Part shown: one piece after another, positions 1-59,366 of the stretch
How the letters are laid out: each line of letters begins with the position of its first letter
Position numbering within the stretch: the stretch's first letter is position 1
Origin: Faecalibacterium longum CLA-AA-H243
GTDB taxonomy: Bacteria; Bacillota; Clostridia; Oscillospirales; Ruminococcaceae
NCBI RefSeq assembly: GCF_020687245.1
Contig: NZ_JAJEQG010000014.1
Span: 1 to 59,366, forward strand
Reading direction: 5' to 3'
DNA length: 59,366 nucleotides
Position numbers and translations under genes: made by a program
The notes under the pieces: model-generated
Seen by the model: the letters and a program-made list of their open reading frames with translations, nothing else
Told to the model about the DNA's origin: nothing
Databases searched by the model: none

Positions 1-2
1 AG

Positions 3-56
3 CTGAAACTGCTGACCGATGCGGAGTTTGCTGAATTGGAATTTCCACTGGACTGA
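3..56 (+). CDS. C-terminal end of a gene cut by the window edge
   Basis: An open frame enters from the left edge and ends at a TGA at 54-56, giving the tail LKLLTDAEFAELEFPLD. It is too short to identify. Only the frame and the stop are seen. Confidence 0.45.
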   Translation: MKLLTDAEFAELEFPLD

Positions 57-91
57 TCTTTGCCGCCTGCGGGCGGCGTACATAAAGTATT

Positions 92-118
92 TTGTTCTTC
101 CAAAAGATATGCTATAAT
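92..118 (+). promoter_or_regulatory. Extended -10 promoter for the first small-gene operon
   Basis: TGC followed by TATAAT at 113-118 makes a good extended -10. The -35 around 91-97 is weak. A GC-rich hairpin (GCCGCC/GGCGGC) at about 63-78 lies just upstream, after the stop of the previous gene. The promoter would drive the genes from 230 onward. Confidence 0.5.
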
Positions 119-229
119 CAAATCAGACAAAATTCCTCTCTTCAAGCGATTTCTCCGCAATTTTTCTGTGGCTCTGCTCGTATCAAAAATAAGGGACCGA
201 TTTTTAATTGTCAGAACGGAGGAACCATT

Positions 230-577
230 ATGGCAATCTTTGAAAAGACCATCCGAAACAAAAACTTTGACAAGCTGCTTCGGAAGCTGGAAAATGAAAT
301 CCCGGACAGCAGTTGGTCGGCAGATTTAGAGGCAGGCAGTGATTTCAAAGAGGGCGATGCCCGGTGCAGTGTCCGTGTATTTGAACGGTACAGCATGATG
401 GGCGGCAACCGCCTGAGTCTGACACTGACCATGTTCCAGAATGCGGACAGTCCGATTCGGCTGTCTGCCATCACCGCAGGAGGCAGTCAAGCGGTGTTTT
501 TCAAGGTGAACACCCTCGGAGAAGAATCTTTTCTGGACGATGTAAAGGACCTGCTGGAAGAAATTTTGGAGGAATAA
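230..577 (+). CDS. Small soluble protein of unknown function (DUF6054-like)
   Basis: 115 residues starting MAIFEKTIRNKNFDK. ATG 230 is chosen because CGGAGGA lies 7-8 bases upstream; the longer open frame from 92 has no ribosome binding site. The protein has no signal peptide or membrane segment and ends in an acidic helix (DDVKDLLEEILEE). Its size and pattern recall the DUF6054 family, but that is a weak resemblance from memory. It stops one base before the next gene, so the two are probably cotranscribed. Confidence 0.6.
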   Translation: MAIFEKTIRNKNFDKLLRKLENEIPDSSWSADLEAGSDFKEGDARCSVRVFERYSMMGGNRLSLTLTMFQNADSPIRLSAITAGGSQAVFFKVNTLGEESFLDDVKDLLEEILEE

Positions 578-578
578 G

Positions 579-938
579 ATGTTTTACGCTGGAATTGATA
601 TGCTGTTCAGCATTCTGTTTCCCATCCTGTTCCTTGTGGTTCTGGGTATGATACTATACACCATCATCGGAAATATCAGCACATGGAATAAAAACAACCA
701 TTCGCCGCGGCTGACTGTTCCGGCAACGGTTGTGGCAAAACGAACGGAAGTTTCTCGCCACCATACAGACAATACGATGGCTCATACGTTCACGACCTAT
801 TATGTGACCTTTCAGGTAGAGAGCGGCGACCGCATGGAGCTTACCGTAAGTGGTTCGGACTACGGAATGCTTGTGGAGGGCGACATTGGAAAGCTGAGTT
901 TTCAGGGCACCCGCTATCTTGGGTATGAGCGGAACTAA
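579..938 (+). CDS. DUF2500 family membrane-anchored protein
   Basis: 119 residues. Residues 8-30 form a hydrophobic membrane helix (FSILFPILFLVVLGMILYTI). A beta-rich outer domain follows with the DUF2500 pattern: the VPATVVAKRTEVSRHH segment, then TYYVTFQVESGDRMELTVSG, YGMLVEGDIGKLSFQGTRY. The family is common in Firmicutes and has no known function. A GAGGA lies upstream of ATG 579. ATG 600 is a possible alternative start. It sits one base after the preceding gene and 34 bases before the ATPase gene. Confidence 0.75.
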   Translation: MFYAGIDMLFSILFPILFLVVLGMILYTIIGNISTWNKNNHSPRLTVPATVVAKRTEVSRHHTDNTMAHTFTTYYVTFQVESGDRMELTVSGSDYGMLVEGDIGKLSFQGTRYLGYERN

Positions 939-972
939 GCGTTCTCCTACATTGTATAGTAAGGAGTACTGT

Positions 973-1695
973 ATGAACGATCTGTTTATCCAAGGGCTGA
1001 CCATCGACTGGAACAGAGTTCGCCCATACAATTATGTTCGTCAGATTCCTGCCATCAGTGGAATCGACACTTTTACATTCCATAAGCCCATTACGTTCTT
1101 TGTGGGCGAAAATGGAAGCGGAAAATCTACACTTCTGGAAGCAATCGCTGTTGCTTACGGCTTCAACGCGGAGGGTGGAACGAAAAACTATTCATTTTCC
1201 ACATACAACTCCCATTCGGAACTATGTGAGGCTATGACGATTTCCAAGGGGTATCGCAGACCAAAGCTCGGGTATTTTCTCCGGGCAGAGAGTTTCTATA
1301 ATGTAGCCACCAAGGAAATCGACTATTCCGATGACGATCATCCCTCCAAAGGCTATCACCAAAAATCACACGGTGAAAGTTTTCTCGCCATTGCGCAGGA
1401 CTACATGGGTGCAGATGGAGTCTATATTTTTGACGAGCCGGAAGCTGCTCTATCCCCGCAGAGGCAACTCACGTTGCTGATCAACATTTATCGGTGTGCC
1501 CAAGAAGGGGCGCAATTCATTATTGTATCACATTCACCCATTCTCCTCGGAATGCCTGATGCTGAAATTTTTAGCTTCGACAATGGCACGATTCATCCTT
1601 GTCAGTATGAAGATACGGACAGCTACGTTATCACCAAAACATTTGTAAATAATCGGCAGCATTTTTTGAACCAGCTTCTGAATGAAGAAACGTAA
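973..1695 (+). CDS. AAA family ATPase (COG3910-like, SMC/ABC type)
   Basis: 240 residues. The Walker A motif is FVGENGSGKST near residue 45 and Walker B is GVYIFDEPEAALSPQRQ near 155, followed by a switch-type VSHSPILLGMPDAEI. This is the layout of small stand-alone RecF/ABC-like ATPases predicted to act on DNA or as toxin or defence effectors. ATG 973 is chosen over the upstream start at 919 because AAGGAG lies 6 bases before it and the upstream 18 codons overlap the DUF2500 gene. The true partner is unknown; the coiled-coil gene follows 21 bases later. Confidence 0.75.
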   Translation: MNDLFIQGLTIDWNRVRPYNYVRQIPAISGIDTFTFHKPITFFVGENGSGKSTLLEAIAVAYGFNAEGGTKNYSFSTYNSHSELCEAMTISKGYRRPKLGYFLRAESFYNVATKEIDYSDDDHPSKGYHQKSHGESFLAIAQDYMGADGVYIFDEPEAALSPQRQLTLLINIYRCAQEGAQFIIVSHSPILLGMPDAEIFSFDNGTIHPCQYEDTDSYVITKTFVNNRQHFLNQLLNEET

Positions 1696-1716
1696 TGCCG
1701 GGAAAGGACATTCCAT

Positions 1717-2652
1717 ATGAATGATTCTACGTTGAAAGAACTTTGGCAGCAGGTCGCTGAAAAGAAAAGCTGCGAAGCAAAACAGAAAGAGCTGACCGCC
1801 CAGAGAGATACGCTTGCTGATCGTCTGAAAAAGCTGGAAAAATCCAAGCTGGCGGAACAGGCTGACGTGGACCGTCTGGAGGGGCACAGCCTTGCCGCAT
1901 TTTTCTATCAGGTGATCGGAAAGATGGATGAGAAGCTGGACAAGGAACGGCAGGAAGCCTATGCAGCCCGTGTCAAGTACGATGTGGCTCTCCATGACCT
2001 TTCTTCCGTTGATGCCGACTTGGAGCAGATTCAAAATAGATTGGCACGGCTGTCCGATTGCGAAAGGCAGTATCAAGCTGCTCTTTCCGAAAAAATCAAA
2101 AGCATCAAAGCATCTGCCCATCCTGCCGCACAGCTGGTTGCGGAAAGTGAAAGCCGTATTGCCGCACTGAAAGTCCAAAAACGGGAGCTGCTGGAGGCCA
2201 TCAACGCCGGAAAGACCGCCCTGCATACGGTCAATGAAGTTCTGGAAACCCTCGACAATGCCGAGGGCTGGAGTACATGGGACGTAATGGGCGGCGGTTT
2301 GATGGCTGATCTTGCCAAGTATGAGGAACTGGACGATGCGCAGGAACAAATCGAACAGCTTCAAGTGGAACTGCGACGGTTCAAAACTGAACTTTCCGAT
2401 GTTGAAATCACCGCCGACCTTCAGGTTACGGTGGACAGCTTTCTAAAATTTGCAGATTTCTTCTTTGACGGCCTCTTTGCAGACTGGGCAGTTCTGGATC
2501 ACATCAATCAGGCACAGAGCAGAGTGGAGAATACCAAAGGTCAAATCAAGCGAGTCCTTGCACTTCTGAAAAAGATGCGCGAAGATGTTGATACCCAAAT
2601 CGCTGATGAAAAAGAGAAGCAGGAGCAGCTTGCGGTGGAAACCGAACTGTAG
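1717..2652 (+). CDS. Coiled-coil protein of unknown function
   Basis: 311 residues, almost wholly charged heptad-like helix (residues 1-130, 140-250 and 265-311), with a short GWSTWDVMGGGLMADL segment near residue 188. It has no signal peptide or membrane helix. It starts 21 bases after the ATPase gene. By position it may work with that ATPase as the structural part of an SMC-like pair, but nothing in the sequence proves this. I recognise no named family. Confidence 0.6.
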   Translation: MNDSTLKELWQQVAEKKSCEAKQKELTAQRDTLADRLKKLEKSKLAEQADVDRLEGHSLAAFFYQVIGKMDEKLDKERQEAYAARVKYDVALHDLSSVDADLEQIQNRLARLSDCERQYQAALSEKIKSIKASAHPAAQLVAESESRIAALKVQKRELLEAINAGKTALHTVNEVLETLDNAEGWSTWDVMGGGLMADLAKYEELDDAQEQIEQLQVELRRFKTELSDVEITADLQVTVDSFLKFADFFFDGLFADWAVLDHINQAQSRVENTKGQIKRVLALLKKMREDVDTQIADEKEKQEQLAVETEL

Positions 2653-2669
2653 GTTTGGAGTGTCTGTGT

Positions 2670-2966
2670 ATGAAACGAAAATTCCCAAAGATTTTGGATG
2701 TCGCTATTCATTCCATAAATCTTATTCTTATCAATTATGCGCTATCGAATATGATGGCTTTTTTTCGGAGCAGCCTCCTTTACATTTTGTTTTTCACCTC
2801 TGAAATGTGGGTCTTTGTCCAATACCGAAAAAAAATTGAAGAATTGAGCGACAGTAAAGCTCTTGCAAATCTTCTGCTGATAATCTGTGTTGCTATCGAA
2901 ATCGGGCTTTTGTATTTCTTTGGGATTGTTTCTGGCGAACTGATTCCATTTAAGATCAAGTGGTGA
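2670..2966 (+). CDS. Small integral membrane protein
   Basis: 98 residues with about three hydrophobic segments (around residues 15-33, 37-50 and 67-90). The start MKRKFPKILDV at 2670 is chosen because TTGGAG lies 9 bases upstream; a TTG at 2655 would add only five residues. Function is not recognised. Base composition is more AT-rich than the mobilisation genes downstream. Confidence 0.5.
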   Translation: MKRKFPKILDVAIHSINLILINYALSNMMAFFRSSLLYILFFTSEMWVFVQYRKKIEELSDSKALANLLLIICVAIEIGLLYFFGIVSGELIPFKIKW

Positions 2967-3007
2967 AATCAAATCTTTGAGTGTACTATTGATTAGGAGA
3001 CGCTGAT

Positions 3008-3274
3008 ATGAAATGTCCTATTTGTGGAGAAGAAATGCTTGCGGGAGGATTGATTTCCGCTGGTATCTCAGTTGGGTGGGTTCCAAAAGACGAGTTTGAT
3101 AAAAAAGGACTTAGAAGAATTTCCTATCAGGAATGGCACAGTATTGGCAATTCCAGCATTTTATTAGGACAGACAAAGATACCAAACGCTTTTCTATGCA
3201 AAAAATGCAATAAAATCATTGGCGTGTTTGATGTTCGCAAAACATTTTCTCATTATGAAGCTGTAACTTTATAG
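3008..3274 (+). CDS. Small zinc-ribbon protein (PF20097/DUF6487-like)
   Basis: 88 residues. CPIC at the N-terminus and CKKC near residue 70 form a four-cysteine zinc ribbon. The GG(L/I)xS and W segments between them match the short DUF6487-type proteins of Clostridia. It begins 10 bases after TTAGGAG. Function is unknown. Confidence 0.65.
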   Translation: MKCPICGEEMLAGGLISAGISVGWVPKDEFDKKGLRRISYQEWHSIGNSSILLGQTKIPNAFLCKKCNKIIGVFDVRKTFSHYEAVTL

Positions 3275-3293
3275 ATTAAGGAGATGAATTCTC

Positions 3294-3455
3294 ATGAGTT
3301 ATGGATGGGCAACTGTTTTCACTTTAGCGGCATGGTTTGCAGGGCTTGTGATTGATGTAAATGTGCGGGTCGGCGACCTCGGTTTACGAACCGTGCTTCC
3401 CGTCATCGTGATGGGGTGCTGCGTTATGAAGTACATAAAGGACAATAGCAAATAA
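3294..3455 (+). CDS. 53-residue single-pass membrane peptide
   Basis: ATG 3294 has AAGGAG 10 bases upstream and opens a frame MSYGWATVFTLAAWFAGLVI that stops at 3453-3455. It contains one hydrophobic stretch (about residues 6-19) and a second weaker one. It ends just before a strong terminator, which supports it as the last gene of this operon. No family is recognised. Confidence 0.45.
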   Translation: MSYGWATVFTLAAWFAGLVIDVNVRVGDLGLRTVLPVIVMGCCVMKYIKDNSK

Positions 3456-3476
3456 TCTTATCTCAATACACTTTCC

Positions 3477-3513
3477 AGCGGGCAACCCCAAAATGGTTGC
3501 CCGCTCTTTTTAT
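3477..3513 (+). terminator. Intrinsic terminator of the left small-gene operon
   Basis: A perfect 11-bp stem (AGCGGGCAACC / GGTTGCCCGCT) with a 7-base loop is followed by CTTTTTAT. It separates the small genes from the mobilisation module. Confidence 0.85.
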
Positions 3514-3541
3514 ACCCTAAAAACTAAAGAAGGAGGCTAAA

Positions 3542-6500
3542 ATGCCAAGCAAAACCGAAGAATATCTCGCCCTTGCCCAGCGCACAGCCAACGGCTTGAC
3601 CCGGTACTGGGAAAGCTGGACGGACTACCTGACCACCGCATCCCGGCTGTACAAGTACCCCTTTGCCGACCAGCTCATGATCTACGCCCAGCGCCCGGAT
3701 GCCACCGCCTGCGCCGACTTTGACATCTGGAACAACCGGATGAACCGCTATGTGCGCCGGGGCGCCAAGGGCATCGCCCTGCTGGATGAATCCAGCGGAT
3801 TCCCCCGGCTGCACTACGTCTTTGATGTGTCGGATACCGGGGTGCGCCGCAATTCCCGTGACCCGGAGGTGTGGCAGTACAACGACGACCTGAAGCAGCC
3901 GGTTTCGGAAATGTTGAGCAAGACCTACGGCATCAGCGGGGAGCGTATCAGCCAGCAGCTTGCCGATGTTGTTGGGAAACTGGTGGCAGATTACTGGGAC
4001 AACAACGGCGGCGACATTCGTGCCATCGTTGACGGCTCGCTTTTGATGGATTATGATGAAGCCGGGGTGGAGATGCAGTTCAAGTCTGCCGCCACCATCA
4101 GCGTCACCTACACGCTGCTGGAACGCTGCGGGTTTGAGCCTGCCGGGTGGTTCGACAAGGACGATTTTCAGGCGATCTACAATTTTTCCACCCCGGATGC
4201 TGTCTTTGCCCTTGGTGGAGCCGTCAGCGACATGAGCCGTGAGGTGCTGCGGAACATCGAGCGCACCGTGAAAACCACCATTCGCCGCCGCAATGCAGAA
4301 AGGAGTCAATATGAATACGAACAGCAGGAACGTGACCTACTCGACCGTCGGGGACTACCAGCTCCCGAACCTGATCCTGAACCAGCCCCGGAAGCCGCTG
4401 GGCAAGTACGGCAGGCTGCGCCGGACCTACCTGAAACAGCATCGCCCGGTGCTGTACCACACGATGCTGATGAACGGGAGCCTGTATCCGCACCTGATGG
4501 AGGTGGAGCAGACGGCAGAGAGCCGGATGCAGCAGACCATGGAGCAGCTTCTGAAGCAGGACCCAGCCCCGGACAAAGCGCAGAATCAACTGATGTGGGT
4601 GCAGCACATGAACAGCCTGAAAGCACAGGCAGAGGAACTGGTGCTGACGGAGCTGATCTACAGCTAAGTTTTCTGGATGCGAACATCCCCACCGAAGCCC
4701 AGCAAATTGAAAAAATCGACCAAGCGGAGAGCGAAAAAACGCCCTCCGCTTTTGTTTTGTCGCAGGCTGAAATCGAGAACGAACTGCGTAAGCATGGTTC
4801 TGGGTTTGCAGGTGGCAAGCAACGCATTATGGCACTGTACCAGACCCAGCCTGACCGAAAACTCCGTGCCAAGGCGTTGGCAAAGGAGTACGGCATCGGT
4901 GGGCACTCCCACGATTTTCTGGACGGAAGCCGGGGTTTTGTGAACCACGACTGGAAGGGTCTGGAATTTGACCATTACCCTGACCACCAGAAAATCACCC
5001 TGAAATGGGCGCAGGTGGAAAAGTATATCGACCTGATGATCCAGTCCGACCGCTACCTGACCGACAAGGAGAAGGAACAGCGTACTGCCAGACAGGAAGC
5101 TGAGTGTCAGCTTCCGATGCTGGATGGCACTGTTGCCGCAGAGTACACTGCTCTGAAAAAACAGTATCCCAACACCCTCGTGGGCTTTGAACTGAACGGT
5201 AACTATCTGTTCTATGACAAAGATGCCGTTGCTGTGGAGCGGATTCTGCGCACCAATCTTCTGTCACAGGAAAATGTGCTTGGCAAAGTCAAAGTAACTG
5301 GTTTTCCGAGTGAGCAGTGGGCAGCAGAATCTAAAAAGCTGTGGGCAGCGGGCAACAACGTCTATCTGGCTGGCTTGAACGAAAATGGCTCCCACCACCA
5401 GACAAAATATCTCCGGGAAGCGGATTATCTGCCAATCGGCAGCATCATCAAGCTGGATGGCCGGGATTTTCGGGTGGAACACGTTAATTTTACGTTCAAA
5501 TCCGTCAGCTTGCAGGACATGGAGCTGACGAAAAACAGACTGCCCATTTTCCGCAATGAGCATCTTCCGCACATCAGGGAACTGTACGAAGAACAGCAGG
5601 CCGCAGCCATTGATCTGGTTCCCGAAAAAGAGGTCAGCTATAAGATCGGGGACGAAGTTGTAGTAGACCTTCCCACCAGAACGATTGAAGGAACAGTAGG
5701 CTATATCGGTGATACCGATGTGCGCATCGACACCAGCGCACACGGGCAGTCGTGGGATAACGAAGTTATCAACAAACGACAATTCGAGGACGGTCTGCGG
5801 CAGGTTGAAGCGCAACTTTCCGATGAGGAACTGGACGAGCTGCCTATCTCTGCCGTGATGGACGGAAAAGTGCAGACCTTCCCGGATGCCACTGCCTTGG
5901 ATGAAGCCCTGAATGCCGAACCTGCGCCGGAGCCTGCCGGAAACTTCCGCATCACGGACGACCATCTGGGCGAGGGCGGCGCAAAGCAGAAATATGCCCG
6001 GAATATCGAAGCCATCCGCACTTTGTTCAAGCTGGAACAGGAGCACCGGGGTGCCACCGCCGAGGAGCAGCAGGTGCTTTCCCAGTATGTAGGCTGGGGC
6101 GGTCTGTCAGATGCCTTTGACCCCAGCAAGGACAACTGGGCAAAGGAATATGCGGAACTGAAAAATCTGCTTTCCGAGGACGAGTACACTGCCGCCCGTT
6201 CCAGCACTCTGAATGCCCACTATACCTCCCCGGTGGTGATTCGCTCAATTTATGAGGCAGTCGAAAAGATGGGCTTTAAGTCCGGCAACATCTTGGAGCC
6301 GTCCATGGGCGTCGGCAACTTTTTCGGGATGCTGCCGGACACCATGGCAGATAGCCGACTGTACGGTGTGGAACTGGACAGCATCACCGGGCGTATTGCG
6401 AAAAAACTGTACCCACAGGCAGACATTACTGTTGCCGGATTTGAAACCACCGACCGCCAGGATTTCTATGATTTGGCAATCGGCAATGTGCCTTTCGGTC

Positions 6501-9500
6501 AGTATAAGGTCAACGACAAGGCGTATAACAAATTGGGTTTCAACATCCACAATTATTTCTTTGCAAAAGCCATCGACCAAGTGCGTCCGGGCGGTGTTAT
6601 AGCTTTTGTCACCAGCCGCTACACCATGGACAGCAAGGACAGCACCGCCCGCAAGCACATGGCAGAGTGTGCCGACTTGCTGGGCGCGATCCGTCTGCCG
6701 AATAATGCGTTCAAGGCGAATGCTGGCACCGAAGTGGTTTTGGATATTATCTTCCTGCAAAAGCGTGACCGCCCCATCGACCATGAGCCGGACTGGGTGC
6801 AGCTTGGCAAGACCGAGGATGGCTTTGCTATCAACCAGTATTTTGTGGACCACCCGGAGATGGTGCTGGGCGAGCTGACCACCGAAAGCACCCCATACGG
6901 ACACGATCTGACCGTTGCGCCCATTGAGGGCGCAGTGCTGGCCGACCAGCTTGCCGAAGCGGTACAGCATATTGAGGGCCAGTATGTTGAAGTCGAGGTG
7001 GAAACACCAGATGTTGCGGATGCAGAAGTCGAGCGCAAGACGCTCCCCGCTGACCCGGATGTAAAGAATTTCTCCTATGCCGTGGTGGACGGTGAGGTGT
7101 ACTACCGAGAAAATTCGATTATGACGCAGGTGGAGTTGTCCGATAATGCCAAAGCCCGTGTCACCGGCATGGTGGAACTGCGGCAGATCGTCAACCAGCT
7201 GATTCAGGAGCAGCTGGACGATTACCCGGATGAGGACATTAAGGCAACCCAAGCAAAGCTGAACACAGCTTATGACGCTTTTACCGCAAAATACGGTCTG
7301 CTCAACGACCGCAAAAATGGGCGTTTGTTTGAGGATGATTCTTCCTACTATCTGCTCTGCTCTTTGGAAAATCTCGATGAGAATAAACAGCTCAAAAGCA
7401 AGGCGGATATGTTCACCAAGCGAACGATTCGCCCAGAGCACACGATCACCAGCGTGGACACCCCCAGCGAAGCACTGGCAGTATCCATTGGAGAACATGG
7501 CCGTGTTGATCTGCCCTATATGGCGGAACTTCTCGGCTCTCCCGGCGATTATGAGCGTATTACCACAGAGCTGCAAGGCGTGATTTTCAAAGACCCTTCT
7601 GCGGATGCAGATGAGCCGGAAGCAGGCTGGCAGACTGCGGACGAGTATCTTTCCGGCAATGTGCGGAATAAACTGCGCATGGCTCAGCTTGCCGCTGAAA
7701 GCCACCCGGAGTTCAAGATCAATGTGGAGGCTTTGACCAAAGCGCAGCCGAAGGACCTTGAAGCATCAGAAATCGACATCCGACTGGGTGCCACATGGCT
7801 GAATCCCGCCATTGTGCAGCAGTTTATGATGGAGACTTTTCAGCCGCCCTACCGCATCCGCTATAACAACCTGATCCAAGTCCGCTACTCTCCATTTACG
7901 TCCGAATGGCGCATCGGCAACAAATCTGCCGCCGGAATGTATGATATCATGTCCACCGAAACCTACGGCACCCACCGGGCCAACGCCTACAAGATTTTGG
8001 AGGACACCTTGAATTTGCGGGACTGCCGCATTTATGATACCATTGAGGAGGATGGTAAAGAGCGGCGTGTCCTGAACCAGAAGGAGACGATGCTTGCCCA
8101 GCAGAAGCAGCAGGCCATCAAGGATACCTTTGCAGGCTGGGTTTGGCAAGACCCGCAGCGGCGGAATCTGCTGGTGAAGCAGTATAACGAGTTGTTCAAT
8201 AGTACCCGGCCCCGCGAGTATGACGGAAGCCATATCCATTTTGTCGGTATGAATCCGGAGATCAATCTGCGGGAACATCAGCGCAATGCAGTTGCTCATG
8301 TGCTTTATGGTGGGAACACCCTGCTCGCCCACGAGGTGGGTGCCGGCAAAAGTTTTGAGATGGCAGCTTCGGCAATGGAATCTAAGCGTTTGGGCCTGTG
8401 TCAGAAAAGCCTGTTCGTGGTACCCAACCATCTGACCGAGCAGTGGGCCAGCGAGTTCCTGCGGCTATACCCCAATGCAAAGCTGCTCGTTACCAGCAAG
8501 AAAGACTTTGAACCCGCCAATCGAAAGCGTTTTTGCGCCCGCATCGCAACCGGCGACTACGATGCCGTCATTATCGGCCACTCGCAGTTTGAGAAAATCC
8601 CTCTTTCTGCGGAACGGCAGGCACGGATCATCGAAGATCAGATCGAGGAAATCGAAAAAGCCATTGCAGAGGCCAAGGAACAGTCCGGTGAGCATTTTAC
8701 CGTGAAACAGATGGAAAAGACACGGAAAACATTGGAGGTGAAACTGAAAAAGCTACAGTCCACCGATCGCAAGGATGATGTGGTCACATTTGAACAATTA
8801 GGCGTAGATAGGTTATTTGTGGACGAGAGCCAGAACTACAAGAACCTATATCTTTACACCAAGATGCGCAATGTTGCTGGCCTTTCTACCTCCGAAGCAC
8901 AGAAGTCCAGCGATATGTTCGGCAAGTGTCGTTATCTGGATGAAGTGACTGGCGGGCGCGGCGTGATTTTCGCAACGGGAACGCCCATCAGCAACTCCAT
9001 GACGGAAATGTACACCCTGATGCGCTATTTGCAGTACAGCACTCTCCAGCAGAAACAACTGACCCACTTTGATGCATGGGCTTCTACGTTTGGCGAGACC
9101 ACCACGGCCATTGAGCTTGCGCCGGAAGGAACCGGCTACCGTGCGCGCACACGTTTTGCCAAGTTCTTTAACCTGCCGGAGCTGATGAATATGTTCAAGG
9201 AGGCAGCGGACATCAAGACTTCCGACCAGTTGCATCTGCCTGTTCCGGAAGCCAAGTTTGAAACTGTCGTGGTCAAACCCTCGGAAATCCAGCAGGACAT
9301 GGTGAAATCCCTGAGCGAACGTGCTGCTGAGGTGCATAGCGGTGCGGTTGACCCCTCGGTGGACAATATGCTGAAGATCACCTCGGACGGACGTAAAATC
9401 GGCCTTGACCAGCGGCTGATGAATCCGCTCACCCCGGATGACCCGGACAGCAAGCTGAATGCCTGCGTCGACAATGTTCTGCGTATCTGGAACGAAACCA

Positions 9501-10798
9501 AAGAGGATAATCTGACGCAGCTGATTTTCTGCGATATGTCCACGCCCAAGGGAGACGGCTCGTTCAATGTCTACGATGATATTCGCACAAAGCTGCTTGC
9601 CGCCGGGGTGCCGGAATCGGAGGTCGAGTTCATCCACAACGCTGATACTGAAGGTAAGAAAGCGGATTTGTTCTCCAAAGTCCGCAGCGGCAAGGTGCGT
9701 GTCCTGCTGGGCAGCACTGCAAAGATGGGCGCAGGCACCAATGTCCAGACCCTGCTGGTGGCCGTGCATCATCTGGATGTAGGCTGGCGACCGTCCGATA
9801 TGACCCAACGCAACGGCCGAATCATCCGTCAGGGCAACAAAAACAAACAAGTTTACGTCTATAATTACGTCACGGAGGGGACATTCGACGCCTACCTCTG
9901 GCAAACGCTGGAAAACAAGCAGAAGTTTATTTCGCAGATCATGACGAGCAAATCTCCGATGCGCTCCTGTGATGATGTGGATGAGCAGGCTCTTTCGTAT
10001 GCCGAGGTCAAGGCCCTATGCGCAGGCGACCCGCGCATCCGGGAAAAGATGGATCTGGATGTGCAGGTAGCAAAGCTCAAGGTGCTGCGCTCGGATTACC
10101 AGAACCAGAAATATCGTCTGGAAGATAAGCTGCTCAAGCATTACCCGGAGGAAATTCAGAAAGCGAAGAACCGTATTGCGGCTCTGAAAAACGATGCCCA
10201 AATCGCAGACGCACACCCGCAGGATAAGGAGAACTTCTGCGGCATGACGATCAAGGGCATGGTGTTCGATGAGAAAAAAGCAGCTGGTGAGCGGCTGATG
10301 CTCGCCTGCAAGGAGATGCCGAATGCGGATATGATGCTGCTGGGCACCTATCGCGGCTTTGAGCTTAACATTCGCTTTGACAGTTTCAAGAATGAGCATC
10401 AAATCGTTCTCCGCGGCGAGCTGAGTTATCCGGTACCGCTGGGCGATGACCCTCGCGGCAACATCGTCCGTCTGGACAATGCCATCGGCAATTTTGCCGA
10501 CCGCATTGCCGATGCTGAGGCCGCACTGGATTCTCTGGAACAGCAGAAGCAGGCCGCAGAGGTTGAAATCGCCAAGCCGTTTGCGCAGGAGGAAGAACTG
10601 CAAACCAAGTCTGCCCGCCTTGCAGAATTGGATGCGCTGTTGAACATGGAGCATCAGTCCAGCCGGACAGAACCCGAAGCGGAAGAAAAGCCGGATGCCC
10701 GCCCCTCTGTGCTGGCTGCGTTGGAAGAAAAGGCTGATAAAGTGGAGCCTGTCCGACCATTCAAATCTTACTTGGATAAGGATGGTGATGCCCGGTGA
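3542..10798 (+). CDS. Giant ICE protein: ArdC-like N-terminus, N6-methylase-like and SNF2/DEAD helicase domains
   Basis: 2,418 residues with AAGGAGG before ATG 3542. The N-terminus (about 30-90) resembles ArdC-type ssDNA-binding domains. Residues 255-375 are a proline/alanine/glutamate-rich linker. A methylase fold follows with ILEPSMGVGNFFG near 917 and an IGNVPFG version of NPPF near 981. The helicase has HEVGAGKS near 1595 (Walker A variant), VDESQN near 1759 and QRNGRIIRQGN near 2090. A coiled-coil tail runs from 2270. Proteins of this type sit beside relaxases in ICEs of Clostridia and are thought to protect or process transferred DNA. Oddity: the linker region also codes for TnpV in the +1 frame (4311-4667). 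It overlaps mobC by 4 bases (GTGA). Confidence 0.85.
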   Translation: MPSKTEEYLALAQRTANGLTRYWESWTDYLTTASRLYKYPFADQLMIYAQRPDATACADFDIWNNRMNRYVRRGAKGIALLDESSGFPRLHYVFDVSDTGVRRNSRDPEVWQYNDDLKQPVSEMLSKTYGISGERISQQLADVVGKLVADYWDNNGGDIRAIVDGSLLMDYDEAGVEMQFKSAATISVTYTLLERCGFEPAGWFDKDDFQAIYNFSTPDAVFALGGAVSDMSREVLRNIERTVKTTIRRRNAERSQYEYEQQERDLLDRRGLPAPEPDPEPAPEAAGQVRQAAPDLPETASPGAVPHDADEREPVSAPDGGGADGREPDAADHGAASEAGPSPGQSAESTDVGAAHEQPESTGRGTGADGADLQLSFLDANIPTEAQQIEKIDQAESEKTPSAFVLSQAEIENELRKHGSGFAGGKQRIMALYQTQPDRKLRAKALAKEYGIGGHSHDFLDGSRGFVNHDWKGLEFDHYPDHQKITLKWAQVEKYIDLMIQSDRYLTDKEKEQRTARQEAECQLPMLDGTVAAEYTALKKQYPNTLVGFELNGNYLFYDKDAVAVERILRTNLLSQENVLGKVKVTGFPSEQWAAESKKLWAAGNNVYLAGLNENGSHHQTKYLREADYLPIGSIIKLDGRDFRVEHVNFTFKSVSLQDMELTKNRLPIFRNEHLPHIRELYEEQQAAAIDLVPEKEVSYKIGDEVVVDLPTRTIEGTVGYIGDTDVRIDTSAHGQSWDNEVINKRQFEDGLRQVEAQLSDEELDELPISAVMDGKVQTFPDATALDEALNAEPAPEPAGNFRITDDHLGEGGAKQKYARNIEAIRTLFKLEQEHRGATAEEQQVLSQYVGWGGLSDAFDPSKDNWAKEYAELKNLLSEDEYTAARSSTLNAHYTSPVVIRSIYEAVEKMGFKSGNILEPSMGVGNFFGMLPDTMADSRLYGVELDSITGRIAKKLYPQADITVAGFETTDRQDFYDLAIGNVPFGQYKVNDKAYNKLGFNIHNYFFAKAIDQVRPGGVIAFVTSRYTMDSKDSTARKHMAECADLLGAIRLPNNAFKANAGTEVVLDIIFLQKRDRPIDHEPDWVQLGKTEDGFAINQYFVDHPEMVLGELTTESTPYGHDLTVAPIEGAVLADQLAEAVQHIEGQYVEVEVETPDVADAEVERKTLPADPDVKNFSYAVVDGEVYYRENSIMTQVELSDNAKARVTGMVELRQIVNQLIQEQLDDYPDEDIKATQAKLNTAYDAFTAKYGLLNDRKNGRLFEDDSSYYLLCSLENLDENKQLKSKADMFTKRTIRPEHTITSVDTPSEALAVSIGEHGRVDLPYMAELLGSPGDYERITTELQGVIFKDPSADADEPEAGWQTADEYLSGNVRNKLRMAQLAAESHPEFKINVEALTKAQPKDLEASEIDIRLGATWLNPAIVQQFMMETFQPPYRIRYNNLIQVRYSPFTSEWRIGNKSAAGMYDIMSTETYGTHRANAYKILEDTLNLRDCRIYDTIEEDGKERRVLNQKETMLAQQKQQAIKDTFAGWVWQDPQRRNLLVKQYNELFNSTRPREYDGSHIHFVGMNPEINLREHQRNAVAHVLYGGNTLLAHEVGAGKSFEMAASAMESKRLGLCQKSLFVVPNHLTEQWASEFLRLYPNAKLLVTSKKDFEPANRKRFCARIATGDYDAVIIGHSQFEKIPLSAERQARIIEDQIEEIEKAIAEAKEQSGEHFTVKQMEKTRKTLEVKLKKLQSTDRKDDVVTFEQLGVDRLFVDESQNYKNLYLYTKMRNVAGLSTSEAQKSSDMFGKCRYLDEVTGGRGVIFATGTPISNSMTEMYTLMRYLQYSTLQQKQLTHFDAWASTFGETTTAIELAPEGTGYRARTRFAKFFNLPELMNMFKEAADIKTSDQLHLPVPEAKFETVVVKPSEIQQDMVKSLSERAAEVHSGAVDPSVDNMLKITSDGRKIGLDQRLMNPLTPDDPDSKLNACVDNVLRIWNETKEDNLTQLIFCDMSTPKGDGSFNVYDDIRTKLLAAGVPESEVEFIHNADTEGKKADLFSKVRSGKVRVLLGSTAKMGAGTNVQTLLVAVHHLDVGWRPSDMTQRNGRIIRQGNKNKQVYVYNYVTEGTFDAYLWQTLENKQKFISQIMTSKSPMRSCDDVDEQALSYAEVKALCAGDPRIREKMDLDVQVAKLKVLRSDYQNQKYRLEDKLLKHYPEEIQKAKNRIAALKNDAQIADAHPQDKENFCGMTIKGMVFDEKKAAGERLMLACKEMPNADMMLLGTYRGFELNIRFDSFKNEHQIVLRGELSYPVPLGDDPRGNIVRLDNAIGNFADRIADAEAALDSLEQQKQAAEVEIAKPFAQEEELQTKSARLAELDALLNMEHQSSRTEPEAEEKPDARPSVLAALEEKADKVEPVRPFKSYLDKDGDAR
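4311..4667 (+). CDS. tnpV: TnpV-family transposon-encoded protein, nested in the helicase gene
   Basis: 118 residues starting MNTNSRNVTYSTVGDY and ending LVLTELIYS, with the TnpV core PLGKYGRLRRTYL, GSLYPHLMEVEQTA and WVQHMNSLKAQAEE. It lies wholly inside the 3542-10798 gene in the +1 frame. It has its own AAAGGAG six bases before ATG 4311, so it is very probably translated. The host frame over the same bases gives only low-complexity proline/alanine/acid-rich linker. That fits overprinting, with tnpV setting the sequence. The function of TnpV is not established. Confidence 0.8.
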   Translation: MNTNSRNVTYSTVGDYQLPNLILNQPRKPLGKYGRLRRTYLKQHRPVLYHTMLMNGSLYPHLMEVEQTAESRMQQTMEQLLKQDPAPDKAQNQLMWVQHMNSLKAQAEELVLTELIYS

Positions 10799-11127
10799 CG
10801 GAGCACCGTGACCAGCAGATCCATTTTCGTGTCAGCAAAGTCGAACTGGAACGCATTCGTCAGAAGATGGAAAGTTGCGGTATTTTGAGCATTGGCTCTT
10901 ATCTGCGAAAAATGGCTCTGGATGGTTACTGCCTGAATCTTGATTTACCACAGCTGCGTCGGATGGCGTACCTTCTTCAGAATTGCAGCAACAACCTGAA
11001 TCAGGTGGCGAAACGGGCCAATGAAAGCGGGCAGCTCTATGCCGCCGATTTAGAGGACTTGCGTAGTCGGTTGGATGAGCTGATAGCTATTGGCAAGCAA
11101 CTTCTCGACAAACTCACCGAACTCTAA
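10795..11127 (+). CDS. mobC: MobC-type relaxosome accessory protein
   Basis: 110 residues with a GTG start overlapping the helicase stop (GTGA). It has an N-terminal ribbon-helix-helix-like region (IHFRVSKVELERIRQKMES, GSYLRKMALDG) and the MobC signature NLNQVAKRANESG near residue 62. MobC proteins bind oriT and help the relaxase open it. The position between helicase and relaxase fits. A short hairpin CCCGCAG/CTGCGGG without a T-run follows the stop. Confidence 0.85.
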   Translation: MTEHRDQQIHFRVSKVELERIRQKMESCGILSIGSYLRKMALDGYCLNLDLPQLRRMAYLLQNCSNNLNQVAKRANESGQLYAADLEDLRSRLDELIAIGKQLLDKLTEL

Positions 11128-11176
11128 AAAATTTCCCGCAGTAGGAGGCTGCGGGCTTACATAACGGTTGACATCC

Positions 11177-11206
11177 TTGCAAGGCAGGGACCGATACCTT
11201 TATAAT
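11177..11206 (+). promoter_or_regulatory. Promoter for the CD1845-like/relaxase genes
   Basis: TATAAT at 11201-11206 with TTGCAA at 11177-11182 (18-bp spacing). The -35 lies within a 10-bp palindrome CCTTGCAAGG (11175-11184), a possible operator. Confidence 0.55.
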
Positions 11207-11235
11207 AGGGGCGAAAGGAAAGGTTGGTGTTTGAT

Positions 11236-11514
11236 ATGAGGATTCTGTTCAAGATGGTGCTTGCCCCGATCTCTCTGTTTGTAGCTTTTCTGGCTCTGAT
11301 GGCAAAGTGGCTGCTTACCTTGTCCAGCTATATTGTTGCGCCATTGATGCTGTATATTTTCGGCTGCGGCATCTACACCGTCTACCGCCAGACTTGGGAT
11401 CAGTTTTTGATTCTGCTGGTTGCTGAATTTTTGTGCTTTGTCCTTTTTGTCGGCGCAACTGCAATGGTGGAGGGCGTTGAACGATTCAGCGGTTGGTTCC
11501 GGGACGTGATTTGA
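11236..11514 (+). CDS. CD1845-family small membrane protein
   Basis: 92 residues with two or three membrane helices (about 4-30, 32-48 and 58-76). Proteins of this size and hydrophobic pattern (MRILFKMVLAPISL...) sit between MobC and the relaxase in many Clostridia ICEs and are annotated as the CD1845 family, function unknown. ATG 11236 is preferred to the TTG at 11224 because GAAAGGAAAGG is well spaced for it. Confidence 0.7.
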   Translation: MRILFKMVLAPISLFVAFLALMAKWLLTLSSYIVAPLMLYIFGCGIYTVYRQTWDQFLILLVAEFLCFVLFVGATAMVEGVERFSGWFRDVI

Positions 11515-11568
11515 TTTTGAATCTTTTGTCGCCTTCGGGCGGCTTTTTCATTTGGGGGGTGATCTGCT

Positions 11569-12951
11569 CTGGCTGCTACTCGTCTGATTGCACTGCATCA
11601 GCACAAAGGGAAATCTATCGCCGCCTGCCTAAAAGACCGCACTGACTATGCACAGAACCCCGACAAGACTGAAAAGGGCGAGCTTGTCAGTAGTTATCAA
11701 TGCAGCCCGCTTACCGTGGATGAGGAGTTCATGCTCACAAAGAAGCTATACGAGCAGGCCACCGGGCGCAGCCAAAAAAGCAATGTCATCGCCTATCAGA
11801 TACGGCAATCCTTCCGGCCCGGTGAAATCACGGCAGAGGAAGCCAACCGCATCGGCTACGAACTGGCCTCCCGATTTCTGAAAGGCAAACACGCCTTTAT
11901 TGTTGCCACTCATACTGACCGGGAACACATCCACAACCATATCATCTACAATTCCACTGCACTGGACGGCACCCGGAAATTTCGGGATTTTTTCTTTTCC
12001 GGTCTGGCAGTGCAGCGATTGAGCGATCTGATCTGTCTGGAACATCAGCTTTCCGTAATCGAAAAGAAGCCTTACCGGGAGCGGCAGAAGCGCATCACTT
12101 ACCCGCCAAGGGAAAGCAACCGCGACCGGCTGTGCGGTATCATCGATGAAATTTTGCAGCAGGAACCCACCGACTACGAAGAATTTTTGCAAAAGCTGGA
12201 ACAGCAGGGCTATGAAATCAAACGCGGCAAATACACTTCCGTCAAGGGCGCACGGCAGAAGCGCTTTATCCGTTTCAAGACACTGGGTGCTGGGTACAGT
12301 GAGGAAGAAATCAAGGCGGTGTTGGCTGGTAGGGCAAAGCATCATCCCCATCAGAAACAGCCACCAAAGGAACAGACATTTCAGTTGCTGGTGGACATTC
12401 AAGCGAAACTTGCCGAGGGCAAGGGCGGTGGATACGAGCGTTGGGCGAAGAAGCACAACCTGAAAGAGATGTCCAAAACGCTGATTTTTCTGCAACAGCA
12501 GAAAATCAGCAGCGCAGACGAGCTAAAGGAATGTGCGGATGCTGCACTTTCTCGCTATCACGAACTGGGCGATTCCATCAAAACCTCTGAGAAGCGGCTG
12601 GCAGAAATCGCAGTGCTGAAAGCACACATCATCAACTATGCCAAGACTCGACCTGTGTATGATGCCTACCGTAAAGCTGGGTACAGCAAAAAGTTTTTGG
12701 AAGAGCACTGCACAGAAATCACGCTGCACAAGGCGGCGAAAGCGGCGTTTGATGAATCCAATTTGAAAACGCTCCCCAAGATTAAGGAGTTGGATGCGGA
12801 ATATTCCAAACTGCTGACAGAAAAGAAAGCACGCTACCCGGACTACCGCAAGGCGCGCGATGAGATGCAGGAGCTTCTTCAAGCGCAGAAAAATATCGAG
12901 CTTTTCTTTGATGAGGAAAAGGATCCAAAGCAAACCGAACATTCCAGATAA
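11569..12951 (+). CDS. MobA/VirD2-type relaxase, probably starting at CTG
   Basis: 460 residues if translation starts at CTG 11569. The frame is closed by TGA at 11560 and the first ATG (11716) would remove about 49 conserved residues. The upstream part reads (M)AATRLIALHQHKGKSIAACL, then DRTDYAQNPDKT with the likely catalytic Tyr27. GGGGGGTGAT ends nine bases before the CTG. The metal-binding motif is HTDREHIHNHIIYNS at about 116-130. The C-terminal 150 residues are coiled-coil. It nicks oriT and pilots single-stranded DNA. A frame-preserving loss of an ATG or a sequencing error is the alternative to a real CTG start. Confidence 0.85.
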   Translation: MAATRLIALHQHKGKSIAACLKDRTDYAQNPDKTEKGELVSSYQCSPLTVDEEFMLTKKLYEQATGRSQKSNVIAYQIRQSFRPGEITAEEANRIGYELASRFLKGKHAFIVATHTDREHIHNHIIYNSTALDGTRKFRDFFFSGLAVQRLSDLICLEHQLSVIEKKPYRERQKRITYPPRESNRDRLCGIIDEILQQEPTDYEEFLQKLEQQGYEIKRGKYTSVKGARQKRFIRFKTLGAGYSEEEIKAVLAGRAKHHPHQKQPPKEQTFQLLVDIQAKLAEGKGGGYERWAKKHNLKEMSKTLIFLQQQKISSADELKECADAALSRYHELGDSIKTSEKRLAEIAVLKAHIINYAKTRPVYDAYRKAGYSKKFLEEHCTEITLHKAAKAAFDESNLKTLPKIKELDAEYSKLLTEKKARYPDYRKARDEMQELLQAQKNIELFFDEEKDPKQTEHSR

Positions 12952-12960
12952 ACAATACGA

Positions 12961-13010
12961 CCCTGAGAACTTTGCCGCTTATCCGGCAAGGTTCTCGGGG
13001 CCTTTTTTGC
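12961..13010 (+). terminator. Terminator of the mobilisation operon
   Basis: The stem CTGAGAAC-TTTGCCG / CGGCAAG-GTTCTCGG is followed by GGGCCTTTTTTG. It lies between the convergent relaxase and NADAR-nuclease genes. Confidence 0.8.
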
Positions 13011-13017
13011 TTATTAC

Positions 13018-14910
13018 TCAGTCTATACTCAGAGCAGCATTTCCGGCGCTTTCAATTTGTTTGGCAATCATGTTTTCCAGTTCCTGCGTGATCGTTGCAC
13101 AATTTGCAACTCGGTAATTCCAGAAATAAGAAACACCTTCGCACTCTTCCACGGACAAATCACTGTTGACCAAAAGCAGTCGGTCGGAGGTTACTTTCAG
13201 CTTTTCGCATAGAGAAGCGTATTTTCCATAATCAATACTTCGGCTGGACGATTTGGCTTCCACCCAGAAGAATTTTCCGTTGATGGAAAACGCAACATCC
13301 AGTTCATGCGTGCTCCCTGCGGATGCCGCTTCTGAAAGAATCACATTGGAGCAAAGCGAAACTTCTGCACCCTGCTCCTCCTGATAGCGATTCAAAATCT
13401 GCTGAACCTGATGCTCCACAAAAAGTTCCAGCCACTTCCCGCTCAGGAAATGCCGGACAGTCTCATTTTGCGCAAGCTCATAGACGATATTCTGCGGATA
13501 GATCACAATGGATGCAAAAAGTCCCATTTTATCCCACGTCTGAGCGATTTCCGAAAGTGTGGCAAACGAATTCTTGGAAGTACCCTTTGGGATACGGAAC
13601 GAAAAAGAGCCGTCACTCTGCATATGTGTCCGAATAAACTGCAAGAAATCCACCACTACCGGGTCGCAAAGAGCTTCGCCTGTTTTCCATGCCATCCGCT
13701 GAACGGCAATCGGCGGAAGTTTTTTCGGTACGACCTGCTGAACGATTTTATACCCACAGCGTTCCAGATGTTCCAATGCGGTCAAAGGCTTCGGAGGGAT
13801 TTTTTCTTTAACTTCGGACTTTTCTGCACCGGATGTATTCTCAGTCAGATAGTTAAACTTCCATCCGTATTCCCAAGCAGGCGAACGGGTCAACACACCA
13901 ACTGCATGAAATCCGCTGTCCGGTTCCTCCATCGGAAATGTGATTTTGTTCTTTTGGATATTGATTTGGAGCGTTTTATTTTTCAGCGCTTTCTGATAAA
14001 CGTCAAGAAGGAATTCCTTTCCCTTATATGTCAGCTCACTGGAATTGTTTGCAGAAAGACCAGCATTTTTTGCCAAAGAGAGAAGCAGACAGGTCACTTT
14101 GGGCAGCTCAAGGATATGCTCCATCTGCGCAGCGTCCGGAATCACTTCCGCATTTGCGTTATCGGGCTGCGGCAATTCGTCTGCCGGAGTCTCCTTTGCT
14201 GGTGCAGAAACTTCGGGTGTCATTGTTGAAGCAGCCTCAGATTTTCCAGACTTGGGCAAAGGTTTCGGCTCCGTATAGACCTCATCAATAAATAATTCAT
14301 AGGAATCAATGCACGAAAGTTTTCCTGCCGCTGCAAGTCCCACATAAATCGCAGCCGCCCGTGAGGAATCGCCATAATACTTTTTAGAATCCGCGGCGGC
14401 AGCAATATCAGAAAAGGCATTATATCGGCTCAGCTTCGCTGCCTTTTCCGGGAACTGCTTCAATGCACGGCAGTAGAGCCATTCAAAAAACGAATCCATG
14501 TACGGCTCTGTCGGATACTCGTTTCCTTCCAGCGAGTAACGAAGCAGCTCTCCACTGGTTCTCAGCCGGGTGTCTTTATGAACCTTGGGCGGTTCGCAGG
14601 TCAAAAGGTCAGCAAATGGCCCGCCATGTTCAAATACTTTGGCAGCCTCAAAAACCGTGCTGATGGGTACATCCTGCGCAACAGAATCCAGATGCAGCAA
14701 AAGCCGCAAAGAAGAAACAGCTTCACCCTCCGGCTGAACGGATGCAGAGCTGATTTCCAGAATCGAAACATCCGGGTCTGTTATATGGACGGCATCATGG
14801 ACGGCACGGATATTCTGCCGCTTGCTGCCTTTTATCCATGTGAATGTCACCGGCTGTTCTCTGCAATAGGGATAGCCGGATATGGGAAAACAAATGGTTC
14901 GTGTTGCCAT
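13018..14910 (-). CDS. NADAR domain - PD-(D/E)XK (DUF1887/Card1-like) nuclease fusion
   Basis: 630 residues starting MATRTICFPISGYPY. GGAGGTGTTC lies directly before ATG 14910; the longer open frame to 15192 has no ribosome binding site. Residues 1-205 match the DarT1-associated NADAR pattern: FTWIKGSKRQNIRAVHDA, ILEISSAS, TVFEAAKVFEHGGPF, SGELLRYSLEGNEYP, FFEWLYCRAL and SSRAAAIYVGLAAAG. A linker (205-250) and an unrecognised middle part follow. The C-terminus (about 490-600) has GKWLELFVEH, HELDVAFSINGKFFWVEAKSSS, the nuclease signature of Card1/Can2. NADAR proteins act on ADP-ribosylated bases or NAD-derived nucleotides; a stand-alone toxin, defence or repair role is inferred. It lies alone on the minus strand between two modules. 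Confidence 0.65.
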   Translation of the reverse strand: MATRTICFPISGYPYCREQPVTFTWIKGSKRQNIRAVHDAVHITDPDVSILEISSASVQPEGEAVSSLRLLLHLDSVAQDVPISTVFEAAKVFEHGGPFADLLTCEPPKVHKDTRLRTSGELLRYSLEGNEYPTEPYMDSFFEWLYCRALKQFPEKAAKLSRYNAFSDIAAAADSKKYYGDSSRAAAIYVGLAAAGKLSCIDSYELFIDEVYTEPKPLPKSGKSEAASTMTPEVSAPAKETPADELPQPDNANAEVIPDAAQMEHILELPKVTCLLLSLAKNAGLSANNSSELTYKGKEFLLDVYQKALKNKTLQINIQKNKITFPMEEPDSGFHAVGVLTRSPAWEYGWKFNYLTENTSGAEKSEVKEKIPPKPLTALEHLERCGYKIVQQVVPKKLPPIAVQRMAWKTGEALCDPVVVDFLQFIRTHMQSDGSFSFRIPKGTSKNSFATLSEIAQTWDKMGLFASIVIYPQNIVYELAQNETVRHFLSGKWLELFVEHQVQQILNRYQEEQGAEVSLCSNVILSEAASAGSTHELDVAFSINGKFFWVEAKSSSRSIDYGKYASLCEKLKVTSDRLLLVNSDLSVEECEGVSYFWNYRVANCATITQELENMIAKQIESAGNAALSID

Positions 14911-15222
14911 GAACACCTCCAACTTTTTAGGACAAACAAGTTTATGTAAATCAAGTATAGCACAATCCCGGATGTGCTGCATAGCACTATTTTCTGCTTC
15001 CGGGAATCCATCTGTGCAAAAAGTGCCGATACCACAGGCATCGGCACTCAGATTAAAAAGCATTTTGCAAAAATGTGCAGCCTGCATCCACCGGATGCAG
15101 AACACAAGGGGTTTGGGCACGGCCCAACAAGCATTTTGAATTTGATTTTTAGAAATCAGATTCAAAAATTGCAAGTTGGTACCAGCTTGCACTGCTTGCA
15201 GAAGCTTTGAAGAAAAAGAGTA
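14911..15222. other. Intergenic region between the NADAR-nuclease and subtilase genes
   Basis: It holds an extended -10 (TGC-TATACT, minus strand, 14954-14962) that would serve the NADAR-nuclease gene, the minus-strand terminator at 15016-15048, and a 15-bp imperfect hairpin at about 15134-15167. No coding frame here has a ribosome binding site. Confidence 0.55.
15016..15048 (-). terminator. Terminator of the kinase/FHA/subtilase operon
   Basis: On the minus strand the stem GTGCCGATG / TATCGGCAC (9 bp, one mismatch) is followed by TTTTTGCAC. It lies about 175 bases after the subtilase stop. Confidence 0.7.
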
Positions 15223-18135
15223 TCAGACGGGAGTATAGATATAAATGTTGCGTCCCATCTCTCCCGTTTCAACATCGAAGCTTCCCGATGCCACTAGTTT
15301 TCCGTTATGAGTTATCTCAACATAAATATCCCAAAGGCCAGCAGACTCCCAATATGCTTTCGGCGATTGACGAATCTCTACATTAAGGTCATCCGGAACA
15401 CCCAAATCTTTTGCAATGATTCGCAGCTGCTGATCTGTAAAGCTATCTCCTTGGGATATTTTATCTGTAGGGTCGTCCCATTCGCAGATGTAGGCACATC
15501 CGGCATCAATTATTCCATCTGCATCATTCCATGTCCCATCCTGAAAATTTTCATAGAACATTGCATAGTGCTCAATACCATCCTGATTGTTCGGCTCACC
15601 AGAATGCCAATTTGTATAAGCGGTGCTGGTTCCATTGACCCATTTCCAGTTTCCTTCAGAGCTTTTATCGCTGTAACCAAAGTAGGCATTCTCGTACCCT
15701 TTTGCTTTCATTGCACTGTAGAGAAGAAAATTTTCCGTTGACGATTCAATGACCGCCAGATGACCGCCTTTCCACTCGCAGCGTCTCTCTGCTTGCTGCC
15801 ATGTGATTGGGCCGGACTCCCACTCCGATTCGGGCAATGTATAGAACTCATAGAGGTGTCCTGTGTAACCTTCGACCTGTGTTTCCTCGGCCACATCGGA
15901 TGCTTCCCATTCGCAAATGTATCCGCTTTGCTCATAAACATTACTATTCGCAAGGTCGTTCCATTTTTCCGGCCACATGGCAACACAGCTTTCTCCCGCA
16001 ACGACATTACTGGAATTATTAGGTTCACCGTCGCCCCAGTTCTCATATTCCCATGGTTCGCCTGTCACCCAACACCATTGCCCCTCCGTGTTTTTATAGC
16101 CGCCGATCCAGAGTTTGTGGTTTCCAGCATTATAGAGATTCAACTTCTGTTGTTCTTCTTCTGAAGTAATTGTTGCAAGGTGTCCGCCTTTGGCTTCACA
16201 GGCCGCTTTTGCTTCTTCCCATGTAAGCGCATCATAGAAAATTCTGTACTGGTGCTCGCCACTTGGTTCAAATGGCAAATCATCCCCAGTTTGACCTTTG
16301 GCTTTCTCATTACTCAGTTTGATTGCCTTTTCCACCGCCAAACGCGCGTTTAACAACGGATATTGTTCCTTAACACTTCCATAACTTCCTGTTGCAGTGC
16401 TTATTATAATATCCTTCACTTCTTTGGCGGTAAAGGTAGGATCAATGCCAAAAATCATTGCAGCAACACCAGCAACGTGAGGGCACGCCATGGAAGTACC
16501 AACAAGGCCATCATAGCCATTTCCATAAGGAACTGTGCTATAGATGGACGCATCAGGTATTCCGTCAATAGTCTTCTCTCCTCCTGGCGCAAGCACATCC
16601 ACTCTGCTTCCCCGGTTGCTGTAAGCTGTTACTTCATAACCGGTATGCTTACATTTTCCCCAAGATGAATGCTTTCCTGTATTCTGTGCCGCACCAACAA
16701 CAATAATCATATCCTCGATTTCCGGATCTGTAATACCGCTAATCATATCCCACTGTGCGTTTACACTGTGAGTTTTACAATTTTCTTTAGAAATCCTTCC
16801 AGCATATCGTTTGAACTTTTCATCCCAATATTTTTTCGTTTCATCGTCCGTACTATCGAACTCACCATTCATATATTTCAAATAGTCACTATACAAAATA
16901 TATGGAAGATTGAAATCATCATCTGCATCTTTTGAAAAAAACAGATCATGGTTGTTATCATTATTTGCGCATTTGCAAATGATAAATTCCATCTTTGAAA
17001 GTTCTCGGACATATTTCAAAAATGATGCAAATTCTTCATTAAATTTATTTATAACATTAATAGCATCATCATTATTGTTGCTTGCGTTGCACCTTACTTC
17101 TACTCCAAATGCACTTTGTGATATATTGATTACCTGACATTGTTTTTCAACAACAAGATATAACATTGCAATTTTCATGCAATACAGATTACTTCCATCT
17201 CCAAAGGTTGGTTTTTTCTTATCAATGGTACGATATAATGGTGAGTCAGACCAATCCACTCCGTATAGTTTTGCATTTGGAGCCACACCGCAAATACCTT
17301 TTCCATTATCAAAATCCGCACCAATAATTCCGGAAACATGCGTTGCATGCCCTTTGCCTGACCACTTTCCTTTCCATATACTCAAGCCTTGATTCATCAT
17401 AGCGGAAGCATTTCCAAGCGGCATTTCTTGAAAGACATCTTTTAGATCCTCATGGTATGGGTAAAAAATGCCGTCTATCACGCCAACATTGACCGGCTGC
17501 ATTTGATTACGGTATACCCATGCACCCGGCGCATCAATGGCCTTCATGTTCCAGTTGTTTCCAGAATTTCCGCTCCAATCGTCCCATTTTTTATCATTTG
17601 GATAATACGCCGAAGAACCCGAAATTGCGTCATTTTCCAGCTCAAATGCATAATTCAGAGAAGAACGTCTCACATAGGGGAGTGCTTTGAGCTGTTCAAT
17701 CATCTGCTCCAGTTCTCCCTGCGTATGCGCAGCAGGGAGAAGAATCTGGTAATCCGCAGTGACAGGGATTTCACCAACGACCTCACCGCCAATCGTCCGC
17801 AGATAGTCTTTCAGTGCAGAAAGACTGTCGGAGCTGTCCAATGTGACCAGAAGCTCGTTGTTAACATATCCAAAACCGCCCTGCATTACAACATTTTCTG
17901 CTGCCGGTTCGTGATAAATCAGATCACCCATGTCCGTTTCAGGGATGTCTTTTTCTACATTCACCGCAGAGACTTCTTGAACAGTTTCAGTGGGCTTAGA
18001 CGACAAATTGCTGAAAATCAAAAAAGCCAAAATCGTTCCCAGAAACAGTACAAGAATGCCAAGCAGAGCAAAGAGCCATGTCAGGTTGTTCTTACGGCGC
18101 TTTCTGTGCATATGATTCGCAGTAGATTTCTTCAT
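15223..18135 (-). CDS. Membrane-anchored S8 subtilase with two C-type lectin domains
   Basis: 970 residues. A basic N-terminus and one membrane helix (about 18-42, LTWLFALLGILVLFLGTILAFLIF) would place the rest outside the cell. A propeptide-like region precedes the catalytic domain. Catalytic Asp is in VGVIDGIF (about 218), His in GKGHATHVSG (about 263) and Ser in GTSMACPHVAG (about 548). Two C-type lectin-like domains follow (about 632-745 and 752-885), with WIGGYKNTEGQWCWV, NWGDGEPNN and WKWVNGTSTAYTNWHSGEPNN. All three catalytic residues are present, so it should be active. AAAGGA precedes ATG 18135. It is the last gene of the cluster. Processing of the neighbouring GG-leader peptide is a reasonable guess, not shown. 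Confidence 0.85.
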   Translation of the reverse strand: MKKSTANHMHRKRRKNNLTWLFALLGILVLFLGTILAFLIFSNLSSKPTETVQEVSAVNVEKDIPETDMGDLIYHEPAAENVVMQGGFGYVNNELLVTLDSSDSLSALKDYLRTIGGEVVGEIPVTADYQILLPAAHTQGELEQMIEQLKALPYVRRSSLNYAFELENDAISGSSAYYPNDKKWDDWSGNSGNNWNMKAIDAPGAWVYRNQMQPVNVGVIDGIFYPYHEDLKDVFQEMPLGNASAMMNQGLSIWKGKWSGKGHATHVSGIIGADFDNGKGICGVAPNAKLYGVDWSDSPLYRTIDKKKPTFGDGSNLYCMKIAMLYLVVEKQCQVINISQSAFGVEVRCNASNNNDDAINVINKFNEEFASFLKYVRELSKMEFIICKCANNDNNHDLFFSKDADDDFNLPYILYSDYLKYMNGEFDSTDDETKKYWDEKFKRYAGRISKENCKTHSVNAQWDMISGITDPEIEDMIIVVGAAQNTGKHSSWGKCKHTGYEVTAYSNRGSRVDVLAPGGEKTIDGIPDASIYSTVPYGNGYDGLVGTSMACPHVAGVAAMIFGIDPTFTAKEVKDIIISTATGSYGSVKEQYPLLNARLAVEKAIKLSNEKAKGQTGDDLPFEPSGEHQYRIFYDALTWEEAKAACEAKGGHLATITSEEEQQKLNLYNAGNHKLWIGGYKNTEGQWCWVTGEPWEYENWGDGEPNNSSNVVAGESCVAMWPEKWNDLANSNVYEQSGYICEWEASDVAEETQVEGYTGHLYEFYTLPESEWESGPITWQQAERRCEWKGGHLAVIESSTENFLLYSAMKAKGYENAYFGYSDKSSEGNWKWVNGTSTAYTNWHSGEPNNQDGIEHYAMFYENFQDGTWNDADGIIDAGCAYICEWDDPTDKISQGDSFTDQQLRIIAKDLGVPDDLNVEIRQSPKAYWESAGLWDIYVEITHNGKLVASGSFDVETGEMGRNIYIYTPV

Positions 18136-18172
18136 AATGATATTCCTTTGCTTGAGTTATCGAAATTTGTGA

Positions 18173-18194
18173 TGCAATAAAAAAACTGGAAGAA
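18173..18194. repeat. Left arm of a 22-bp perfect inverted repeat around the GG-leader gene
   Basis: Plus strand reads TGCAATAAAAAAACTGGAAG then AA. The exact reverse complement is at 18590-18611. Only the peptide gene (18239-18562) lies between the arms. Confidence 0.8.
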
Positions 18195-18238
18195 TGCCAT
18201 AAGTTAAAGCTCTGCGATGCTTCGCAGAAGCTCAGAAT

Positions 18239-18562
18239 TTACAGATAGAATGCAGCGAACAGATCGCCGATTCCATAGAAGAAGTCACCGAGACTGGTAA
18301 AGCCCCAGTTGCTGCCACCAGACATTGTGTGGGTATAACCATCGGAGTAAGTATATACACCGTTTTTCTTGGAAACGACAGCACCATGGGACTGCTCAAG
18401 CGTTTTGGATTCGCTTTCCCATTTATCGTAGTAGGTGCTACGGAACATACGTCCGAAAGCATAGCAGACCTGAGAAATGATACCGCCGCCCTCAACACAA
18501 GACATTTCACTTTCGTTCAGTGCCATATAATTAGCGGGCATCTGAAGTTTGCTGTTTGCCAT
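18239..18562 (-). CDS. Double-glycine-leader (bacteriocin-like) precursor peptide
   Basis: 107 residues starting MANSKLQMPANYMALNESEM. The N-terminal 27 residues form a leader with the motif ALNESEMSCVEGGG, the ELxxxxGG pattern of class II bacteriocin and ComC-type precursors. Cleavage would leave a core of about 80 residues, rich in Gly, Tyr, Ser and Phe, ending FFYGIGDLFAAFYL. AAAGGAG lies before ATG 18562. No C39 peptidase-ABC transporter is nearby. The adjacent surface subtilase is the only visible protease. A hairpin (18209-18233) lies between this gene and the subtilase and could weaken read-through. Confidence 0.65.
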   Translation of the reverse strand: MANSKLQMPANYMALNESEMSCVEGGGIISQVCYAFGRMFRSTYYDKWESESKTLEQSHGAVVSKKNGVYTYSDGYTHTMSGGSNWGFTSLGDFFYGIGDLFAAFYL

Positions 18563-18589
18563 AAAGCAACACTCCTTTTATTTTGTGCC

Positions 18590-18611
18590 TTCTTCCAGTT
18601 TTTTTATTGCA
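18590..18611. repeat. Right arm of the 22-bp inverted repeat around the GG-leader gene
   Basis: Exact reverse complement of 18173-18194, 27 bases upstream of the peptide start. The two arms enclose 395 bases. Confidence 0.8.
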
Positions 18612-18638
18612 CCCCTTTCTTTCTATAATTTTCCGATC

Positions 18639-19520
18639 TCAGCCTTTATATCTTGCCAATAGAACCGACGTATTATCGTGCCCTCCGGGAACAGCAAGTG
18701 CCGTTTTGACCATCTGTTCCGCCGCCTGTTTCAGATTTCCCGTCACGGCCAAAATTCTGCACATAGTGCTGTCCGGCAGATAGCGGTACAGCCCGTCCGT
18801 GCATTGAATGAGCACATCTCCCTTCCGAAGCTGGAACGGCATCCGGTTTCCGCTGATCAATGTCAGCTCCGAAATCCCAAGATAGCTTGTCAGAGCAGCA
18901 CGCTGCGGATGATGCAGTGCCTCATCCTGTGTTATGCTGCCCTCCAGTGCCATTTGGTCAAGCTGGGCACCAAAATTGTGATCGATGTTCAACTGCTCTA
19001 GCGTACCATCTCTATACAGGTAAATATGGCTGTCTCCTATACTGCACCAGAACAGCTTCCCGTTACGGAGAAACACTGTCGTCAGAGTCGTCCCCGCTTC
19101 GATTTTCTGGTTGGCCGGGTCCCGGAGATTCTTGACTTCCTCGTTCAGTCGTAGTGCTGCGCGTCCCATCTCCGTAGGAATATCTTCCGCCTGAGCGTGT
19201 TCCAGCAGGTATCTCGTTACCCCATGCGCCGCCAAAGCGCTGGCACGTTCGCCCCCGGTAAGCCCGCCCATACCGTCACACACAGCGCAGACTGTGCAGA
19301 AATCCCCAAAATCAAAGCATATCGAATCCTGCTGGCTTTTCCGGGTTCCAATCGACGTATAGCTGGCGATCTCCGCCTGACTCGTCTCATAGGCATCGGC
19401 ACACATCGTTTTTTCTCCTTCGTCTTTTACGGGTATCAGAAGAGTCTGTGTGATATCATCCATCGCTTCGGGAATGGTATTGGCTTCCTCGCCTGCCTTT
19501 TTTCGCTTGAACAGGGACAT
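18639..19520 (-). CDS. PP2C-family Ser/Thr protein phosphatase
   Basis: 293 residues with all metal-binding PP2C motifs: GTRKSQQDS, AVCDGMGG, SIGDSHIYLY, CTDGLYRYL and GGHDNTS. An N-terminal stretch of about 55 residues precedes the domain. ATG 19520 overlaps the kinase stop (TGATG), with GGTGGTG upstream, so translation is probably coupled; a GTG at 19523 is the alternative. It would reverse phosphorylation by the kinases of this cluster. Confidence 0.9.
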   Translation of the reverse strand: MSLFKRKKAGEEANTIPEAMDDITQTLLIPVKDEGEKTMCADAYETSQAEIASYTSIGTRKSQQDSICFDFGDFCTVCAVCDGMGGLTGGERASALAAHGVTRYLLEHAQAEDIPTEMGRAALRLNEEVKNLRDPANQKIEAGTTLTTVFLRNGKLFWCSIGDSHIYLYRDGTLEQLNIDHNFGAQLDQMALEGSITQDEALHHPQRAALTSYLGISELTLISGNRMPFQLRKGDVLIQCTDGLYRYLPDSTMCRILAVTGNLKQAAEQMVKTALAVPGGHDNTSVLLARYKG

Positions 19521-21001
19521 CACGTTTCAATCACCACCTTGAATGTGTACTCGGGCGACACGACACAAAAAATATCGCCATCTTTCAGTGTATACGATTT
19601 TTCTTTTTCCATTGGCTTTCCGTCCGCCAGATAGGTGCCATATTTGGACAGGTCCCTGACGATAAATTCCCGCTTGGGCTCGTTGTAAAACACCTCGCAG
19701 TGATTCCGGCTGATCTGGTTATCCGCTGGCATCATCACGTCGCTCGTCGCCAAACGCCCGACCTTCACCGTGCGATTCGGCTCGATTATCCACCGCCGTC
19801 TGGAAATGTGACCACCCGATTTCCGCATCGTCAGCTCCAGATATGCCAGCCTGCGTTTTTTCGGATGGAAGAATGCGGCCAGGCGCTTCGGCTCTGGCAT
19901 ATTCTGCTCCTCAACCTGACACATCTTCTCCGAGTCGTCGGAAGTCTCGACATGAATTTCCGCCTGCTTCGATGCCTTTGATTTCGGCATCAGTGCCCCC
20001 AAATCGATGTCGTAGTCCTCCGGCCGGACGACCTGTTCCAGTGCATCCAGAAAATCAAGCATCCTGCGATAACGGTCGTGGTAGTCGAACGCCAACGCCT
20101 TGTCAATCACGTCCGACAGCTGTCGGGAGACAGCGGGACACAGCTCGTGCAACGGGGGATAGGAGGCTCCTTTCGCACGGCTCAGTGCGTCCAGCATCTT
20201 GCGCCCTGACACGATAAAGTAGAAAGTTGCGGCCAGTGCGTAAATGTCCGTCCACGGTCCCTGACACGGTTTCTGCGTATACTGCTCGTAAGGGGCGTAG
20301 TTCGGCTTCAGGTAAATTTTTCTTTCTTTATTATCGCTCCCCTGACGGAACGAGCGTGCCGCGCCGAAATCGATGAGCTTTATTTCACCGTCCTGTGTGA
20401 TAAGGATATTTTCCGGGCTGATATCCCCGTGGATCATGCCGAAACGATGGACTTCTGCCAGTGAACTTCCGAGCAGGAACAGCATCTGGAGTGCCATCTT
20501 GAGCGTCTGCTTCGGATTATGATTTTTTCGGAACACCCGCAGATTGCAACCCTCAATCAGCTCCATTGCAAAATATGCCGTCCCGTTTTCTTCAAAAAAA
20601 TCCAGAATGTCAACGACAGAGATATTTTCTCGAAGCTCCTGAAGGGCGCATGCTTCTTCAATGAACTGCTGCTTTCCCTCTTCATACTCAGGCCGGTTTT
20701 CTTCATCTGCCAGGATGAGGGCACCATCTGGTGTCCTCCCCTGAAGCAGACCGGACGGGAAGTACTCTTTGATGCAGCAGCGTAGGCCGCTCTGCATATT
20801 CTCAGCAAGATACGTAATTCCGAAACCGCCCTGTCCCAAACTCTTGCCCAACAGGTATTTTTCTTTCAGAATGGTGAACGGTGCCAGATAGTCTTTCACT
20901 GCAGAAGATTCTTCTGCATGATACCCGCAGTTCCGACACTCCCCATGCTCCATCGCTTCCTGAAAGCAAACGGGACAAAGTTTTTCTTCCAGACCCGCCA
21001 T
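19520..21001 (-). CDS. Ser/Thr protein kinase with N-terminal zinc ribbon and C-terminal FHA domain
   Basis: 493 residues. C9-x2-C12 and C22-x2-C25 form a zinc ribbon. The kinase has the glycine loop SLGQGGFGITYLAEN, Lys in CCIKEYFP, HGDISPENIL (HGD, a non-RD kinase) and IDFGAARS. The C-terminus (about 390-493) is an FHA domain: KVGRLATSDVMM, then NQISRNHCEVF and LSKYGTYLADGK. No membrane segment is seen, so it is probably cytosolic. FHA domains bind phosphothreonine, so it can dock to phosphorylated partners or itself. It sits between a PP2C gene and an FHA membrane protein. Confidence 0.9.
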   Translation of the reverse strand: MAGLEEKLCPVCFQEAMEHGECRNCGYHAEESSAVKDYLAPFTILKEKYLLGKSLGQGGFGITYLAENMQSGLRCCIKEYFPSGLLQGRTPDGALILADEENRPEYEEGKQQFIEEACALQELRENISVVDILDFFEENGTAYFAMELIEGCNLRVFRKNHNPKQTLKMALQMLFLLGSSLAEVHRFGMIHGDISPENILITQDGEIKLIDFGAARSFRQGSDNKERKIYLKPNYAPYEQYTQKPCQGPWTDIYALAATFYFIVSGRKMLDALSRAKGASYPPLHELCPAVSRQLSDVIDKALAFDYHDRYRRMLDFLDALEQVVRPEDYDIDLGALMPKSKASKQAEIHVETSDDSEKMCQVEEQNMPEPKRLAAFFHPKKRRLAYLELTMRKSGGHISRRRWIIEPNRTVKVGRLATSDVMMPADNQISRNHCEVFYNEPKREFIVRDLSKYGTYLADGKPMEKEKSYTLKDGDIFCVVSPEYTFKVVIET

Positions 21002-21035
21002 CTTTTATCTCACCCCGTCCTAATACTTTCCCGGC

Positions 21036-22109
21036 TCAGTTTTTGAACTGGAAGATTTCGTTTCCGAGCGTGATATACATACCATTCGCCAGCGTCACTG
21101 TATTGCTGCCCAGAATTTTCTCGTCGCCCACGAACGTGCCATTTTTGGAGCCAAGGTCCTGAATGGTGCAGACACCATTGCGGCAGCTAATCTTCGCATG
21201 GGCACGGCTGATGATCGGGTTGGAGACGATGATGTTTGCCTGAGAACCCTTGCCGATCACAACCTCTGTGTTATTGTAGATTGCAAAACTCCGGTTCGTG
21301 TTCATCTGGATCAAAGAGGCCACGACTGTCATCGAGTTGTCCGTTGCCGGCACGGTTGTGGCATTGCCGTCATCGACCAGATTCGTCTCGGCATCCCGAC
21401 TCGGATCGTTGCTGTTCCAGTCGTCCACGAACGCTTCCTCGTCTTCATGCACCGCATAGCTAACGATCACGGAAGCCACGGACATGATTGCGGCCAGTAC
21501 GAGGAGCACAATCAGAATCATAGTCAGTGCAGGGGCAACACGGCTGGTTATCGAAGTGTCCGTCGGATCGATGGAAAATTTACCCGCAAACACAAAGAAG
21601 TACACTGCCAGCAACTCGATGATGCCAATCAGGTTCGCCACCAGTGCGCACCAGCTTATCGTGAACACACTAGCAATAGCCGCTGCGACGACCAGCACGA
21701 AGAACAGTACCAACAGTGCCACGCAAATTTTAGAGATATCATCCGAGGCATCACTCATGGTTTCAAGATTTACCAGCCTTGCCTTCTGCAAATCGGGACT
21801 GACAAGATAGGAAAATACACTCGTACTGCCTTTTTCAACGAATTCATCGATCTTATCGGAGGTAGTGCCCGCACCGAACTGAAAATTCAGCTTTGCTGCT
21901 TCTTTCATCTGTTTAAGCTCAGAAGTCATGGTTGCAGGGATATCCTTAAAGGTCCCCTTTTCCGTTTTCATCTGGTATCTCAGCTGATACCCCGGCACAA
22001 AAAGTGCCACAAGCAAAATCACCGTTGCAATCCACGAAAGAACCGCTCCAATTTTTTTACCCTTGGGGGCATCCGCAAAGAATGTTGCAAATTTTCTGTT
22101 GTCCTCCAT
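21036..22109 (-). CDS. Four-helix membrane protein with C-terminal FHA domain
   Basis: 357 residues. Membrane helices lie at about 21-42, 125-150, 153-175 and 190-215, with a loop of about 80 residues between the first two that would face outside. The cytosolic C-terminus (about 270-357) is an FHA domain with VIGKGSQANIIVS, PIISRAHAKISC and LGSKNGTFVGDEK. AAAGGAG precedes ATG 22109. The membrane part matches no family I can name. It could be a phosphothreonine-reading platform for the adjacent kinases. Confidence 0.8.
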   Translation of the reverse strand: MEDNRKFATFFADAPKGKKIGAVLSWIATVILLVALFVPGYQLRYQMKTEKGTFKDIPATMTSELKQMKEAAKLNFQFGAGTTSDKIDEFVEKGSTSVFSYLVSPDLQKARLVNLETMSDASDDISKICVALLVLFFVLVVAAAIASVFTISWCALVANLIGIIELLAVYFFVFAGKFSIDPTDTSITSRVAPALTMILIVLLVLAAIMSVASVIVSYAVHEDEEAFVDDWNSNDPSRDAETNLVDDGNATTVPATDNSMTVVASLIQMNTNRSFAIYNNTEVVIGKGSQANIIVSNPIISRAHAKISCRNGVCTIQDLGSKNGTFVGDEKILGSNTVTLANGMYITLGNEIFQFKN

Positions 22110-22127
22110 AATAATGTCTCCTTTGTT

Positions 22128-23003
22128 TTACAATATTTTATCCGCCGGAGTAGAGTGTTCCAGCAAGATATCCTTTATTACCTTTTTCCCCGCAGTCTGC
22201 GTAGCCTTTTTCCATAATGGGAAAAGACCTTTTTTCTCTCCGACCGCGCTGATAAGGATGCCTGTGATATTGTCCGTCTCTTTTCGTTTCATGCAGAGCT
22301 GTGCTGTTTCTTCCAGAGCCTCATGTAACTTTTTTTCCTTGGAAGAATACCTGCAGCTCTTTTTTATTTCAGCCTCTGTCACCTTGCGGCGAAACCCGTC
22401 GCAGCAGATCAGAAACGTCCGGTGCGGCAGAACCTCACCGGAAAGATAATCCGGTTTCACATCTTTGCCCGCTCCCACGCACTGAAGCAGGAGGCTTTGT
22501 CTCGAATCTTTCCGGGCTTGTTCCGGTGTCAGTTTTCCTTCGGTAAGTTCACGCTGGACGATGGTATGATCTGTCGTAAGTTGCGTGAGGGTATCCGAAA
22601 TGATATATGTCCGGCAATCTCCGACATGGCAGATGTAATACCGACCTTTCATAAAAAGAACAGCTTCCACTGTCGTTCCGCTGCGGAATCCGGCCTTTTC
22701 GGAGTTGTCTTTCAACCGGATATGAAGCGATTGGATAAGATTGTCCCAGTCATCGAACAGCTCCGTCTCCGGTTCTTCCTGTTCATATAGTTCCTCGACA
22801 CGCTCATCGAACCAGTCCCGGAAGGCTGTCACGACCGCTGCGCTGCTCCGCTCGCCCATTTTCAGTCCACCTACGCCGTCGCAGATCACTGCGAGGACAG
22901 CTTCATCGTCCTGAGTCTGACCTCGTTGCACCAGAAGGAGAGAATCCTGATTCGTTTCCTTCTGTATTCCGATATCGGAATAATATGCGGCACAATATTT
23001 CAT
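22128..23003 (-). CDS. PP2C-family protein phosphatase
   Basis: 291 residues. Motifs are KETNQDS, AVICDGVGGLKMGE, CHVGDCRTYIIS, LICCDGFRR and ETDNITG. The metal-binding aspartates are present. A C-terminal extension of about 35 basic residues follows. It is the second phosphatase of the cluster and shares only the family motifs with the one at 18639. It lies 18 bases after a 45-residue membrane ORF. Confidence 0.88.
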   Translation of the reverse strand: MKYCAAYYSDIGIQKETNQDSLLLVQRGQTQDDEAVLAVICDGVGGLKMGERSSAAVVTAFRDWFDERVEELYEQEEPETELFDDWDNLIQSLHIRLKDNSEKAGFRSGTTVEAVLFMKGRYYICHVGDCRTYIISDTLTQLTTDHTIVQRELTEGKLTPEQARKDSRQSLLLQCVGAGKDVKPDYLSGEVLPHRTFLICCDGFRRKVTEAEIKKSCRYSSKEKKLHEALEETAQLCMKRKETDNITGILISAVGEKKGLFPLWKKATQTAGKKVIKDILLEHSTPADKIL

Positions 23004-23021
23004 GTTCCTTTTCCTGCTTTC

Positions 23022-23159
23022 TCAGCGGTATTCGTGTTCGATTTCAAGAAGAACCATTTTCTTCTTTTTGTGCAGCAGAACGCTCCCGACCACGGCCAAT
23101 AAAACAGCAACCAGCACCAGACAGATACCACACACCACCATGATTTGTCCAACCGTCAT
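23022..23159 (-). CDS. 45-residue single-pass membrane peptide
   Basis: ATG 23159 has GAGGTGGAG upstream. The frame starts MTVGQIMVVCGICLVLVAVL, continues through a hydrophobic helix and ends in a lysine run and an acidic tail (HKKKKMVLLEIEHEYR). It fills the gap between the kinase and PP2C genes with tight spacing, which supports it as a real small gene. Function is unknown. Confidence 0.55.
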   Translation of the reverse strand: MTVGQIMVVCGICLVLVAVLLAVVGSVLLHKKKKMVLLEIEHEYR

Positions 23160-23173
23160 TTTCTCCACCTCTT

Positions 23174-25333
23174 TTACTGCCAGTTGTTCCGTGCCATGCG
23201 GTCCAGCTCATCCATCTGCGGGTCATACACGCCAGATGCCTGCTCTGCACGATAGAGTTCAGCAGCCGTTTCGTAATATCCCAGCGTTTTCGTGTAGGAT
23301 GCTCCGTTCTGCAAATCAAGTTCGCCCTGAACAAAGGCGAGCCATTTATACACCCGGTAGTCCTTGGGGTAATCTTTTTTCAGTGCCTGAAGCATCTCCA
23401 TCGCTTTGGAGAAATCATGTAGCTGATATTGCAACATTGCGATATTCAGCCGGACTTCCAGCGTGGTGTTTCCGTTTTTCTCCAGCTGCTGATAGGTTCG
23501 CAAGGCATCTTTTTGATAGCCGGGATTCCCGGTCGCTTCCGCCTGACGAATATATGCGGACGCCAGCTGTCCGGCCAGCGCGTTGTAATATCCATCGGGG
23601 AGCTGTTCAATGCCCTGATTCAGGAGATTGATTTCCTCCGAAAGCATGGAGTCTCCGATATCCTCACAGATCGATGCTGCCAGACGGTACGCGCGTGCAA
23701 GCTGGTCGTTGCCGTCCGCCGAGCCGATTGCCTTACGGGCGGCATCCAGCGCATCCGGCAGGTCTCCCTGTTTTCTCAGAAGCTCGCTTTGAACGACCTG
23801 ATAGGCACCGCTTTGTTCGGCGTCAGGGACAGCTTTCGCCATCTCTGCAAGGACCTCATCCGCGCCAGAATAATCGCCCAGCTGAATCAGGGCGGTCGCC
23901 TCACCCTGATAATAGCTCAGGATATCAGGAGAGTATCCTATCGCTTTCTGGTACATCGTCGCAGCCGATTCATAGCTTTCCAGCTCGTAGTAAGCCTCCG
24001 CTGCCACGTTGTACAGGTTTGCCACGCTCTGTCTGCTGTAATATTTCAGCTCACGCGACTGCGTCGTTTCCACTGCATCGATGCACTCCTGATACTTTCC
24101 CTGCCGATAGAGAAGGACTGCCTGTTCCACATATGCTTCCAACTGGTCATCGTAAATCGCGATAGCCTGCTGCAGGTCCTGCTCCGCCTCATCAAAGCGC
24201 ATTTCATCGGCGGCCGTCCGGCCTTTCCGCACGAGGGCATCATAAGCGGCGTACCGTTCCACGCCGATTCGCTGTACGCCAAACAGGATAGCCAAAGTTC
24301 CTGATACCGCAAGGACAAGAGAGACCGCCGCCACAACTCGCTGAGAATGAACCACCTTTTTATAGCGTCCGTCGATTGCGTGGATATCCTGCAGTGCCCG
24401 GAGCATTTCCTGTGCGTCGCAGAAGCGTTCTTCCTGCCTTTTCATCATCGCTCTGGCGATGATGAGCAAAAAGCTACGGCTGAATTTGAGTTTATAGCTC
24501 GTGATGGGCCGAACATCCTTCAGCGAATGGCCGGGCTGCTGCCCGGTGATTGCATAGTATAGAGTCGCACCGATGCCATAAACGTCCGTTCTCTTGCTGA
24601 TAGTGCCATAACCACCCGCATTGGTTGCTTGCGCCGCTGTGACAGAATTGCTCACACCTCTGCCGGACGGATCCTTGTTGGATCTGACATTCTGATAGGC
24701 GAACGCATCTTTGTATCCTCGCAGCGGCATGGTTTCTTCAAGCGGAACCGTCTCGATCGTATCGGGCGATGCTCCCGGACGGGTATACTGTTCCGGTGCC
24801 GCATAGCCCGGCGTTGCGCCAATTGCCAGTACGCCTTTTGAAAAAACAAGCGATGTGTTAAAATCGATGACGCAGATATCGCCGGCGGGTGTTATCATGA
24901 TATTGCTGGGCTTGATATCACAGTGCAGGATCGGAGGTACCTGCGAGTGAAGATAGGCAATCACCTCACAGAGCTGACAGGCCCACCGGTACGCAAGCTT
25001 CTGGCTGACCGGACCGTGTGTTTTGACGTAGTTTTGCATGTTCTCGCCCGGTATCATGTCCATGATGGTATAGACATAGCCGCTCGGGCTTTCGATCACG
25101 TCATAGATGCGCGGAAGATACTTGTGCTTCAGCGTCTTGAGGATGTTGGCCTCCGCGCGCTCATCCATCCGTCCCTTGAACTTCTGTTTCACACGCTTGA
25201 TAACGACGTCAACATCCAAACTGTCTTTGTGCGCACGGTAAAGCGTACCCATTCCGCCCTCGCCAAGAGGCCGGATCGCACTGTAGCCGCTCCCAAGATC
25301 CGCCGCCCATTGGCTGGTTTCGTTATAATTCAT
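23174..25333 (-). CDS. Membrane-anchored Ser/Thr kinase with TPR repeats
   Basis: 719 residues from ATG 25333, six to seven bases after GGGAGG; ATG 25339 is too close to the ribosome site. The kinase domain is at about 15-310: PLGEGGMGTLYRAH, VVIKRV, LHCDIKPSNIMI (HCD, non-RD), then CVIDFNTS (DFN instead of DFG) and PGYAAPEQY. One membrane helix lies near 338-360 (VVAAVSLVLAVSGTLAILFG). The rest (370-719) is TPR-like helical repeats that would lie outside the cell. The DFN change keeps the metal-binding Asp, so activity is plausible. Confidence 0.88.
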   Translation of the reverse strand: MNYNETSQWAADLGSGYSAIRPLGEGGMGTLYRAHKDSLDVDVVIKRVKQKFKGRMDERAEANILKTLKHKYLPRIYDVIESPSGYVYTIMDMIPGENMQNYVKTHGPVSQKLAYRWACQLCEVIAYLHSQVPPILHCDIKPSNIMITPAGDICVIDFNTSLVFSKGVLAIGATPGYAAPEQYTRPGASPDTIETVPLEETMPLRGYKDAFAYQNVRSNKDPSGRGVSNSVTAAQATNAGGYGTISKRTDVYGIGATLYYAITGQQPGHSLKDVRPITSYKLKFSRSFLLIIARAMMKRQEERFCDAQEMLRALQDIHAIDGRYKKVVHSQRVVAAVSLVLAVSGTLAILFGVQRIGVERYAAYDALVRKGRTAADEMRFDEAEQDLQQAIAIYDDQLEAYVEQAVLLYRQGKYQECIDAVETTQSRELKYYSRQSVANLYNVAAEAYYELESYESAATMYQKAIGYSPDILSYYQGEATALIQLGDYSGADEVLAEMAKAVPDAEQSGAYQVVQSELLRKQGDLPDALDAARKAIGSADGNDQLARAYRLAASICEDIGDSMLSEEINLLNQGIEQLPDGYYNALAGQLASAYIRQAEATGNPGYQKDALRTYQQLEKNGNTTLEVRLNIAMLQYQLHDFSKAMEMLQALKKDYPKDYRVYKWLAFVQGELDLQNGASYTKTLGYYETAAELYRAEQASGVYDPQMDELDRMARNNWQ

Positions 25334-25354
25334 GCACATCCTCCCACACGACTT

Positions 25355-26377
25355 TTAAGACGGAAATTCGTCTTTCAGACTATCAAACTCCGATTGAATC
25401 TGCGACCAGTCAAAATCATCGCTTTCGCCGCTGTCCTGCGACGGGTCATAGGTAGGCGCCGTCACTGTCCCGGACGATTCGGTTCCCTGTCCGCTTCCCG
25501 CGCTGCCGAGGCCTTTTCGGAGAGCCTCCTGAGCCATCGAATTTGCGATGCCGGCCGCTTCGCCGGTGAGTCCGCTTTTTTCCACGACCTTGCTTGCTGC
25601 GCTGTCCGCTGCTTTCTCGGCCACCTTTTGGGTGACCGTCTTAGCGTTGTCTTTCGCATCAACCTTGACACTTACAGATGCCGATTGCCCCGATTCATCC
25701 TTCAGGAAATCATTAATCTGTACCGTCAGCGTGCAAGTTCCATCCGAGTTCGTTTTGATCTTGGCATCGATGGTGTTGAAATCGACGCCATTTGTTTCCG
25801 CATTCTGGAGCAGTTTCTCAATGCCGCTTTCATCGTCTAGTGCCGCATAGTGTGCTCCCAGCAGGGCATAGGGGTCGGCATTCTGCGGGTCTGCCGCAAT
25901 CCACGCCTCGCCCACGTCTTTTGCAAAGACCGAATTCAAGTCATCCCAAAAGTGTTCCGAAAGCATTTGGAAGGGAACGTTTCCGCCACCGCTTTCAAAG
26001 ACCAGCTTTGCATCATCCAGAAATCCTGGAAGAAAGTCCGCCTCGTCATCAAACACTTCCTGCGCCTGTTCAAAGACCTTGTTTGCCTCATCGGCTTTTC
26101 CCTGTGCTGCATAAGCGGCATACAGGCCCGCATAGGCTTCCTTGTTCGTCGGGTCGTGCTGGATGATATCGATATACTGCAAGATTGCGTTATCGTAATC
26201 CAGCGAGGTCAAGTAGTTCGTTCCAAGATTCAAGACCTTGGCTAGCGAAAAGACCTCTGCCGTCTCCGAATCTGAATCGGTGGATAATGTTGCCATCGAG
26301 CTTCTCGGACTGCATCCTGCCAGTGCTATTGCAGCCACTGCCACCAGTGCTGCAACGATGATTTTTTTACTCTTCAT
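25355..26377 (-). CDS. TPR-like lipoprotein
   Basis: 340 residues. The signal peptide has a lipobox, LAGC at about 19-22, so it is lipid-anchored on the outer face of the membrane. Residues 45-115 are TPR-like (YLTSLDYDNAILQYIDII, NKEAYAGLYAAYAAQGK). The C-terminal 60 residues are low-complexity and acidic (TESSGTVTAPTYDPSQDSGE). The start overlaps the preceding gene by 11 bases. It is a possible extracellular partner of the TPR kinase encoded next. Confidence 0.8.
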   Translation of the reverse strand: MKSKKIIVAALVAVAAIALAGCSPRSSMATLSTDSDSETAEVFSLAKVLNLGTNYLTSLDYDNAILQYIDIIQHDPTNKEAYAGLYAAYAAQGKADEANKVFEQAQEVFDDEADFLPGFLDDAKLVFESGGGNVPFQMLSEHFWDDLNSVFAKDVGEAWIAADPQNADPYALLGAHYAALDDESGIEKLLQNAETNGVDFNTIDAKIKTNSDGTCTLTVQINDFLKDESGQSASVSVKVDAKDNAKTVTQKVAEKAADSAASKVVEKSGLTGEAAGIANSMAQEALRKGLGSAGSGQGTESSGTVTAPTYDPSQDSGESDDFDWSQIQSEFDSLKDEFPS

Positions 26378-27209
26378 TGTCTGCTCCTAAAGCCGGACTC
26401 CTATCATCTTCGTCCGCCGCTTCTATCAGCTGAAACTTATTTGCACCATCTGCCAGTGCGACAATACTTTTCCCGGACACATAAGTCGGCACATTATAAG
26501 GAATACGCACCCCATTGACGAATACCCCGTTCCGGGAATGGTCGGTAACATTAAACCCAAGATCCTTTCCATTATATTGAACCGTACAGTGAATCCGGCT
26601 GATTTTTTCGCCTCTTACGATAAGCGACACCTCCGCTGGGTTCCGACCCAGTTCCACCGATCGTCCGGGTATCAGCTCAAAGCTTCTGCCCGCCAAACTT
26701 CCGGTCAACCCAGACAGTCTCCCCCGCATACAGGGCGGGGGAGGTTTCGTGTTGGGGTTGTCGTGCACTTCCGTGCGCTTTTGCCTGCTCCGCTCATATG
26801 CCTCAGCCAGTCGGTTCGTGTCCCGGATTGCTCGATACATTGCGACGAGATATCCAAGAACCGGAACCAGGATCATCCATACAAAGAAGGTTTCGCTGTC
26901 CTGCCGGACCTCCACATCGTATTCCGCCGCATTGTCACAAATGCGGTCCACGATCTCCGCAAGCCACACATATTTGTACACGCCGAATGTCAGGACACTG
27001 AACAGCATCATTTTTTCGACGCCCACCGTATGTTTTCCATCCTTTTCGCACAGAATGTTGACATCCTTCGCCCACAAGTCCATGAAATAAAAATGGTAGA
27101 CCGAAAACGTCACGAAAGACAGCAGCACATACAACAGTAAGCTCCGATCCTGCTTCACCTCATCTGTTCCGCGATCCTGATTCGTTCTTTTTCTGCGTCT
27201 CTCAGGCAT
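26367..27209 (-). CDS. DUF4234-like membrane protein with C-terminal FHA domain
   Basis: 280 residues. Three membrane helices lie at about 24-42, 66-84 and 108-125, in the DUF4234 pattern (LLLYVLLSFVTFSVYHFYFM ... DVNILC). The FHA domain (about 168-262) has VELGRNPAEVSLIV, KISRIHCTVQY and HSRNGVFVNG. It overlaps the lipoprotein gene by 11 bases and follows the DUF975-like gene by 10. The FHA end should be cytosolic. Confidence 0.8.
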   Translation of the reverse strand: MPERRRKRTNQDRGTDEVKQDRSLLLYVLLSFVTFSVYHFYFMDLWAKDVNILCEKDGKHTVGVEKMMLFSVLTFGVYKYVWLAEIVDRICDNAAEYDVEVRQDSETFFVWMILVPVLGYLVAMYRAIRDTNRLAEAYERSRQKRTEVHDNPNTKPPPPCMRGRLSGLTGSLAGRSFELIPGRSVELGRNPAEVSLIVRGEKISRIHCTVQYNGKDLGFNVTDHSRNGVFVNGVRIPYNVPTYVSGKSIVALADGANKFQLIEAADEDDRSPALGADNEE

Positions 27210-27219
27210 ACTGCATCAC

Positions 27220-28470
27220 TCAGCTCAGCCGGATGATATTGTTGTTATCGCCCAATGCAAGCTCCGTTCCCCGGGTCAGCAGCACCGGAGAATTCGCAGG
27301 GAGGCGGCTTCCGTTTACGTAGGTGCCGTTGCTGGAAAAATCGGTAACACGATATTTCTGAACCTGACTGTTGAACATGACCTCACAGTGGCGGCGGCTG
27401 ATCTTCTGCGCACCCTGAGAAAAAACGATCTTCGCATAGGCAGGGTCTCTGCCCAGAATGACCGGCTGGTTCGGCTCCAGCGGATAGCTCGAGCCCGCAT
27501 ACATACCGGCGACCCCCTCCAGAGCTGCTCCCGCAGCTCTGGAAGCAGCCGGGATATGAGAAGTCGGCTTCTTTCCACCGGTGCTGCCAATCCCCATCAA
27601 TTTTTTCGGATCTACAGCAATCGTCATTCCGTTGCCGTCAGTGGACGGTTTGATGTCATCCACCATGACCGGGCGGCCCTTCATTTCTTCATAAACAAAA
27701 GCAGTTGCCATCATCTTGTACGGTGCAACATACAGGACAGAAAGAATCCCGCCGGTAAGCAGGCTCAGAATATTCCAGCCGAGATAGCTGAGATCAAAGA
27801 CAAACAGGTCAAATTTACGGCCTTCCGTCATCGCCTTGCAGCGCTCCATGACCTGTTCTGCATTCAGCTGCGGATGGTCCGCTTGCACCAGAGCCATAGG
27901 CCAGAACTGATATGAACGATAGGCCGCAACAACGAGAGCTGCAATCATGCCGATCATCACCAGCAGCATTGCCGCCAGATAACTCCGAGAAGCCGCTGCA
28001 ACAACAGCCGCCAGCAACAGCGTAGCAAACTGGATCAGAACCGGGATCCACATGATCGTCAGCATCCGCACTCCTGTAACAATGGCAAATTGCATAAAGA
28101 AATCAAATGCATCAAAGATGCAGGTGACTTTTGGTCGGATTCCATTCTTCCGCAGAGAAAGATAGTACCGGTATCGTGCCACTTCAAACGGCCCGGCAAC
28201 TGCTCCACCGGCGATAGCACCGACGAGCGTTGCAATCGGAGTAATCAGCACATAGGCAATGATGATTCCCGCCAGACCAAACAGCTTGAACGGTGCCGAC
28301 ACAACCGCCGACACGACCCCAATGCCGCCTGCGATCATCGCACCCAGCAGGACACTTGTGATTGCCGCAATCACCCGATACAGAATCTCCATGCCGACCA
28401 CTCCGGACAGATTTCCGTTTTCATTCAGAACACGTTTTGCCTTTTCTTTATTTCCAGCCCGATTTATCAC
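27220..28470 (-). CDS. DUF975-like membrane protein with C-terminal FHA domain
   Basis: 416 residues with about six membrane helices in residues 28-260. The DUF975 features are YRSYQFWPMALVQADHP, CKAMTEGRKFDLFVFDLSYL and LYVAPYKMMATAFVYEEMKG. The FHA domain is at about 325-416: VILGRDPAYAKIVFS, KISRRHCEVMF and FSSNGTYVNGSRL. It lies 22 bases after the zinc-ribbon FHA gene. A DUF975-FHA fusion is uncommon to my knowledge. Confidence 0.8.
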   Translation of the reverse strand: MINRAGNKEKAKRVLNENGNLSGVVGMEILYRVIAAITSVLLGAMIAGGIGVVSAVVSAPFKLFGLAGIIIAYVLITPIATLVGAIAGGAVAGPFEVARYRYYLSLRKNGIRPKVTCIFDAFDFFMQFAIVTGVRMLTIMWIPVLIQFATLLLAAVVAAASRSYLAAMLLVMIGMIAALVVAAYRSYQFWPMALVQADHPQLNAEQVMERCKAMTEGRKFDLFVFDLSYLGWNILSLLTGGILSVLYVAPYKMMATAFVYEEMKGRPVMVDDIKPSTDGNGMTIAVDPKKLMGIGSTGGKKPTSHIPAASRAAGAALEGVAGMYAGSSYPLEPNQPVILGRDPAYAKIVFSQGAQKISRRHCEVMFNSQVQKYRVTDFSSNGTYVNGSRLPANSPVLLTRGTELALGDNNNIIRLS

Positions 28471-28492
28471 AACGATTCCCCCTTATTTCGTT

Positions 28493-29068
28493 TTACCAGT
28501 GGAATTTTTCGCTGCACAAGGGAACAAACATCAGTTTCGTGTCGCCGATGCTGAGCTGGTCCATGGCCTTCAGCTCAATTGGGTTGAGCACAAGCTTATC
28601 GTTCACATAGAACAGCTCTTTAGAGCTGCCCGGCTGCGCAAGATACACATTACTACGCGGATCATACACAACAATCGCATGAGAGCTGCGGGAAACCGTG
28701 TTGTCGCCAAGGATGCAGACATCCATCTCCGAAGAACGACCCACAAAATTGCGGCCCTGATGCAGACGATAGTCGGTTCCCTTATTCACACCTTCCGTGC
28801 AGACGAGCCAACCAACAACTGGTGCCGACTTTTCTGTAGCACCGTCCAACATATCTGCAGTTACAGGGAGCGTGCGGTCATCGTCATCGGGAATTGCAGT
28901 GCTCAGAGGTTCAGTCGCTACGCTGGGACCCGGCTGAGACACCGGGACGTCCAAAGGAACCGTCGTCTGATCCGGCCCAACGTTCACACCTTCCATGCCG
29001 CAGAAGGGGCAGCTGCTGAACCGGGAAGCATCGTAGTGGTGGCCGTTGGGGCATTTCATCAAATTCAT
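28493..29068 (-). CDS. Zinc-ribbon protein with FHA domain
   Basis: 191 residues. The N-terminus MKCPNGHHYDASRFSSCPFC is a short zinc ribbon. A Pro/Thr/Val-rich linker follows (about 28-75), then an FHA domain (about 85-191) with GRNFVGRSSEMDVCI, VSRSSHAIVVYD and GSSKELFYVNDK. No membrane helix is seen. AGGAGG lies about ten bases before ATG 29068. It is the first gene of the cluster. The linker has several TTVPL/TLPVT threonines that could be kinase targets, in the manner of small FHA substrates such as GarA; that is inference. Confidence 0.82.
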   Translation of the reverse strand: MNLMKCPNGHHYDASRFSSCPFCGMEGVNVGPDQTTVPLDVPVSQPGPSVATEPLSTAIPDDDDRTLPVTADMLDGATEKSAPVVGWLVCTEGVNKGTDYRLHQGRNFVGRSSEMDVCILGDNTVSRSSHAIVVYDPRSNVYLAQPGSSKELFYVNDKLVLNPIELKAMDQLSIGDTKLMFVPLCSEKFHW

Positions 29069-29202
29069 AATAAAGTCCTCCTCAAGTAAAAAGTTTGTTA
29101 TATTCTCAGCAGACGAATTTCTGCCGTAGAATCAAAAGTTCCCTTTACACCCGAATCTATACGGTGTACAACAATGCACAGGTGAGTTGTTGGGATTATT
29201 TT

Positions 29203-29228
29203 CTGTCGCAGAGTAGCCCACTCTGCGA
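29203..29228. repeat. Left palindromic recombination-like site beside the integrase
   Basis: A 9-bp palindrome TCGCAGAGT/ACTCTGCGA around the asymmetric core AGCCC. The 26-bp sequence is the exact reverse complement of 30586-30611, so the two sites have opposite orientation. Inverted arms around a short asymmetric core are typical of tyrosine recombinase sites. Confidence 0.7.
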
Positions 29229-29269
29229 TAATGGCGAAAAAACAACGGTAATTCGTTTGACAATTCGGA

Positions 29270-29289
29270 TTGACGGCTTATTTGACGGA
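29270..29289. repeat. 20-bp direct repeat, copy 1 (TTGAC arms)
   Basis: TTGACGGCTTATTTGACGGA, identical to 30431-30450. It overlaps the integrase stop codon. A further TTGAC starts at 29257, so three TTGAC units are spaced 12-13 bp. It may be an arm-type binding site. Confidence 0.7.
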
Positions 29290-30414
29290 AATAAAATCTG
29301 CCAGCTGTTCCATCGTTTCCCGCTTCAGCTCCAACGAAGGATGAACATATCGATTCATTGTGATGGTAACAGATGAGTGTCCTAAAATCTCACTCAGAGT
29401 TTTGATGTCGATTTTTGCTTCCACACAGCGTGTGGCAAAAGTGTGCCTTAAAACATGAAAATTCCTTTTTTCCAATCCACAGGCATCCAAAATCTTGTGA
29501 AATCTTCGCTGAATGCACCGCGGTTCGATAAACTTCGAAGGAGAACCGCTCAAAAAGAATCCGGTGTGACTCAGGGAATAGCGCTCCAGAAAACCGAACA
29601 GCAAATTTGAGATTGGGATATTCCGATTAGCGGAGCTGCTTTTGGGAGATGCAATCTCGATATGTGTTTTTTTGCTCCCAGGTACCCGATTCTGGATACG
29701 TTGCATCGTCTGACAGATATAGATATTCCTTTCCGAAATCGAGATCTTTTCCCACGTCAACGCACACAGCTCCCCGATACGTATTCCTGTCAGTAGACAA
29801 AGAAGAATCCCCAGATTCAGAGCATCGGGATGTTCCTCTAGATATTGCTGCAAAATCATCTGCTCTGGGAGGCTTAAAATGGGCAACGACTTTTGCGTCT
29901 GCTTGACCCTGATATCAAGAACCTTCGAATCTACGAATATACCGAGTGTTCCTGCATAATTCAGAATGCGACGCAGAACAGAGAGCACATCCGAGATTGT
30001 CTTGGGAGAAAGACCGGTTTTATCCTTTTTTCCGTGCAGTTCAAGGTGTTTGCAAAGCTTCCTTACCATTTCTTTTGTGATCTTCTCGATTTTTACTGTC
30101 TGGAATGATGGCATGAGATAGCATTCGATTAGCGTCCGATAACGAATGTAGGTGGATTCCTTGAAGTTAATGGAAAAGGCGTCAAGCCACTCCATGGAAA
30201 CAAGTTCAAATGTACTGTTTCTGGTTCTTTCCTCGCTTCCGGATGGTTTACCTTGGAGCTGGAGCGTGTGCTGTAGATCACATCGCACTTCGCGGTAGGA
30301 GGAAGCATACAGATAACCATATTTGGGCTTTCCCAGCGCATTTCGCGACTTTATGTAGCGTGCTTCCCAGCGGCCATCCTTCCTTTTATAAATGTTCAAT
30401 CCTTTTCTTGACAC
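29278..30414 (-). CDS. Tyrosine-type site-specific integrase
   Basis: 378 residues with a GTG start at 30414 after AAGGAAGG. The order is an N-terminal AP2-like/arm-binding part (ARYIKSRNALGKPKYGYLY), a core-binding domain (about 75-165) and the catalytic domain: Arg in TGIRIGELCAL, HVLRHTFATR, LGHSSVTITMNRY with the nucleophilic Tyr. All the conserved catalytic residues I can place are present. It reads towards the FHA/kinase operon with no terminator in between, and is bracketed by the inverted sites at 29203 and 30586 and by two 20-bp direct repeats. Confidence 0.88.
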   Translation of the reverse strand: MSRKGLNIYKRKDGRWEARYIKSRNALGKPKYGYLYASSYREVRCDLQHTLQLQGKPSGSEERTRNSTFELVSMEWLDAFSINFKESTYIRYRTLIECYLMPSFQTVKIEKITKEMVRKLCKHLELHGKKDKTGLSPKTISDVLSVLRRILNYAGTLGIFVDSKVLDIRVKQTQKSLPILSLPEQMILQQYLEEHPDALNLGILLCLLTGIRIGELCALTWEKISISERNIYICQTMQRIQNRVPGSKKTHIEIASPKSSSANRNIPISNLLFGFLERYSLSHTGFFLSGSPSKFIEPRCIQRRFHKILDACGLEKRNFHVLRHTFATRCVEAKIDIKTLSEILGHSSVTITMNRYVHPSLELKRETMEQLADFISVK

Positions 30415-30430
30415 AAAAACCTTCCTTTCG

Positions 30431-30450
30431 TTGACGGCTTATTTGACGGA
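30431..30450. repeat. 20-bp direct repeat, copy 2, in the integrase leader
   Basis: Identical to 29270-29289 and in the same orientation. It lies between the integrase promoter and its start codon. Confidence 0.7.
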
Positions 30451-30452
30451 GC

Positions 30453-30490
30453 ATACAATCGGATTGTATCGAATTTGTTGAAATTGTCGA
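30453..30490 (-). promoter_or_regulatory. Integrase promoter with an overlapping operator
   Basis: On the minus strand: TCGACA (30485-30490), 16 bp, TACAAT (30463-30468). The -10 is covered by an 8-bp inverted repeat, ATACAATC-G-GATTGTAT (30453-30469), a likely repressor site. Confidence 0.6.
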
Positions 30491-30585
30491 GTAAGTACGA
30501 CATTATTTTCTTTTTTTCAGAATTTCAGATTGCTTTCTCTTGACCATCCGTGTAATCGGCGGTAAAATTCAATTGAATCATCCTG

Positions 30586-30611
30586 TCGCAGAGTGGGCTA
30601 CTCTGCGACAG
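30586..30611. repeat. Right palindromic recombination-like site
   Basis: Core GGGCT flanked by a perfect 13-bp stem (CCTGTCGCAGAGT / ACTCTGCGACAGG when flanks are included). It is the reverse complement of the left site. Confidence 0.7.
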
Positions 30612-30618
30612 GAAACAT

Positions 30619-30656
30619 AAACCATGAATGTAAAAATTCATGGTTTTTATTTTTTC
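30619..30656 (+). terminator. Plus-strand terminator outside the right site
   Basis: The stem ACCATGAAT / ATTCATGGT is followed by TTTTATTTTTT. No plus-strand gene precedes it now. It would terminate the integrase transcript if the 29203-30611 segment were inverted. Confidence 0.75.
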
Positions 30657-30683
30657 CATTTTCTTTTAGTCTATCACAGGTAG

Positions 30684-30712
30684 TTGATTATATCAATTAA
30701 AAATAATATATT
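30684..30712 (+). promoter_or_regulatory. Promoter for the XRE regulator
   Basis: TTGATT at 30684-30689, a 17-bp spacer and TATATT at 30707-30712, in very AT-rich DNA. Confidence 0.6.
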
Positions 30713-30773
30713 TAATCATTCGGTTTCAGCTATGCTCTCGACTACAATAGAGTTGAGAAGGATGGTGGTGGCC

Positions 30774-31085
30774 ATGTACGAAGAACAGTTTTCTAAGAGG
30801 CTTACTGAGCTGCGCACACAGAAGGGTGTGTCTGCAAGAGACATGAGCCTCTCAATCGGGCAGAATCCCGGCTATATTCGTGCAATCGAAAGTGGTACTG
30901 CCTTTCCGACGATGGCAAATTTCTTTTACATCTGCGAATATTTCAACATTACTCCACAAGAATTTTTTAATTTCGGCGAGGAAACCTCCAATGGAATGAA
31001 TGCACTTGTTGACCAGCTAAAACAGTTCGATGCCGAGCAGATCAATGCACTTACGGCTTTTATAAAAACAATCGTAAAAAAGTAA
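30774..31085 (+). CDS. XRE-family helix-turn-helix regulator
   Basis: 103 residues from ATG 30774 (MYEEQFSKRLTELRTQKG). The HTH is at about 5-60: VSARDMSLSIGQNPGYIRAIESGTAFPTMANFFYICEYFNI. A short C-terminal helical tail may dimerise. Regulators of this size often control ICE integrase or transfer genes. Its own promoter and the integrase operator are nearby, so it is a candidate repressor of the integrase promoter. Confidence 0.8.
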   Translation: MYEEQFSKRLTELRTQKGVSARDMSLSIGQNPGYIRAIESGTAFPTMANFFYICEYFNITPQEFFNFGEETSNGMNALVDQLKQFDAEQINALTAFIKTIVKK

Positions 31086-31099
31086 ATTATCAAAGAACT

Positions 31100-31190
31100 T
31101 AATACTTGGTAAACCTACCGAAAGATAGGGCAACAAAGCCAAATGAGTCTAAAATCTCATATACGAGGTCATGGCAGCTGGTTGCTTTTT
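31100..31190 (+). promoter_or_regulatory. GEMM-type (cyclic di-GMP-I / cGAMP) riboswitch aptamer
   Basis: The stretch has the GEMM-I conserved blocks in order: GGTAAACC, CCGAAAG, GGGCAACAAAGCC, GTCTAAAA and ATGGCAGCTGGTTGC. It begins 15-20 bases after the XRE stop and is followed by two intrinsic terminators and then the SARP-like regulator gene. Whether the ligand is c-di-GMP or 3',3'-cGAMP cannot be settled here. Confidence 0.85.
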
Positions 31191-31224
31191 GAATGGGATA
31201 ATTTTATCCCTCTACCATGTTAGA

Positions 31225-31261
31225 ACCGTCTGTGAAGATTTCAACTCACAGGCGGTTTTTG
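31225..31261 (+). terminator. First terminator after the riboswitch
   Basis: An 11-bp stem ACCGTCTGTGA / TCACAGGCGGT (one G-T pair) followed by TTTTTG. It is a likely expression platform for the riboswitch. Confidence 0.75.
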
Positions 31262-31323
31262 TTATTTAAAAGCAAAATGATGGGGCATTCTTCAGCTTAT
31301 GCGGTGGAGAGATAGCTTTACAT

Positions 31324-31380
31324 AGCAGCATCCGGGATTCACCGTATTAAGCGGAAGAATGCCCGGATGCTGCTTTTTAT
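31324..31380 (+). terminator. Second terminator in the regulator leader
   Basis: A perfect 13-bp stem AGCAGCATCCGGG / CCCGGATGCTGCT with a 25-base loop and TTTTTAT. It ends just before the AGGAGGTG of the next gene. Confidence 0.75.
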
Positions 31381-31396
31381 TCAGGAGGTGTCTGTT

Positions 31397-32719
31397 ATGC
31401 GGCAATCTGATTCGGTGAGCGAAGAACTTGACACGGAGAACGTTCAGTGTGCGCTTGATTTTGAGAACACAATGAATGAGCTGGAGACACAGTTATACTA
31501 TCGCCATCTGCCGCCGAAGGAAGTTGCTCTGCGGGTCATGGAAGCGGCCTGTAAATTCTATGATGCCGACTGGTGCGGTCTAATTCAGGTTGATCTGGAT
31601 TTGGGGCTGTGGAAGCCGCTCTGGTGGCACAATGAATGCCAAGAAGATAAAACCACTATCCTTACAAATGAGTTTGAATCGTCTGAATTTCTCGACCGCT
31701 GGGTAAAGGCAGTGCGCAGAGGAACCCCGATGGTCGTTTCTGATGCAGAAGATGTCAAGGACACCTACCCGGACGAATACCGGTTGTATGAGCGCTTAGG
31801 TATTAAGTCCGTCCTTGCGATTCCACTGGAACCACGGCAAATCGCCCTGATTGCCGTGCGCAACCCTCAGCGGTACACCCATCAGACCAGTATGCTTAAA
31901 CTTCTGGCCTATGTGTTACTGGCGGCATACAACGATAAGCGAATGGCTGACAGTCTGAGCATGGCATTCTCGCCAGAAAATATCAAGAGCAGCCATGATG
32001 TCTTCATCAGCTTGTTCGGAGAATTGAAAATCCACACTTCCCACGGTGTCCTGCCGGAGTCTGACCTGAAATCTCCTAAAATCAGCCGTCTGCTGACCTT
32101 TATGCTGCTTTCCAATAAGAAAGCCCTTTCATCGTTGGAAATCGTACAGGAAATCTGGCCAGAAGAACTGGAGGATAAGGACGAACCCGGAAAAAAGGTC
32201 AAACAGCTCGTTTACCGGCTGCGGCAAGCATTCAGCATTATCTCGGATGAGCAGCTGATTCTCTCCACGCCGTCTGGCTACCAATTCAACCCCGACCTCC
32301 ATATCACGACCGATTTTCAGCGGTTCGATGAGTTGTGCATTGCAGCCGCAAAAGCCACTTCTGCTATAAATAAGGTGAGATTGCTCGAAAAAGCGGCATC
32401 ATTGTATCAGGGCAAACTTCTTTCTGCTGCCAATGGCGAACATTGGCTGGTTCACTACGCAAACCGATACCACCTCGCATTTATGAGTACAGTTAATGAA
32501 CTGCTGAAGCAATTGATGGACTTCCACGCATACGATCTGCTTCATCGGGATGCTGCACTGGCCCTGACCATCGCGCCGGAAAACACAAAAGCCTACTATT
32601 GGCTTATTCGCTCGTACCAGAAGCAGCACATGGACGAGATGGCAGCGGGCGAGCTTGCGGCTGCGAAGCAAAAGCTGCCCGAAGATGAATACCAGAAACT
32701 ACTCAACTCACTCGAATGA
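31397..32719 (+). CDS. GAF domain + SARP-like (winged helix + BTAD) transcriptional regulator
   Basis: 440 residues from ATG 31397, AGGAGGTG seven bases upstream. Residues 25-185 look like a GAF sensor (MEAACKFYDADWCGLIQVD, IKSVLAIPLEPRQIALIAVRN). Residues 205-300 are a winged-helix DNA-binding domain (FGELKIHTSHG, SPKISRLLTFMLL, VQEIWPEE, VKQLVYRLRQAF). The C-terminal 130 residues are BTAD/TPR helices. SARP proteins activate promoters through direct repeats spaced by 11 bp; such repeats lie directly downstream (32741-32858). The riboswitch leader suggests control by a cyclic dinucleotide. Confidence 0.8.
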   Translation: MRQSDSVSEELDTENVQCALDFENTMNELETQLYYRHLPPKEVALRVMEAACKFYDADWCGLIQVDLDLGLWKPLWWHNECQEDKTTILTNEFESSEFLDRWVKAVRRGTPMVVSDAEDVKDTYPDEYRLYERLGIKSVLAIPLEPRQIALIAVRNPQRYTHQTSMLKLLAYVLLAAYNDKRMADSLSMAFSPENIKSSHDVFISLFGELKIHTSHGVLPESDLKSPKISRLLTFMLLSNKKALSSLEIVQEIWPEELEDKDEPGKKVKQLVYRLRQAFSIISDEQLILSTPSGYQFNPDLHITTDFQRFDELCIAAAKATSAINKVRLLEKAASLYQGKLLSAANGEHWLVHYANRYHLAFMSTVNELLKQLMDFHAYDLLHRDAALALTIAPENTKAYYWLIRSYQKQHMDEMAAGELAAAKQKLPEDEYQKLLNSLE

Positions 32720-32740
32720 TAAAATAACGTAGTTGCGTCA

Positions 32741-32858
32741 TGCGACTTTCGTGTGACCTTCATACAACTTCTGTGTGACCTTATTTTTTCTAAAATCGTT
32801 CCATGTGACTTTCATAAGACCGTCATGTGACTTCTATAAGACCCTCGTGTGCTATGAT
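32741..32858 (+). promoter_or_regulatory. 11-bp-phased direct repeats ending in a promoter (probable SARP operator)
   Basis: Two blocks of 11-bp units. Block 1: TGCGACTTTCG, TGTGACCTTCA, TACAACTTCTG, TGTGACCTTAT (32741-32784). Block 2: TGTGACTTTCA, TAAGACCGTCA, TGTGACTTCTA, TAAGACCCTCG, TGTGCTATGAT (32804-32858). The last unit contains an extended -10 (TGC-TATGAT, 32850-32858). The promoter would drive the sigma factor gene at 33248. Confidence 0.65.
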
Positions 32859-32909
32859 AACAAGGCAAGTCAAAGCCTTGTTGTCTGGCCGCGAGGGTTT
32901 TATTTTTTT
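32841..32909 (+). terminator. Terminator of the SARP-like gene, overlapping the next promoter
   Basis: ACCCTCG (32841-32847) pairs with CGAGGGT (32892-32898). An inner 8-bp stem AACAAGGC/GCCTTGTT lies between them, and a T-rich run follows. The 5' arm lies upstream of the likely start site of the 32853 promoter, so only read-through RNA could form it. Confidence 0.55.
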
Positions 32910-33198
32910 GTCCTTTTTTTAGCCGGATAAACCGCTTTTGACCTGTAACGAAGAAAAATATATCGAAAGCCTGAGATGCATTAAAGGCTGAGGATACTCA
33001 TATTGCTTTCCATCCGCGGATGGAAAACAGTGTTTGTACCCTTTTCTTTAATGCGTCTCTTTTTTGCGCCCAAAGAAAAGCCAGTGCCCTGTCCAACAGT
33101 GAAGTGTCCTCATCCTCCGCATCCAGTGGAAAGGACATTTCATGTTTCTTTTTGCCCTCTTTTCGTGGCTGGAACTGGCCGCAAAGTATCCCTAGAAT
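32910..33198. other. Long untranslated leader before the sigma factor gene
   Basis: No supported gene. It contains a perfect 20-bp palindrome TTTCCATCCGCGGATGGAAA at 33007-33026. Open frames run through it but lack a ribosome binding site. Confidence 0.5.
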
Positions 33199-33241
33199 CT
33201 CCAAATTTTCAACTTTTTACGCTTTATCGAAAATTTGGAGG
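33199..33241 (+). promoter_or_regulatory. Hairpin that buries the sigma factor ribosome binding site
   Basis: CTCCAAATTTTC (33199-33210) pairs perfectly over 12 bp with GAAAATTTGGAG (33229-33240). The GGAGG Shine-Dalgarno at 33237-33241 lies in the 3' arm, seven bases before ATG 33248. Translation should be low unless the hairpin is opened. Confidence 0.7.
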
Positions 33242-33247
33242 TTTAAC

Positions 33248-33730
33248 ATGGGATTTAACAATGGTTTTGAGCATGTACGTCTGGAAAACAAGTGGAAGAA
33301 ACTGCGTATCCAGTACCGGGAAGCAGGAATGTCAGAGGAAGCAATTCAAGAGATGTACAACTTTGATGTTCAAGTTGTCAACTCCGAACAGCGGTACTAT
33401 CGACATTCAAAAGACCTCGCCTTTAATGATGCAGACACGGAGGACACCCATAGTAACGACCGCTATGAAGAAGCTATTTTGATGGCCGACACATACAGGG
33501 AGACCAAAAGTCGTTTTACATGGATTGGCGAAATTGAAGATGAACGCTTGCTCTCTGCCCTTGAGAAATTGAAAGAGGAGGATTTGAAAATTCTGACCTT
33601 ATATGCCTATGACGGCTACACTGTTACTGAAATTTCTAAAGTTTTACGCTGCTCTCAGCCTACAATTAGCATCAAAATCAAACGAATCACTAAATTTTTG
33701 AAAAACTTTGAATTTGATGCTATGGATTGA
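33248..33730 (+). CDS. Sigma-70 family RNA polymerase sigma factor
   Basis: 160 residues from ATG 33248 (MGFNNGFEHVRLENKWKKL). The clear part is region 4: ALEKLKEEDLKILTLYAYDG then YTVTEISKVLRCSQPTISIKIKRITKFL, a helix-turn-helix. The N-terminal part is short and lacks a clear region 2. Such small sigma-like proteins are common in ICEs of Clostridia and are thought to switch on transfer genes. The longer frame from 33020 is rejected because the ribosome site is at 33237. Confidence 0.75.
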   Translation: MGFNNGFEHVRLENKWKKLRIQYREAGMSEEAIQEMYNFDVQVVNSEQRYYRHSKDLAFNDADTEDTHSNDRYEEAILMADTYRETKSRFTWIGEIEDERLLSALEKLKEEDLKILTLYAYDGYTVTEISKVLRCSQPTISIKIKRITKFLKNFEFDAMD

Positions 33731-34176
33731 GCTTTCTCGTGAGCTAGTAAGTGAGGGGACAATTTCCCAGACGGCTCTCGCCGCTGGTGATATACCCACA
33801 CTCACGGACCTTGAAAGCTGAATAGTTCAGTCGTCTGGTACTCAGAACAATGATACTTCCGTAATTCGCGGCCCGGTCAGAAAGTAGACGGGGTGGTTGA
33901 GATGCCAATGGAGCGGTACAAGCCCGCCGCCAGATGATTCCCCACTCTCAGGGAGCCGAGGGCGAATATGAGAGAACTTTATTCATATTTTCATCGCACT
34001 GCCAAATCGGCAGAGCAGTGATTTGCAATCCCAACACGATTCCCCAACGAATAACACGTTGGTTTGCAATAAAGCAGGAGCGGTCGGATGCCGTTTTCGG
34101 TCTCCGACAACTCCTGTTACTTTTACTTATCCATATCTATCCGCAAAACAACTACCCGACATAGGAGGACATCTCT
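33731..34176. other. 440-base non-coding region, possibly structured RNA
   Basis: No supported gene. It has many short complementary stretches and purine-rich blocks (for example near 33770-33800 and 33940-33975) and ends at the ATAGGAGGAC of the next gene. It could be a long leader or an RNA gene of the element. I could not match it to a named RNA family. Confidence 0.4.
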
Positions 34177-34404
34177 ATGGTTGAATTGAATCCTACCGTG
34201 CGGGAGCAGGAGATTTACGAGGAAATGGAGCTGACCCCGGAAATGGTCAAATCCATCCGAACCCTCTGCGCGACCTGCCTCCGGCACTTCGTGGAAGCTA
34301 AGGCTTTCAAAATTACGCTCGTGCCCAGCCCTGACAAGAGCATGGACACCTGCACGGTCTGCCAGACCAACCGTGGGCATGACTATGTTGTTATGCACCG
34401 GTAA
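34177..34404 (+). CDS. Small protein with cysteine pairs, unknown
   Basis: 75 residues, ATAGGAGGAC before ATG 34177. CATC (about 31-34) and CTVC (about 59-62) could hold a zinc ion. An acidic helical N-terminus (REQEIYEEMELTPEMVKSI) precedes them. No family is recognised. It sits in the element housekeeping block between the sigma factor and the PemK-like gene. Confidence 0.6.
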   Translation: MVELNPTVREQEIYEEMELTPEMVKSIRTLCATCLRHFVEAKAFKITLVPSPDKSMDTCTVCQTNRGHDYVVMHR

Positions 34405-34478
34405 GTCCGGCACTGCACTTTGTCACCGGGGAGGTGATAACACACCCCATTAAAATGAATGCCACCATAAATTGAACG

Positions 34479-34511
34479 AAGCCCGCTGCCAAGAAAAAGC
34501 AGCGGGCTTTG
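34479..34511 (+). terminator. Hairpin, terminator-like, before the PemK-like gene
   Basis: A perfect 11-bp stem AAGCCCGCTGC / GCAGCGGGCTT with a 9-base loop. The T-run after it is short. Confidence 0.5.
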
Positions 34512-34538
34512 TACATAACAAAACATGGAGGTAAACAT

Positions 34539-35216
34539 TTGCAGCAAAACTGGAAGTTCCGGCGCGGAGACATTTACTACGTCCAATTCGGAAACACAAG
34601 TACCGGCTCGGAACAGCACGGCGACCGCCCTGCGGTCATCATTCAGAATGATGTGGGCAATACCTACGCACCGACCCTCATTGTTGTCCCTCTGACAAGC
34701 AATACGGAAAAGAAAGTAACTCAGCCGACACACTGCTTATTGGAAAACGAAGGGCTGTCTATGTCCTCTATGGCTCTGGCAGAACAGATCTTCACCATCG
34801 ACAAAAGCCGCATTTTGAAATACTTAGGGCATCTCGCCCCGGAAGATATGCAGCGGCTCGATTATGCCTTGAAGAACAGTCTTGCCTTAAACCCACTGGG
34901 CAGCATTCGGAAGCTCAAGCCCATCATCCGCTCCACGGCAGCGTATGCGCCGCCGGAAGTAGTGGATGGCAAGCCGCCTGTCTATCCCTACACACCCATT
35001 CAATCGTCCTTTGAGGACGCAGGGAGCGTGGAGGAAATGATGCTGTACACCGAGCTGCAATCCGCTGTTCATGCCATGATACAGCGGCTCGAATACAGCT
35101 TTACCTTTAATCCCAGCCTGCTCACCATCCCGAAGCGTAAGCAGCAGGTCAGTGAGATTTTAGCAGAAGCCGAAAAATACATCTGGAGAATCCGGGAGGA
35201 AATGCAATGCGACTGA
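34539..35216 (+). CDS. PemK/MazF-family protein with C-terminal extension
   Basis: 225 residues from TTG 34539, seven bases after GGAGG; the ATG at 34509 lies inside the hairpin and has no ribosome site. The PemK core is FRRGDIYYVQFG, EQHGDRPAVIIQNDVGN, APTLIVVPLTS, SMALAEQIFTIDKSRI. MazF-type enzymes cut RNA. The C-terminal 105 residues are an extra helical domain (EEMMLYTELQSAVHAMIQRLEYSF). No antitoxin gene is adjacent, so it may be an element regulator and not a classical toxin. It overlaps the next gene by 10 bases. Confidence 0.8.
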   Translation: MQQNWKFRRGDIYYVQFGNTSTGSEQHGDRPAVIIQNDVGNTYAPTLIVVPLTSNTEKKVTQPTHCLLENEGLSMSSMALAEQIFTIDKSRILKYLGHLAPEDMQRLDYALKNSLALNPLGSIRKLKPIIRSTAAYAPPEVVDGKPPVYPYTPIQSSFEDAGSVEEMMLYTELQSAVHAMIQRLEYSFTFNPSLLTIPKRKQQVSEILAEAEKYIWRIREEMQCD

Positions 35217-36025
35217 GCAACACCAACAACTTTTCCGCATCTTTCAATGTGGCCACTCCTTATCAGATGGTGGTCATTCACAGCAGCAAGCTAATCTACC
35301 CGCGCGAGCTTTATCAGCGGGGCATCCAGCGTAAGCGCGTTGAGCTGATTGCAAGAGACTTCAATGAATATACGGCGAACGAACCGAAAATCAGCTTCCG
35401 CAATGGCCGGTATTATGTGACGGACGGCCAGCACACCATTGAAGCGCGTATCCTGCGCAACGGTGGCAAAGACCTCCCGATTCTCTGCAAGGTGTATACG
35501 GGTCTGACGATGCAGCAGGAAGCCCTGTTCTTCGCAGAGCAGAACGGTCACGCTGCACCGCTGACGGCGGGCATCAAGCTCCGTGCCAAGGTCGTGGGCG
35601 AGGATGCTCTTTCCATGGCATTCCTCGCAGCCACCAACCGGGTGGGTCTGGACTTCAACTATGACAGCTTGCAGTTGAGCGACTACCGCATCAGCTGCGT
35701 AGGCACTGCACTCAAGCTGTACAACCAGATGGGCGAGAAAATCTACTGCGAGGCTCTGCGGCTGATTGTGGACGCATGGGAGGGCAAACCCGATTCCTTC
35801 CGTGCCGCAGTCCTGAAGGGTGTGATGTACTTCGTGGAAGTGTATCACGGTGAGTTCAACGAGGAACGGCTGATCCGTGCCCTGCGCAGCGTCCATCCCA
35901 TGGAAATCTACCGCACCGGGATGGACAACCCGGCAAAGCTGCCCGGATGGAAGAAATACGTTTTCCCCATCTATGCGGCGTACAACGGCAAATCCCGTAA
36001 GGATGCGCTGCCGATGAAGTTCTGA
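35207..36025 (+). CDS. ParB/sulfiredoxin-fold-like protein (DUF6551-like)
   Basis: 272 residues. The N-terminus has the ParB-N type motif YYVTDGQHTIEARIL (about 64-78), followed by VYTGLTMQQEALFFAEQN. The C-terminal 130 residues are helical. Proteins with this motif are common in ICEs and phages; they may be DNA-binding or nucleotide-using. The start overlaps the PemK-like gene, so expression is probably coupled. Confidence 0.65.
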   Translation: MRLSNTNNFSASFNVATPYQMVVIHSSKLIYPRELYQRGIQRKRVELIARDFNEYTANEPKISFRNGRYYVTDGQHTIEARILRNGGKDLPILCKVYTGLTMQQEALFFAEQNGHAAPLTAGIKLRAKVVGEDALSMAFLAATNRVGLDFNYDSLQLSDYRISCVGTALKLYNQMGEKIYCEALRLIVDAWEGKPDSFRAAVLKGVMYFVEVYHGEFNEERLIRALRSVHPMEIYRTGMDNPAKLPGWKKYVFPIYAAYNGKSRKDALPMKF

Positions 36026-36050
36026 CATTTACAGGAATCTCTCCTTAAAG

Positions 36051-36085
36051 ACAATGGGCATCCGCACAACGCAGATGCCCATTGT
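36051..36085 (+). terminator. Strong hairpin after the ParB-like gene
   Basis: ACAATGGGCATC pairs with GATGCCCATTGT (12 bp), extended by CGC/GCA bases near the loop. The T-run is poor, so termination is uncertain. Confidence 0.5.
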
Positions 36086-36132
36086 TACATATTAAGACAA
36101 CAGCATTTATTCATAATAGGAGTTACAATCTT

Positions 36133-36318
36133 ATGATCGATAAATTTTCACAGGTCGCAGAGAACCTTCCTGCGGCTGACCGTGATGCCGACCGGCAATA
36201 TCATGTAATCAACGGTTATCCTGTCGTTTTTAGCTTTTCCAAGGAACCCAACCCGGAAGCGTTTGAGCGCATTCGGAACATCCTGCTTGCCACCAGCTAT
36301 ACGAAGAAGGTAGGTTGA
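36133..36318 (+). CDS. 61-residue element protein, unknown
   Basis: Starts MIDKFSQVAENLPAADRD at ATG 36133 after AGGAG. It is a small acidic protein with an extended-beta then helical look (YHVINGYPVVFSFSKEPN, PEAFERIRNILLATSY). It precedes the recombinase by one small gene. A possible accessory of the recombinase, by position only. Confidence 0.5.
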   Translation: MIDKFSQVAENLPAADRDADRQYHVINGYPVVFSFSKEPNPEAFERIRNILLATSYTKKVG

Positions 36319-36322
36319 CATC

Positions 36323-36460
36323 ATGGACGAATGCAGAATCAAACGCTATACTGAGTGCGGTAACGGGCGATATTACAAACCGAGCCATTGCCGGACGTTC
36401 TTTGACAACGAAATAAAGCCTATCCCCACTTTTATGATGAAAGTGAGGAATTTACAATGA
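36323..36460 (+). CDS. 45-residue protein overlapping the recombinase start
   Basis: ATG 36323 opens a frame starting MDECRIKRYTECGNGRYYKP and ending in MMKVRNLQ, with a stop TGA at 36458-36460. The stop overlaps the recombinase ATG (ATGA). The overlap suggests translational coupling. No family is recognised. Confidence 0.5.
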   Translation: MDECRIKRYTECGNGRYYKPSHCRTFFDNEIKPIPTFMMKVRNLQ

Positions 36461-38055
36461 CAAGAAATAACAATCGCGTGTGCTGCTTGTACCGCGTTTC
36501 CACCGATAAGCAGGTGGATTTCAACTCCAACCATGAAGCAGACCTGCCCATGCAGCGAAAGGCTTGCCATAAATTCGCTGAATCGAAGGGCTGGGTCATC
36601 GTCCATGAAGAACAGGAAGAAGGCGTGTCCGGCCACAAAGTCCGGGCCGCCGCCCGCGACAAGCTCCAGATCATCAAGGACTATGCCCGAAAGGGCAAGT
36701 TCGATATCCTGCTGGTATTCATGTTCGACCGTATCGGTCGTATCGCAGATGAAACGCCCTTTGTTGTGGAATGGTTTGTACGGAACGGCATCCGGGTATG
36801 GAGTACCCAAGAGGGTGAGCAGCGTTTCGACAACCACACTGACAAACTGCTGAACTACATCCGATTCTGGCAGGCGGACGGAGAAAGCGAAAAGACTTCC
36901 GTCCGTACCCGCACCAGTCTGCGCCAGCTTGTAGAAGAAGGTCACTTCAAGGGCGGAAATGCGCCTTATGGCTATGACCTTGTACGGAGTGGGCGTATCA
37001 ACAAGCGCAAGCATGAACTGTACGAACTGCACATCAACGAGCAGGAAGCTGCCGTAGTGCGGATTGTCTTTGACAAATATGTGTATGAGGGCTACGGCCC
37101 GCAGCACATTGCTACCTATCTGAACAATTCTGGCTATCGCGCAAGGTCTGGAAAGTGCTGGCACCCATCCAGTATTCGGGGGATGGTACAAAACCTGACC
37201 TACACCGGCGTTCTCCGCTGTGGGGATGCACGGTCAGAATTGATGCCGGATTTGCAGATTGTCCCGCAGGAACAGTTTGAAAACGCACAGCGCATTCGGA
37301 ATGAACGCTCTGTGCGCTCAACTGCGGAAGCCGAAAATCGTCTTCCTTTGAACATCCATGGGAAGTCGCTGCTTGCCGGCAACGCTTACTGCGGACACTG
37401 CGGTGCAAAGCTGGAACTGACCAGCAGCCGTAAATGGCGAAAAATGGCAGATGGATCGTTAGACGATACGCTGCGTATTCGCTATACCTGTTACGGAAAG
37501 CTCCGCAAGCAGACCAACTGCACCGGGCAGACGGGATATACCGTCCACATTCTGGATGAGATCATTGATAAAGCTGTCCGCCAGATTTTCTCCAAGATGA
37601 GGGGTATCCCCAAAGAGCAGATCGTTACAAAACGCTATGAAAAAGAGAATGCGGAACGCAAGAATCATCTGCAAGACCTTCAGACACAGCGGAACAAGGC
37701 AGAAAAAGACCTGTTCGCACTGAAAACCGAGGTTTTAGCTTGCATCAAAGGTGAAAGCGTGTTACCGAGAGAAACCCTTGCCGAAATGATTACAGCGCAG
37801 GAAGAGAAACTCACGGAGCTGGAAAACCTTTGCAAAGCGGCCAGTGAAGAACTGGAGAAAACGGCTGAGCTGATGGATAAAGTGTCGCGGCTGTATGATG
37901 AACTGATTTCTTATGCTGACCTGTACGACAGTGCAAATTTTGAAGCGAAGAAGATGATCGTCAACCAGCTCATCCGCAGGGTAGACGTATATCGCGGATA
38001 CCAGATCAACATCTCGTTCAACTTCGATCTCACTCCTTACATTGAGGGGGAGTGA
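36457..38055 (+). CDS. Large serine recombinase
   Basis: 532 residues. The resolvase domain has the catalytic Ser in LYRVSTDKQ (about 12-20), with FDRIGRIADE near 91. The recombinase domain follows (about 160-265, GGNAPYGYDLVRSG). A zinc ribbon starts with CGHCGAKLE near 310 and ends in paired cysteines, then a long coiled coil (about 400-490). This is the full large-serine-integrase layout and is likely the integrase of the element whose right end is close by. It lies next to a tRNA-Ala gene. Confidence 0.88.
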   Translation: MTRNNNRVCCLYRVSTDKQVDFNSNHEADLPMQRKACHKFAESKGWVIVHEEQEEGVSGHKVRAAARDKLQIIKDYARKGKFDILLVFMFDRIGRIADETPFVVEWFVRNGIRVWSTQEGEQRFDNHTDKLLNYIRFWQADGESEKTSVRTRTSLRQLVEEGHFKGGNAPYGYDLVRSGRINKRKHELYELHINEQEAAVVRIVFDKYVYEGYGPQHIATYLNNSGYRARSGKCWHPSSIRGMVQNLTYTGVLRCGDARSELMPDLQIVPQEQFENAQRIRNERSVRSTAEAENRLPLNIHGKSLLAGNAYCGHCGAKLELTSSRKWRKMADGSLDDTLRIRYTCYGKLRKQTNCTGQTGYTVHILDEIIDKAVRQIFSKMRGIPKEQIVTKRYEKENAERKNHLQDLQTQRNKAEKDLFALKTEVLACIKGESVLPRETLAEMITAQEEKLTELENLCKAASEELEKTAELMDKVSRLYDELISYADLYDSANFEAKKMIVNQLIRRVDVYRGYQINISFNFDLTPYIEGE

Positions 38056-38197
38056 TACGTCCGCCTGCAAAACAGTCGGGCATCGAACAAGCATTTTCAA
38101 AAACAACGAAACAGCAAGAATTGGGGGTTGCCGTCCATACGCCTGCAAAATCAGGCATTTGGCTGATTTTCAGTGTGACCTCCAAGAAAGCAAAAAG

Positions 38198-38234
38198 AAA
38201 AGCACCATACTTCCTACGAAGTACAGTGCTTTTT

Positions 38235-38236
<2 letters not shown>
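38198..38236 (+). terminator. Terminator after the serine recombinase
   Basis: AAAGCAC-CA-TACTT pairs with AAGTA-CA-GTGCTTT around a small internal loop, followed by TTTTT. The T-run abuts the 3' end of the convergent tRNA. A second imperfect hairpin (CTGCAAAATCAG / CTGATTTTCAG) is at 38142-38172. Between 38056 and 38197 there is no supported gene. Confidence 0.65.
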
Positions 38237-38310
<74 letters not shown>

Positions 38311-38408
38311 ATAAAATCCAAGAAGCGAACCTCTTGGATGGAGTTTTTTGTTGGGAATTTGATTGTCGCAGGACTATCTGACTGGGGGTGTGTTTTGATA
38401 CCAACCGG

Positions 38409-38432
38409 GCTCCCAGCTGAGCTAATCCCCCA
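38409..38432 (-). pseudogene. Duplicated 5' fragment of tRNA-Ala
   Basis: 24 bases identical to the 5' end of the intact gene (38289-38312), including one upstream base, in the same orientation. It lies directly downstream of the consensus promoter at 38465-38493. It looks like the mark of an integration or a short tandem duplication. Confidence 0.8.
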
Positions 38433-38464
38433 TAGCTGGCGTGTCATTCCTGACGACGCATATT

Positions 38465-38493
38465 ATTATACCAGCCAAAAGGAGAGTTGTCAA
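38465..38493 (-). promoter_or_regulatory. Consensus promoter for the tRNA-Ala locus
   Basis: Minus strand: TTGACA (38488-38493), 17-bp spacer, TATAAT (38465-38470). The transcript passes the partial tRNA copy first and the intact tRNA second. A hairpin ATCCAAGA/TCTTGGAT (38316-38340) lies between them. Confidence 0.85.
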
Positions 38494-38501
38494 TAACTTT
38501 T

Positions 38502-39353
38502 TTATTTTTTGTGAGCGACACTGCGGCGGGTGCTGCGCTTGTAGTAGAACAGGTACTGCTGTACGATGCCAGCCTGCTGACCATAGGAAGGAAAAGGGTC
38601 GCGGCCGCCGAATTCCTCATCAATGAGTCGCTGTATCCAAACATCAATGGGAGCCATCGCGGTACGGCCATAGCCAAAGAGGCAGACGCAGTTTGCTACC
38701 TTTTTGCCGACGCCGTCCAGCTCGAGGAGGCGGGAAAAGAGAGCGTCGTCGGGCAGCGCTGCCAGAGCACCGAGGTCGAGTGTGCCGCTGGAAGCCTGTG
38801 CGGCAGCGTTCTGGATGTAACGGGTGCGGTAGCCCAGACCACAGCCCATCAGCTGCGCCCCAGAGAGGCCGCAGAGCTGCTGCGGGGTGGGGAAGAGGAA
38901 GACTTCATCGCCTTCGGCACTGAGCGGTTCGCCGCAGCACCGGGCAAGGCGTTCTACGGCGGTGCGGATGGCCGGAATGCTCTTGCGCTGGGAGATAAGA
39001 AAGGTGATGAGCATTTCCCATGGGTCCTGATGCAGGATTCGGATGCCCTGCCCAAATTCGAGCGATTTGTCCAGATAGCTGCTCTGTCCCGCCAAGCTGC
39101 ACCGCAGCGCGGCATAGTTCCGGCCCAAATCAAAGTAGTTGGCCCAGCACTCCCAATCTGAGCCATACCATGCAGCGTCGTATTGCCCAGCGCCCAGCGG
39201 AGTCAGATAAAGGAGTGCGCCGCCGGAAAGAAAACGGTAGCGCCCGTCGGCCAGTTTCTGCGGCCGGAAGCACTGGCCGCTTTCGATGATTTTGTCGAGG
39301 TCAAAGTCGTCCTGGATGGTGACGAGCTGATGGGTAAGGGAAACGGTATGCAT
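38502..39353 (-). CDS. ogg: 8-oxoguanine DNA glycosylase/AP lyase (OGG1 type)
   Basis: 283 residues. The OGG N-terminal domain (about 1-115) is followed by the HhH-GPD glycosylase. The hairpin and catalytic Lys are in LDGVGKKVANCVCLFGYG (about 215-232), and the catalytic Asp in MAPIDVWIQRL (about 238). The FLISQRKSIPAIRTAVERL segment (about 118) is typical. It removes 8-oxoguanine from DNA. AAGGAG lies before ATG 39353. It is a chromosomal gene between the tRNA and the CRISPR array. Confidence 0.88.
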   Translation of the reverse strand: MHTVSLTHQLVTIQDDFDLDKIIESGQCFRPQKLADGRYRFLSGGALLYLTPLGAGQYDAAWYGSDWECWANYFDLGRNYAALRCSLAGQSSYLDKSLEFGQGIRILHQDPWEMLITFLISQRKSIPAIRTAVERLARCCGEPLSAEGDEVFLFPTPQQLCGLSGAQLMGCGLGYRTRYIQNAAAQASSGTLDLGALAALPDDALFSRLLELDGVGKKVANCVCLFGYGRTAMAPIDVWIQRLIDEEFGGRDPFPSYGQQAGIVQQYLFYYKRSTRRSVAHKK

Positions 39354-39407
39354 GGAAAACTCCTTTTTGGAAAAATTGTGGCGATGCCCGATTCGAGGTG
39401 GAAACTG

Positions 39408-42400
39408 ATTTCTATCCGTACCCTTTGCGGGGAGGGCAACCTTGATGCTGAAAAGACCGGCGTGGTTGTGACAATTTCTATCTGCGCCCTCGGTGAAGAG
39501 GACGTCTTGGTTACGCCTTTGAGAACCGCGATATGATTATTATGTTATTCTATCCACACCCCTCAAATAGGAGCGACTTCAAGTCGAAGAATGCACCGGG
39601 GAACACAAATTGATTTTAACTAACGTCTTTAAGAGACGGAATTATAGGTCAAAATACTCGGTTCCTTAGAGAGCGCATGGCAACAACTTAATAAGAGTTT
39701 ACCATATTTTTGTGTCGATTTCTACCTGCGCCCTCCGTGAGGAGGGCGACCAATCAACGCTCGGGTCAGTGCTCAATGTAATACGAATTTCTATCCATGC
39801 CCTCCGCGAGGAGGGCGACCGAAGCTTAAAAGGCGCATGACCATTAAAGAGATATTTCTATCCACGCCCTCCGCGAGGAGGGCGACATGTGACCGACTTC
39901 GACAAAGCACCAACCAGACTGATTTCTATCCACGCCCTCCGCGAGGAGGGCGACCGGTGTTCGGGACAAGGTGGCGGATCTGGCTGTGATTTCTATCCAC
40001 GCCCTCCGCGAGGAGGGCGACCTGTAAGAGGAGGAACTACAATGCCTGCTGAACTATTTCTATCCACGCCCTCCGCGAGGAGGGCGACCCGCAAAGACTT
40101 ATACCGCAGCAGTTCAGGCGAAATTTCTATCCACGCCCTCCGCGAGGAGGGCGACGACACCGGACCAGACGCCCTGCTCAACCTCGGAGAATTTCTATCC
40201 ACGCCCTCCGCGAGGAGGGCGACGGGTGATGTAGTCAGCGCCCAACACATTGTCGATATTTCTATCCACGCCCTCCGCGAGGAGGGCGACGTAGGTCACG
40301 GTATTGTCGTCCACCGCAGCGGTATTTCTATCCACGCCCTCCGCGAGGAGGGCGACATGCCCATATAAGCATCCCGGCTCCGTTTGCGCAATTTCTATCC
40401 ACGCCCTCCGCGAGGAGGGCGACATACAAGCGTACCGAGCTTGAGCCAAGCATGGATATTTCTATCCACGCCCTCCGCGAGGAGGGCGACTTATGACGAT
40501 GACCATGTACCAACACAGGACACAATTTCTATCCACGCCCTCCGCGAGGAGGGCGACGGTACACACGCAGCAGCCCTTATGGGAGCGTGAAATTTCTATC
40601 CACGCCCTCCGCGAGGAGGGCGACGAAAGAGAGGTAAAACCTTATGAGAGACAATATATTTCTATCCACGCCCTCCGCGAGGAGGGCGACCTCATCGGCG
40701 TTCTTCATGCCCCAGAACCACAGATTTCTATCCACGCCCTCCGCGAGGAGGGCGACTGGATGGCCGTGCCGCGCTTTGCGGCCTTGTTCAGATTTCTATC
40801 CACGCCCTCCGCGAGGAGGGCGACGTGGCCGGACGACGCGGTCAATTATTGCACCGAATTTCTATCCACGCCCTCCGCGAGGAGGGCGACAGGAGACGCG
40901 AGCGGCGTACAACGCGCTCCCGTGATTTCTATCCACGCCCTCCGCGAGGAGGGCGACCAGCAGGCGGCCCCGGTAGTTTCCACGGCAGACAAATTTCTAT
41001 CCACGCCCTCCGCGAGGAGGGCGACGCGGCAGTAAATGACCTGCTCCAGCGGCACAATATTTCTATCCACGCCCTCCGCGAGGAGGGCGACCCGTTTCGC
41101 CACCGAAGTGAGCGAGTAAAGGAGGATTTCTATCCACGCCCTCCGCGAGGAGGGCGACACCAGACCACCTTGACCGCTGAGATGTACCGCAAATTTCTAT
41201 CCACGCCCTCCGCGAGGAGGGCGACTCGAGCACGACCTTCTCGTGAGAATCGTCCAGAAATTTCTATCCACGCCCTCCGCGAGGAGGGCGACCCTCGCCG
41301 CTTGCGCCGCGCTCCACGCTGACGCGATTTCTATCCACGCCCTCCGCGAGGAGGGCGACACCGTGCCGTCGTCAGAGACCACGAGTGTAGAGGATTTCTA
41401 TCCACGCCCTCCGCGAGGAGGGCGACTCCAGCCCGTTTTTCAAGGGGAAAATTGCTGTCTTAATTTCTATCCACGCCCTCCGCGAGGAGGGCGACGGGAG
41501 GGCAAGCTCACTGCCTACACTCGTGGTGAATTTCTATCCACGCCCTCCGCGAGGAGGGCGACTTCGATTCGGTCTATGTGCTGCTCTCCCGGTGCATATT
41601 TCTATCCACGCCCTCCGCGAGGAGGGCGACCCCCAGTTGGAACGCGGAAAGCTGCCTGTCACGAATTATTTCTATCCACGCCCTCCGCGAGGAGGACGAC
41701 GGTCAGCGTGTCGCCGGAAGCTGCGGTGCTGCCCAATTTCTATCCACGCCCTCCGCGAGGAGGGCGACTGCCGCCATGCTAGAGATCACGCTGTTCAGCT
41801 TAATTTCTATCCACGCCCTCCGCGAGGAGGGCGACAGTACCTCTATCGCAGCTACCACACGCTTGGGGGATTTCTATCCACGCCCTCCGCGAGGAGGGCG
41901 ACAGTACCTCTATCGCAGCTACCACACGCTTGGGGGATTTCTATCCACGCCCTCCGCGAGGAGGGCGACGCCTCGCGGGAAACAAGCCACAGAAAGCACC
42001 GCAATTTCTATCCACGCCCTCCGCGAGGAGGGCGACGTGATGCAGAGCTTTACCAAAAAATACTGTTTCCAATTTCTATCCACGCCCTCCGCGAGGAGGG
42101 CGACGTTCAAGCCGGAACAGTCCTCGGTGCTTCAGGGCCTATTTCTATCCACGCCCTCCGCGAGGAGGGCGACTGGGATGCCGCTGGGCGTTGAGCCGAG
42201 CCAGCAGATTTCTATCCACGCCCTCCGCGAGGAGGGCGACACGTCGACGGCCCCGTCAGCGTCCAGTTGGTAGAATTTCTATCCACGCCCTCCGCGAGGA
42301 GGGCGACGAGCCTGCTGCTGAGGCTCCTGCACCCACCGGGATTTCTATCCACGCCCTCCGCGAGGAGGGCGACGCGCAGTAAATGCGCTGCTAAGCCCTT

Positions 42401-44787
42401 TCAAACCAATTTCTATCCACGCCCTCCGCGAGGAGGGCGACCACACCACCACAAAACAGGAGGACAAAAACCATATTTCTATCCACGCCCTCCGCGAGGA
42501 GGGCGACTATTAAATGAGGTGTAAAAATGACGACGTTTGAAATTTCTATCCACGCCCTCCGCGAGGAGGGCGACGCTCCTTCTGGCCGCAATACTCCAGA
42601 TACTCCCAATTTCTATCCACGCCCTCCGCGAGGAGGGCGACTGGAGGGCGCAGTCCACGGCATCAAGACCAAGGATTTCTATCCACGCCCTCCGCGAGGA
42701 GGGCGACGGGTCTCCGGGCTGGTTGGTGCTTCGCCAACTTATTTCTATCCACGCCCTCCGCGAGGAGGGCGACAACTTGCCCGCCGTCTTCAAGGCGTTC
42801 AGCAAGGATTTCTATCCACGCCCTCCGCGAGGAGGGCGACCGGCGACGTTGACCGGGTAGAGGCCACCATCGACATTTCTATCCACGCCCTCCGCGAGGA
42901 GGGCGACGACCTCCCTTGCAGTCGATACCTCGAAATACAAGATTTCTATCCACGCCCTCCGCGAGGAGGGCGACAGGGCGTCCAGCTGGGCGATTACCAC
43001 ACCCTCAAATTTCTATCCACGCCCTCCGCGAGGAGGGCGACCCAACTGTCCCACCACTCGCCATCGATGACGGCCAATTTCTATCCACGCCCTCCGCGAG
43101 GAGGGCGACACCTTCCGGCGCGGGAAGAAAACCAAGCAAAAATATTTCTATCCACGCCCTCCGCGAGGAGGGCGACATTGACGAGTTGCGAGAAATCGCG
43201 GTGGAGGAAGATTTCTATCCACGCCCTCCGCGAGGAGGGCGACGATAAAACCTCTCTTTTCGAGAGATTCCAGATAATTTCTATCCACGCCCTCCGCGAG
43301 GAGGGCGACGCGTACCCTCTGCGCTGGATGCCCGGCAGAGGGAATTTCTATCCACGCCCTCCGCGAGGAGGGCGACGACTGGGGGGCAAATGGCAAGCCC
43401 CGCCCATGGAAATTTCTATCCACGCCCTCCGCGAGGAGGGCGACCTCCTGCATCGGTCTGGTTGTGTGGTCTAGTTTGATTTCTATCCACGCCCTCCGCG
43501 AGGAGGGCGACACCTTCCGGCGCGGGAAGAAAACCAAGCAAAAATATTTCTATCCACGCCCTCCGCGAGGAGGGCGACATTGACGAGTTGCGAGAAATCG
43601 CGGTGGAGGAAGATTTCTATCCACGCCCTCCGCGAGGAGGGCGACGATAAAACCTCTCTTTTCGAGAGATTCCAGATAATTTCTATCCACGCCCTCCGCG
43701 AGGAGGGCGACGCGTACCCTCTGCGCTGGATGCCCGGCAGAGGGAATTTCTATCCACGCCCTCCGCGAGGAGGGCGACGACTGGGGGGCAAATGGCAAGC
43801 CCCGCCCATGGAAATTTCTATCCACGCCCTCCGCGAGGAGGGCGACCTCCTGCATCGGTCTGGTTGTGTGGTCTAGTTTGATTTCTATCCACGCCCTCCG
43901 CGAGGAGGGCGACTTGTTTACCATTTCCAGCACCCACGTCTGGTCTTGATTTCTATCCACGCCCTCCGCGAGGAGGGCGACCCACACACAAGGCACGACA
44001 CACACACCCGGACACTATTTCTATCCACGCCCTCCGCGAGGAGGGCGACTGCCTTGATATATCCACAAGGCGGCTTCGGCCCATTTCTATCCACGCCCTC
44101 CGCGAGGAGGGCGACAGCGGGGCGGCATGGCAGCAGCGCAACGGTTGCTATTTCTATCCACGCCCTCCGCGAGGAGGGCGACCCGCCCAGCTCAAAAAGC
44201 GGCAGACCGTCCGCGAATTTCTATCCACGCCCTCCGCGAGGAGGGCGACTGTTCTGTGCAGCACGAGCTGCATCTTCTCGCGTATTTCTATCCACGCCCT
44301 CCGCGAGGAGGGCGACGAGAGCCGGAGAGCCGTTTTTGCTGTTGCCGGAAATTTCTATCCACGCCCTCCGCGAGGAGGGCGACCTTATTTTTATACTCAA
44401 AGGAGGACACCAAACATATTTCTATCCACGCCCTCCGCGAGGAGGGCGACCGACGTCCGGCTTGCGGACACCTCCAACACCTATATTTCTATCCACGCCC
44501 TCCGCGAGGAGGGCGACAGCGTGCGTTCGAGCCGGTTCTCAAAATGATTGAATTTCTATCCACGCCCTCCGCGAGGAGGGCGACCGATCGCGCCGGAGGC
44601 GCAGCGGGTTATCACGAAATTTCTATCCACGCCCTCCGCGAGGAGGGCGACCTTGCTCTGTGCGTAACTGCCGCCGCCCGAGTCGATTTCTATCCACGCC
44701 CTCCGCGAGGAGGGCGACCTTCCTCGGTCTCTCAGAGGACGATATGCAGGAGATATTTCTATCCACGCCCTCCGCGAGGAGGGCGAC
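39408..44787 (-). CRISPR. Type I-C CRISPR array, about 74 intact 33-bp repeats
   Basis: The repeat read with the cas genes (minus strand) starts GTCGCCCTCCTCGCGGAGGG, then CGTGGATAGAAAT, with an 8-bp stem CGCCCTCC/GGAGGGCG. I count 74 intact repeats from 39854 to 44787, unit 66-68 bp. The leader end is on the right (44787). The left end decays: altered repeats at 39408, 39474, 39545, 39718 and 39787, and a very worn candidate at 39613. One repeat (41668) has a single change. Six repeat-spacer units (43077-43478) are duplicated in tandem (43479-43880), and one spacer is doubled at 41836-41936. Confidence 0.98.
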
Positions 44788-44904
44788 AGCAAAAACAGAG
44801 ACAAAATCTCTATTTTCAAACAAATTGTACAACATTCTGCACGAATTTAGAAGAGCCTTGATTTACAACGGGTCAAAGAACTATCCAAATCATGCAAAAT
44901 GACA
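44788..44904 (-). promoter_or_regulatory. CRISPR leader
   Basis: AT-rich, non-coding DNA between the first repeat and the cas operon terminator. It should hold the array promoter and the integration signals. No clear -10/-35 pair stands out. Confidence 0.6.
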
Positions 44905-44960
44905 CAAAAATCCGGTGCGAAGGTGCCGGAAAAATGCTGAGAACTCGCCCTTCGCACCGG
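44905..44960 (-). terminator. Terminator of the cas operon
   Basis: On the minus strand an 11-bp stem CCGGTGCGAAG / CTTCGCACCGG with a long loop is followed by ATTTTTG. It separates cas2 from the leader, so the array needs its own promoter. Confidence 0.75.
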
Positions 44961-44970
44961 GGCGGGAAAC

Positions 44971-45261
44971 TCAGAACAACAGCAGGCCGTCCTGCTCGAA
45001 GGGCGGATGAACGCCGATATGCTCCACCTTGTTCTTATAGTTGTTGCCCAGCTGGTAGAAGCGCAGACTGTCCAGCGCAGGGTCGATGAGAGACATCAGC
45101 TCCGCCTTGAGAACGGCATACTGCGCGGCATCCAGCAGACACTCGAACACGGAGTTCTGCACCCGCTGGCCGTGGTCCACACAGCGCTTGGCGACTTTGC
45201 GCAGACGTTTGCGCCCGGCAGGAGTTTCGGTGTTGACGTCGTAGGTGATGAGGACCAGCAT
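44971..45261 (-). CDS. cas2: CRISPR-associated endoribonuclease/integration protein Cas2
   Basis: 96 residues from ATG 45261 (MLVLITYDVNTETPAGRKRL). ATG 45267 is also in frame but is too close to GAGGG. The ferredoxin-like fold is clear: ITYDV at strand 1 with the conserved Asp, RVQNSVFECLL at the middle. Cas2 bridges Cas1 dimers during spacer insertion. It is the last gene of the operon, next to the leader. Confidence 0.95.
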   Translation of the reverse strand: MLVLITYDVNTETPAGRKRLRKVAKRCVDHGQRVQNSVFECLLDAAQYAVLKAELMSLIDPALDSLRFYQLGNNYKNKVEHIGVHPPFEQDGLLLF

Positions 45262-45270
45262 ACACATCCC

Positions 45271-46302
45271 TCACTTCCAGAAAAATGGCGGGTAAAGCTC
45301 CATATCGCCCCGCAGGGTGCGGGCCAGAAGCAGAGCCTGCACATAAGGCACGAGGCCCCACGGAAGCTTTTCGTTCAGGAACGGGTGGGTGATGGTCTCC
45401 TGCTTGCGGGTCTGCCACCCGCCCAGAAAGGCGCGGCGGCCCTCATCGGTGAGAAGGACGGCCCCGTTCTCCTGCTTCTGGAAATGCTTCGGCGTCATGA
45501 TTTTCTGGTTGATGCAGGAGAGCACGAAGCGGTCGGCATAAACTGCACGCAGCTCTTCCATGAGGTCGAGGGCGAGGCTCCTGCGCCCGGGCCGGGCGCG
45601 GTGGAGAAAGCCGACGTAGGGGTCGAGGCCCACACTCTGAAGAGCCGCCGTGCAGTCGGAGGCCAGAAGCGAATAAGCGAAAGAGAGCAGGGCATTGGTA
45701 TTGTCCAGTGGCGGGCGGCGGCTCCGACCGGTGAAGGCAAAATCATCGTGCTGCTGCAGGATGAGTGAATCAAAGCAGTCGAAATACCGCTGTGCTGCCT
45801 CGCCCTCCAGACCGCGAAGCTGGTCGAGGTCGTCACACTGTTCGATGAGGGGCAGCGCCGCCGCCAGCTGGGCGCTGGTGCGCTTGAGCTGTTCCACCGG
45901 CACCCGCTGGGGGTGGTCGCGGGTGGCCCGTTCCAGCACCCAGCGGGCGTTATAGACTTTGCCCAGGATGAAATTGCGCGCATAGAGACAGCTCTCTGCC
46001 TCGCTGTCTGCGATGCGGTACTGGGTCTGCCGCAGCAGGACGTTGCCCCGCTCTTCGCCTACGGCCCGGGCCAGAAAGCGGCCCTGCGGGCTGAAAAAGC
46101 TCAAATCGACCCCGAGGCTGGCGCATTTACCCATCAGGGCAGGGCTTGCGCCGGGATAGCTGAAGCAGACGATGCCTTCCAGCGTGTGGAGCGGGACCCG
46201 GCCAATTTCAGCCTTGTTGCAGAGCAGGACGATGTTCTCCCCCTCGAGGGAAAGGTAGGCGTCCTTGTTGAGGACGTAGAGCGTGTTCAAAAACTTTCTC
46301 AT
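45271..46302 (-). CDS. cas1: CRISPR-associated integrase Cas1 (type I-C)
   Basis: 343 residues from ATG 46302, overlapping the cas4 stop by 4 bases (ATGA), with AGGAGG upstream. The metal-binding residues are Glu in LRGLEGEAAQRYF, His in VGFLHRARPGRRS, and Glu/Asp in LALDLMEELRAVYAD. An N-terminal beta domain (MRKFLNTLYVLNKDAYLSLE) precedes them. It inserts new spacers together with Cas2 and Cas4. Confidence 0.96.
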   Translation of the reverse strand: MRKFLNTLYVLNKDAYLSLEGENIVLLCNKAEIGRVPLHTLEGIVCFSYPGASPALMGKCASLGVDLSFFSPQGRFLARAVGEERGNVLLRQTQYRIADSEAESCLYARNFILGKVYNARWVLERATRDHPQRVPVEQLKRTSAQLAAALPLIEQCDDLDQLRGLEGEAAQRYFDCFDSLILQQHDDFAFTGRSRRPPLDNTNALLSFAYSLLASDCTAALQSVGLDPYVGFLHRARPGRRSLALDLMEELRAVYADRFVLSCINQKIMTPKHFQKQENGAVLLTDEGRRAFLGGWQTRKQETITHPFLNEKLPWGLVPYVQALLLARTLRGDMELYPPFFWK

Positions 46303-46970
46303 GGCACAGCCTCCTGCATCTCGTCCAGATGGGCGCGGAGATAGGCTTTCGGGTCGGCACGCTGATACAGCACGGGGAGGCAGAGCTCTTTGAGGGAGCA
46401 GGCGCTGCAGTGGGTGCCGGGCTTCGACTTGGGGGTATAGCCCCGGGCAAAATAGGCGTGCATCTCGTCGGCCATCTTCTGGGTGGTCTGGCGCAGTTCT
46501 TCGGTCAGCGGCACGACCTCCCGCCGCCGCGTTTCCTCGTAGAAGAGCGCACCCTCCTGGATGCTGCACACCAGCATCTCTTCCAGCGCCATGGCCTGTG
46601 CGCAGAGCTGCAGCCGGTCAGCGTCGCTGGCCTTGGCGCGGCCATGCTTGTACTCGACAGGCATGGGCTTCCAAAGCCCTTCCGTGCTTTGCAGGGGGAT
46701 GCCCTCCGGGTCGGCCCGGAACTCGACGACATCGCAGTTTCCGCTCAGGCCCAGCCGACGGCTGACCACCTGCATCCCTCGGGTGATGAGCAGGCCGCCG
46801 CGCCGTTCGGTCTGGTCTGCGTCATGGCAGCGGGCGTGGTCGAGCTGGCCTTCGACGGTGCGGCGGTTCTCCGCCCACTGCTGTTCCAGATGGATGAGCG
46901 CCCACTGGCGGCGGCAGAAGCAGAAGTGCTGGATGCCCGACAGGGGCAGCCAGTCGTCTGCGCCGCCCAT
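46299..46970 (-). CDS. cas4: CRISPR-associated exonuclease Cas4
   Basis: 223 residues. Iron-sulfur cysteines lie at the N-terminus (QHFCFCRRQWALIHLE) and C-terminus (THCSACSLKELC). The RecB nuclease motifs are GNCDVVEF and PVEYKHGRAK (about 78-118). Cas4 trims prespacers and helps select the PAM side. The ATG overlaps the cas7 stop (TGATG). Confidence 0.95.
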   Translation of the reverse strand: MGGADDWLPLSGIQHFCFCRRQWALIHLEQQWAENRRTVEGQLDHARCHDADQTERRGGLLITRGMQVVSRRLGLSGNCDVVEFRADPEGIPLQSTEGLWKPMPVEYKHGRAKASDADRLQLCAQAMALEEMLVCSIQEGALFYEETRRREVVPLTEELRQTTQKMADEMHAYFARGYTPKSKPGTHCSACSLKELCLPVLYQRADPKAYLRAHLDEMQEAVP

Positions 46971-47854
46971 CAGGACAGCCTCTCGCAGGTGACTCCTTCC
47001 GGCAGAGTGTCTGCCACCGTGACGGTGTAGTCGCGGTAGCTGCGGGCGGCGTCCACATCGGGCTTGCGCTGGACGGCGACGGAGTCGAAGAGCTTATAGG
47101 CCGGGGCATTGCCCAGCTCAGAATCGTGCTTGAACACGATGAGCTCCCGCACGGCCATCTTGCCCCGGGCAGCGCTGTGGTCGTTCTCGAACATATTCAG
47201 AATGGCAGTCCACAGAAGTTTCAAATCATCCTCGGAGAAGCCGGTGGTCTTCCGGGCGAGGTTGGCCGAGACATAGCCCTCGGCGCGGTAGAGGGCGTAA
47301 GGCACGATGTGCTTGCGGCCCATCTCAGTACCCTTCTTCTCGGCATCGGCCTCGGTAGTGATGGCCACGCGGGTGATGGTGACTTCCTGCGGGACGATAG
47401 GGTCCACCGACCGGGCAAAGCTCAGCTGGACGGGGCCGCGCACCTGACCGCAGTTCAGCGCACCCTTGACGAAGGTGGTCATGACGGCACCGAAGGTGCG
47501 GATGTCGAAGTAGTTCTCACACATATAGTCCCGCAGCTTGGCATCGATGTCGGGGTCGGCCTTTTTGGCAGCTTTCAGGTCGGGGTCGATGCCCAGAGTT
47601 TTGATGGCCTCGGCATCGCTGCGGTTGAGGGGAACGCCGTCCTTGATGTAGATACGATAGCCTTTTTCGTCCTCTTTCAGGGTCTCGACATAGTTGCGGA
47701 TCTTCCGCTTGAGGCAGACGTCGGTCACCAGACCGTAGCCCGTCTCGGGGTCGATACGGGGCATATTGCCTGCATCGGGGTCGCCGTTGGGGTTGCCGTT
47801 CTCGACGTCGAACAGGATAACGAAATCATAGCGGTTCTTGATGGGCTCAGACAT
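46970..47854 (-). CDS. cas7: Cascade backbone protein Cas7 (Csd2)
   Basis: 294 residues. Csd2 features: NRYDFVILFDVENGNPNGDPDAGNMPR at the N-terminus (given in part), GLVTDVCLKRKIRNYV, DIRTFGAVMTT, and GPVQLSFARSVDPI. Several copies coat the crRNA in the type I-C Cascade. It lies 3 bases after the cas8c stop. Confidence 0.97.
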   Translation of the reverse strand: MSEPIKNRYDFVILFDVENGNPNGDPDAGNMPRIDPETGYGLVTDVCLKRKIRNYVETLKEDEKGYRIYIKDGVPLNRSDAEAIKTLGIDPDLKAAKKADPDIDAKLRDYMCENYFDIRTFGAVMTTFVKGALNCGQVRGPVQLSFARSVDPIVPQEVTITRVAITTEADAEKKGTEMGRKHIVPYALYRAEGYVSANLARKTTGFSEDDLKLLWTAILNMFENDHSAARGKMAVRELIVFKHDSELGNAPAYKLFDSVAVQRKPDVDAARSYRDYTVTVADTLPEGVTCERLS

Positions 47855-47857
47855 GGT

Positions 47858-49621
47858 TTATTCCTCCTCATTCTTTTTGGCGTAGCGTTTCTGGGTCTGG
47901 TGGTAGTAGCCGATCTCAAAGGCACCCTGCTCCGGCAGGCTGAGCCGCGCCGGGAAGCCTGTCTCGGGCAGCTGGGCCATCAGCTCGGTGAGCTGTTTGC
48001 TGAAATGCACCTCGTTGGGGGTGCTCATCTTCTGCAGATGCTTCTGAGCCAGCTTGACCAGCGTAGGGAAGGCCGTTGCCGGGGTGGCACAGGCCGAGTT
48101 GAAGTACCGGTCTTTGATGGTGGCGTTGATGCCGGGATTGGCGACGCTCTGGATCGTCTCCAGCACAGAGAAGAGACGCCCCAGAACATAGGGGACATTG
48201 CTGCTTTCGTTCAGGCTCACGGTAAATACCTCCTTGTTGAGCTCGGTGGGGTAGTTGCGGAGATAGTAGGCTTTCAGGATGGCGGCGCGGCCCCGGGTGA
48301 CTTCCCGTTCGGCCCGGATGCGGAGGGTCACGCCGTTGAGCAGAGTGGCGGGGTACGGCCCGCCGGTGAGGATGGCCCGGAGCAGGTCGCCCACCAGCTG
48401 GGGCGATGGAGTTTTGTCCCGGGATTTCTGGTTGACCGTCTCCTGCGCCAGCGCCCAGACCGACAGGTTTTCCCACTTGTCGAAGGCGGGGCGGGTGATG
48501 CTGAGCCGGTCGGCGTGGTCCTGCAGATTTTTGGCAAACTGTCCGAAACTGCTGTGCAGGAAGAACCGGACGGAGAGCCGGGCCGCGTTGGGCGAGATGC
48601 CCAGCACATAGAAGTTCTGGTTCGGGTCCAGCTTGTCATCGAGGAAGGAAACGGGGCGTCCTTGAGAAAGGGCTTTCAGTGCGGCGGCAAGGTCGCTTTC
48701 CGAGACGCCGCGCGCCTCGGCACCGCCGCAGAAAAACATCAGCATGGCGTTTGAGTAGGCGGGAGCGGCGTTTTCGGCCCAGCAGACGATGGTGGTGTCG
48801 CCGATGCGCTGACAGCAATTCCGGTCAGCCAGCAGCAGATTGAGGGCCGTGGTATAGGCGAAAGCCGCGTACTCGCTGACAGGGGCGTTGGCACCCTGCT
48901 CATGGCCATAGGAGCAGAAAGCGGGCGCGTTGAAGGAGACCAGTGCCGCACCGGCGGCCTGTGCGCCCATCACACCCTTGATGGCGGGGTGGATGCGGGC
49001 GATGCCGGCCTCTTTGCCGGTGATGAGGCAGCGGGCCGTCTCGGCGTCTGCATCGGAGGTGTCAAAGGCGGACTGCCATGCGGCCCGGATGGCGTCATCT
49101 GTGGTGGCCAGCCAGTGGGCGCCGTCGGGGGATTCGTAGCCGAACACAAGGTTCGCGTTGTTGTTCAGGTCAGCCCACTGCTCTGCCAGCAGCGGGTGGG
49201 TGGGGGCTGTATCTGGCTCCCAGCTGTCAAAAAAGGCGAGGATGGCTTTGGCGGCAGGGGAGTCCACGCCGTCGAGAACCTTGTGGTGAAGGGCGGCACA
49301 GGCTTCGAAGCACTGGCGGGAACGCTCGGGCTTGCCCTTTTCGTCTGCGCCCAGCAGATAGGACGTATTGTCGCACAAAAAATTCGCGGCGACGCCGGAG
49401 GCACGCTTGACCCGGTGGGGGACAGGGAGATCACGGGGGGCGATGACGGTCTTTTTGCCCTTGGGGACTTCCTGCCGCAGGTCGTTGAGGGCGAGGAGCT
49501 GGCCGTCCGGGCCGAGGCGCAGTTCATAGCTGACTTTGAAGCGGCTGTCCCAGCCGGGGGCCTCCACCTTGCCCTGCTTCAAGAGCTGTTCATAATAGGC
49601 GGTGAGTGCTTGGAGTATCAT
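47858..49621 (-). CDS. cas8c: Cascade large subunit Cas8c (Csd1)
   Basis: 587 residues from ATG 49621 (MILQALTAYYEQLLKQG), with GGAGGTG upstream and an ATGA overlap with cas5c. Csd1 features include FLCDNTSYLLGADEKGK, FYVLGISPNAARLSVRFFL and YPATLLNGVTLRIRAER. It recognises the PAM. Type I-C genes also produce a small Cas11c from an internal start; which internal start is used here I cannot tell. Confidence 0.96.
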   Translation of the reverse strand: MILQALTAYYEQLLKQGKVEAPGWDSRFKVSYELRLGPDGQLLALNDLRQEVPKGKKTVIAPRDLPVPHRVKRASGVAANFLCDNTSYLLGADEKGKPERSRQCFEACAALHHKVLDGVDSPAAKAILAFFDSWEPDTAPTHPLLAEQWADLNNNANLVFGYESPDGAHWLATTDDAIRAAWQSAFDTSDADAETARCLITGKEAGIARIHPAIKGVMGAQAAGAALVSFNAPAFCSYGHEQGANAPVSEYAAFAYTTALNLLLADRNCCQRIGDTTIVCWAENAAPAYSNAMLMFFCGGAEARGVSESDLAAALKALSQGRPVSFLDDKLDPNQNFYVLGISPNAARLSVRFFLHSSFGQFAKNLQDHADRLSITRPAFDKWENLSVWALAQETVNQKSRDKTPSPQLVGDLLRAILTGGPYPATLLNGVTLRIRAEREVTRGRAAILKAYYLRNYPTELNKEVFTVSLNESSNVPYVLGRLFSVLETIQSVANPGINATIKDRYFNSACATPATAFPTLVKLAQKHLQKMSTPNEVHFSKQLTELMAQLPETGFPARLSLPEQGAFEIGYYHQTQKRYAKKNEEE

Positions 49622-50316
49622 GTGAACACCTCCACGTCCCGGCATTCCATCACGCCGTCCACCAGCTTTGCGCGGAAGAACTGGCTGCGGATGTTGGCCG
49701 AATCAGAGTAATCGAGGCTGTGGAGCATGAAGCCGAGGTCCTGCGTGACCTTCAGCGCCGGAATGCTGCCGCCCGGCCACTCCCGGAAGTTGGCCGGGAA
49801 CTCTCGGCACCCGAAACAGGGCTGGTGATAGCACTGACCTTTGCGCAGGCGTCGGCGCAGGATGTCCTGGAACTTGCCGGGATTGTCGCTGGGGGCGGCC
49901 TTGTCTGTCAAATCAAAGTGACACTCGATGACGTAGTGGACGTCCTGCAGGACCATCGCGGCCCGCTGCTGGATGTCCTCCGAGGTGTAGAGCACCGGCG
50001 GCGTGCCGCCTTTGGCCGCACTGAGGGCGGCGGAGGACAGCAGGGTGGACTTGACCTCGTTGCGCCGGATGTTGGTGAACCGGATGGGCCGCTGGGTGTA
50101 CTCCTCGGTGGACGCTTCGTCCTCGGGGTCAAGGCCGAAGGGCTTGAGAAGATAGATGCGGTCAACCGTATAACGCAGCCCGGGGTGCCAGTAGATGGCC
50201 TCCACAAGGCCCCGCGCAGCGGACGGGGTGGGCATGTCGTAGCTCACACGCTCGGTCTTCATTTCCGGACGAGTGAAACAGGCATAGTCGCCCCATACTT
50301 CAATGAGCATGGACAT
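49618..50316 (-). CDS. cas5c: Cas5c (Cas5d), crRNA-processing Cascade subunit
   Basis: 232 residues from ATG 50316 (MSMLIEVWGDYACFTRPEMK), eight bases after AAAGGAGG; ATG 50322 is too close. Family features are ERVSYDMPTPSAARGLVEAIY, WHPGLRYTVDRIYLL and FTNIRRNEVK. In type I-C this subunit replaces Cas6 and cuts the repeat hairpin, which fits the absence of a cas6 gene. It is the first gene of the cas5-cas2 transcript. Confidence 0.95.
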   Translation of the reverse strand: MSMLIEVWGDYACFTRPEMKTERVSYDMPTPSAARGLVEAIYWHPGLRYTVDRIYLLKPFGLDPEDEASTEEYTQRPIRFTNIRRNEVKSTLLSSAALSAAKGGTPPVLYTSEDIQQRAAMVLQDVHYVIECHFDLTDKAAPSDNPGKFQDILRRRLRKGQCYHQPCFGCREFPANFREWPGGSIPALKVTQDLGFMLHSLDYSDSANIRSQFFRAKLVDGVMECRDVEVFT

Positions 50317-50429
50317 CAGCATCGCCTCCTTTCCGGGTGAAGTTGAATTTTCAGACTAAGATGAATGTTAGCCATTGCAACCACCTCTTCACTATTAAAC
50401 TTCATTTATTTGATAATCGGACATGTCTC

Positions 50430-50476
50430 TATATCCTTTCTGAGCTTAGTATATCCTTTCTCGAAAGTGTTGTCAA
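50430..50476 (-). promoter_or_regulatory. Consensus promoter of the cas5-cas2 operon with direct-repeat operator
   Basis: Minus strand: TTGACA (50471-50476), 17-bp spacer, TATACT (50448-50453). A 12-bp direct repeat AGAAAGGATATA lies at 50450-50461 and 50430-50441, one copy over the -10 edge, 20 bp apart (two helical turns). It looks like a regulator site. The rest of the 50317-50606 gap has no supported gene. Confidence 0.8.
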
Positions 50477-50606
50477 GGAGTTGTGCGGAATTATCTGGAA
50501 CATGTTGAAAAAAAGTTCGTTTTTCCGTATACTGTTGGTGTCGTTGGAGGTTTGGATGCCTCTGATGAGGATTGAAATATTTAATTGATGTCGGAGATGT
50601 CAAGGG

Positions 50607-50649
50607 GAAGCGGCAAAGCGGTGTATGCTTTGCCGCTTCTCTCTTTTTA
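50607..50649 (+). terminator. Strong hairpin after cas3, T-run on the plus strand
   Basis: A perfect 13-bp stem GAAGCGGCAAAGC / GCTTTGCCGCTTC with a 7-base loop. The T-rich tail TCTCTTTTT is on the plus strand. For cas3 (minus strand) it still makes a strong stem right after the stop and may act as a pause or stabiliser. Confidence 0.6.
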
Positions 50650-52806
50650 GAAGTAAAGGCCGATGCCCGTCTCCACATCCATGGCAAGGCCGGTCTTTTC
50701 ACTGTAGCAGCTGGTGTCGGTGAGGATGGCGGAACCATCGGGCCGCAGTTCCAGCGCCCCGGCGGCGTCAAGCTTGTCGAACTGGTCCTTATAGCAGGAG
50801 ACGCTGTAAACGCCCAGCTTCCGCAGCAGCGTCCGGGTAACATGACCGCTGCGCAGCTGTTCACAGAGGGCTGCGCCCTCGCCGACGGGCAGATAGACCG
50901 TGCGGGCAGCGTTCTCGATGAGGCGGAATTCCTCCGCCACCTGTGCAAAGGGGAACTGGCAGCCCCGGATGCCCCGGAGAAAGGCATCCAGAATGCCGTG
51001 CTTGTCCACGGCGTCGGGGCCGCGCAGGTCGGAAAGCTCGTTGAAGTAGAGCTGAATGGCCCGGGGCGTGTCCAGTGTGCCCTGATGCCGGGCGGTGTAG
51101 TCCAGCGCGCTGACGTTCTGCCTGAGCATCTGGGGCGTGGAACACTCGTCCAGCCGGAACCGGTAAACGATGCTTTCCTCTGCGCCCCGCCGCCCCTCGC
51201 GGTTGCAACGCCCGGCAGTCTGTAAGAGCGAGTCAAGACCGCACTGCTCGCGGTAAGCGACGGGAAAATCCACGTCCACGCCCGCCTCGATGAGAGAAGT
51301 GGACACCACCCGGCAGGGCAGACCCTCTTTCAGTCGCTGGCGGATGGCGTCCAGCTGACGGCGGCGGTCGGCGGCGCAGAGCAGGGTGGTCAGGCAGTAG
51401 CTGCCCTCGGCGGGCAGAGCAGCGTAGAGCTGCTGGGCCGTCTTGCGGCGGTTGACCACGCAGAGCACCTGCGGGTGCCGGGCCAGCCGGGCGGCGAACT
51501 CCTCCTGCGGCAGGGTGCCGAGGTCTTGCAGTGTGGTGCGCCGGAGCACTTCGTAGAGGCAGGCCGCGTCGGGCGTGATCTCCTGCGGGTGGAGCTCAGG
51601 CGCAAAGCGCCGGAACAGCGGCTCAAGGGCAGGCTGGGTGGCCGTGCAGAGGACGGCCGTGGAGTGGTAATGCTGGATGAGCTGGGCGATGGCACTGACG
51701 CAGGGGGCAAGGTAGTCGCCCGGGAGGGTCTGCGCCTCGTCGAAGATGATGACGCTGTCGGCGATGTTGTGGAGCTTGCGGCAGCGGCTGCTGCGGTTGG
51801 CGTAGAGCGACTCGAAGAACTGCACCGCCGTCGTCACCACAACGGGGGCGTCCCAGTTTTCGCTGGCCAGCATCTGGCGGTACTGGGCGGGGGTCAGGTC
51901 GTCCTGCTCAACAGTCTTGTACTCGGCGTTGGAGAAGTCGGCCAGAACATTTTCTGCGCCCAGCAGGCCCGAGAAGACGGCGGCGGTCTGATCGATGATG
52001 GACATATAAGGAATGACGTAGATGACCCGCTTTATCTTCTGGGCGGCGGCGTGCTCCAGCGCAAAGGCGAGGGAGGCGAAGGTCTTGCCGCCGCCGGTGG
52101 GTACGGTGAGGGTGTAGAGCCCCTGCGGGCCGTGCGCGCCTTTCTCGAGGCAGGCGCGGAGGACGGTGTTGCGCTGGACGCTGACGGGCGAGGGCGATTC
52201 GGCGCTGAGATAGCGCTGCGCCTGTGCCGAGACGATGTCCCGCAGCGCGGCGATGTCCGTGCCGCTGCCCCGGGGTGCGGCCTTGCCGTCCATGAAGGTC
52301 TCGGTGTCGATGAAGTCGGCGTCCACGAGGCAGGAGTAGAGCATCCGGGTAAAGAACGCGAGGCTCAGCGGGTCGGCGCAGGCCCATGTGGGCGGCGTCG
52401 AGGCGGGGAGCGTTACTTCCTGCCAGCCGTCGTAGGGGGCTATCGGCTTCTTGCTCCGGCCAAATAGGGTGGCGTCGCCCGGGTCATCGGCGGGGCTCCC
52501 GCCATCGGGCAGGCCGCTGTGGTGTCCGGCCACGGCAAAGGCAGTGTGGAGATGTTGGCGAACCCAGGCCTCCTGCGCCCCGGCGGTGGAGTGGTCCACC
52601 TTTGGGCCGCCTTTGAGCCGCAGCTGGAAGGCGTCGCTGTACTTCCCGACGTCGTGGAGCCACGCGGCAAATTCGGCCTCACTCTGTGCCCCGAAGGGGG
52701 CTGCGAAGGAACCGGCCAGTCTGGCAGTGCCGGCGAGATGGTCGTAGACGGTCTGGGTGCGGGTGCCATCCTCGCTGATGTGGGCGAGACGTGTGGAGTG
52801 CTCCAT
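50647..52806 (-). CDS. cas3: CRISPR-associated nuclease-helicase Cas3 (HD + DEAD/DEAH)
   Basis: 719 residues. The HD nuclease is at the N-terminus: YDHLAGTARLA then AAWLHDVGKYSDAF (His51-Asp52). The helicase has TGGGKTFASLA near 236, VIIFDEAQTLPGDYL near 355 and VSTSLIEAGVDVDFPVAY, LLQTAGRCNREGRRG in its second half. It degrades the target strand after Cascade binding. AGGAGGTCA precedes ATG 52806. It has its own promoter, separate from the cas5-cas2 operon. Confidence 0.96.
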   Translation of the reverse strand: MEHSTRLAHISEDGTRTQTVYDHLAGTARLAGSFAAPFGAQSEAEFAAWLHDVGKYSDAFQLRLKGGPKVDHSTAGAQEAWVRQHLHTAFAVAGHHSGLPDGGSPADDPGDATLFGRSKKPIAPYDGWQEVTLPASTPPTWACADPLSLAFFTRMLYSCLVDADFIDTETFMDGKAAPRGSGTDIAALRDIVSAQAQRYLSAESPSPVSVQRNTVLRACLEKGAHGPQGLYTLTVPTGGGKTFASLAFALEHAAAQKIKRVIYVIPYMSIIDQTAAVFSGLLGAENVLADFSNAEYKTVEQDDLTPAQYRQMLASENWDAPVVVTTAVQFFESLYANRSSRCRKLHNIADSVIIFDEAQTLPGDYLAPCVSAIAQLIQHYHSTAVLCTATQPALEPLFRRFAPELHPQEITPDAACLYEVLRRTTLQDLGTLPQEEFAARLARHPQVLCVVNRRKTAQQLYAALPAEGSYCLTTLLCAADRRRQLDAIRQRLKEGLPCRVVSTSLIEAGVDVDFPVAYREQCGLDSLLQTAGRCNREGRRGAEESIVYRFRLDECSTPQMLRQNVSALDYTARHQGTLDTPRAIQLYFNELSDLRGPDAVDKHGILDAFLRGIRGCQFPFAQVAEEFRLIENAARTVYLPVGEGAALCEQLRSGHVTRTLLRKLGVYSVSCYKDQFDKLDAAGALELRPDGSAILTDTSCYSEKTGLAMDVETGIGLYF

Positions 52807-52836
52807 AAAATGACCTCCTGACTCTGGTTTGCAATA

Positions 52837-52866
52837 AGGATACGCTTTTCAAAAAGCGGCTGTCAA
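52837..52866 (-). promoter_or_regulatory. cas3 promoter with a palindrome in its spacer
   Basis: Minus strand: TTGACA (52861-52866), 18-bp spacer, TATCCT (52837-52842). The spacer is a near-palindrome, CGCTTTTTGAAAAGCG (52843-52858), a likely operator. Confidence 0.7.
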
Positions 52867-53231
52867 CAAAACGCGCTTTTCGACGAAAAATTCTGGGACT
52901 TTGCACAAAAAGCAGACGGAAAAATCTGCAATGTGCCAAAGAAGAAAGAAACGAGTATTTTCATGTTTTTATAATAATACAAATAATGTCCAATAAACTG
53001 TACTTTTACTGATTTTTCAGGCAAAAATGAAAAGAGAACTGCGTTTTCAGTACTGCGGGAGGAAGACCGCCCATCAGCAAAGAAAAAATGAAGATGTTGT
53101 GTACAACAACACCGCATTAAGATGGAATTAAGGCAGGGTTAAGAAAGCCGCAAGAAAAGTGCTGAGTTATTCCATCTGGGAATGGACTTTCGGAAAAATC
53201 AAGGCGAATATCCCCCTTTTCATTTGCTGAA
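52867..53231. other. Intergenic region between cas3 and the LysR gene
   Basis: AT-rich and non-coding. I see no gene, RNA or terminator that I can support. It marks the divergence point between the cas genes and the chromosomal plus-strand genes. Confidence 0.5.
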
Positions 53232-53256
53232 ATCTGTTGTATTATGAATAACAGAT
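53232..53256 (+). promoter_or_regulatory. LysR-type operator
   Basis: ATCTGTT-N11-AACAGAT, a 7-bp inverted repeat with the LysR T-N11-A geometry, about 80 bases before the regulator start. It probably serves autoregulation. Confidence 0.65.
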
Positions 53257-53337
53257 ATGGAATCGGAGAAAAAGCGCCGCGATGAAGCGCAAACAGAAAT
53301 GATAAGAAAAATAAAGGGCAATAGGGGGAGAGCTACG

Positions 53338-54192
53338 ATGGACGAAAAAGATTACGAGCTGCTGCACGCACTGGACGAGACGCGCAACATCACCCACGCA
53401 GCGGACAAACTGTACATGACCCAGTCGGCACTTTCCAAGCGCATCAAGGCGCTGGAACAGGAGCTGGGGGTGGAGATCGTGCTGCGCTCACGGCAGGGCA
53501 TCCGCTTCACGCCGGCAGGCGAACAGGTGCTGCTCCACAGCGCCGCCGCCGCCCGCGAGATGGAAAAGATGCGCCGCCAGCTGGCTGCCATCCAGGGCGA
53601 AGCCTGCGGCACCCTGCGGGCAGGCATCTCGGTGAACTTCTCCTACTACCGTCTGCCCGAGGTGCTGACCGAGTACCACAAAGCCTACCCGAAGGTACGC
53701 CTCGACATCGCTACCGGCCACAGCCGGAACATCTACCAGCAGATGCTGGACTCTTCGCGGGACGTGGCAGTGCTGCGGGGCGAGTATCCGTGGGACGGTA
53801 CCCAGTTCCTGCTCTCGCAGGAGAATATCTGCTTCATCTGCAGCGAGGAGAACAAGGACAGGCCCATCTCCGATTACCTTTATATCGACCACAGCAGCGA
53901 CGCCACCATCAGCGCCCAGATGGCCCGCTGGCGCTACGAGAACGGCGTGACCAACGATGCGGGCAATTTTGTGGTGGATAACATCATGGTCTGCCGCGAG
54001 ATGGTGGAGCGGGGCCTTGGCTGGGCGCTGATGCCGGAAGTGGCGCTGGATAACTTCAAAGGATATGTCAAGCCCTGCACCTTCGAGAACGGTGAGCCCT
54101 TCGTCCGGCGCACTTATATTTTCTGCCAGAGAGACGCAGCCGCCCTGCCGCAGGTGCAGCTCTTTATGGACATGCTCAAAAAGCACCGCTGA
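53338..54192 (+). CDS. LysR-family transcriptional regulator
   Basis: 284 residues from ATG 53338, after GGGGGAG. The frame from 53257 adds a basic stretch without a ribosome site. The HTH is MTQSALSKRIKALEQELGV (about 27-45), followed by FTPAGEQVLLHSA and a substrate-binding domain. It lies 12 bases before citXG and probably controls the citrate lyase maturation genes, as CitR-type LysR proteins do. It is likely autoregulated through the site at 53232. Confidence 0.85.
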   Translation: MDEKDYELLHALDETRNITHAADKLYMTQSALSKRIKALEQELGVEIVLRSRQGIRFTPAGEQVLLHSAAAAREMEKMRRQLAAIQGEACGTLRAGISVNFSYYRLPEVLTEYHKAYPKVRLDIATGHSRNIYQQMLDSSRDVAVLRGEYPWDGTQFLLSQENICFICSEENKDRPISDYLYIDHSSDATISAQMARWRYENGVTNDAGNFVVDNIMVCREMVERGLGWALMPEVALDNFKGYVKPCTFENGEPFVRRTYIFCQRDAAALPQVQLFMDMLKKHR

Positions 54193-54204
54193 GAGGAGAA
54201 AAAC

Positions 54205-55572
54205 ATGGAAACGACTGTTTCGCTGGTCCAGATGCTGGATGCACGGGAGCGCCGGGTGCAGCATCAGCAGGAGCTGTTGGCCCAGTATCACAAGCCGCTC
54301 ATCTGCTTTACCATGAATATCTGCGGCCCGATAAAGGATTCGCCCCTCATCCGGCGGGGCTTTGCGCGGGGGCGTCAGCTGCTGCGCCAGCAGTTTCTGC
54401 GGGCAAAGCTGACGCCGCTGTATCAGGACGCCGTCCGGGAAGTGACCGGTTGCGAGGCGTTCTATGTGCTGGACGCCGACCCGCTGACTATCAAGAAATT
54501 CACCACCGACATCGAGGACGCCACTCCGCTGGGGCGGCTGTTCGACATGGACGTCATCCGTCCGGACGGCCTCAAAGTGGACAGAGAAGAGCTAAACCTC
54601 GAAGGCCGCCGCTGTCTCATCTGCGGCGGGCCTGCTAAGGTGTGCAGCAGCCGCCGCGTCCATACCGTGGCCGAACTGCAGGAAAAGACGACGGAGATCT
54701 TGACCGAGGCCCGGGACGCGCAGGACATTGCCGACGCGGCCCGTCTGGCCGTCCGCGCCCTGCTCTACGAAGTGACCACCACCCCGAAGCCCGGCCTTGT
54801 GGACCGGCGCAACAGCGGAAGCCATAAAGACATGGACGTCTTCACCTTCATGGACAGCGCCGCGGCGCTCTACCCCTATTTTGAAGCCTGCGCCCGGACG
54901 GGCCGTGAGACGGCGGAACAGCCCGCGTCCGAGACGTTCGCGGCCCTGCGGCCTCTGGGTTGTGAGGCCGAGGGCGAGATGCTGGACGCCACCGGCGGCG
55001 TCAACACCCACAAGGGCGCGGTCTTTTCGGTGGGCATCGTCTGCGCGGCGCTGGGACGCCTCGACCGCTCCCTCTGGGCCGAAGCAGCCCGCGTTCTGGC
55101 GGAAGTATCCGCAATGACGGCGGGCCTGACCGAGAAGGATTTTGCAGGCGTCACTGCCGAGAACGCCGCCACCGTGGGCCAGAAGCTTTATATTCAGTAC
55201 GGTATCACTGGTGTGCGGGGGCAGGTGGAAGCTGGACTTCCCACGGTGCTGAATGTCGGTCTGCCGGTGCTGGAAGAGGGCCTTGCCAAGGGTTACGACT
55301 TCGACCGCGTCGGCGGCGGCGCACTGCTGGCCATCCTGGCCAACAGCACTGATACCAACATCATTGCCCGCTCGAGCCGGGAGCGTCAGCTGGCCCTCAC
55401 CGAAGAGCTGAAAGCCCTTCTCGCCCAGACACCTTACCCGGATAAAGATGCGCTCGCGGCGCTGGATGACCGGTTCATTGCGGAAAATCTCTCGCCCGGC
55501 GGCAGTGCCGACCTGCTGGCGCTGACCTGGCTGCTCCATTTTGTTACTACTAAGGGGAATATCAATGAGTGA
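54205..55572 (+). CDS. citXG: CitX-CitG fusion: citrate lyase holo-ACP synthase / triphosphoribosyl-dephospho-CoA synthase
   Basis: 455 residues. The N-terminal 170 are CitX (MLDARERRVQHQQELL, LICFTMNICGPIKDSPLI, GLKVDREELNLEGRRCLIC). From about 175 on is CitG (LLYEVTTTPKPGLVDRRNSGSHKDMD in part, TGGVNTHKGAVFS). CitG makes the prosthetic group and CitX attaches it to CitD. The fusion is known in Firmicutes. It overlaps citC by 8 bases. Confidence 0.92.
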   Translation: METTVSLVQMLDARERRVQHQQELLAQYHKPLICFTMNICGPIKDSPLIRRGFARGRQLLRQQFLRAKLTPLYQDAVREVTGCEAFYVLDADPLTIKKFTTDIEDATPLGRLFDMDVIRPDGLKVDREELNLEGRRCLICGGPAKVCSSRRVHTVAELQEKTTEILTEARDAQDIADAARLAVRALLYEVTTTPKPGLVDRRNSGSHKDMDVFTFMDSAAALYPYFEACARTGRETAEQPASETFAALRPLGCEAEGEMLDATGGVNTHKGAVFSVGIVCAALGRLDRSLWAEAARVLAEVSAMTAGLTEKDFAGVTAENAATVGQKLYIQYGITGVRGQVEAGLPTVLNVGLPVLEEGLAKGYDFDRVGGGALLAILANSTDTNIIARSSRERQLALTEELKALLAQTPYPDKDALAALDDRFIAENLSPGGSADLLALTWLLHFVTTKGNINE

Positions 55573-56608
55573 ATATACCATTTCGCAGGTCTATCCGACC
55601 GATAAAACCGTTCTGGCCCAAATCGACACACTGCTGGGTCAGGAGGGCATCCGCCGCGACGGCAATCTGGACTACATCTGCGCCATGTTCGACGAGGAAT
55701 ATAACGTCATCGGCACCGGCAGCTGCTTCGGCAATACCCTGCGGTGCTTCGCCGTCAGCAGTGCCCATCAGGGCGAGGGTCTGCTGAACCAGATCATCAC
55801 CCACCTCATCGAGGTGCAGTGCGCGCGGGGGAATATGCACCTGTTTCTCTACACCAAGGTAAAAAGCTCCAAATTTTTCGGCGACCTCGGCTTCTACGAG
55901 ATCGCCCGGGTGGAGGATACCCTTGTCTTCATGGAGAACCGCCGCGACGGCTTCGGAGCTTATCTGCGCGATCTGGAAAAGACCAGGACCGAGGGCAAAA
56001 GTGCGGCCCTCGTCATGAACGCGAACCCTTTTACCCTCGGTCATCAGTATCTTGTGGAAAAAGCTGCTGCCGCCTGCGACACGCTCCACCTGTTCGTGGT
56101 CAGTGAGGACGCCAGCCTCGTGCCTTTTGCCGTGCGCAGGAAGCTGGTGGAGGCGGGCGTGGCCCATCTGCCGAATGTGGTGCTCCACGACAGCGGCCCC
56201 TACATCATCTCGAATGCCACCTTCCCCAGTTACTTCCTGAAGGATGAGGCAGCTGTCATCGACGGCCACGCCCGACTGGACCTCGCTGTCTTTACAAAAA
56301 TCGCGGCGGCGCTGAACATCACTGCCCGCTATGTGGGCGAGGAGCCTACCAGTCAGGTGACGGGGCTTTACAACCAGATTATGTGCGAGCAGCTGCCCAA
56401 AGCGGGTATCGCGTGTGTCGTTGTACCCCGCAAAGAAGCAAACGGCAAGGCCATCAGTGCTTCCACCGTCCGCCAGTGCCTGCAGAGCGGCGACTGGGAT
56501 ACCCTCGAGACGCTGCTGCCCAAGACCAGCCTCGACTATTTCCGCAGCCCGGAGGCAGAGCCGGTGCTGGCACGCATCCGCAATGCGGGCAATGTCGTGC
56601 ATTACTGA
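55565..56608 (+). CDS. citC: [Citrate (pro-3S)-lyase] ligase CitC
   Basis: 347 residues from ATG 55565 (MSEYTISQVYPTDKTVLAQI), AAGGGG upstream. An N-terminal GNAT-like part (AVSSAHQGEGLLNQIITHL) is followed by the nucleotidyl transferase domain with MNANPFTLGHQYLVEKAA (HxGH-like) and ISASTVRQCL. It acetylates the CitD prosthetic group. citDEF are not in this window. Confidence 0.92.
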   Translation: MSEYTISQVYPTDKTVLAQIDTLLGQEGIRRDGNLDYICAMFDEEYNVIGTGSCFGNTLRCFAVSSAHQGEGLLNQIITHLIEVQCARGNMHLFLYTKVKSSKFFGDLGFYEIARVEDTLVFMENRRDGFGAYLRDLEKTRTEGKSAALVMNANPFTLGHQYLVEKAAAACDTLHLFVVSEDASLVPFAVRRKLVEAGVAHLPNVVLHDSGPYIISNATFPSYFLKDEAAVIDGHARLDLAVFTKIAAALNITARYVGEEPTSQVTGLYNQIMCEQLPKAGIACVVVPRKEANGKAISASTVRQCLQSGDWDTLETLLPKTSLDYFRSPEAEPVLARIRNAGNVVHY

Positions 56609-56661
56609 GAAAAACTTCCTCTCTCTTTGTGGTCATGACAACAGAAATAAGACGAAGCATC

Positions 56662-56670
56662 TGTTATAAT
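56662..56670 (+). promoter_or_regulatory. Extended -10 promoter for the ferredoxin-type gene
   Basis: TGT-TATAAT. No clear -35 at the right distance. Confidence 0.5.
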
Positions 56671-56699
56671 AGGCCCATCAAGAAAAGGAGAGTGTGGAT

Positions 56700-57416
56700 A
56701 TGATCCGTAAAATCATTCATATAGACGAAGAAAAATGCAATGGCTGTGGTGCCTGTGTCACTGCCTGCCATGAGGGTGCCATCGGCCTCGTGAACGGAAA
56801 GGCCAAGCTCATGCGCGACGACTACTGCGACGGCTTCGGCGACTGCCTGCCCGGCTGCCCCACCGGTGCCATCACCTTCGAGGAGCGGGAGGCCGCTGCC
56901 TACGATGAGCAGGCTGTGCTGGAAAACAAACAGAAAAAGGCTGCTGCCGCTGCCGAAAAGCCCGTCTTCCACGGCTGCCCGGGCAGCGCCATGCGCCAGT
57001 TTGACCGCCAGCAGGCCGCACCGGCTGCAGCTCCTGCCGCCGCCCAGCCCTCGCAGCTGGCCCAGTGGCCCTGCCAGATCAAGCTCGTGCCGGTGAATGC
57101 ACCCTATTTTGATGGTGCCAAGCTGCTTATCGCCGCCGACTGCACCGCCTACGCCTACGCGAACATCCATCAGGAGTTCATGCGCGGCCATGTTACCCTC
57201 ATCGGCTGCCCCAAGCTGGATGCCGTGGACTACAGCGAGAAGCTGACCGAGATCATCCGCAATAACGACATCAAGAGCGTTACCGTCCTGCGGATGGAGG
57301 TGCCTTGCTGCGGAGGTCTCGAACACGCCGCCGTCACTGCCCTCAAGAACAGCGGCAAGTTCATCCCCTGGAATGTCGTCACCTTCTCGGTGGATGGCCG
57401 TATCCTCGACCGGTAA
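56700..57416 (+). CDS. 4Fe-4S dicluster ferredoxin-type protein
   Basis: 238 residues from ATG 56700, eight bases after AAGGAGA; GTG 56694 is too close. Two clusters: CNGCGACVTAC and CDGFGDCLPGC near residues 14-24 and 43-53, each followed by a distant Cys/Pro. An Ala/Pro-rich linker leads to a C-terminal domain (about 120-238) with LLIAADCTAYAYANIHQEFM, LIGCPKLDAVDY and VPCCGGLEHA. Such proteins are widespread in Clostridia as electron-transfer or iron-sulfur accessory proteins. The exact role is unknown. Confidence 0.85.
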   Translation: MIRKIIHIDEEKCNGCGACVTACHEGAIGLVNGKAKLMRDDYCDGFGDCLPGCPTGAITFEEREAAAYDEQAVLENKQKKAAAAAEKPVFHGCPGSAMRQFDRQQAAPAAAPAAAQPSQLAQWPCQIKLVPVNAPYFDGAKLLIAADCTAYAYANIHQEFMRGHVTLIGCPKLDAVDYSEKLTEIIRNNDIKSVTVLRMEVPCCGGLEHAAVTALKNSGKFIPWNVVTFSVDGRILDR

Positions 57417-57428
57417 ATAATCGCAAAC

Positions 57429-57467
57429 AAAAAAGCAGACGCTGCACAAAGCGTCTGCTTTTTTTGT
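57429..57467. terminator. Bidirectional terminator
   Basis: AAAAAAGCAGACGC / GCGTCTGCTTTTTTT with an 8-base loop. It serves both the ferredoxin gene (+) and the convergent gene ending at 57473 (-). Confidence 0.9.
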
Positions 57468-57472
57468 ATCAT

Positions 57473-58327
57473 TCAGGTTGTGGTCTGGGCGGCAGACTGT
57501 ATCATCTTCCAGACAGACTCGATGCTCTGGCGTATCTGAGCCAGCGTGGCGATGTCCTCGTCACTCATCCGGGAAGCCGGGGGAGAGAGCACCGTCTTGG
57601 CAGAGGTCACCGTGCCGGTGAGCTGGATGTGGACGTTGTGGTCCGGGATGGTCAGCAACACATGGATGGGCGTGGTCTTCGAGAAGAGAGCGTCTGTCGA
57701 AAAGCCGAGCACGAGGGTCGTGCCGTCGGCTGCGGCGGGGAACTGATAGTAGCGGTAGCCGTCCCGTGCGGCAGAAGGAGAGACTTTTTTCAGCCCCTTG
57801 AGCGAGAGGGTGAAGCCGGAAAGCTCCTGAAGCTCGACCTTGTTCGTCTCGACGCCCAGCACGGCGGAAGCCTGTGTCTGGGAGATGTAGTCTCCGAGGC
57901 TCCACTCGGGCAGAAGAACGCTTGCGATGGAGAGTTTATCGGTGACAGCCTGACGCAGAACGGTGTAGAGCTGCCCGATGTCGAAGAGCGTCTCTTCCGA
58001 GTCGATATAGACCCGGGTGAAGGGAGACGTCTTGACGGAGTCGTCTTCGTTGAGCTGGTAGAAAGAGAGCTGCAGCTTTCCGGGCGCATACTGGCCGCTG
58101 ATACTGCCGCTGGAAGCGTTCACCCGATCGAGGATGTTCAGCAGCGGCGGCTTATCCGGGCTGTTGGGCGTTATCTCATACCGGAAGGTGAAGGATGCAC
58201 CGGTTTGCAGAGCCGAGATTTTGCTGTGCAGCTGGAAAAAGACCACGCCCACAGCGACCACTACGGCCACCAGCACGACCGCTAAAGCAACAAAAAGCGG
58301 ATTGACACGTTTTTTTGGAGATGCCAT
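57473..58327 (-). CDS. Membrane-anchored extracytoplasmic protein, unknown
   Basis: 284 residues from ATG 58327 (MASPKKRVNPLFVALAVVLV), with AGGAGG upstream; a TTG two codons earlier is less likely. One N-terminal membrane helix (about 10-33) anchors a beta-rich outer domain. I recognise no family. It is a probable core-genome gene from its GC content. Confidence 0.7.
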   Translation of the reverse strand: MASPKKRVNPLFVALAVVLVAVVVAVGVVFFQLHSKISALQTGASFTFRYEITPNSPDKPPLLNILDRVNASSGSISGQYAPGKLQLSFYQLNEDDSVKTSPFTRVYIDSEETLFDIGQLYTVLRQAVTDKLSIASVLLPEWSLGDYISQTQASAVLGVETNKVELQELSGFTLSLKGLKKVSPSAARDGYRYYQFPAAADGTTLVLGFSTDALFSKTTPIHVLLTIPDHNVHIQLTGTVTSAKTVLSPPASRMSDEDIATLAQIRQSIESVWKMIQSAAQTTT

Positions 58328-58398
58328 CTGCAAGACCTCCTGTCATAGACTCTATGATTATAGCATACGAGCAGGTGGACGAAATGTCAAGCCGGAAC

Positions 58399-58433
58399 TT
58401 GACGTTATCAGACGGTCAGCGTATACTGTCTGA
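58399..58433 (+). promoter_or_regulatory. Promoter with inverted-repeat operator
   Basis: TTGACG (58399-58404), 17-bp spacer, TATACT (58422-58427). An 8-bp inverted repeat TATCAGAC / GTCTGATA surrounds the -10 region (about 58406-58433), typical of a TetR-like or dimeric repressor site. It drives the P-loop kinase gene. Confidence 0.7.
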
Positions 58434-58464
58434 TACATCTTATATAAGGTAAAAGGAGGCAGAG

Positions 58465-58974
58465 ATGAAAATAGCGATACTTGGTACCAGCGGCAGCGGG
58501 AAATCCACGCTGGCAAAGCGCCTGGGGGAGAGATACGGCCTGCCGGTGCTCCATATGGATACCGTGCATTTCCTGCCCGGCTGGGTGGAGCGGCCCTTCG
58601 CCGAGGAAGAAGCCATTGTCCGGCAGTTTCTCGACGAGAACGCAGGCGGCTGGGTCATCGACGGCAATTATAGCAAGAACTGCTATGCCCGTCGGCTGAA
58701 AGAAGCGGATAAAATCATCGTGCTCTGGTTTTCACCGCTGGTCTGCCTTTGGCGGGCGATACGGCGCTGGCAGCAGAACAAAGGCCGTGTGAGGGAGTCG
58801 TCTGCGCCCGGGTGCGAAGAGAAGATAGATGCCGAATTCGTCCGCTGGATCCTCCACGATGGGCGCACGAAGCAAAAGTGGGCGAAGATGGAGAGGATCG
58901 GGGAAAAGTACCCGGAGAAATATGTATTGATTCGGAACCAGCGGGAGCTGGATGGGTTCTTAAAGGAACTTTGA
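58465..58974 (+). CDS. P-loop kinase (FlaR/"DNA topology modulation"-like)
   Basis: 169 residues. Walker A is GTSGSGKSTLAKRLG (8-22). HMDTVHFLPGW and GGWVIDGNYS follow, then IIVLWFSPLVCLWRAIRRW. This is the adenylate/shikimate-kinase-like family often labelled FlaR or topology modulation protein; the real substrate is not known. AAAGGAGG lies before ATG 58465. Confidence 0.82.
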   Translation: MKIAILGTSGSGKSTLAKRLGERYGLPVLHMDTVHFLPGWVERPFAEEEAIVRQFLDENAGGWVIDGNYSKNCYARRLKEADKIIVLWFSPLVCLWRAIRRWQQNKGRVRESSAPGCEEKIDAEFVRWILHDGRTKQKWAKMERIGEKYPEKYVLIRNQRELDGFLKEL

Positions 58975-59137
58975 ACTGGTTCTCGCGCCGATGGCGCGGG
59001 GGCAGAGCGCGGTTACGCGAGGTTAAGTTCTCTTTTGCGTGCCAAAAGAGAACCAGAACTGGTTCTCGCGCCTGTGCGCGGGGCAGAGCGCTTTTTCATT
59101 AAGGCTAATTGTTCTCTTTTGCTGGCAAAAGAGAACC
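58975..59137. repeat. GC-rich tandem repeat with CAAAAGAGAA hairpins
   Basis: Two units of about 80 bp starting ACTGGTTCTCGCGCC (about 58975 and 59053). Each has GGGGCAGAGCGC and ends in a hairpin TTCTCTTTTG / CAAAAGAGAA (10-12 bp stems at about 59030-59055 and 59111-59136). No gene is supported from here to the window end at 59366. Confidence 0.75.
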
Positions 59138-59366
59138 AGAAAACCACCAGCGATTTCGACGCGCTGGACCCACGAGAAAGGGGCTGCTCGCCCCTTTCAG
59201 ACCCCGAAGGAGTTGTCGAAACGGAAAAAAGCTAGTCGCTGCGCTTAACGCTTTTTTCTCGTTTCTCCGATTTGCTGCTTCGCAGCTGATGTTACCTCTC
59301 TGCTGACGGTAACGTCCAGCAGAAACGTGAAATCTTCGGCGGAGCCGTAAATGGGAGAAGCACAAA

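Follow-up and report, generated by a model that had tools for sequence, protein, structure and literature searches.

The window, by which we mean the whole 59,366-nucleotide stretch of Faecalibacterium longum CLA-AA-H243 analyzed here, carries twelve tightly packed minus-strand genes at positions 15223 to 29068 (Table 1). Intergenic distances range from 5 to 103 nt, and two gene pairs overlap, by 11 and 4 nt. The ORF coordinates matched at every point those of an earlier, sequence-only reading, which had described eleven genes plus a 45-residue membrane ORF with short gaps or overlaps. Pfam searches backed the domain content claimed there. Of the two kinases, one has an FHA domain and the other TPRs; alongside them are two PP2C phosphatases, an additional four FHA proteins, a lipoprotein with TPRs, and a subtilase bearing a pair of C-type lectin domains. 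The five FHA matches found in the whole genome all fall inside this cluster, and membrane or signal segments are predicted for many of its proteins. The same reading had seen no EssC/WXG, vWA, or C39 transporter gene at the locus. No cluster protein matched vWA in Pfam or gave an FtsK/EssC match, and the genome's one C39 transporter and one vWA protein outside the cluster lie elsewhere. A 22-nt repeat, D1 (17800/20885), falls within two coding regions that share a similar short peptide there, and we attribute it to chance.

Table 1. Features of the window discussed in the text, in order of position
Feature	Coordinates	Strand	Description
mob genes	10795..12951	+	MobC/NikA-like protein and MobA relaxase, mobilizable element
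67-bp stretch	15072..15138		Kept in MT835594.1 at far cargo end; left edge of exchanged slot
g1	15223..18135	-	Signal-anchored subtilase, Fervidolysin-type propeptide, two C-type lectin domains (EPN, WND)
Inverted repeats around g2	18173..18611		37 nt, 31/37 pair; best of 60 simulations, 24
g2	18239..18562	-	GG-leader peptide, 107 aa; leader related to small genus peptides; probable later insertion
g3	18639..19523	-	PP2C; T-L-L-I motif in N-tail
g4	19520..21001	-	CxxC..CxxC zinc ribbon, Ser/Thr kinase, FHA
g5	21036..22109	-	Four-TM protein, FHA at C terminus
g6	22128..23003	-	PP2C phosphatase
g7	23022..23168	-	Single-TM ORF, 48 codons from GTG or 45 from ATG
g8	23174..25339	-	Ser/Thr kinase, one TM helix, TPRs; 37% identity to sister-element kinase
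g9	25355..26377	-	Lipoprotein, N half TPR-like
g10	26367..27209	-	DUF4234 membrane domain, FHA
g11	27220..28470	-	DUF975 membrane domain, FHA
g12	28493..29068	-	Zinc knuckle (CxxGHxYD...CPxC) and FHA, GarA/OdhI-like; linker Thr66 conserved; operon's first gene
Left recombination site	29206..29228	+	9-bp arms, spacer AGCCC
Tyrosine recombinase	29278..30414	-	Within candidate invertible segment
Promoter-like site	30540..30568	+	TTGACC-17-TAAAAT, outward, inside candidate invertible segment
Right recombination site	30586..30608	-	Inverted, spacer identical to left
Terminator-like hairpin	30619..30646	+	Immediately outside right site
Large serine recombinase	36457..38055	+	Adjoins tRNA-Ala (38235-38310); element end near 38.5 kb

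Upstream of g12 lies a cassette with a recombinase, inverted sites, and a promoter-like site, which the earlier reading had overlooked. Its layout suggests that the operon probably sits behind a flippable DNA segment that would serve as an on/off switch. Homologous recombinases were compared at 22 loci, of which 21 were testable (the flank of L235 was too short); 18 had flanking inverted sites above their own simulations, with L230, L233, and L236 not exceeding theirs and L234 above by one letter. With the strand of each locus set from the alignment, an outward promoter-like site (at least 9/12) occurred on the 5' side of the recombinase in 17 of 18 loci versus 3.65 expected (the miss is L225). 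The 3' side gave 0/18, a control that says little because only 0.51 was expected. A promoter scan of the window's own cassette returned 7 sites against 3.0 expected, so conservation in a sister element (MT835594.1), which keeps both promoter hexamers, their spacing, and the terminator, is the better promoter evidence. We saw a single orientation, both assembled copies (window and MT835594.1) being in the same state. The operon may possibly have a promoter outside the switch, in 29069-29199, and the recombinase could be cotranscribed with the operon. The 26-nt site pattern was absent from viral contigs. We found no account of invertible promoters in this genus in the open-licence literature, a search that is weak as evidence of absence.

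The cassette and operon are carried by a mobilizable element. G+C content is 42 to 55% over 1 to 34 kb versus 58 to 63% over 40 to 58 kb, and the ends of the element recur with different cargo in G009 and MT835594.1. MT835594.1 has the relaxase end and recombinase of the window and holds, in the same slot, a Tad pilus locus together with related PP2C, kinase-TPR, and lipoprotein genes, an exchange of cargo in this slot that is seen in the sequence itself. The Tad locus includes T2SSE, T2SSF, prepilin peptidase, and an FHA protein. Neither this sister element nor the vWA proteins of related loci (see below) had been noticed earlier.

Next, we consider recurrence of the gene set. Using a g12 alignment, we retrieved 386 g12-type loci and kept the best 80, many of which end at contig ends. 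In 57 of these 80 loci, a kinase and a PP2C occurred with two or more FHA proteins, one FHA protein per locus being present by construction because the loci were selected by the zinc-knuckle FHA protein. A vWA domain was present in 56/80 (the vWA, S8, M4, and FHA profiles used for the counts were built from a handful of the loci or from the window itself), and gene orders are alike in several clostridia. The sequence-only reading had named co-occurrence in other genomes as its check and genes that fail to co-occur as its refutation; since the set recurs elsewhere, that objection falls away. Its linking of a phospho-signaling set to surface proteins on a mobile element likewise agrees with the gene content, this recurrence, and the element ends with other cargo. 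We found no description of the gene set in the open-licence literature, again weak as absence. In a search of 31 genomes of the genus, the zinc-knuckle FHA protein turned up in no genome other than that of the window. No relatives of g12 were found in viral contigs, and 19 plasmid records have a distant FHA match, none covering 80% of g12.

Several details of the signaling proteins suggest a phosphothreonine circuit. The best PDB matches of the g12 FHA domain, by sequence profile and by fold of the model, are GarA/OdhI. Thr66, N-terminal to this domain, reaches 90% conservation or more across 53 sequences. A motif, T-[VIL]-x-[hydrophobic], is present in 51 of 60 g12-type linkers (shuffled mean, 10.6; maximum, 20) and in 28 of 49 PP2C tails (10.7; maximum, 19), where part of the motifs fall in hydrophobic stretches; here, as in the site and promoter tests, the shuffles overstate independence because the tested sequences are mutually related. 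The linker set includes the window and was drawn from 97 listed g12-like proteins, the rest lying outside the zinc-knuckle plus PVxGW pattern. Phosphorylation and self-docking of Thr66 would be expected of a GarA/OdhI-type switch, for which g12 is a candidate. The fold model is good for the FHA domain and has low confidence in the linker, and docking of Thr66 is therefore only proposed. The PP2C motifs DGMGG/DGVGG can be read directly in the sequence, and kinase g8 has DFN in place of the usual DFG, a departure that counts against the reading preferred below. As a single query against genome contigs, g8 found no relative. Lipoprotein g9 matched 7 of 150 relatives besides its own genome, the listed matches outside that genome being short stretches of the TPR part, and its single-sequence fold prediction was poor.

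The candidate output of the operon is the surface protease g1. Direct reading places the subtilase D/H/S motifs at 217-222, 263-267, and 546-550, and both lectin domains have EPN (at 704 and 847) and WND (at 725 and 869). The C-terminal domain of g1 also occurs in a TPR lipoprotein of the sister element. A surface protease adjoins the core in 8/80 loci (seven subtilases and one thermolysin). Subtilases beside the core numbered 7 in 49 genomes versus 1.035 expected; this count took in 49 of the 80 loci (the 31 left out include the proteobacterial ones), used rounded sizes, could score one gene as two matches (which lifts the expected number), and followed our having already noticed subtilases in relatives. 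Four of the eight protease loci (subtilases L098, L100, and L101 and thermolysin L104; L077 is the same locus as L100) encode protease, vWA, TM, and FHA in one chain, with protease and phospho-reader on opposite sides of one membrane helix. The window subtilase is without an FHA tail. The tie to the protease may be loose, because 72/80 core loci are without one and, of ten genomes with just one subtilase match, six carry it away from this locus.

Our preferred reading, which we put forward tentatively, is that the operon forms a surface module under phosphothreonine control, one that is phase-variable and rides as exchangeable cargo on a mobilizable element. The recombinase would flip the 1.4-kb segment in which it lies. 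After inversion, the outward promoter would drive g12 and then the rest of the operon; in the assembled state, it would face the terminator, leaving the operon OFF. Membrane kinase g8, with its TPRs outside and g9 perhaps as partner, and zinc-ribbon kinase g4 would phosphorylate T-[VIL]-x-[hydrophobic] threonines in linkers, among them those of g12 and g3. The FHA domains of g12, g4, g5, g10, and g11 would dock these phosphothreonines, so that a membrane scaffold is built or released, and PP2Cs g3 and g6 would reset it. The scaffold may govern the display or activity of a surface output, here a subtilase whose Ca2+-lectin-type domains would bind glycans while the protease part cuts nearby proteins. 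In the sister element, a Tad pilus would take the place of the subtilase output.

The PP2C/kinase-TPR/lipoprotein module that accompanies the Tad genes in MT835594.1 could also mean that the operon is just the regulatory part of a machine for pilus formation or secretion, evolved from Tad pilus or T7SS-type loci, with the machine itself encoded elsewhere in the host. The subtilase indeed has a weak match to T7SS mycosin (TIGR03921), but at 63.9 bits it falls below the cut-off of 278.75. T2SSE, T2SSF, prepilin peptidase, FtsK/EssC, and WXG100 have no match among the twelve proteins, and the genome's one WXG100-like match, on another contig, is below the curated cut-off. We therefore consider this origin unlikely.

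The sequence-only reading itself had favored a sensing system by which a secreted peptide is released or cleaved. On this view, g2 would be the peptide, the subtilase would process it, and a C39 transporter would act in trans. The position of g2 between a PP2C and the subtilase and the C39 transporter elsewhere in the genome fit this idea. The description of g2 as a bacteriocin-like precursor stood in part: the GG leader fits by eye and resembles genus peptides (matches in 23/30 same-genus genomes at a loose limit of E 0.1, with only two below 0.001 among the matches listed outside its own genome), but the bacteriocin match in Pfam is a weak one that, at E 0.054, falls short of the cut-off. 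As the leader belongs with a genus-wide family and the gene lies between its own 37-nt inverted repeats, g2 looks like a later addition, a probable insertion into the operon. A strict scan found no GG-leader peptide beside eight core-cluster loci, although it is insensitive, since it recovered only 2/4 genus peptide loci. Lectin domains would also be unexpected on a leader peptidase. A peptide as product or substrate of the system is thus not borne out, and we regard this reading as improbable.

An island for defense or stress, akin to TerY-phosphorylation or to kinase abortive-infection systems, would suit the mobile cargo, the adjoining NADAR-DarT1 nuclease-like gene, and the PADLOC kinase models that match both kinases. 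These models match over the kinase domain, probably in a generic way, the operon has neither a vWA TerY protein nor a DNA-processing domain, and the many predicted membrane or signal segments also speak against such an island, which we think quite improbable. The T7SS, T6SS, TerY-P, and defense readings were weighed and set aside. That genes for kinases, phosphatases, FHA proteins, and proteases, all common families, piled up by chance is very improbable given the recurrence in 57/80 loci, the similar gene orders, and the gathering of the genome's five FHA domains in one place.

We know of no output for most Hanks-type kinases, PP2Cs, and FHA proteins of gut clostridia. The locus ties such proteins to surface outputs (a lectin-bearing protease here and a pilus in the sister element), names Thr66 of g12 as a candidate phospho-site, and leads us to predict a DNA switch whose state simple read mapping would reveal. 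If the phase-variable surface module is real, it would offer gut bacteria a way to gain and phase-vary an entire signaling-controlled surface program at once. The kinase/PP2C/zinc-FHA core might, more broadly, be a general phosphothreonine switchboard for clostridial surface machines. A lectin-subtilase, protease-vWA-FHA proteins, and a Tad pilus would then be outputs exchanged behind the core or its kinase-TPR/PP2C half, and within this genus the core would travel as mobilizable cargo under an invertible promoter. We hold this generalization to be possible but on balance doubtful; if true, a population could switch a whole signaling-plus-effector surface program on or off.

Among known systems, the Tad (type IVc) pilus locus of MT835594.1 shares the element slot, the PP2C/kinase-TPR/lipoprotein module, and an FHA protein with the window, which is without pilus genes. 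In the T6SS threonine phosphorylation pathway, PppA is the PP2C partner. In that PpkA/PppA/Fha pathway, as in our model, a kinase and an FHA reader control membrane assembly (PMC3953482), whereas the window's twelve genes include no T6SS structural gene and have five FHA proteins and a subtilase. The TerY-phosphorylation triad consists of TerY, a kinase, and a PP2C, at times with WXG/FtsK (PMC4978471). It resembles the cluster in the kinase-PP2C pair within an island and in the vWA of many relatives, but the window has no vWA, FHA proteins dominate, and a surface protease with lectins replaces the DNA-processing genes. The actinobacterial PknG-GarA/OdhI system likewise combines a TPR kinase with a GarA-like FHA protein having a conserved linker Thr (PMC8546545); here, in contrast, the TPRs of g8 lie past a predicted TM helix and g12 has an added zinc knuckle. 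Archaeal ArnA-ArnB joins FHA and vWA in phosphorylation-dependent complexes (PMC6509490), and many relatives of the cluster have both, whereas the window is without vWA and its output would be a surface protease. Finally, the cassette, as inferred from sequence, differs from the invertible promoters of UPEC in placing promoter and recombinase in one segment on a mobilizable element, and it shares with them tyrosine recombinases, inverted sites, and a promoter that would be redirected on inversion (PMC6083910).

Gene calls bore out the order and coordinates of the twelve minus-strand genes (g1 to g12, with g12 first in the operon) that the sequence-only reading had listed. By its Pfam matches, the cluster encodes two kinases, two PP2C phosphatases, a TPR lipoprotein, and a subtilase that carries two C-type lectin domains. 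It also has five FHA domains; all five FHA matches in a search of the whole genome fell inside this single cluster. Catalytic motifs could be read from the sequence of the subtilase (g1), and both phosphatases (g3 and g6) have DGxGG motifs. Each lectin domain of g1 carries the EPN and WND motifs that mark Ca2+-dependent mannose-type binding. In the membrane kinase g8, DFN replaces DFG, and the corresponding kinase of the sister element MT835594.1 has DFN there too.

The cluster had been proposed as a candidate undescribed system, and a search for the gene set in other genomes found its core (kinase, PP2C, and zinc-FHA genes) again. Searching 394 genomes of the order with the membrane-FHA protein g11 led us to fetch 20 stretches, 11 of which hold a relative of the zinc-knuckle FHA protein g12 (E below 1e-20). 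A search with an alignment of g12 matched 386 places in named genomes, and we kept the best 80. Among these 80 g12-selected loci, a related kinase was present in 69, PP2C in 66, and at least two FHA proteins in 72, with all three together in 57. A vWA domain occurred in 56 of the loci and was joined to FHA in a single protein in 36. By record title the 80 loci are largely clostridial, with others from Bacillus, Deltaproteobacteria, Gammaproteobacteria, Comamonadaceae, and further groups. A common gene order in core loci was PP2C, zinc-FHA, vWA-FHA, kinase-FHA, PP2C, zinc-FHA, membrane-FHA.

A protease also stands beside the core in some of the best 80 of the 386 matches (subtilase in seven loci, thermolysin in one). 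In the 49 of the 80 for which a genome-wide subtilase count gave an expectation, seven loci were observed against 1.035 expected (Poisson P of about 1e-4). Where a genome had exactly one subtilase match (n = 10), it lay at the core locus in four cases and elsewhere in six. In three loci (L098, L100, and L101) the subtilase chain runs on through a vWA domain and a membrane helix to an FHA domain, and L104 has the same arrangement behind a thermolysin; these proteins are the clearest link between a protease outside and phospho-reading inside. The set at L097 is close to that of the window, with consecutive genes for kinase-FHA, PP2C, FHA, zinc-FHA, subtilase, FHA, PP2C, and a second kinase.

Both by sequence and by predicted fold, the proteins nearest to g12 are GarA and OdhI. 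Thr66 lies in the g12 linker, a region that is uncertain in the fold model; across 53 sequences this threonine shows conservation of 90% or more, and it is part of a T-[VIL]-x-[hydrophobic] motif. This motif was found in 51 of 60 g12-type linkers (shuffled mean, 10.6; maximum, 20) and in 28 of 49 PP2C tails (shuffled mean, 10.7; maximum, 19). By analogy with GarA/OdhI, this site is probably phosphorylated by a kinase and read by FHA domains.

Among 31 genomes of the genus, g12 was found only in the window's own, and base composition shifts near 34-40 kb. In genome G009, the relaxase side is 75 to 79% identical to the window and 32950-38503 is 97% identical; the cargo in between (L210, 9961-16864) encodes an ABC transporter, a radical SAM protein, a GHKL sensor, and a LytTR regulator, perhaps a modified-peptide cluster. 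MT835594.1, a human fecal scaffold deposited as Bacteriophage sp., matches the window at 83% on the relaxase side and 87% in the recombinase cassette, and it also has a 67-bp stretch at the opposite edge of the exchanged cargo slot. Its slot holds genes for a Tad pilus and a DUF6382-FHA protein, along with PP2C, kinase-TPR, and lipoprotein genes related to g6, g8, and g9. Near its end, g1 has 71 residues in common with an MT835594.1 lipoprotein (41%; E = 4e-15). Judged by gene content, MT835594.1 is a mobilizable element whose cargo is a Tad pilus. Near the tRNA-Ala end, a 51-bp stretch matches Faecalibacterium phage FP_Taranis, which suggests Faecalibacterium as the host.

Positions of features in and around the cluster
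Feature	Coordinates	Remark
2418-aa protein with MutS-I-like, Eco57I methylase, and SNF2 helicase domains	3542-10798	
NADAR-DarT1 antitoxin-like protein with Card1/PDDEXK-like nuclease region	13018-15192	outside the exchanged slot
37-nt inverted repeats around g2	18173-18611	
Recombinase cassette	29199-30615	member of a genus-wide family with inverted flanking sites
PemK/MazF-like toxin domain, then DUF6551 protein	34509-35216	
Cas_Csd1 protein	47858-49645	high-G+C part of the window; presumably type I-C

DNA related to the 2418-aa gene adjoins the relaxase in both G009 and MT835594.1. The domain of the NADAR-DarT1-like protein does not begin until residue 96, and its real start therefore probably lies close to 14910. 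An ADP-ribosylation-related gene adjoins the window cluster, and near the protease-bearing core cluster of genome G646 there is likewise an open reading frame (L077, 2682-3569) that resembles, by eye, a poly(ADP-ribose) glycohydrolase.

Upstream of g12, a tyrosine recombinase gene is flanked by a pair of inverted 26-nt sites, in each of which a 5-bp spacer separates two 9-bp arms. The pair matches at 29 of 30 letters, far above chance (best of 30 simulations, 22). We found 22 recombinase loci in the genus, and 18 of the 21 testable ones had site pairs that exceeded their own simulations. Within most pairs the central part of the site is equal or nearly so, and it differs among many loci. Near the right site, the window segment contains a promoter-like TTGACC-17-TAAAAT that points outward and faces a terminator-like hairpin just past that site. 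MT835594.1 keeps both hexamers, their spacing, and the hairpin, while 8 of the 17 spacer letters differ. An outward promoter-like site (at least 9 of 12) occurred at the recombinase 5' side in 17 of 18 genus loci versus 3.65 expected. Inversion would place the window promoter near 29246-29274, reading into g12; by this model, the assembled orientation would be OFF. We fetched ten of the genus recombinase loci and scanned ten proteins from seven of them. In four (L241, L243, L245, and L247), surface polysaccharide genes (Bac_transf, glycosyltransferases, Wzz, and LytR_cpsA_psr) follow the recombinase on the same strand.

The leader of the GG-leader peptide g2 is similar to small peptides of the genus, mostly with weak E-values, and the genome has a C39 transporter away from the cluster. 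With its inverted repeats, whose arms were absent from the other regions of the loci compared, g2 looks like a small mobile cassette. A strict GG-leader scan found no such peptide beside eight core loci and none around the C39 gene, but its sensitivity is low: of four genus peptide loci, it recovered a peptide in just two. We take g2 to be an added gene.

No description of this gene set was found among the open-access papers listed by the searches, and membership in the TerY-P, T7SS, or Tad systems was rejected on the features tested. One paper describes kinase, PP2C, and vWA neighborhoods in actinobacteria (PMC7159879), and another gives a survey of bacterial kinases that have FHA and PP2C partners (PMC1262709). 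The kinase/PP2C/FHA controls that the cluster resembles include the type VI secretion threonine pathway (PMC3953482), PknG-OdhI (PMC8546545), ArnA-ArnB (PMC6509490), and the TerY-P triad (PMC4978471). By analogy, the cluster would work like these known controls of membrane assemblies and metabolism.
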